20,536 nucleotides of DNA, taken from IMG/VR virus record IMGVR_UViG_3300025617_001456, positions 1-20,536 of that record; one strand, 5' to 3'. The notes beneath the pieces are model-generated. The model had not been told where the DNA came from. It worked only from the letters and a program-made list of their open reading frames with translations, and did no database searches. Source of the stretch: a virus. Below, one piece after another: positions 1 to 20,536 of the stretch. A program made the position numbers and the translations under genes. The first letter of the stretch is position 1. Every line of letters starts with the position of its first letter.

Positions 1-8
1 ATAAGCTG

Positions 9-29
9 CAGGGGTGTTCTTCACCCCTG
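9..29 (+). terminator. Hairpin, possible terminator of the upstream gene
   Basis: A perfect 8-bp inverted repeat (CAGGGGTG / CACCCCTG) encloses a 5-nt TTCTT loop. The run after it is pyrimidine-rich (TCTCTATTTA) but not a clean T tract, so Rho-independent termination is plausible but not certain. It ends 9 nt before a TATATTAAA box, the same geometry as the terminator/promoter modules near 9154 and 14791. The gene it would serve lies outside the window. Confidence 0.5.
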
Positions 30-37
30 TCTCTATT

Positions 38-46
38 TATATTAAA
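38..46 (+). promoter_or_regulatory. Possible -7 box for the lysis operon
   Basis: TATATTAAA lies 23 nt upstream of the first start codon and matches the -7 element found before many genes in this window. The -33 TTG expected 20 nt upstream is not present (the bases there are TGT, inside the hairpin at 9-29), so this is the weakest member of the promoter family. No other promoter-like gap occurs until 4747, so transcription of the whole 69-4740 gene string may depend on it or on read-through. Confidence 0.35.
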
Positions 47-68
47 CGTTGCACTAACCGGTTACACT

Positions 69-329
69 ATGCTAAACTATATAAAAAAGAAACTTATGAA
101 TTTTTCAAGTATTTTTAAGGACGACAATACTATTAATGAGAAAAACGTTGTCGGCTTCGCCTCCTTTGCTATTATGGCTTTATTTGCTACCGCAGACATT
201 GTAACCGGCTTCTTAGGGAAAGACCTACCGGTGCAGGAGTTCATCTACAACTCTTTCGTAATAATCACTTTAGGTTCCTTCGGAATCGACGGTATTACGA
301 AAATATTTGCTAAAAAAGAAACAGAGTAA
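69..329 (+). CDS. Small two-helix membrane protein next to the endolysin, holin candidate
   Basis: This 86-residue protein has a basic N-terminus (YIKKKL), then two hydrophobic segments at about residues 28-49 and 58-80, and a charged C-terminal tail (KKETE). Its stop overlaps the start of the endolysin gene (TAATG), so the two are translationally coupled. Size, topology and position fit a small holin or pinholin that releases or triggers the lysin. No family signature was recognised, and a second, better holin candidate lies at 1335, so holin is only inferred. There is no Shine-Dalgarno; the ATG is the first in frame after the hairpin and TATATTAAA box. Confidence 0.75.
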   Translation: MLNYIKKKLMNFSSIFKDDNTINEKNVVGFASFAIMALFATADIVTGFLGKDLPVQEFIYNSFVIITLGSFGIDGITKIFAKKETE

Positions 330-1210
330 TGGTATTAAAAGTAGGCTCACGTGGTAAAGCAGTTAAAGAACTCCAAGAATTCCTTGAGATTGGAGCAGAC
401 GGTATCTTCGGTAAAGGTACAGCTACAGCAGTTAAAGCATGGCAACGAATTAACAGCTTGGATGATGATGGTATTGTTGGTCCTGCCACTTGGGACGCTA
501 TGGGTATCGCTACTACTGATAATTCGGAAAAAACTTATACAACGGAAAACGGATTAGTAATTGAAAGACATTTTCTTCCAGTTGGTGAATATAAAACAGG
601 TCCTACAAATAAAGAATATGTTTTCTTACATCACACAGCAGGTTGGCACAGTCCATTTAGAACAATTGATCATTGGGGTAGAGATAATAGAGGTGCGGTA
701 GCAACTGAATTTGTATTAGGCGGTCCGTCTATAAAAGGAAATGATGATAAGTATGACGGTAAAATGGTACAAGCATTCCCTGAAGGAGCTTATGGTTGGC
801 ATTTAGGTAAAAATGGATCCCAACACATGCACACGCATTCAGTAGGTATAGAAGTAAATAATTTCGGTTATCTTAAAGATGGTAAAACATATGCAGGTAC
901 TACAGCCCACGAATCACAAATTGTAGAATTAGATAAAGAATTTAGAGGGTATAAACATTGGCACCGCTACTCAGATGCTCAAATTGAAGCTTTACACAAA
1001 TGGATTTTGTTTATTGCTGAAAGAGATAATATTGATGTTAGAGCCGGTTTACCCGCTTTAATTAAAGAAAAAGGTGCAGATGCCTTTGAATGGAACGAAG
1101 ATGCTTATTACGGAAGAGTAAAAGGTCTTTGGACTCACACAAATACAAGAAAAGATAAAACAGATATGTTCCCACAACAGGAGTTAATGGACATGTTAGT
1201 AAGCCTATAA
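329..1210 (+). CDS. Endolysin: peptidoglycan-binding domain plus N-acetylmuramoyl-L-alanine amidase
   Basis: This 293-residue protein would cut the amide bond between N-acetylmuramate and L-alanine to open the cell wall at lysis. Residues 5-58 form a PG_binding_1-type repeat (GSRGKAVKELQ, DGIFGKGTATAVKAWQ, DGIVGPATWDAMG). Residues 80-280 look like an Amidase_2 zinc enzyme. They contain FLHHTAG with His101/His102, GWHLG at 156-160, SVGIEV at 171-176, and a C-terminal THTNTRKDKTDMFP segment whose His270 and Asp279 are likely the remaining zinc ligand and catalytic region. There is no signal peptide, so it needs a holin. It overlaps the preceding gene by one base (TAATG) and the next small ORF in the same way. 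A wall-binding domain at the N-terminus is the usual order for exolysins of Gram-negative hosts. Confidence 0.93.
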   Translation: MVLKVGSRGKAVKELQEFLEIGADGIFGKGTATAVKAWQRINSLDDDGIVGPATWDAMGIATTDNSEKTYTTENGLVIERHFLPVGEYKTGPTNKEYVFLHHTAGWHSPFRTIDHWGRDNRGAVATEFVLGGPSIKGNDDKYDGKMVQAFPEGAYGWHLGKNGSQHMHTHSVGIEVNNFGYLKDGKTYAGTTAHESQIVELDKEFRGYKHWHRYSDAQIEALHKWILFIAERDNIDVRAGLPALIKEKGADAFEWNEDAYYGRVKGLWTHTNTRKDKTDMFPQQELMDMLVSL

Positions 1211-1329
1211 TGGAAATTAGAGAATTAGAAGATATATTTAGAACACAGGAACTTAAAGCTCTTTCATTTTGGAAAAGAGTCTGGATTAGAATTAAGGTTG
1301 CTTTTATTTATACAATAACTATTTTTTAA
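1210..1329 (+). CDS. 39-residue membrane-type small protein
   Basis: This ORF starts on the last base of the endolysin stop codon (TAATG) and ends 5 nt before the holin-like gene, so it exactly fills the gap. Its product starts MEIRELEDIFRTQELK, followed by a basic aromatic stretch (FWKRVWIRIK) and a hydrophobic end (VAFIYTITIF), so a single membrane-associated helix is likely. Overlapping start/stop codons and the fill of an otherwise empty gap support real coding. It is below the usual annotation length, and no homologue is recognised. It may be an accessory lysis protein such as an antiholin or a spanin-like piece, but that is inference from position only. Confidence 0.55.
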   Translation: MEIRELEDIFRTQELKALSFWKRVWIRIKVAFIYTITIF

Positions 1330-1334
1330 AAAAG

Positions 1335-1772
1335 ATGATTAAATCAACCTATATGAAATTAATACTAGCTAGCACAGCAACAGTAGGGTTTTTCTGCTCC
1401 TACTTCTTACAGTTAACAATGGATAATGCTGAACAGTTCTTAGCTGTAGCTGCTGTATTATTACTGGATGCATTTTTTGGAATAATAGCCGGTATAAAGA
1501 GAGAAGGTTTTAAAACTTATAAGGCCCTTAAGGTACTAAAGTCTATTTTTGCTTGGGAAGTTATACTTACTGCTATTTTAATGATTGAAAAAGGATTTAC
1601 CGGCACAGGCTGGTTAAGCGAAACAGTCATAACTCCATTTATAATATTCCAGATGATCTCAGCACTTAAAAATGCTTCAATGTCTGGATTTATTAAAAAC
1701 GAGCTGTTAAACATTATTTTAGATAAAATCGATAAACATAAAGGCGAAAGAGATGAAAAAATTACTAAATAG
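1335..1772 (+). CDS. Holin-like protein, phage holin family 4 type
   Basis: This 145-residue protein has hydrophobic segments at about 9-27, 36-54, 70-84 and 96-112, and a charged C-terminal tail. The stretch LLLDAFFGIIAGIKREGF, followed by KTYKALKVLKSI, resembles the phage_holin_4 (toxin-secretion/phage-lysis holin) family, in which an Asp-x-x-x-Gly-Ile segment is followed by a basic linker. Such holins make the membrane lesion that frees the endolysin. The gene lies two ORFs after the lysin, and its end overlaps the next membrane gene by 20 nt. The family call is from memory of the motif. The small protein at 69 could be the primary holin, with this one an accessory. Confidence 0.7.
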   Translation: MIKSTYMKLILASTATVGFFCSYFLQLTMDNAEQFLAVAAVLLLDAFFGIIAGIKREGFKTYKALKVLKSIFAWEVILTAILMIEKGFTGTGWLSETVITPFIIFQMISALKNASMSGFIKNELLNIILDKIDKHKGERDEKITK

Positions 1773-1953
1773 CATTACCGATACACGAATGGTGTATCTC
1801 CTAATGTCAATTATACTCTTAACTAGCTACTTCTTGCAATCTTGGGGAGTTGTTATTTTTGTAACATTTATGTTAAACGTTGGTGTATGGACAGGTTTTT
1901 GTCCCTCCAAATGGTTCTTCGGTAAATGCGGATTTAGAAAAGCAGACCTATAA
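1753..1953 (+). CDS. Small two-helix membrane protein, DUF2892/YgaP-TM-like
   Basis: This 66-residue protein has two hydrophobic segments at about 13-29 and 32-46, then a short Cys-containing tail (GFCPSKWFFGKCGFRK). The helix-helix-GxCP layout is reminiscent of the transmembrane part of YgaP-like proteins (DUF2892), which are small inner-membrane proteins of uncertain role. It overlaps the holin-like gene by 20 nt and ends 2 nt before the histidine kinase start, so it belongs to the same translation unit. The two cysteines, Cys50 and Cys59, could bind a metal or form a disulfide. No function can be assigned. Confidence 0.65.
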   Translation: MKKLLNSITDTRMVYLLMSIILLTSYFLQSWGVVIFVTFMLNVGVWTGFCPSKWFFGKCGFRKADL

Positions 1954-1955
1954 TA

Positions 1956-3206
1956 GTGAAAGCATTAAGTGGAATATCACTAAATGCCAAAATATCTCTA
2001 GGCGTTGCAGGAGTCATTATGATGACCTTTTTCGCTGTACAAACATGTATCGTTTTTGGATTATGTGAACCTACTCTATTTTTAGCTAAATTCGGTTGGG
2101 GTTGTGTGGTATTCTTCATGCCACCATTCTTTAAAGTCGTAAGTGAATTCATCAATAATATAAAAATAAGAGAAGAGAGAGTAAACTCTCAACTAGCTGG
2201 AATTAGCCGCTCAAATCTGGTCGTTAGCCTGACAATGGACGGATACATAACTACTGCAAACGATAACTTCTGCAACCTTATGGGCTGTAACGAAGGTGAT
2301 ATGGTTAAAAAACCCCACCATCAAATGGTATCTCCGGAATACGCTAAAAGTAAAGAGTATTTAGAATTTTGGGAAACCCTTAGAAGAGGTGAAAGCATTA
2401 CAGGAGAGTTCGAAAGAATCGCAAAAGACGGTTCTCGAAGATGGTTATTCGGGAATTATACACCCATCAAAGGCGCACAAGGCAGATATGATACAATTTT
2501 AAAGATCGCAACCGATGTTACAGCTCAGCATGAAGCTGAAGATACAGTAAATCAAAAAAACTCCTATCTAGAGCACGCAGCTAAAATACTTAGACATGAC
2601 ATGCATTCAGGTATTAATACTTACATGCCTAGAGGTTTAGGTTCTTTAAAAAGAAGATTAAGTGAAGATCAAATTAAAGAATTGAAAATCCAAGCTCCTC
2701 TTAAAATGCTAGAAGAAGGTTTAAAACATACCCAGAAAGTTTATGCAGGAGTTAAGGAGTTTACAAACCTGGTAAAAGAGAAAGTCCAATTAGATACAGA
2801 AAATTTAAACCTAAAAACTATATTAAAAAACTACCTTAGCTCAACCTCCTATACAAAACAGGTAGTTATTGATGAACTGATAGAATGTGAAGTTAACGAA
2901 CCTCTTTTCTGTACTGCGATAGACAATTTAATACGCAACGGCCTCAAGTATAATGATAGTTCCACTAAGACGGTTATGATTTACATGGAAGGCAAAGACA
3001 CGTTATGCATACAAGATAACGGAAGGGGAATGAGTCAAAAAGAATTTACAGAATTATCCAGACCTTACACTAGAAAAAAAGATCAGAAAGAAAGCGGTTC
3101 TGGGTTAGGTTTAAACATATGTATAGCTATACTAAGAGAGCATAAATTCTCTATAACAGCAGAAAAAACTAACCCTGGAACTAAGATAAAAGTAAGACTA
3201 CAATGA
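1956..3206 (+). CDS. Membrane-bound PAS-domain sensor histidine kinase
   Basis: This 416-residue protein has two transmembrane helices (about 13-37 and 43-62) joined by a very short outside loop, so it has no extracytoplasmic sensor. A cytoplasmic PAS domain spans about 82-190 (TMDGYITTANDNFCNLMG, then KDGSRRWLFGNYTPI and a DVTA exit). A dimerisation region follows with the H-box LRHDMHSGIN, phospho-acceptor His214. The ATP-binding domain has an N-box around Asn324/Asn328 (DNLIRNGLKYND), a G1 box DNGRGM at 354-359 and a G2 box GSGLGLN at 381-387. All boxes needed for autophosphorylation are intact. Its stop overlaps the response regulator start by 4 nt, so the two form a cognate pair. A complete membrane histidine kinase inside a phage lysis operon is uncommon. 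The signal is unknown; PAS could sense a ligand, redox state or the membrane. Confidence 0.93.
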   Translation: MKALSGISLNAKISLGVAGVIMMTFFAVQTCIVFGLCEPTLFLAKFGWGCVVFFMPPFFKVVSEFINNIKIREERVNSQLAGISRSNLVVSLTMDGYITTANDNFCNLMGCNEGDMVKKPHHQMVSPEYAKSKEYLEFWETLRRGESITGEFERIAKDGSRRWLFGNYTPIKGAQGRYDTILKIATDVTAQHEAEDTVNQKNSYLEHAAKILRHDMHSGINTYMPRGLGSLKRRLSEDQIKELKIQAPLKMLEEGLKHTQKVYAGVKEFTNLVKEKVQLDTENLNLKTILKNYLSSTSYTKQVVIDELIECEVNEPLFCTAIDNLIRNGLKYNDSSTKTVMIYMEGKDTLCIQDNGRGMSQKEFTELSRPYTRKKDQKESGSGLGLNICIAILREHKFSITAEKTNPGTKIKVRLQ

Positions 3207-3649
3207 CAACAATGATAAACTCTATCCTTTTAATAGATGATGAAGACCTCTTCCATTTAGTATTCGAAGATGCATGCAGCATTTTAGATATAACGCTATC
3301 TTTAGAAGCACTAAACTCTAGTGACGAAGCCGATAAACTATTCAAAGAATGGTTCCCAGACGATCCTAACCACGAAAAACCAGAATGCGTATTTGTAGAT
3401 CTAAATATTATAGGTTCATCCTTTGACGGAATTGAAATGATCAGAAAGATTAACTATGATTACGGAAATGGCTGCGTAGTCGGGATAATATCATCCTCAG
3501 ATGATACGCAAGAAATTGAAAAAGCAAAAGCAGCAGGTGCACAGTTCTGGATTATTAAATCAGATGATATTGAACCTCGTCTTGAAGAATTTAGAGAAGA
3601 CTACCAGGGGTATAGGGATAAAACAAACCCTTTTAAAATTTATAAATAA
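3203..3649 (+). CDS. Single-domain response regulator (receiver only)
   Basis: This 148-residue protein is a CheY-like receiver. Acidic residues Asp12/Asp13 lie in LLIDDEDLFH, the phospho-acceptor is Asp66 in VFVDLNI, the switch Ser is at 97-98 in GIISSSDD, and the conserved Lys119 is in WIIKSDD. The AAGAQFWIIK stretch matches the usual beta5 region. There is no DNA-binding or enzymatic output domain, so output must be by protein-protein contact or a phosphorelay to another, perhaps host, protein. The start overlaps the kinase stop (ATGA arrangement), so the kinase is the likely phosphodonor. LIDDE-x-x-FH receivers of this kind are common as stand-alone regulators in Bacteroidetes, which suggests capture from a host. 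Confidence 0.9.
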   Translation: MTTMINSILLIDDEDLFHLVFEDACSILDITLSLEALNSSDEADKLFKEWFPDDPNHEKPECVFVDLNIIGSSFDGIEMIRKINYDYGNGCVVGIISSSDDTQEIEKAKAAGAQFWIIKSDDIEPRLEEFREDYQGYRDKTNPFKIYK

Positions 3650-4138
3650 ATGTTAAAAAAACTAGGACATATTTTAACTTACCACGACTCCGAACCTACT
3701 GAAGTACTTCAAGGTTTGATATGGTTAATATTCGCACCACTTGTCCTAGAAGCAACATTTTTTCCAAACCTATGGTATGTCGCACTTATTTCCATACTAA
3801 CCGGATCCTTAACCCTGTACTCGGTAATATATAAAAGCTTAACTATAAGGAAATACGTTGCCTATGTATATGGACTTCTATCTTTAACATTCGTAATACT
3901 ATTTTTTAGAGATAACGGACTCTATTCAAACCCCATGAACTGGGGCTGGGTAGTTATTTCTATAAGTGCAATTAGCAATATTAGAAGAATACAGCGGAAA
4001 ATCCAAGCTCAACAAAAAAGCACAGTACAGGGGGATATAAGTAAGATGTATAGAGAAGACTTAGAGCAAAAAATTCAAACACAAGAAAAAGAAATCTTTG
4101 ATTTAAGACTCGAGAATATTAAATTAAAAGAAAAGTAG
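3650..4138 (+). CDS. Four-helix membrane protein with C-terminal coiled coil, unknown function
   Basis: This 162-residue protein has four hydrophobic segments at about 20-37, 41-60, 67-86 and 95-112. They are followed by a charged helix (about 112-162) with heptad-like spacing (EDLEQKIQTQEKEIFDLRLE) that should form a cytoplasmic coiled coil. The start codon directly follows the response regulator stop. This is tight coupling and suggests that the protein works with the kinase/regulator pair or with lysis. No family is recognised. It might be a membrane-anchored scaffold or an effector contacted by the receiver; this is inference from operon position. Confidence 0.8.
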   Translation: MLKKLGHILTYHDSEPTEVLQGLIWLIFAPLVLEATFFPNLWYVALISILTGSLTLYSVIYKSLTIRKYVAYVYGLLSLTFVILFFRDNGLYSNPMNWGWVVISISAISNIRRIQRKIQAQQKSTVQGDISKMYREDLEQKIQTQEKEIFDLRLENIKLKEK

Positions 4139-4149
4139 AAGATACACAA

Positions 4150-4740
4150 ATGAAAGTTACTGAGGAAGTTAAAAAAATGTTATTAACTTTTGCTAAAGAG
4201 AAAAAAATATATTTAGAAGGTAATATATTAAAAATACTTACAGCGGAAGAAAAAGATAAAGAGTTTGCAGAATACTTAGAAACATGTAAAGTAAAAGACT
4301 CATCTGCCCGTAAGAAAAGATTACAGGTGACTAAACAGGTTCAAAAACAAAATAAAGAACTAGTCGCTAAAGAGAAACAAAATGATACTTTAATGCAAGA
4401 CCTTAAAGTAGCATTAGAGGAAGCAAAACGGTCTGAAGAGGAAGCTCAAACATTAAGAGAAGAAGCAGAACAGGGCAAAGAGCAAGCATTAGAAGATCTA
4501 GAGCTAATGCAGAAAAAAACACAGTTTGAACTGGTAGGCACTATCGTCCGTATAGCATTAGCAGTAATAGTAGGAGTAGGTATCATAACCAGTATAATGT
4601 ACGGGCTTGCGATTGTATCGAACTACGATACACAAATTATCGGATCAACTTGGTCGAACATGTTCGGTATACTCCTCACTAATGCTTTTTCGATTGTCGG
4701 AACAATAATGGGCGTGAAGTACGCTACAGAAAAAGAATAA
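4150..4740 (+). CDS. Coiled-coil protein with two C-terminal membrane helices, unknown function
   Basis: The 196 residues divide into a charged N-terminal part (1-55), a long coiled coil (about 58-125, rich in Glu, Lys and Gln) and two hydrophobic segments at about 129-156 and 168-188 joined by a short loop (YDTQIIGSTWSN). The tail GVKYATEKE is charged. It would sit in the inner membrane with the coiled coil in the cytoplasm. It is the last gene of the lysis/signalling string, and the next promoter lies directly behind it. Roles in superinfection exclusion, a spanin-like function or virion assembly at the membrane are possible but unsupported. Confidence 0.8.
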   Translation: MKVTEEVKKMLLTFAKEKKIYLEGNILKILTAEEKDKEFAEYLETCKVKDSSARKKRLQVTKQVQKQNKELVAKEKQNDTLMQDLKVALEEAKRSEEEAQTLREEAEQGKEQALEDLELMQKKTQFELVGTIVRIALAVIVGVGIITSIMYGLAIVSNYDTQIIGSTWSNMFGILLTNAFSIVGTIMGVKYATEKE

Positions 4741-4746
4741 AAAAAG

Positions 4747-4777
4747 TTGCTTACTTACTAACTTCTATTTATATTTA
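4747..4777 (+). promoter_or_regulatory. Promoter, TTG-N20-TATATTTA
   Basis: TTG (4747-4749, in AAGTTGC) and TATATTTA (4770-4777) are separated by 20 nt, just before the ATG at 4781. This matches the window-wide consensus and the Bacteroidetes -33/-7 layout. With a start site about 7 nt after the box, the transcript would begin almost at the ATG, giving a leaderless or nearly leaderless mRNA. Confidence 0.65.
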
Positions 4778-4780
4778 ACT

Positions 4781-5839
4781 ATGTTGGAAAAATTAAAGCA
4801 AAGATTATTCCCAGTACTAATAGCATTATCAGCACTATCTGTTTCAGCTTCTGCTGCCTTCTATTCAGTGAGTGGATTATCCAAACTTTTTGCAGGAGCA
4901 GCATTTGCAGTAATAATCATGGCAGCTTCTCTGGAGGTAGCTAAACTTGTAATAGCTTCTCTACTATATCAGTATAGAAAAAACCTACCACGTTTATTAA
5001 AGTACTACTTATCAATAGCTTGCTTAGTACTAATACTAATAACATCAATGGGGATTTATGGATTCTTAAGTGCTGCATACCAAGAAACAGCTTCTAAAGC
5101 AGGTACTATCGATTCTAAGATAGTATTGATAGAGACGAAAAGAGATAACGTTAAAGAACAGTTAGCAGGTTATGATAGCGAAAAAGAAACAATTAATAAA
5201 GCAGTAGCAGACCTAAGAGAAGGATTATCTAATAATAAAATTCAATACACAAACGCCGAAGGTCAATTAATAACAACCACCTCCTCTTCAACTAGGAGAG
5301 CATTAGAGAAGCAGTTAGACCAAGCAATCGGAAGACAGGAAACTATCAACCTTAGAGTAGATGAACTAAACGAAAAGCTGTTTGATTATGAGACTGAAAT
5401 AGTAGAGGTTTCTACTAATAGCGAACTAGCTGGAGAATTAGGTCCGTTAAAATACCTTTCTGGACTTACAGGTACTCCGATGGACAAGATCATAAACATA
5501 CTCCTTTTAACTATCATATTCGTATTCGACCCTTTAGCTATCGCTCTCGTAATAGCAGCTAACTTCGCATTCGAACAACTACGGTCGGAAACTAAAAGGA
5601 ATATTTACGGAGAAGAAGTAGAAGTTAAAGTAGAAGAGTTTGATGAAGATCATGCATTAGATTTAGTAATGAATGATATGGTTGAAGATTTAACTGAAGA
5701 GGGTTTAGAAGTAGAAGAAGTAGAAGAGGTAGAAGAAAAACCTAAAGAAGAAAATATAGCTACAACATATAAAGACCCGTCACAACTTTCTAGCTATAGA
5801 AGGAGAAAGATAGAAGAAGAGGGTAAAAAATACTGGTAA
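4781..5839 (+). CDS. Large membrane/coiled-coil protein of marine-phage type, unknown function
   Basis: This 352-residue protein has hydrophobic segments at about 10-29, 35-63, 77-99 and 236-263. A long helical region lies between the third and fourth (about 103-210) and is predicted to be coiled coil. A strongly acidic tail contains repeated Glu-Val/Glu-Glu units (EVEEVEEVEE) and ends in SSYRRRKIEEEGKKYW. Proteins with this order (AASLEVAK, ITSMGIYGFLSAAY, IFVFDPLAIALVIAAN) occur in cyanophages and other marine myoviruses, as I recall, but without a known function. It has its own promoter. A role at the host membrane, such as receptor or secretion interference, is possible. It does not look like a tape measure or tail protein. 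Confidence 0.85.
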   Translation: MLEKLKQRLFPVLIALSALSVSASAAFYSVSGLSKLFAGAAFAVIIMAASLEVAKLVIASLLYQYRKNLPRLLKYYLSIACLVLILITSMGIYGFLSAAYQETASKAGTIDSKIVLIETKRDNVKEQLAGYDSEKETINKAVADLREGLSNNKIQYTNAEGQLITTTSSSTRRALEKQLDQAIGRQETINLRVDELNEKLFDYETEIVEVSTNSELAGELGPLKYLSGLTGTPMDKIINILLLTIIFVFDPLAIALVIAANFAFEQLRSETKRNIYGEEVEVKVEEFDEDHALDLVMNDMVEDLTEEGLEVEEVEEVEEKPKEENIATTYKDPSQLSSYRRRKIEEEGKKYW

Positions 5840-5845
5840 AATAAG

Positions 5846-5877
5846 TTGTAATAAAGTATTAAAAGTACTATATTAAA
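5846..5877 (+). promoter_or_regulatory. Promoter for queF, TTG-N20-TATATTAAA
   Basis: TTG at 5846-5848 and TATATTAAA at 5869-5877 are 20 nt apart. The surrounding sequence is nearly the same as the promoter at 17195 (AAGTTG, AATAA, AAAAGTAC, TATATTAAATTA in the same order), which suggests a duplicated promoter. The leader to the ATG at 5898 is about 14-20 nt. Confidence 0.7.
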
Positions 5878-5897
5878 TTATAAAGTTATAAAAATAA

Positions 5898-6821
5898 ATG
5901 AACGATCAAACTAAGAATCAAGAAAAAGTAGTTGAAATTGCAGGACACCACTTAGGAAAAGTCGGTGGAGCTGGATACAGCGATCAGTACAATCCAGACC
6001 TACTAGTAGCTATTCCCCGAAAGTATAACAGAGAAGCTTACGAAATTGAAGAAGGTAATTTACCGTTTGTAGGAAGTGATGTATGGAATTGCTATGAAGT
6101 ATCCGCTATCACAAGTAAAGGAAGACCTGTAGCAGGTATGATGAAAATCATATGTCCTTCAGACTCCCCACTTCACGTAGAATCTAAATCTATTAAACTA
6201 TATTTAAATTCATTTAACATGACGAAAATGGGAGATACAGAGAAGGAATGTATAGCCCTAATGGAACAAACAGTCGAGAAGGACTTAAGCGTTAGATTAA
6301 AAACTGATGTTAAAGCTAAGCTATTTACAGATACTAATGCTCCTGAATTTAATATGGACAAACAAGGCTTCATACGGCTTGATGCTCTAGTAGATTTAGA
6401 CACAGTTGAATTTAACGTATTTAAATCAGATGCAAGTCAACTAAAAAGAACGGACGATGTAGTTACTGATGAAGTAATTAAAGTAAGTTCTGATCTATTA
6501 AGATCTAACTGCAGGGTAACCAATCAACCCGACTGGGGAGATGTTTATATTCACATGGAAGGGGTAAGTTCTCTAGACTACGAATCTATTGCAAGGTATA
6601 TTGTATCTCATAGACAAGTATCTCATTTTCATGAAGAGATTGTAGAGATGGTCTTCACTCATCTAACTCAAGCTTATAAACCCAATAAGTTAATGGTAGC
6701 AGCTCTATATACAAGAAGAGGAGGATTAGATATTAATCCAATCAGAGCTACTCATCAAGATATGATACCAGAAGCATTTATTAGCACCGAGTATATCAAC
6801 CGTAAGACCTTGAGACAGTAA
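5898..6821 (+). CDS. queF: NADPH-dependent 7-cyano-7-deazaguanine reductase QueF (two-domain type)
   Basis: QueF reduces the nitrile of preQ0 to the amine of preQ1 with two NADPH. This 307-residue protein has the long, E. coli-like bimodular size rather than the short Bacillus form. It shows the QueF substrate motif ESKSIKLYLNS (95-105), the catalytic cysteine in SNCRVTNQPDWG (Cys205, with Asp212), FHEEIVE (244-250) and RRGGLDINP (273-281). All the key residues are present. It has its own promoter and no Shine-Dalgarno. It is the first gene of a cluster that also encodes QueC, QueD and QueE, so the phage can convert precursors all the way to preQ1. In phages this implies preQ1-type DNA modification or supply to tRNA queuosine. 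Confidence 0.95.
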   Translation: MNDQTKNQEKVVEIAGHHLGKVGGAGYSDQYNPDLLVAIPRKYNREAYEIEEGNLPFVGSDVWNCYEVSAITSKGRPVAGMMKIICPSDSPLHVESKSIKLYLNSFNMTKMGDTEKECIALMEQTVEKDLSVRLKTDVKAKLFTDTNAPEFNMDKQGFIRLDALVDLDTVEFNVFKSDASQLKRTDDVVTDEVIKVSSDLLRSNCRVTNQPDWGDVYIHMEGVSSLDYESIARYIVSHRQVSHFHEEIVEMVFTHLTQAYKPNKLMVAALYTRRGGLDINPIRATHQDMIPEAFISTEYINRKTLRQ

Positions 6822-6830
6822 GACAAAGAG

Positions 6831-6861
6831 TTGTTTGGTAAAAAAATAATTCGTATATTTA
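6831..6861 (+). promoter_or_regulatory. Promoter, TTG-N20-TATATTTA
   Basis: TTG at 6831-6833 and TATATTTA at 6854-6861 are 20 nt apart. The box ends 3 nt before the ATG at 6865, so a leaderless transcript is predicted. Confidence 0.6.
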
Positions 6862-6864
6862 GGT

Positions 6865-7149
6865 ATGTCGAAAGAAAAAAAGAAATATAAATCTTATTAC
6901 GTACCGAAAAACTCTGAACCTAGAAGTGTTTACGAATTAGAGATGATAGACGATGAGGGTATTATAAGTATATGGAAATTCGATAAAAAGAAAAATCCCA
7001 ACGGACCATATCAAACGATAAATAAATACCCTCCAGGCTATGATTTTTACCCTAACGCTAAGATACCTAAGACCAAGAAAAAATATTTAAATCCAAAAAC
7101 CGGTAAAGAAGTGAGCTATGCAAGAGCAAAGACCTTAGGACTGGTATAA
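6865..7149 (+). CDS. Lys/Tyr-rich small protein, unknown function
   Basis: This 94-residue soluble protein is strongly basic and rich in Lys and Tyr. It has a Pro/Gly-rich middle (PNGPYQTINKYPPGYDFYPN) and a C-terminal KYLNPKTGKEVSYARAKTLG segment. No transmembrane helix or known domain is visible. The basic character would suit nucleic-acid binding, but no motif supports it. It has its own promoter and starts a run of four small genes (to 8212) between queF and queC. Confidence 0.7.
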   Translation: MSKEKKKYKSYYVPKNSEPRSVYELEMIDDEGIISIWKFDKKKNPNGPYQTINKYPPGYDFYPNAKIPKTKKKYLNPKTGKEVSYARAKTLGLV

Positions 7150-7163
7150 ACAAACAGTAACAT

Positions 7164-7604
7164 ATGTTTCAAACAGTATTAATCTACACAGTAATCCTTA
7201 ATTTAACAATAGCTATTTTAGGGCTATACCTGTACAAAGCTAAGCAGAAGATAAGAAGTATCGAAGAAGCTTTTAACTTGGAGAGAACCAAGATTAGAAA
7301 AGATGCAAAGTTTAGATCCTCAGCAGTTAATTGGGGAAAGACAATAGAACACTTCGTACCTTTTATGGAAAAATTCCCAGTACCTCCAGAAGATGTAGTT
7401 TTCCTAGGAATGCCTATAGATTACGTAGGATTCAGCAACACAACAAGTAAGACTAAATGCGAAGTACATTTCGTAGAAGTTAAATCTGGAAGCTCATTCT
7501 TGATGGGTAAGCAAAAGAATATCAAAAAAGCTATACAAGAAGGTAGAGTTTATTGGCATGAAATAGCAGTAGAAGGGAATACACCTAAAAAACCTAAAAA
7601 TTAG
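7164..7604 (+). CDS. Membrane-anchored Holliday-junction-resolvase-related endonuclease
   Basis: This 146-residue protein has one N-terminal hydrophobic helix (about 4-24) and a short coiled linker. The domain after it resembles the predicted Holliday junction resolvase-related endonuclease family (Endonuc_Holl, PD-(D/E)XK fold). Matching pieces are WGKTIEHFVPF (Glu62), FLGMPIDYVGF (Asp86), VHFVEVKSGSSFL (Glu105-x-Lys107), then the Gln116-centred GKQKNIKKAI and RVYWHEI. The E...D...ExK set is the likely metal-binding nuclease centre. In this family the N-terminal helix would hold the nuclease at the inner face of the membrane. Likely roles are DNA repair, junction processing or host DNA attack; which one cannot be told. 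It is followed at 1-nt spacing by the next small gene. Confidence 0.8.
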   Translation: MFQTVLIYTVILNLTIAILGLYLYKAKQKIRSIEEAFNLERTKIRKDAKFRSSAVNWGKTIEHFVPFMEKFPVPPEDVVFLGMPIDYVGFSNTTSKTKCEVHFVEVKSGSSFLMGKQKNIKKAIQEGRVYWHEIAVEGNTPKKPKN

Positions 7605-7605
7605 A

Positions 7606-7821
7606 ATGGGATTAAGAAAACAGTCTATTAGAAGAATTAACGAAGTAACTGTAGAAGGAAAGCCCACTACTAAAGAAGAGCTTATAGAATTAAGTTTAGA
7701 TTGGGCAGAAAAAGAACTTATATTATTTAAAAAAGTACTAGCCCAAGGAGGAAGCTGTAAGATTCAAAATAGGACTTACAGAGTTAGTAAAGCAGAACCT
7801 ATTAGAATGGTAACAAAATAA
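7606..7821 (+). CDS. Small hypothetical protein
   Basis: This 71-residue protein is charged and mostly helical at the centre (TKEELIELSLDWAEKELILFKKVLAQ), with a basic N-terminus (MGLRKQSIRRI) and a beta-like end (CKIQNRTYRVSK). There is no recognised domain. It starts one base after the stop of the Holliday-junction-type nuclease and is followed by another small gene 10 nt later, so it is co-transcribed. A partner role for the nuclease is possible, but nothing in its sequence shows it. Confidence 0.65.
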   Translation: MGLRKQSIRRINEVTVEGKPTTKEELIELSLDWAEKELILFKKVLAQGGSCKIQNRTYRVSKAEPIRMVTK

Positions 7822-7831
7822 ATAATCAAAA

Positions 7832-8212
7832 ATGAAAAGAAAAGCTAAAGCAATCCATGCAGAGTTAAGAAAAGAAAGCAAGTCTTTCGACGGATGGTTA
7901 AAATACGAAGTAACCATAGAGTACCCTAACGGAAAAACAGAACAAGTACCGGCATACGGTAAAGATCTTCAAGATGCCTTATCAAGAGTAGCACACGATA
8001 AGAGGGTACAAAAGTTAGTAAAGACAAAACTACCTACCCTAACCATATTATTTATAGCAATCCTCATAGCATCATCTTTTACAGTGGTAGGATTCAATAT
8101 CGATAGATTAGGAGATAGTGCCGGACCCGTAATCATAGCAACAGTAGTTATACTAGCTACACTCACGTTAAGTATTGCAAACTGGTTTAATCTTAGAAGT
8201 AGAGAAAAATAA
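7832..8212 (+). CDS. Small protein with two C-terminal membrane helices, unknown function
   Basis: The 126 residues comprise a soluble N-terminal part (about 1-65, with a strand-rich segment LKYEVTIEYPNG) and two hydrophobic helices at about 67-88 and 97-118, ending in basic residues (LRSREK). The soluble part would face the cytoplasm. No family is recognised. It is the last gene before the queC leader. Confidence 0.65.
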   Translation: MKRKAKAIHAELRKESKSFDGWLKYEVTIEYPNGKTEQVPAYGKDLQDALSRVAHDKRVQKLVKTKLPTLTILFIAILIASSFTVVGFNIDRLGDSAGPVIIATVVILATLTLSIANWFNLRSREK

Positions 8213-8213
8213 G

Positions 8214-8245
8214 TAGGTATCTCTTAAGATATTTACTATATTAAG
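8214..8245 (+). promoter_or_regulatory. Promoter for queC, degenerate -33 and TATATTAAG
   Basis: TATATTAAG at 8237-8245 has TAG instead of TTG exactly 20 nt upstream, in AAGTAGGTAT, which otherwise resembles AAGTTGGAAT of the 17195 promoter. If used, it gives a leader of about 60 nt before queC, the longest leader in this window. A second TATATTAAA at 8298-8306 has no matching TTG. Confidence 0.45.
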
Positions 8246-8247
8246 TT

Positions 8248-8295
8248 ATGATAAAAAGGATTAGCCTATATCCTATCAATACCTGGCAAATTTAA
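8248..8295 (+). promoter_or_regulatory. queC leader: possible preQ1-I-like pseudoknot, also a 15-codon uORF
   Basis: The leader can form a small H-type pseudoknot. Stem 1 is AGGAT (8257-8261) with ATCCT (8270-8274). Its loop UAGCCUAU can pair UAG (8262-8264) with CUG (8283-8285, one G-U pair) after an 8-nt A-rich tail. A cytosine (8265) follows directly, as the preQ1-contacting C does after UAG in the Bacillus preQ1-I aptamer. Stem 1 competes in part with the UAG pairing register and is short, so this is only a candidate. The same bases also encode a 15-codon ORF (8248-8295, MIKRISLYPINTWQI). Either would be apt before a preQ0-synthesis gene. Confidence 0.3.
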
Positions 8296-8310
8296 GTTAT
8301 ATTAAAAAAC

Positions 8311-9129
8311 ATGCAATTAGAATTAGATTTTAAAGAAAAGAAACACGCAGTAGTATCTCTTTCAGGAGGTATGGATTCAAGCACCTTACTACTTCGATGT
8401 TTAAAAGAGTATGATACCGTAACAGGTATCTCATTTGACTACGGCCAAAAGCACAGAGTAGAGCTTGAAAGAGCTCAATCACTAGTTAATTACCTTAACG
8501 AAAACAGACACAAGGTAAACTACAGACAAATCCAACTAAACGGTTTAGTTGATTTATTAGATTCAGCTTTAGTAGAAGGTGGTGATGAAGTTCCAGAAGG
8601 ACATTATGAGCAAGATAATATGAAAGCAACAGTTGTACCTAATAGAAATAAAATCTTTGCTTCTATTACTCAAGCAGTTGCTTTATCGGTAGCAAATAAA
8701 ACAGGAGAAAGAACAGATATTGCTTTAGGAATTCACGCAGGTGATCATGCAATTTATCCTGATTGTAGACAAGAATTTAGAGATGCGGATGATGCTGCCT
8801 TTAGAGAAGGTAATTGGGATGCAGATAAAGTAGGATACTTCACTCCATATTTAGAAGGTGATAAATTTACTATCTTACAAGATGGAGAAGTACTGTGTGA
8901 GGAGTTGGGAATTAACTTTGATGAAGTTTACAAAAGAACAAATACTTCATATAAACCTTACCCATCCGGCAATTCAGATTACAAATCAGCCTCTTCAGTA
9001 GAACGTATCGAAGCATTTATAGCATTAGGGAGACCCGATCCAGTTCAATACGAAGACGAAACTGGTCCTGTAGCTTACGGAGTAGCTGAAGCAGCAGTTA
9101 AGAAATTATTAGCAGAACATTCTACATAA
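8311..9129 (+). CDS. queC: 7-cyano-7-deazaguanine synthase QueC (zinc cysteines absent)
   Basis: QueC makes preQ0 from 7-carboxy-7-deazaguanine, ammonia and ATP. The 272-residue protein has the ATP-pyrophosphatase P-loop SLSGGMDSSTLL (17-26 core), SFDYGQKHRVELERA (41-55), VVPNRNKIFAS (108-118) and ALGIHAGDHAIYPDCR (138-153), all characteristic of QueC. The C-terminal end keeps SVERIEAFIALGRPDPVQY, the usual R-x-x-AF-x-x-x-G-x-x-DP-x-x-Y frame. The four cysteines that normally bind zinc just before it (SCY, CGxC, xxC) are missing: the matching positions are Asp223, Ser226 and Ser229, and only Cys30, Cys152 and Cys196 exist in the protein. It therefore belongs to a divergent, zinc-less branch or has an altered activity. 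A strong terminator follows the stop codon. Confidence 0.9.
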   Translation: MQLELDFKEKKHAVVSLSGGMDSSTLLLRCLKEYDTVTGISFDYGQKHRVELERAQSLVNYLNENRHKVNYRQIQLNGLVDLLDSALVEGGDEVPEGHYEQDNMKATVVPNRNKIFASITQAVALSVANKTGERTDIALGIHAGDHAIYPDCRQEFRDADDAAFREGNWDADKVGYFTPYLEGDKFTILQDGEVLCEELGINFDEVYKRTNTSYKPYPSGNSDYKSASSVERIEAFIALGRPDPVQYEDETGPVAYGVAEAAVKKLLAEHST

Positions 9130-9153
9130 CGTAAAACTAAAAATAATAGAAAG

Positions 9154-9179
9154 AGCTCTTGCAATGTAAGGGCTTTTTT
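9154..9179 (+). terminator. Rho-independent terminator after queC
   Basis: AGCTCTTG pairs with TAAGGGCT-type bases (stem of 8-10 pairs with two G-U pairs, small loop around CAATG), followed by six T. The 5' arm also contains the TTG (9159-9161) of the next promoter. Confidence 0.85.
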
Positions 9180-9190
9180 CATATATTAAA
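9159..9190 (+). promoter_or_regulatory. Promoter overlapping the queC terminator, TTG-N20-TATATTAAA
   Basis: TTG at 9159-9161 lies inside the terminator stem, and TATATTAAA at 9182-9190 follows at exactly 20 nt. The box begins 3 nt after the T run. It would drive the genes from 9209 through queD. Confidence 0.7.
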
Positions 9191-9208
9191 GGTATAAAAT
9201 TAAAAGAT

Positions 9209-9562
9209 ATGTCAGACGGAATAACAGAAGCAAGAAGAGGTAGTTACTTCAGCGATAAGAACAAGAACGTAAGTACTACCGGGAAGGCAAAGCATAGCAA
9301 GTACTATTATGATACCGGTAGAAACAAACCATATAAAGACTTTCAATCTACCGGTACAGAATTTAAAAGTACATGGGTAGAAAAATTAAATGAAAAAGGA
9401 GATTTAGATTATATGCCGAATCAAAAATGGCATCAAATCATAAGCTTCATTAAGTCCGGAATAAGAATTATAGGGTATGTTTTTTTACCATTTGATTTGG
9501 TAATTGCAACCGGAGTTCTTATATTAAGTGAAGTAATCGGAATAGTTGAAGAATTAGTTTAA
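9209..9562 (+). CDS. Small protein with a C-terminal membrane segment, unknown function
   Basis: The 117 residues start with a polar, Lys/Ser/Tyr-rich, probably disordered part (1-70, e.g. RRGSYFSDKNKNVSTTGKAK). A hydrophobic segment follows at about 84-108 (RIIGYVFLPFDLVIATGVLI) and an acidic end (EVIGIVEELV). No domain is recognised. It begins a transcription unit that continues into thioredoxin and queD. The ATG is the first after the promoter. Confidence 0.65.
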   Translation: MSDGITEARRGSYFSDKNKNVSTTGKAKHSKYYYDTGRNKPYKDFQSTGTEFKSTWVEKLNEKGDLDYMPNQKWHQIISFIKSGIRIIGYVFLPFDLVIATGVLILSEVIGIVEELV

Positions 9563-9571
9563 ATAAATAAT

Positions 9572-9823
9572 ATGAATAAATTAGTATACATAAGTGCAAC
9601 CTGGTGCGGACCTTGTAAGACATTCGGACCAACCATGGAGAAAGTAGCCGGAACCGGGATACCGGTACAGAAAGTAGATGCAGATCAAGATCAACAAGCG
9701 TTGGCTGACTACCAAGTAAGAAGCGTACCAGCAGTAATAAAGGTAGATTCAGCTGGTAGGATGATCGATAAGTTTATAGGCGTTAAATCTATAGAGGATG
9801 TAATAAGCTTTTACAATGGGTAA
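9572..9823 (+). CDS. Mini-thioredoxin
   Basis: The 83-residue thioredoxin-fold protein has the active site WCGPCK (Cys12, Cys15) and the cis-proline in VRSVPAVI (Pro53), but is shorter than the usual 105-110 residues. The missing part is the N-terminal strand/helix, since the CGPC lies only 12 residues from the start. It is a cytoplasmic dithiol reductant. The end overlaps queD by 8 nt. Possible clients are a ribonucleotide reductase (not in this window) or QueF, whose Bacillus homologue is known to form a protective disulfide. Functional assignment as thioredoxin/glutaredoxin-like is secure; the partner is inferred. Confidence 0.92.
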   Translation: MNKLVYISATWCGPCKTFGPTMEKVAGTGIPVQKVDADQDQQALADYQVRSVPAVIKVDSAGRMIDKFIGVKSIEDVISFYNG

Positions 9824-10283
9824 GTTTCAATCAACAAAAGTCTTTGATGGATTTAGTACAGTATTCCGTCAATGGAAAGCAGAAACTACGCACTGTAGGT
9901 TTGTACATGGATACGGAGTAAGCTTTAAGTTAACTTTCGAAGGTGAGCTAGACGATAGAAACTGGGTATGGGATTTCGGCGGAATGAAAAGAGCTAAAAC
10001 CCTTATCGACGGTATGCAACCTAAGGCCTGGATGGACTATATGTTTGATCATACTTTTATAGTAGCAGAAGACGACCCTTTTAAAGAATCCTTCTTACAG
10101 ATGGATAAAGCAGGAGTGGCGCAAGTAAGAGTAATACCCGCTACGGGAGCTGAAAAATTTGCAGAGTATATTTATAATAAGTTGAATACTTTTGTAGATA
10201 AAGAAACCCAAGGAAGAGTTAAAATAACATCAGTAGAGTTTATGGAACACGGCAAAAATACTGCACTCTATATTGCAGACTAG
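9816..10283 (+). CDS. queD: 6-carboxytetrahydropterin synthase family protein QueD (variant zinc site)
   Basis: QueD turns dihydroneopterin triphosphate into 6-carboxy-tetrahydropterin. The 155-residue protein has THCRFVHGYG (25-34), where Cys27 aligns with the catalytic Cys of the C-x-x-x-HGH motif. It also has RNWVWDFGGMKR (48-59), the FDHTFIV region (78-83) for LDH, the GAEKFAEYIY helix (111-120) and the VEFMEHGKNTALY region (140-152) with the conserved Glu. The usual HGH is HGY here, and the upstream zinc His (A-A-H) is FRQW. This FRQW/THCRFxHGY pattern is, from memory, typical of a QueD-like subfamily seen in phages and some bacteria, so the change is probably subfamily-wide. It overlaps the thioredoxin gene by 8 nt. 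Confidence 0.88.
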   Translation: MGKFQSTKVFDGFSTVFRQWKAETTHCRFVHGYGVSFKLTFEGELDDRNWVWDFGGMKRAKTLIDGMQPKAWMDYMFDHTFIVAEDDPFKESFLQMDKAGVAQVRVIPATGAEKFAEYIYNKLNTFVDKETQGRVKITSVEFMEHGKNTALYIAD

Positions 10284-10286
10284 GAA

Positions 10287-10439
10287 ATGGAAGAAGAGGA
10301 TACTTGGGAAATGCATGAACCTAAAGATGGATTCTCTAAACAGGATGAAAAAGACCTGTTTAAAATGTTAAAAAATATGCCAATAGAGGGAATAAAGAGT
10401 TATGGAAATAAAGATAAAAGTTCTAGAACTAGCAGATAG
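10287..10439 (+). CDS. Small acidic ORF between queD and the next gene
   Basis: An ATG 3 nt after the queD stop opens a 50-codon ORF (starts MEEEDTWEMHEPKDGFSKQD) that fills the 118-nt gap and runs 38 nt into the next gene. The first 37 residues have ordinary phage composition (acidic, with a short helix KDLFKMLKNM). The last 13, in the overlap, are a basic, Ser-rich tail (NKDKSSRTSR) that looks less natural. Either this is a small real protein or its true end reflects an overlap tolerated by a short gene. No homologue is recognised. Confidence 0.4.
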   Translation: MEEEDTWEMHEPKDGFSKQDEKDLFKMLKNMPIEGIKSYGNKDKSSRTSR

Positions 10440-10665
10440 CATACGCTATCTATACCTAACCAAACAACTATCTAATTTCAGGATTAATCATCAAACCTCC
10501 TGTCTTACTGCAGATAAAAAGATGGAGATGTTAGACGGAATGAAACATCACCAAGTGGCTGTCTACGATTTTAGTAGCATTATGAAACTAGATAGTATAG
10601 ACTCTCCCTATGAAGTGGTAGACAACACTGCAGAAATACTTATAAAATTTAAAGTTGGGAATTAA
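10402..10665 (+). CDS. Small hypothetical protein
   Basis: This 87-residue protein has a strand-like N-terminus (MEIKIKVLELADSIRYLY), a polar middle with His-His (MKHHQVAVYDF) and a strand-like C-terminus (AEILIKFKVGN). No domain is recognised. It lies directly before the queE promoter, and the -33 TTG of that promoter falls in its final codons. Confidence 0.65.
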   Translation: MEIKIKVLELADSIRYLYLTKQLSNFRINHQTSCLTADKKMEMLDGMKHHQVAVYDFSSIMKLDSIDSPYEVVDNTAEILIKFKVGN

Positions 10666-10686
10666 TTTAAAACACACTATATTTAA
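10655..10686 (+). promoter_or_regulatory. Promoter for queE, TTG-N20-TATATTTAA
   Basis: TTG at 10655-10657 (in AAAGTTGGG, inside the end of the preceding gene) and TATATTTAA at 10678-10686 are 20 nt apart. The leader to the ATG at 10704 is about 12 nt and contains AAGGAAATG, one of the few purine-rich ribosome-binding-like stretches in the window. Confidence 0.7.
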
Positions 10687-10703
10687 GATAATATATAAAG
10701 GAA

Positions 10704-11537
10704 ATGGCATTAAAGAGAATACAAGACTATGATAAAGTACTCCCAGTACTCGAACTATACACAGCGGTTCAATCAGAAGGATCGAGACAAGGATACCCTA
10801 CTGTAGTTATTAGAACTACGGGATGTACCCATAGGTGCTACTTTGGAGAAGGCGGCTGGTGTGATAGCTGGCAGACAAGTATACACCCGGAAAAAGGAGG
10901 TTATACCTTTAATAACATAATCGAAATGTACGATAAGCATCCACATATTAAAGAAATGATGCTAACCGGAGGGTCTCCTACTATGCATCCTGCTGTGGTA
11001 AATGAGCTTACAAACTTTGCTAAAGATAGAGGTATAGTTATTACCATGGAAACTGAAGGGTCCCATCACCTAGAAACTGACTACCCTCTAGATTTACTTT
11101 CACTAAGTCCTAAGTTTAGTAATAGTGTACCTGTAGTAGGAGTTTTGACTCCACAAGGAAAAGAGGTGGATGAGAAAATGATTAAAACTCATAATAGATT
11201 AAGAATGAACGTTGATGCAATCTCCCAATCAATCAACTACCACAAAGAGTTTCACCTAAAACCAGTTATCGATAAAGATCTATCTATGCTTGCAGAAGTA
11301 GAGCAGTTTATTGAAAACCTAACTGACGCTTTATTTGAAATGAAGTTTAGAGGTTATGAAACAAAGGATGAAGTATTTAAACACGTAAAAGATAGAGTAT
11401 GGTGTATGCCAGCAGGTGACGATAGAGAACCACTATTTGAATCTTATCCGGTAGTAATGAATATGTGTAGAGATAAAGGATACAAATTTACAGGTAGAGC
11501 ACACATTATAGCATTCTCAAAACAAAGATACGTCTAA
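10704..11537 (+). CDS. queE: 7-carboxy-7-deazaguanine synthase QueE (radical SAM)
   Basis: QueE converts 6-carboxytetrahydropterin to 7-carboxy-7-deazaguanine with S-adenosylmethionine and a [4Fe-4S] cluster. The 277-residue protein begins with VLELYTAVQSEGSRQGYP, which matches the QueE substrate region (F-x-S-I-Q-G-E-G). The cluster cysteines are Cys41, Cys45 and Cys53 in GCTHRCYFGEGGWCDSW, a CX3CX7C spacing instead of the usual CX3CX2C. Further motifs are MLTGGSPTMHP (86-96), METEGSHHL (115-123) for SAM and substrate binding, and LSLSPKFSNS (132-141). An inserted Fe-S loop of this type is, from memory, seen in marine phage QueE proteins, so it is probably functional. Its stop is followed 1 nt later by the next gene. 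Confidence 0.93.
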   Translation: MALKRIQDYDKVLPVLELYTAVQSEGSRQGYPTVVIRTTGCTHRCYFGEGGWCDSWQTSIHPEKGGYTFNNIIEMYDKHPHIKEMMLTGGSPTMHPAVVNELTNFAKDRGIVITMETEGSHHLETDYPLDLLSLSPKFSNSVPVVGVLTPQGKEVDEKMIKTHNRLRMNVDAISQSINYHKEFHLKPVIDKDLSMLAEVEQFIENLTDALFEMKFRGYETKDEVFKHVKDRVWCMPAGDDREPLFESYPVVMNMCRDKGYKFTGRAHIIAFSKQRYV

Positions 11538-11538
11538 T

Positions 11539-12153
11539 ATGAAAAACACTAGAATACATTTATTTTTCCTAGGAGTAACTTTAATACTCCTTACCTCCTT
11601 AACTGCCCCGAAAGAAGCACCTCCTAAGATACAGGTAATTAAAAGCGACATCTTCACAGTAACTTATTCAGAAATATACCAACAACCTTTAGAGCTCTCC
11701 TATCAAGTTCAATGTCCGACAGGAAATGCTAGTAGGAGAAATATGAATTTTTATACCTGTGATAGCGTAATTACATCCGACGATGAAGATTATGCTGCTA
11801 ACATATACGATAAAGGACACCTAGCTCCCGCTGCTGCGTTTAATTGCGATAAAGGAACCTTAAAAAAGACCTTCTCGTATCTCAATTGTGCGTTACAACA
11901 TGAAGGGTTAAATAGAGGCCCTTGGAAAGAGCTGGAACGATTTGAACGTAACTTAGCTAAAGTATATACTTTTGTTTCTGTAACAATAACATGCCATTTT
12001 GAAGATAAGCCCGAAAATTGGTTAAAAACAGGAGCACTAGTACCTGTCGGGTTTACAAAAATAATATGGTGTGATGGTGAAAAGTTCGAACTCTATTTTC
12101 CAAATCAAGACCTTGCAGGGAGGGACTGGTCTACCTTTTTGCTAGAGAGATGA
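11539..12153 (+). CDS. Exported DNA/RNA non-specific endonuclease (beta-beta-alpha-metal)
   Basis: This 204-residue protein has a basic N-terminus and a hydrophobic stretch (about 7-21) that looks like a signal peptide or anchor, without a lipobox Cys. The nuclease motif is YDKGHLAPAAAF (90-101), the D-[R/K]-G-H signature of Endonuclease_NS with catalytic His94. NCALQHEGLNRGPWKELE follows, with the metal-binding Asn116 or Asn125, Trp129 and Glu131. Six cysteines (59, 74, 103, 117, 152, 174) suit a disulfide-bonded periplasmic or secreted enzyme. The stop overlaps the next start (ATGA). A secreted, sugar-non-specific nuclease could degrade released host DNA or competing phage DNA outside the membrane; this purpose is inferred. 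Confidence 0.88.
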   Translation: MKNTRIHLFFLGVTLILLTSLTAPKEAPPKIQVIKSDIFTVTYSEIYQQPLELSYQVQCPTGNASRRNMNFYTCDSVITSDDEDYAANIYDKGHLAPAAAFNCDKGTLKKTFSYLNCALQHEGLNRGPWKELERFERNLAKVYTFVSVTITCHFEDKPENWLKTGALVPVGFTKIIWCDGEKFELYFPNQDLAGRDWSTFLLER

Positions 12154-12533
12154 ACCTAATAACAACCCATCCAATAAAAAAATCAGACCTAGGCTTTCAC
12201 GCCAACCTCTTTGGAGGAAAACTTCTAGCGTGGCTAGATGCTGCAGGAGCAGCTTACGCTATGGAGATATGCGATACTCCGAGAATGGTTACTGTTAAGA
12301 TAGACGAATGCATATTTAGAAAACCAGCGAAAGAAGGTCAACTTATAAAGATTTACGGAGAAGTTCGCAAGGTAGGTACCACATCTATAACATTCTACAT
12401 GGAAGCAAGAGCGCATAATGTATATTCCGGAAAACAAACACCTATACTGTCAACAAGTATTAAATTCGTTCGAATAGACGAAAACGGAGACACCGTACCA
12501 ATATCAGAAAAAGTTAAACAGAAATTTAAATGA
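12150..12533 (+). CDS. Hotdog-fold acyl-CoA thioesterase (YciA/BACH type)
   Basis: This 127-residue protein is a single hotdog domain. The signature HANLFGGKLLAWLDAAGAAY (17-36) is the thioesterase N-x-x-GG-x-L-x-x-W-x-D helix with catalytic-region Asp30. ECIFRKPAKEGQLIKIYGEV and TSITFYMEARA supply the central strands. Family members hydrolyse acyl-CoA to free acid and CoA. Overlap with the nuclease (ATGA) and with the HPRT gene (ATGA) places it in a three-gene coupled unit. Lipid or CoA metabolism in a phage is unusual; an auxiliary metabolic role in altering host membrane acyl pools is possible. The substrate is unknown. Confidence 0.88.
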   Translation: MNLITTHPIKKSDLGFHANLFGGKLLAWLDAAGAAYAMEICDTPRMVTVKIDECIFRKPAKEGQLIKIYGEVRKVGTTSITFYMEARAHNVYSGKQTPILSTSIKFVRIDENGDTVPISEKVKQKFK

Positions 12534-13060
12534 AAGAAATAATCGCAGAAAAAGACATTCAGATACAGACTAAGATATTAGCTAAAAAGATAGCAGATGA
12601 ACATCGAGGAGATAAAACTCCAGTAGTACTAGTCGGACTCCTTAACGGATGCTTTATGTTTTATTCTGACCTAGCAAGAGCAGTAGATATTGATATTGAA
12701 TGTGATTTCATGAGAGTCAAATCCTACATAAGCAAACATAAGCAAGGCGATATTCAAATCACTAAGGATTTAGAAACAGCAGCTAAAGGTAAACATATCT
12801 ACCTTATAGACGACATATATGATACAGGTAACACTATGAAAGCAGTATCGGAGTACTTAGAGGTAAAGAAACCTGCATCTATAAATATCGTAACGTTAGT
12901 TAAGAGGAAAGAGAATATATGGGATCCAATTAAACTAAAATCTTCCCCAATTCGAAGCTTCAGCTACGGTTTTGAAATTAACGATGAATGGATTGTAGGA
13001 ATGGGTTGCGACGACGATAAAGGATACTGTAGAAACTACCCGGCAATATATTCCCTGTAA
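12530..13060 (+). CDS. hpt: Hypoxanthine-guanine phosphoribosyltransferase
   Basis: This enzyme joins hypoxanthine or guanine to PRPP, giving IMP or GMP. The 176-residue protein has the PRPP-binding loop YLIDDIYDTGNTM (91-103, for the V-x-E-D-I-x-D-T-G consensus), the beginning GLLNGCFMFYSDLAR (36-50), Lys125 in LVKRK for the purine contact and EWIVGMGCDDDKGYCRNYP (153-171) for the hood that recognises the base. All the expected elements are present. It overlaps the thioesterase by 4 nt. Its proximity to the que genes may be meaningful: base exchange by a tRNA/DNA transglycosylase releases guanine, which this enzyme could salvage, but that link is inference. Confidence 0.92.
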   Translation: MKEIIAEKDIQIQTKILAKKIADEHRGDKTPVVLVGLLNGCFMFYSDLARAVDIDIECDFMRVKSYISKHKQGDIQITKDLETAAKGKHIYLIDDIYDTGNTMKAVSEYLEVKKPASINIVTLVKRKENIWDPIKLKSSPIRSFSYGFEINDEWIVGMGCDDDKGYCRNYPAIYSL

Positions 13061-13061
13061 G

Positions 13062-13090
13062 TTGCAATCAACAATAAAAAATCATATAAT
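13062..13090 (+). promoter_or_regulatory. Promoter, TTG-N20-TATAAT
   Basis: TTG at 13062-13064 (in AAGTTGC, overlapping the hpt stop region) is followed at 20 nt by TATAAT at 13085-13090, a sigma-70-like version of the -7 box. The ATG at 13099 follows 8 nt later. Confidence 0.6.
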
Positions 13091-13098
13091 AAGATAAT

Positions 13099-13608
13099 AT
13101 GTTATTAAGTAGTAAAGAAATATTAGAAAAAGGAATAATAATTCCTTCAGAGCATTCAAAAGCAGCACAAGTAGGTATTGACTTAAGCCTAGCAAACGTA
13201 GAATACATACTCGGAGGTTCCGTCGTATATAAAGACACTACTCACATCAACCCAGACTTTTACGAAAGCGTAACTACATCTAAAGTAGACGGTAAAGACT
13301 GTTGGATATTAGAACCAGGAACATACGCTATAACATTTAACGAAGGATGTAACATCCCAGAAAACTATACAGGATTCATACTACATAGAAGCTCATTGTA
13401 CAGAACAGGGACCCAAATAGTATCTCCGGTATGGGATCCAGGATATAAGACAGACCAAATGGGTACTGTAATGGTAGTTAATGTTAAATTAATAATAGAA
13501 AAAAATGCAAGAGCATGTCAAGTACTGTTCCACGAAAACCCAGCAGTAGATGAACTCTACGACGGACAATGGCAAGGAGGTACTAATGCTTGGGAGAAAG
13601 CAAAATAA
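13099..13608 (+). CDS. dUTPase/dCTP deaminase superfamily protein
   Basis: The 169-residue protein has the trimeric dUTPase-like fold signatures: QVGIDLSL (24-31, motif 1), LHRSSLYRTG (95-104, motif 2), SPVWDPGYKTDQMG (109-122, motif 3) and ARACQVLFHE (137-146, motif 4), ending near YDGQWQGG (154-161). The family hydrolyses dUTP to dUMP or deaminates dCTP. The Glu of true dCTP deaminases in motif 3 is not seen (MVVN is there instead), and the dUTPase-type D-x-x-Y is, so a dUTPase is favoured. Keeping uracil out of AT-rich phage DNA is the likely role. It has its own promoter and is followed by the next gene with a promoter inside its 3' end. Confidence 0.85.
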   Translation: MLLSSKEILEKGIIIPSEHSKAAQVGIDLSLANVEYILGGSVVYKDTTHINPDFYESVTTSKVDGKDCWILEPGTYAITFNEGCNIPENYTGFILHRSSLYRTGTQIVSPVWDPGYKTDQMGTVMVVNVKLIIEKNARACQVLFHENPAVDELYDGQWQGGTNAWEKAK

Positions 13609-13620
13609 CAGTATATTTAT
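13590..13620 (+). promoter_or_regulatory. Promoter, TTG-N19-TATATTTAT
   Basis: TTG at 13590-13592 lies inside the end of the dUTPase-like gene, and TATATTTAT at 13612-13620 follows at 19 nt, one less than in the other promoters. The leader before the ATG at 13645 is AT-rich and about 20 nt. Confidence 0.5.
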
Positions 13621-13644
13621 TATTATATTATAACATCATCAAGA

Positions 13645-14763
13645 ATGAATAAGACTGAACTTAAAACGTTAATTAAAGAAGCTTTTCTTACAGAGAAGAA
13701 AAATACACTACTAAACGAAAACGCACCAGGATTCGATAACAGAAAACAAGGAGAAGCATTACCTACATTAGAAAGTGTTAAAGCAGCTTATGAAGCTAAA
13801 AAACTTGAAGAAGAGGTAGACGGAACAGTGGAAGAGATAACTACTGTAACTAAAATGACTAAACCTGCTGAAGCAGCAGAGATCGCTAAAGCAGAAGGTA
13901 CTCCTAAAGCTACTGTAGATGCTGCAATAAAAAAAGCTAAAACCTCAGGTAAGGATGTTTCAATAGCAGAAGATACTTTAGAAGAAGATAGGTTTGTAGA
14001 TTCCTCTCTTGAAGATCTAGAACAAGTAGTAAGGAATTTAGCCCACACAGCAGACTTATCTGAAGAAGATGCAGCAGAGCTAGCAATAAACCACATTCAA
14101 GATATGTTTAGTGAAGAGGAGTTAGACGAAGGAGTTGAAAAAGACTACTGGGCTGATTATACAGATATAGGTATGTTCTATATAGGTATAGACGCAAAAC
14201 ATTCCTTATCCGACCAACAACTAGAAAAACTAGGAGAGAAAATTGTTAAACAAATTTACGGAGGAGATGTAGGGAAGGCATATGATGACATCGTTAGAGG
14301 AGGAAAACAAGGATCAGCTACTGATTTAGCAGAAGAAGCTGACGAGTACGATCCAGGAGCCTTGGCAAAGGTAGGTGATAATACAACAAACGGCGTTGTC
14401 GTTAAAAATACTAAACTCGCTAACGGACAAGTAGAAGTAGAATACGAGGGTGGAGATGTACAAGTTTTAGAAAAAGAAAACGGAGTATGGGTTGAAGTAG
14501 ACTACCATAAAGCAAGTTTAGAAGAAGCTAAAATGGAGAAAGAGCTTAAAGCTATCTATGCTAGAGAGAGGGAACATAACGAGCTTATGAGAATAGCAAA
14601 CGAACTCTTTCCGGAAATAGCTAAAAAACAAGAAGGAGGCAAATTCGTCAACTTCAAACCTCTATCTAACGAGCAAAGAGATGAAGTATATGCAGAGTAT
14701 GCTAAACTAAACGAATCAATAATAGCAGAAGCCGACATGATCGTAGAATCATTCAAAAAATAA
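13645..14763 (+). CDS. Acidic, mostly helical protein of unknown function
   Basis: This 372-residue protein has no recognised domain. It starts with MNKTELKTLIKEAFLTEKKN, an opening seen in many phage structural and core proteins (by memory). An acidic low-complexity middle follows (EEVDGTVEEITTV, SEEDAAELAINH, SEEELDEGVEKD). A short strand-rich unit follows (TNGVVVKNTKLANGQVEVEY), then a long charged helical C-terminus. It is strongly Glu-rich and lacks membrane segments. Candidates are a prohead core/scaffold protein or a DNA-mimic inhibitor; nothing in the sequence decides. It lies between dUTPase-like and polymerase genes and ends just before a strong terminator. Confidence 0.75.
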   Translation: MNKTELKTLIKEAFLTEKKNTLLNENAPGFDNRKQGEALPTLESVKAAYEAKKLEEEVDGTVEEITTVTKMTKPAEAAEIAKAEGTPKATVDAAIKKAKTSGKDVSIAEDTLEEDRFVDSSLEDLEQVVRNLAHTADLSEEDAAELAINHIQDMFSEEELDEGVEKDYWADYTDIGMFYIGIDAKHSLSDQQLEKLGEKIVKQIYGGDVGKAYDDIVRGGKQGSATDLAEEADEYDPGALAKVGDNTTNGVVVKNTKLANGQVEVEYEGGDVQVLEKENGVWVEVDYHKASLEEAKMEKELKAIYAREREHNELMRIANELFPEIAKKQEGGKFVNFKPLSNEQRDEVYAEYAKLNESIIAEADMIVESFKK

Positions 14764-14790
14764 TATACTATAAAACCTTAAAACGTTTAG

Positions 14791-14818
14791 AAAAAGCTTG
14801 CTTCGGCAGGCTTTTTTT
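14791..14818 (+). terminator. Rho-independent terminator with UUCG tetraloop
   Basis: An 11-bp stem (AAAAAGCTTGC / GCAGGCTTTTT, one G-U pair) encloses a UUCG tetraloop closed by C-G, followed directly by a run of seven T. It ends the transcript of the acidic protein. The 5' arm contains the TTG of the polymerase promoter (14798-14800). Confidence 0.92.
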
Positions 14819-14828
14819 CGTATCTTTA
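14798..14828 (+). promoter_or_regulatory. DNA polymerase promoter overlapping the terminator, TTG-N20-TATCTTTA
   Basis: TTG at 14798-14800 sits in the terminator stem. TATCTTTA at 14821-14828 follows at exactly 20 nt and fits the Bacteroidetes TAnnTTTG box best of all sites here. The gene starts at 14843. Confidence 0.7.
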
Positions 14829-14842
14829 TGTTATAATAAAGT

Positions 14843-17185
14843 ATGGTTAAACAGGTTATAGATAAAAAGTATTACAAGGTAGACTCTAAGGAGACCCTTA
14901 AGTTATTATTCCAACACATCCAAGACAGCGATATTCTAGCATACGATACAGAGACTACAAGTCTTAATCCACGTAAAGGAAAGATCATAGGATTCTCAGT
15001 ATCAGGAGAGGTAGGTATCGGCTTCTACTTACCGACAATGGTATGGAACACCGAAACCGAACAGGTAGAAGAATTAACTATTGAAGGTACGGGATGTCAT
15101 AGTATAGCAAAGAAATTAATCTCAATGCTAGTAGGTAAGAAGTTGATAATGCATAATGCATCTTTTGATGCTCGTTATACTCAAAACTTTTACGGGGTAG
15201 ACTTACTACCAAGTCTATGGGTTGATACCGCATTACTAGTACATACAGTAAAGGAAGAAGGAGCATTTGGATACGGTAGTCCTTTTGGATTGAAGCCAAT
15301 AGCAATAATGATTCAAGAAGAAATTGGATTAGATGTTAAGGAAGCAGCTAACCAGGAACAAATTGAATTGAAAGCTTCTATAAAAGAGAATGGAGGAGTT
15401 ACTACAAGAGTAAATTTTGAGATGTATAAGGCAGATATAGATATACTATCTAAGTATGCAGCTGCAGATACAGATTTAACTTTACGTATATGTAACCACT
15501 TTTTAAAAGTACTGAAAGAAGAAGGATTGGAGAAATTCTTTTTTGAAGAAGAAGTAATGCCTCTGTATAGAGAGGTTACCATACCAATGGAGATAGAAGG
15601 GCTAACCCTGGATATGCCATTAATAGAAAAGACTAGAGAGGATATAGTTAAAGATCAAGAGAGATTTAAAAGCTCTGTAATGACCGAACTCTTAAAACTT
15701 AGACAGGTAAAAGAATGGGTTATGGATACTGCTCTTAAGAACTTTCCACCTTCTCCAAAAGGTAAATGGGCTTCTACCTTAGTTGAATTATACGGATTAC
15801 CCTTACCAAAAACAGCAAGAGGTTATTCACTAAAGAATGCAAACGTATTAGCTCTAGAAGAACATCCAGTTAGAGAATATTTACTTAGCGGAGAATTAGA
15901 TCATTTAGAAGAAGAAGTAGTACTTAGAGTATCAATGAAACTTTGGAAAGAGTCCAATGATGGAGAATTAATAAATATACAGTCTAAAAAACAAATGGCA
16001 GAGATAGCGTTTGATTATCTTAAAGAAAAACCTCTCTCAAAGACGGCAAAAGGTCAAGCTCAATTTGACGATGATGCTATACAAGCTTTATCCCCTAAGT
16101 ATGAATGGTGTAAGAATTTAAGATTGTATAATAAGTTACTGAAAATAAAATCAACGTACATTGATAGATTTTACGAAGCTGCAGAAGACGGACGCTTTTA
16201 TCCATATTTCAAGCAGAACGGAACTGTTTCCGGTAGGTACGGATCCGACCTACAGCAACTACCTAAACCGAAAGAAGAAGGAGAAGCAGAGCCTATCATT
16301 GTAAGGTATACAAATATAGTAAGAGCATTCTTTATTTCAGATCCAGGTACAGTATTTGTAGACGACGATTATGAATCTCTAGAACCTCACATCTTTGCAT
16401 CTATTTCAAACGATAAAGCATTGCAAGAGATCTTTAATAAAGGTCACGATTTTTATTCTACTGTTGCAATACGAACAGAAAACCTAAACCAACAAAAGGA
16501 TAAATATCCAGACGGAGTATCTGCCGATAAAAAAGCTCCAAACTTCCTTAAAAAGTTAGATGCACCTAAGAGAAATACAGCAAAAGGTTATTCATTAGGT
16601 ATAGCATACGGTATGTCCGCTTATGCTCTCGCAATGTCTATCGGAGTATCTAAAGAAGAAGGAAAACGTCTTCACGAAGGTTATTTACAGGGATTCCCCG
16701 GAGTTGCTAACTGGATTAAAGAGTCGAGAGCGAAGTTTAAAGCAACAGGAGCTATTCAAAACCAAGTAGGCCGAATCAGGCATTTAGATAAGGGTAAAGC
16801 AGTTTATGATATCTTCGGTGAATCTATAATGGATTGGAGAACTCGGAAGGACCTAGAAAGAGAATACGGAAAAGACCAAGTATTGCAATGGTATAGAGAT
16901 TATAAGAACGCTCTTAATAACTGTCTAAATTTTCAAATTCAATCTCTCGCAGCATCCGTAGTAAATAGAGCAGCGTTAGCTATAAATAGAAAACTTAAAG
17001 AGGTAGGGATAGAAGGAGTAGTGGTAGCGCAGATACATGACCAGTTAGTAATAAAGGTTAAAGACGAACAATCTAAGCGAGCAGCAGAGATAGTACAACA
17101 TATTATGGAAACAACAACTCAACTACCCGGAGTAACCTTAAAAGCACCACCGGAAATAGCAACTAACCTTGCTGACGGACATTAG
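14843..17185 (+). CDS. polA: Family A DNA polymerase with 3'-5' exonuclease
   Basis: The 780-residue polymerase replicates phage DNA. Residues 30-220 are a DEDDy proofreading exonuclease: AYDTETTSL (Asp35, Glu37), MHNASFDARY (Asn105, Asp109) and YAAADTD (Tyr205, Asp209). There is no 5'-nuclease domain. The polymerase half has SGRYGSDLQQLP (463-474), motif A VFVDDDYESLEPH (504-516, catalytic Asp509), motif B RNTAKGYSLGIAYGM (577-591) and motif C AQIHDQLV (729-736, catalytic Asp733). In motif B the residue equal to E. coli Phe762 is Leu585. In motif C the usual HDE is HDQ (Gln734). Both are rarely noted outside viral PolA. Leu at position 762 has been linked to slower or temperate phage replication in environmental surveys. 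Confidence 0.95.
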   Translation: MVKQVIDKKYYKVDSKETLKLLFQHIQDSDILAYDTETTSLNPRKGKIIGFSVSGEVGIGFYLPTMVWNTETEQVEELTIEGTGCHSIAKKLISMLVGKKLIMHNASFDARYTQNFYGVDLLPSLWVDTALLVHTVKEEGAFGYGSPFGLKPIAIMIQEEIGLDVKEAANQEQIELKASIKENGGVTTRVNFEMYKADIDILSKYAAADTDLTLRICNHFLKVLKEEGLEKFFFEEEVMPLYREVTIPMEIEGLTLDMPLIEKTREDIVKDQERFKSSVMTELLKLRQVKEWVMDTALKNFPPSPKGKWASTLVELYGLPLPKTARGYSLKNANVLALEEHPVREYLLSGELDHLEEEVVLRVSMKLWKESNDGELINIQSKKQMAEIAFDYLKEKPLSKTAKGQAQFDDDAIQALSPKYEWCKNLRLYNKLLKIKSTYIDRFYEAAEDGRFYPYFKQNGTVSGRYGSDLQQLPKPKEEGEAEPIIVRYTNIVRAFFISDPGTVFVDDDYESLEPHIFASISNDKALQEIFNKGHDFYSTVAIRTENLNQQKDKYPDGVSADKKAPNFLKKLDAPKRNTAKGYSLGIAYGMSAYALAMSIGVSKEEGKRLHEGYLQGFPGVANWIKESRAKFKATGAIQNQVGRIRHLDKGKAVYDIFGESIMDWRTRKDLEREYGKDQVLQWYRDYKNALNNCLNFQIQSLAASVVNRAALAINRKLKEVGIEGVVVAQIHDQLVIKVKDEQSKRAAEIVQHIMETTTQLPGVTLKAPPEIATNLADGH

Positions 17186-17194
17186 TATAATAAG

Positions 17195-17226
17195 TTGGAA
17201 TAAGTAATAAAAGTACCTATATTAAA
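17195..17226 (+). promoter_or_regulatory. Promoter of the groES/groEL unit, TTG-N20-TATATTAAA
   Basis: TTG at 17195-17197 and TATATTAAA at 17218-17226 are 20 nt apart, near-identical to the queF promoter at 5846. It likely drives 17245 through the chaperonin genes and beyond, because no later promoter was found in the window. Confidence 0.7.
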
Positions 17227-17244
17227 TTAAATAATCAAAGTTAT

Positions 17245-17532
17245 ATGACTAAACAAGAATTAGAAAGTAAAGCAAATTACATCGAAGATCCTATTCTATA
17301 CCCCTACCGTATAAAAATGGATCAATGGCAGTACTGCTTAGAAAAACATTTAAGCAGCAGAAAGGATGGAAATCTTAGATGGGCTGCTCAAGGATATCAC
17401 AATACGATTGACATGTGTTTAATTAAAATGATAGATGACGCAGTAAAAGAAAAAAACTATACAAGCTTAAAAGAGTATACAGAAACTTTATTAGAAAAAA
17501 TAAAAACTTTAAATAATTTTAAATTAAAATGA
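17245..17532 (+). CDS. Small helical protein before groES, unknown function
   Basis: This 95-residue soluble protein is predicted to be mainly helical, with aromatic and charged residues (YRIKMDQWQYCLEKHL, RWAAQGYHNTIDMCLIKMIDD) and a Lys/Leu-rich C-terminus. No domain is known to me. It is the first gene behind the chaperonin promoter, and its stop overlaps the groES start by 4 nt (ATGA), so it is co-translated with groES. Confidence 0.7.
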   Translation: MTKQELESKANYIEDPILYPYRIKMDQWQYCLEKHLSSRKDGNLRWAAQGYHNTIDMCLIKMIDDAVKEKNYTSLKEYTETLLEKIKTLNNFKLK

Positions 17533-17825
17533 AACTAAAAGCAGTTTACAACGCAGTGATCGTAAAGCCGGTAGAGCTTGACGAAGAGTACCACGGAAAT
17601 ATTATAGTTCCGGATTTAGGAAGTGAAAAGAATAAGATGGGAGAAATTATAAGTGTAGGGCCTGGGCATAACATGCCAGGTGTTGGATTTATAGAAACTA
17701 TCTTTAAGGTAGGAGATAAAGTAGTACTTCCTACTATGGGATTTACCAAGTTTGAATTTAAGGGTGAAGACTACTTTATAGGACCGGAGAATCAAATATT
17801 AGCATTATTAGAAACAGAAGACTAA
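17529..17825 (+). CDS. groES: Co-chaperonin GroES-like protein
   Basis: This 98-residue protein matches GroES in length and order: N-terminal strand KAVYNAVIVKPVEL, the mobile-loop region EEYHGNIIVPDLGS (19-32), MGEIISVGPG (37-46), FKVGDKVVLPTMGFTKFEF (59-77) and a C-terminal strand (GPENQILALLE). GroES caps the GroEL ring and drives encapsulation. The mobile loop keeps the hydrophobic Ile-Ile-Val triplet that binds GroEL. It lies 3 nt before groEL, so the pair matches the bacterial operon order. Unlike T4 gp31, a phage co-chaperonin that uses host GroEL, this one comes with its own GroEL. Confidence 0.93.
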   Translation: MKLKAVYNAVIVKPVELDEEYHGNIIVPDLGSEKNKMGEIISVGPGHNMPGVGFIETIFKVGDKVVLPTMGFTKFEFKGEDYFIGPENQILALLETED

Positions 17826-17828
17826 AAT

Positions 17829-19460
17829 ATGAACAAGCAAATAGAATATTCAAACAACGCTAGAAGGCAGTTACTTGAAGGTATTGACTTATTAGCAGAT
17901 GCAGTTACATCTACATTAGGACCTAACGGAAGAAACGTAGTGTACAGAGACGAAACAGGAGAAGTACGATCCACTAAAGACGGTGTTACGGTAGCAAAAG
18001 TAATAGCATTAAAAGACCCAGTACAATCAATAGCTATCGATATGCTTAAGCAAGCTGCGATTAATACTGCTAACTCCGCCGGAGATGGTACAACTACTTC
18101 AACTCTACTAGCGCAAACTATTACCACTAAAGGATTAAATCTTTTAGATGGAGGTGCTAATGCAGTAGCTATTAAGAGAGAGGTAGATGAAGCCGTTAAA
18201 GAGGTGGTAAAGTATATCAAAGAGAATATAGTAGAAGAAATAACCTCCGAAGATCAGCTAAAGCAAATCGCAAGCATCTCTGCTAACAACGACGACATGA
18301 TAGGTAACTTAATTACCTCAGCTTTAGATGCAGTAGGCAGGGACGGAATTGTAACTATAGAAGAATCAAAAACCGGGGAAACCTATTTAGAGACCGTCGA
18401 AGGTATTCAATTCGATAGAGGTTATAAATCCCCATACTTCGTTAATGATAACTCTACTATGGCAGCAGTCCTAGACTCACCCTATATTCTTATATACGAC
18501 GGTAAGCTATCCCAAGCTAAAGACTTACTCCCAGTATTAGAATCGGTATCATCAGAAAATAAATCACTATTAATTATATGTGAAGATATTGATAATGAAG
18601 CATTAGCAACTCTTATCGTTAATAAGATGAGAGGCACTTTAAAAGTAGCCGCTGTTAAAGCTCCAGACTTTGGAGATAGACGTAAATTAATTATGGAAGA
18701 TATCGCTGTTTTAACCGGAGGTCAAGTGATTAGTCCAGAGAAAGGAATGAAACTATCTCGATTAAATAGAGATTGGTTTGGATCTGCTAGGAAAGCAAAT
18801 ATTCAAAAAGAGAATAGTATTATTATAGACGGTAAAGGAGAAGAAGAAGCTATTAATACACGGATTGAAGAACTTAAGAATCAAATCGACAACTCTAAAA
18901 CTCCATTTGAAACTGAAAAGCTTCAAGAGAGGCTAGGTAAATTTACCGGAGGTGTATCCATCATTCACGTAGGAGGTAGCTCTGAGTTAGAGATGAAAGA
19001 AACTAAAGATAGAGTAGAAGATTCATTACATGCAACAAGAGCTGCAATTGAGCAAGGCATTGTACCTGGAGGTGGGTCTGCCTTACTACATGCTAGTGCT
19101 GCTTTGAAAGGAGATACTTTAGGAAATGATCTAATCAAAGATGTATGTACTACACCATTTACTAAGATACTATCTAACGCCGGATTCGAACCAGACGAAA
19201 TCGACAGTATTATGGAAGAAGTTCTAGCAGCCGGACCCTGGAACAGTTATCACGTTCATGATCGTAAGATTGTAAATATGAAAGAAGCTGGTATACTAGA
19301 TCCATTTAAGGTAACTAGAAATGCATTAGAGAATGCAGCATCAGTAGCAGGAACGTTAATGCTCACCGAAGCAGTAGTTGCTGACGATATAAGCGATACA
19401 GACAATAACAACCCTGGTGGAGGTATGCCTGGTATGAATCCTAATATGCTGCTAGGTTAA
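17829..19460 (+). CDS. groEL: Chaperonin GroEL
   Basis: This 543-residue ATP-driven folding chaperone is full length. It contains STLGPNGRNVVY (28-39), STKDGVTVAK (48-57), the nucleotide motif GDGTTTSTLLAQ (85-96), EGIQFDRGYKSPYF (191-204), the hydrolytic Asp398 in VEDSLHATRAA, and VPGGGSALLHA. The C-terminal NAASVAGTLMLTEAVVAD is followed by a GGM-type tail (PGGGMPGMNPNMLL). All ATPase residues are present. The apical domain (about 190-375) is the most divergent, as expected for different substrates. Encoded with groES in one operon, it could form a phage-specific chamber for capsid or tail proteins. Phage GroELs are known (for example in giant Pseudomonas phages) but a paired operon is uncommon. 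Confidence 0.96.
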   Translation: MNKQIEYSNNARRQLLEGIDLLADAVTSTLGPNGRNVVYRDETGEVRSTKDGVTVAKVIALKDPVQSIAIDMLKQAAINTANSAGDGTTTSTLLAQTITTKGLNLLDGGANAVAIKREVDEAVKEVVKYIKENIVEEITSEDQLKQIASISANNDDMIGNLITSALDAVGRDGIVTIEESKTGETYLETVEGIQFDRGYKSPYFVNDNSTMAAVLDSPYILIYDGKLSQAKDLLPVLESVSSENKSLLIICEDIDNEALATLIVNKMRGTLKVAAVKAPDFGDRRKLIMEDIAVLTGGQVISPEKGMKLSRLNRDWFGSARKANIQKENSIIIDGKGEEEAINTRIEELKNQIDNSKTPFETEKLQERLGKFTGGVSIIHVGGSSELEMKETKDRVEDSLHATRAAIEQGIVPGGGSALLHASAALKGDTLGNDLIKDVCTTPFTKILSNAGFEPDEIDSIMEEVLAAGPWNSYHVHDRKIVNMKEAGILDPFKVTRNALENAASVAGTLMLTEAVVADDISDTDNNNPGGGMPGMNPNMLLG

Positions 19461-19461
19461 G

Positions 19462-19677
19462 ATGATAGGTCTCGGTAAAGTAGTAGAAATAAATGATACT
19501 CAATACGAGATAAAAAGAACTCTCCCGGTACCCCCGGGAGAGATTCTACCTAAAGAACTTACCGATGAAATGAGAGCTTATTGGATGGCAGAGAAAGTTT
19601 TTAAAAATCAAAATATATATTACTTTGTAAATGAAATTGAAGAAGTTGAATTTATAGAAATAAAAAAAGATGAATAA
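19462..19677 (+). CDS. Small acidic protein after groEL, unknown function
   Basis: This 71-residue protein starts one base after the groEL stop and overlaps the next gene by 8 nt. It has a short strand region (GKVVEINDTQYEIKRTL), a Pro-rich turn (PVPPGEILPKEL), a helix (TDEMRAYWMAEKVF) and an acidic strand end (NEIEEVEFIEI). No domain is recognised. The codons of its Pro/Gly turn carry the GC-rich hairpin at 19520-19542. Confidence 0.65.
   Translation: MIGLGKVVEINDTQYEIKRTLPVPPGEILPKELTDEMRAYWMAEKVFKNQNIYYFVNEIEEVEFIEIKKDE
19520..19542 (+). repeat. GC-rich 9-bp hairpin inside coding sequence
   Basis: CTCTCCCGG and CCGGGAGAG form a perfect 9-bp inverted repeat around a 5-nt TACCC loop, in a gene that is otherwise AT-rich. 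There is no T run after it. It lies about 60 nt behind groEL and may stabilise or help cut the mRNA, or slow ribosomes. Confidence 0.6.
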
Positions 19678-19933
19678 AGAAATTAAAGAAACACTAACGC
19701 TTATCGCAAAAAGAGTTCCACCTGGAGACCAGTGGTTATTAGAAGGAGAAACTAAAGTACGACAGGGTATAGCAGATACTCTCCAGGCATGGTTTGAAAA
19801 GACACAATTAAAAGCTGATTTTAGATTAGAGCCACTAAAAGGAAAACTCTTCGCCATTACAACTGAAGAGATAGAAATACCGGAAGAGAAACCTAAGACG
19901 TATTCCATATACGGAGATTATACATTAGATTAA
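19670..19933 (+). CDS. Small hypothetical protein
   Basis: This 87-residue soluble protein has a helical first half (MNKEIKETLTLIAKRV, then GETKVRQGIADTLQAWFEKT) and a strand-like second half (FRLEPLKGKLFAITTEEIEI). No domain is recognised. It overlaps the preceding gene by 8 nt, so the two are translationally coupled. Confidence 0.65.
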   Translation: MNKEIKETLTLIAKRVPPGDQWLLEGETKVRQGIADTLQAWFEKTQLKADFRLEPLKGKLFAITTEEIEIPEEKPKTYSIYGDYTLD

Positions 19934-19952
19934 TTAAATTAAATAGATAAAA

Positions 19953-20207
19953 ATGAACCAACAACAAGCACCGCAAATGAACATCGATTTAAAGAATACT
20001 ACACCAGTACTCTCTAAAGACGGTAACCAATTATTCTCTGAAGGAGTTATCCTCAGGAAAGTTTCTAAATTCGTAACAGGTACAGCAGAAGATGGTATAA
20101 TGCCGATTCCTGTATTCTATGATTTAAAAACCAAAGAAATACTAGTAGAGACCTTACCTAAAGAATTAAGAGAGGAATTTGGAAGCGAATCGGATGAACA
20201 AGATTAA
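19953..20207 (+). CDS. Conserved-looking phage hypothetical protein
   Basis: This 84-residue protein opens with a Gln-rich segment (MNQQQAPQMNIDLKNTTPV). A small beta-like domain follows (FSEGVILRKVSKFVTG, IPVFYDLKTKEILVETLP), with an acidic end (EFGSESDEQD). Small proteins with this start and layout occur in marine myoviruses as I recall, with unknown function. Its end overlaps the next gene's ATG (20194). Confidence 0.65.
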   Translation: MNQQQAPQMNIDLKNTTPVLSKDGNQLFSEGVILRKVSKFVTGTAEDGIMPIPVFYDLKTKEILVETLPKELREEFGSESDEQD

Positions 20208-20418
20208 TTATGAAGGCTTCCAACCAGACTCAGTAGTACGAAGAGTTAACGAAAAGTTTGTATCTAGAGCAGAAGTAGGTTATGCAAAGTATGGAAATAC
20301 GATGGATAGAGATGACCTCACCATTGAGGAATGGATAACTCATGCTCAGGAGGAACTTATGGATATGTTACTCTATATGGAAAAGTTACGAGTAGAGTTT
20401 GAAAAGAAGAAAGTATAG
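20194..20418 (+). CDS. MazG-like nucleotide pyrophosphohydrolase family protein
   Basis: Read from the ATG at 20194, this is a 74-residue all-helical protein. An upstream TTG at 20179 is in frame but less likely, because the ATG overlaps the previous stop in the usual way. The core is FVSRAEVGYAKYGNTMDRDD, then EEWITHAQEELMDMLLYMEK. The two acidic clusters E46/E47 and E53/E54-x-x-D57 match the metal-binding ExxE...ExxD pattern of the MazG/dUTPase-like all-alpha family. Small phage proteins of this kind are thought to cleave NTPs to NMP and pyrophosphate, lowering (p)ppGpp or trimming the nucleotide pool. The assignment is by motif pattern. Confidence 0.65.
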   Translation: MNKINYEGFQPDSVVRRVNEKFVSRAEVGYAKYGNTMDRDDLTIEEWITHAQEELMDMLLYMEKLRVEFEKKKV

Positions 20419-20424
20419 TTTTTA

Positions 20425-20536
20425 ATGGCAAAAAAGAAGATACCTAAAATACTAAAAGAGATTAAAGCATATAAGACAGCAACCGTAAACTACGCAGCAG
20501 GTCAAAAAAATATAAGCTACTCTCAAATCTCAATGT
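20425..20536 (+). CDS. Partial gene, possible PD-(D/E)XK nuclease
   Basis: An ORF starts at the ATG 6 nt after the previous stop and runs off the end of the window; 37 codons are visible. The product starts MAKKKIPKILKEIKAYKTAT and reaches KNISYSQISM. An ISYSQ-x-S opening is typical of phage RecB/Cas4-like PD-(D/E)XK nucleases, where a CPH segment follows directly. Only the first motif is visible, so the nuclease call is a guess. Confidence 0.7.
   Translation, partial: MAKKKIPKILKEIKAYKTATVNYAAGQKNISYSQISM

Follow-up and report, generated by a model that had tools for sequence, protein, structure and literature searches.

Three described systems come close to the locus reported here. The nearest functional parallel is lysis inhibition in phage T4, which involves the holin T and the antiholins RI and RIII and in which the cue is sensed directly by a periplasmic antiholin (PMC11413866, PMC8385771, PMC6832632). 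In both cases, as we propose for our locus, membrane-associated proteins allow the phage to match the time of lysis to a cue. However, T4 lysis inhibition involves no phosphorelay, whereas a kinase-regulator relay without a periplasmic sensor is proposed here, and scans of the operon proteins against Pfam and PHROG returned none of the names RI, RIII or T. Phage phiCDHM1 carries AgrD, AgrB and the AgrC kinase, with an endolysin gene near the agr genes (PMC3901668). It shares with our locus a phage-encoded histidine kinase, but this kinase is of another type, no regulator accompanies it, and the peptide quorum sensing is thought to address a host regulator. AgrC of phiCDHM1, without a regulator (PMC3901668), was the only phage histidine kinase found in a comparable context, and no phage kinase/regulator pair was found in a lysis operon, in a literature coverage from which subscription papers, preprints and many journals were largely absent. 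Finally, the single-domain receiver regulator DivK acts on the DivL/CckA kinase (PMC9430884, PMC5361649). The DivJ/PleC-DivK-DivL/CckA system of Caulobacter resembles our locus in its histidine kinase, its receiver-only regulator and, as proposed here, its effect by protein contact; it differs in that the phage module has a coiled-coil transmembrane (TM) hairpin protein in the place of the second kinase.

The lysis operon and its transcription signals

The window, i.e., the whole stretch of DNA analyzed, comprises 20,536 nt and corresponds to a 20.5-kb virus record (IMGVR_UViG_3300025617_001456). A preliminary description based on the letters of this DNA had reported a two-component pair in a gap-free gene string with an endolysin and two holin candidates. 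The string, at positions 69 to 4740, is indeed gap-free provided that a 39-aa open reading frame (ORF) is counted. The features of this region are, in order:

8-30, + strand: strong terminator-like hairpin (9-pair stem, then a T-rich tail), which would close the upstream transcription unit
33-41, + strand: CTATTTATA motif just upstream of the gene at 69, candidate lysis-operon promoter
69-329, + strand: g1, 86-aa two-TM protein, holin candidate, overlapping the endolysin start
329-1210, + strand: amidase endolysin with PG_binding_1 and Amidase_2 domains (Pfam E values of 6e-13 and 2.5e-7)
1210-1329, + strand: 39-aa ORF bridging endolysin and holin, candidate gene from its translation
1335-1772, + strand: Phage_holin_4_1-like holin
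1753-1953, + strand: g4, 66-aa membrane protein, often encoded immediately before the kinase
1956-3206, + strand: sensor histidine kinase, 416 aa, GTG start (Pfam, alignment), with an N-terminal TM pair (~10-67), a PAS domain (~85-195), a DHp domain with H214 and a catalytic domain (315-415)
3203-3649, + strand: receiver-only response regulator, 148 aa, phospho-acceptor D66 (Pfam, alignment)
3650-4138, + strand: g7, 162-aa multi-TM and coiled-coil protein, optional insertion between regulator and g8
4150-4740, + strand: g8, obligate third component and proposed membrane effector of the regulator, with an N-terminal mini-domain (~1-70), a long helix (37-156) and a C-terminal TM hairpin (~126-192)
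4765-4773, + strand: second CTATTTATA motif just upstream of the gene at 4781, where the following transcription unit may begin
4781-5839, + strand: g9, 352-aa membrane protein with an orthologue in phage immuto, at the distal border of the insertion site

Both holin candidates deserve less confidence than the preliminary description implied. The protein at 1335-1772 scored 21.2 bits against a Pfam cut-off of 22.2, with its immuto orthologue passing at 28.2 bits, and g1 matched no Pfam family. The orthologue of g1 in immuto precedes a chitinase-type lysin.

The CTATTTATA motif is rare, with two plus-strand copies in the window (33 and 4765), and both are kept upstream of g1 and g9 in the close relatives L001, L002, L003 and L130. 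These copies probably mark two transcription starts and are thus candidate promoters. Read on the opposite strand, the core of CTATTTATA equals the T4-type late promoter core TATAAATA. Sigma-70-like sites showed no excess (15 observed versus 18.2 in shuffled sequences).

Conserved catalytic core and exchangeable input

The kinase and regulator genes overlap by 4 nt, as described previously. The kinase matched PAS_3 (E value of 7e-13) and HATPase_c (E value of 2e-13, 51.1 bits), and the regulator matched Response_reg barely above the cut-off (30.4 versus 30.2 bits). No HisKA match was obtained with Pfam for the dimerization domain of the window kinase, and the assignment of its DHp box rests on the alignment, in which H214 lies within RHDMHSGINTY and is invariant in 169 kinases. 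The H, N, G1 and G2 boxes that had been called intact were all found (H214, N324/N328, D354-N-G-x-G and G381/G383/G385); N324/N328, D354, N355, G356, G358, G383 and G385 are invariant among the 169 kinases, and G381 is present in 166. Likewise, D12/D13, D66, S97/S98 and K119 of the regulator are intact and, apart from gaps, invariant in 185 regulators. In comparisons with the two closest relatives, dN/dS ratios were 0.06-0.07 for the kinase, 0.02-0.04 for the regulator and 0.06-0.07 for g8; these low values exclude chance ORFs. The catalytic residues of kinase and regulator are invariant under purifying selection.

The sensor part of the kinase varies among relatives, which have between zero and three PAS domains and between zero and three TM segments; 29 kinases have no recognized PAS domain. 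Within the module, the input is thus exchangeable and the core is fixed. For the window kinase, the hydropathy scan gave one clear and one marginal TM segment. With two plausible TM segments joined by a short loop, the earlier view that this kinase lacks an outside sensor appears justified.

Kinase, regulator and g8 travel as a unit

We retrieved 184 distinct regulators from IMG/VR plus two Bacteroidetes MAGs; the IMG/VR loci are related to one another, so that locus counts are not independent. A kinase lies upstream of the regulator on the same strand in all 164 loci with enough upstream sequence, which corroborates the matched pair proposed for this receiver-only regulator. The gene downstream is just as constant: g8 follows the regulator in 171 of the 172 loci with enough downstream sequence, the sole exception being a bacterial locus, and none of the fetched g8 loci lacked the regulator. 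Consequently, the unit consists of kinase, regulator and g8, which travel together in diverse phages. The preliminary description had recognized the pair correctly and had missed this obligate third gene, filing it merely among membrane and coiled-coil proteins. Other neighbors are facultative. g4 occurs in 56 of the 184 loci, nearly always as the immediate upstream neighbor of the kinase, and g7 lies inside the module in about 20 of the 184. A by-eye suggestion that g4 is DUF2892 was dropped for want of Pfam support. In one locus (L123:11245-12870), a 541-aa gene sits between kinase and regulator.

The distances of kinases and regulators correlate (0.60-0.81), which, together with the fact that the regulator is always encoded with its own kinase, indicates an insulated private pair.

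The statement that phages rarely carry such a pair holds for cultured phages and fails for uncultured ones. The 50,697 records of cultured phages contained no relative of the regulator and no g8, and the kinase drew generic kinase matches with no close relative, whereas scans of IMG/VR yielded at least 544 contigs with relatives. The uncultured carrier phages probably infect Bacteroidota. A scan of ~85,000 bacterial and archaeal species gave three loci in total, namely, a phage-like one (L205, where PhoH is present) and two from Bacteroidetes MAGs, in which the flanking genes are cellular. A search of 395, 390 and 148 Bacteroidota genomes revealed no cellular copies beyond those already known. 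In one Bacteroidetes MAG (L204:6675-9836), an in-frame stop among repeated PAS domains interrupts the kinase, which is perhaps an assembly error; the regulator is intact, and no g8 follows it.

The module gathers near lysis genes

To quantify the association with lysis, endolysins were counted by distance from the module, each gene once and leaving out loci fetched by endolysin search. Per 100 kb, 19.9 endolysin genes lie in the first kilobase from the module, 3.9 in the second and 0.8-2.0 at distances of 2-6 kb, a roughly 10- to 20-fold enrichment of the first kilobase over the 2-6 kb range. Four lysin classes were found beside the module (amidase, GH19, GH24 and M15), up- or downstream and in many arrangements, although the split between amidase and GH19 is approximate, the GH19 profile being derived from a mixed cluster of peptidoglycan-binding lysins. 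Sixty-three lysins were on the same strand as the module and 8 on the opposite strand. Of 89 loci flanked by 4 kb or more in each direction, 42 contained an endolysin within 4 kb and another 9 a holin-type gene (51/89), as detected with profiles that were built from these same loci and are of unequal sensitivity. The remaining 38 showed no recognized lysis gene at this distance and may contain unrecognized lysins. At the level of regulator clusters (85% identity), 9 of 17 had a lysis neighbor; the link is thus neither confined to one lineage nor universal. The association noted in the window is therefore a general one.

Several further contexts were observed. In some T4-like phages (L027, about 7687-8412; L111; L093, 3341-4063), a gene resembling that for the late sigma factor gp55 is found a short distance upstream of the module, a likeness seen by eye and without a Pfam match. 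Some copies lie between structural genes. In addition, a 202-aa family with no Pfam match turns up repeatedly close to the module and to lysis genes (L226:8560-9168 and 20 other loci), and it is possibly an unrecognized endolysin.

These contexts bear on a different reading, in which the module serves host takeover or a stress response at the membrane rather than lysis. It would sense the envelope or energy state, g8 would remodel the membrane or keep out superinfecting phages, and the position near lysis genes would merely reflect late co-expression. The 38 well-flanked loci lacking a recognized lysis gene, the copies adjoining gp55-like sigma or structural genes and the diversity of the sensor region are in keeping with it. 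However, since structural late genes occupy far more of such genomes, the 10- to 20-fold concentration of endolysins within 1 kb, involving four lysin classes in many arrangements, exceeds what late co-expression predicts, and PADLOC models gave no match for the kinase, the regulator, g8, g7 or g4. We thus consider this reading rather unlikely.

An accessory insertion in the lysis locus

The DNA polymerase encoded in the window shares 64% identity with its counterpart in Flavobacterium phage vB_FspM_immuto (MW353175), a cultured phage from the Baltic and the closest cultured phage found by DNA polymerase. Both share the order g1-lysin-holin-...-g9, and on the basis of these two similarities the host of the window phage is probably a flavobacterium. 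In contrast to the window, immuto has no kinase or regulator, and between its holin and g9 it carries a 67-aa two-TM protein, an alanine/glycine-rich protein and two coiled-coil TM proteins in place of kinase, regulator and g8. Reading the sequences of immuto genes 83-85 ruled out that they are divergent versions of the three module genes.

In 21 contigs of cassette-free relatives without kinase or regulator, the gap between holin and g9 is only 6-75 nt. From these clean junctions it follows that the lysis unit presumably works without the module, which would be an accessory insertion. Lysis genes without the pair and random positions of the pair had been named in advance as evidence against a functional link: the former was observed in sister phages, and the latter was not, the positions being non-random with respect to lysis genes. 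The gene arrangements thus characterize the module as an apparently accessory, movable regulator that is dispensable for the endolysin-holin unit.

g8 as the probable output of the regulator

The AlphaFold2 model of g8 (mean pLDDT of 85.9) consists of a small N-terminal part, a ~120-residue helix running into the first TM helix, and a second TM helix. The TM hairpin is strikingly conserved (STWSN-FGILLTN-FSI-GTI-GVK), to a degree that far exceeds the need of a plain anchor. g8 has no family match in Pfam, including the known holin families, and its match to PHROG holin 689 reached an E value of only 0.008, mostly across the coiled-coil region. The best non-g8 matches of the hairpin among 4,132 TM ORFs were two 65- to 67-aa two-TM proteins in immuto and L195, both encoded directly after the holin (E values of 0.0065 and 0.097). 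In the reciprocal search, 86 of the 103 matches of the immuto protein were g8, and none of 30 hydropathy-keeping shuffles reached 13 bits. The match is weak, yet reciprocal and above shuffled controls, and suggests that the g8 hairpin is related to these lysis-locus proteins. A grouping of the g1 and g8 hairpins into one family was rejected, as the profile comparison was not significant (hhalign E value of 0.25) even though the same register was aligned. A fold search retrieved no significant match to solved structures in the PDB and one strong viral match, an unnamed Caudovirales protein with 46% identity that is probably itself a g8. Tree distances of g8 and regulator correlated at 0.36-0.60, no better than those of g8 and holin in the same phages (0.49).

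The best evidence on the role of g8 comes from a Bacteroidetes MAG. Locus L203, flanked by CreD, HTH_34 and HAD, encodes a kinase with three PAS domains, a regulator and a 349-aa protein. The first ~100 residues of the latter match the N-domain of phage g8 (E value of 1.9e-33), and the protein continues as HisKA and HATPase_c instead of a TM hairpin. By its domains, the cellular version would thus be a kinase-regulator-kinase system, and phages have a TM hairpin in the place of the terminal kinase, unless the swap occurred in reverse. Since the g8 N-domain follows the same kinase-regulator pair but carries a different C-terminal part, g8 is probably the output of the regulator, an argument that rests on this single MAG locus. 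The arrangement in L203 follows a logic comparable to that of DivK-DivL/CckA.

The same comparison raises the alternative that kinase and regulator rewire host two-component signaling, by phosphorylating host regulators or titrating host kinases, with g8 as a scaffold or anchor. Receiver-only regulators can act on other kinases, as in DivK-DivL-CckA (PMC9430884, PMC5361649), and L203 has a second kinase at the position of g8. Nevertheless, the constant presence of its own kinase beside the regulator and the correlated distances of the two speak against it, as do the lack of a kinase output in g8 and a hairpin too conserved for a mere anchor, and we judge it improbable. That the module is a captured host cassette without a phage-specific role is already disfavored and hardly credible: it has cellular relatives in Bacteroidetes MAGs and is missing from many sister phages, but it is under strong purifying selection with invariant catalytic residues and occurs in at least 544 viral contigs versus two cellular loci in ~85,000 genomes, with none further in the sampled Bacteroidota.

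Proposed mechanism and implications

Considering the gene unit, its conservation, the domain swap and the association with lysis genes observed here, it appears moderately probable that the locus is a phage-borne three-gene signaling module in which the kinase acts through the phosphorylated regulator on the membrane effector g8 and thereby on holin timing. The phosphotransfer, the contact between regulator and g8, the action on the holin, the cue and the direction of the effect on lysis are steps that we infer. The kinase would read a membrane or cytoplasmic cue, such as the redox or energy state or membrane damage, via its TM segments and PAS domain, would autophosphorylate at H214 and would pass the phosphate to D66 of the regulator. 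The phosphorylated regulator would bind the N-terminal mini-domain of g8, whose ~120-residue helix would carry the resulting change into the conserved TM hairpin. This hairpin may behave as a partner resembling a holin or antiholin and thereby shift the moment of holin triggering. The signaling through protein contact suggested in the preliminary description is thus supported, with g8 as the presumed contact of the regulator. As sister phages possess these lysis genes and lack the module, an accessory modulator is favored, and a brake is slightly more likely than a trigger. As a broader and more tentative possibility, phages may have derived a kinase-regulator-membrane-effector circuit from a bacterial kinase-regulator-kinase relay, with a TM hairpin from the lysis locus taking the place of the terminal kinase. 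The result would be a widespread and mobile phospho-switch with exchangeable sensors, through which host cues determine when lysis occurs.

A phosphorelay would add a new route by which lytic phages beyond the T-even group sense the host and time lysis. The module occurs in hundreds of uncultured aquatic virus contigs and, if the proposed mechanism is true, could shape the timing of Bacteroidota bursts at large scale. Naming g8 as the specific effector and its N-domain as the specific contact of the regulator makes the proposal immediately testable, and the module may represent a natural set of interchangeable sensors that all feed a single fixed output.

Other genes in the window

Downstream of g9, the window encodes QueF, QueC, a QueD-like protein (PTPS) and QueE (5898-11537). 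These genes suggest that phage DNA or tRNA is modified with 7-deazaguanine, in line with the annotation of immuto, where DpdA is also present. GroES and GroEL are encoded in tandem at 17529-19460, and immuto also has both, adjoining its DNA polymerase gene.
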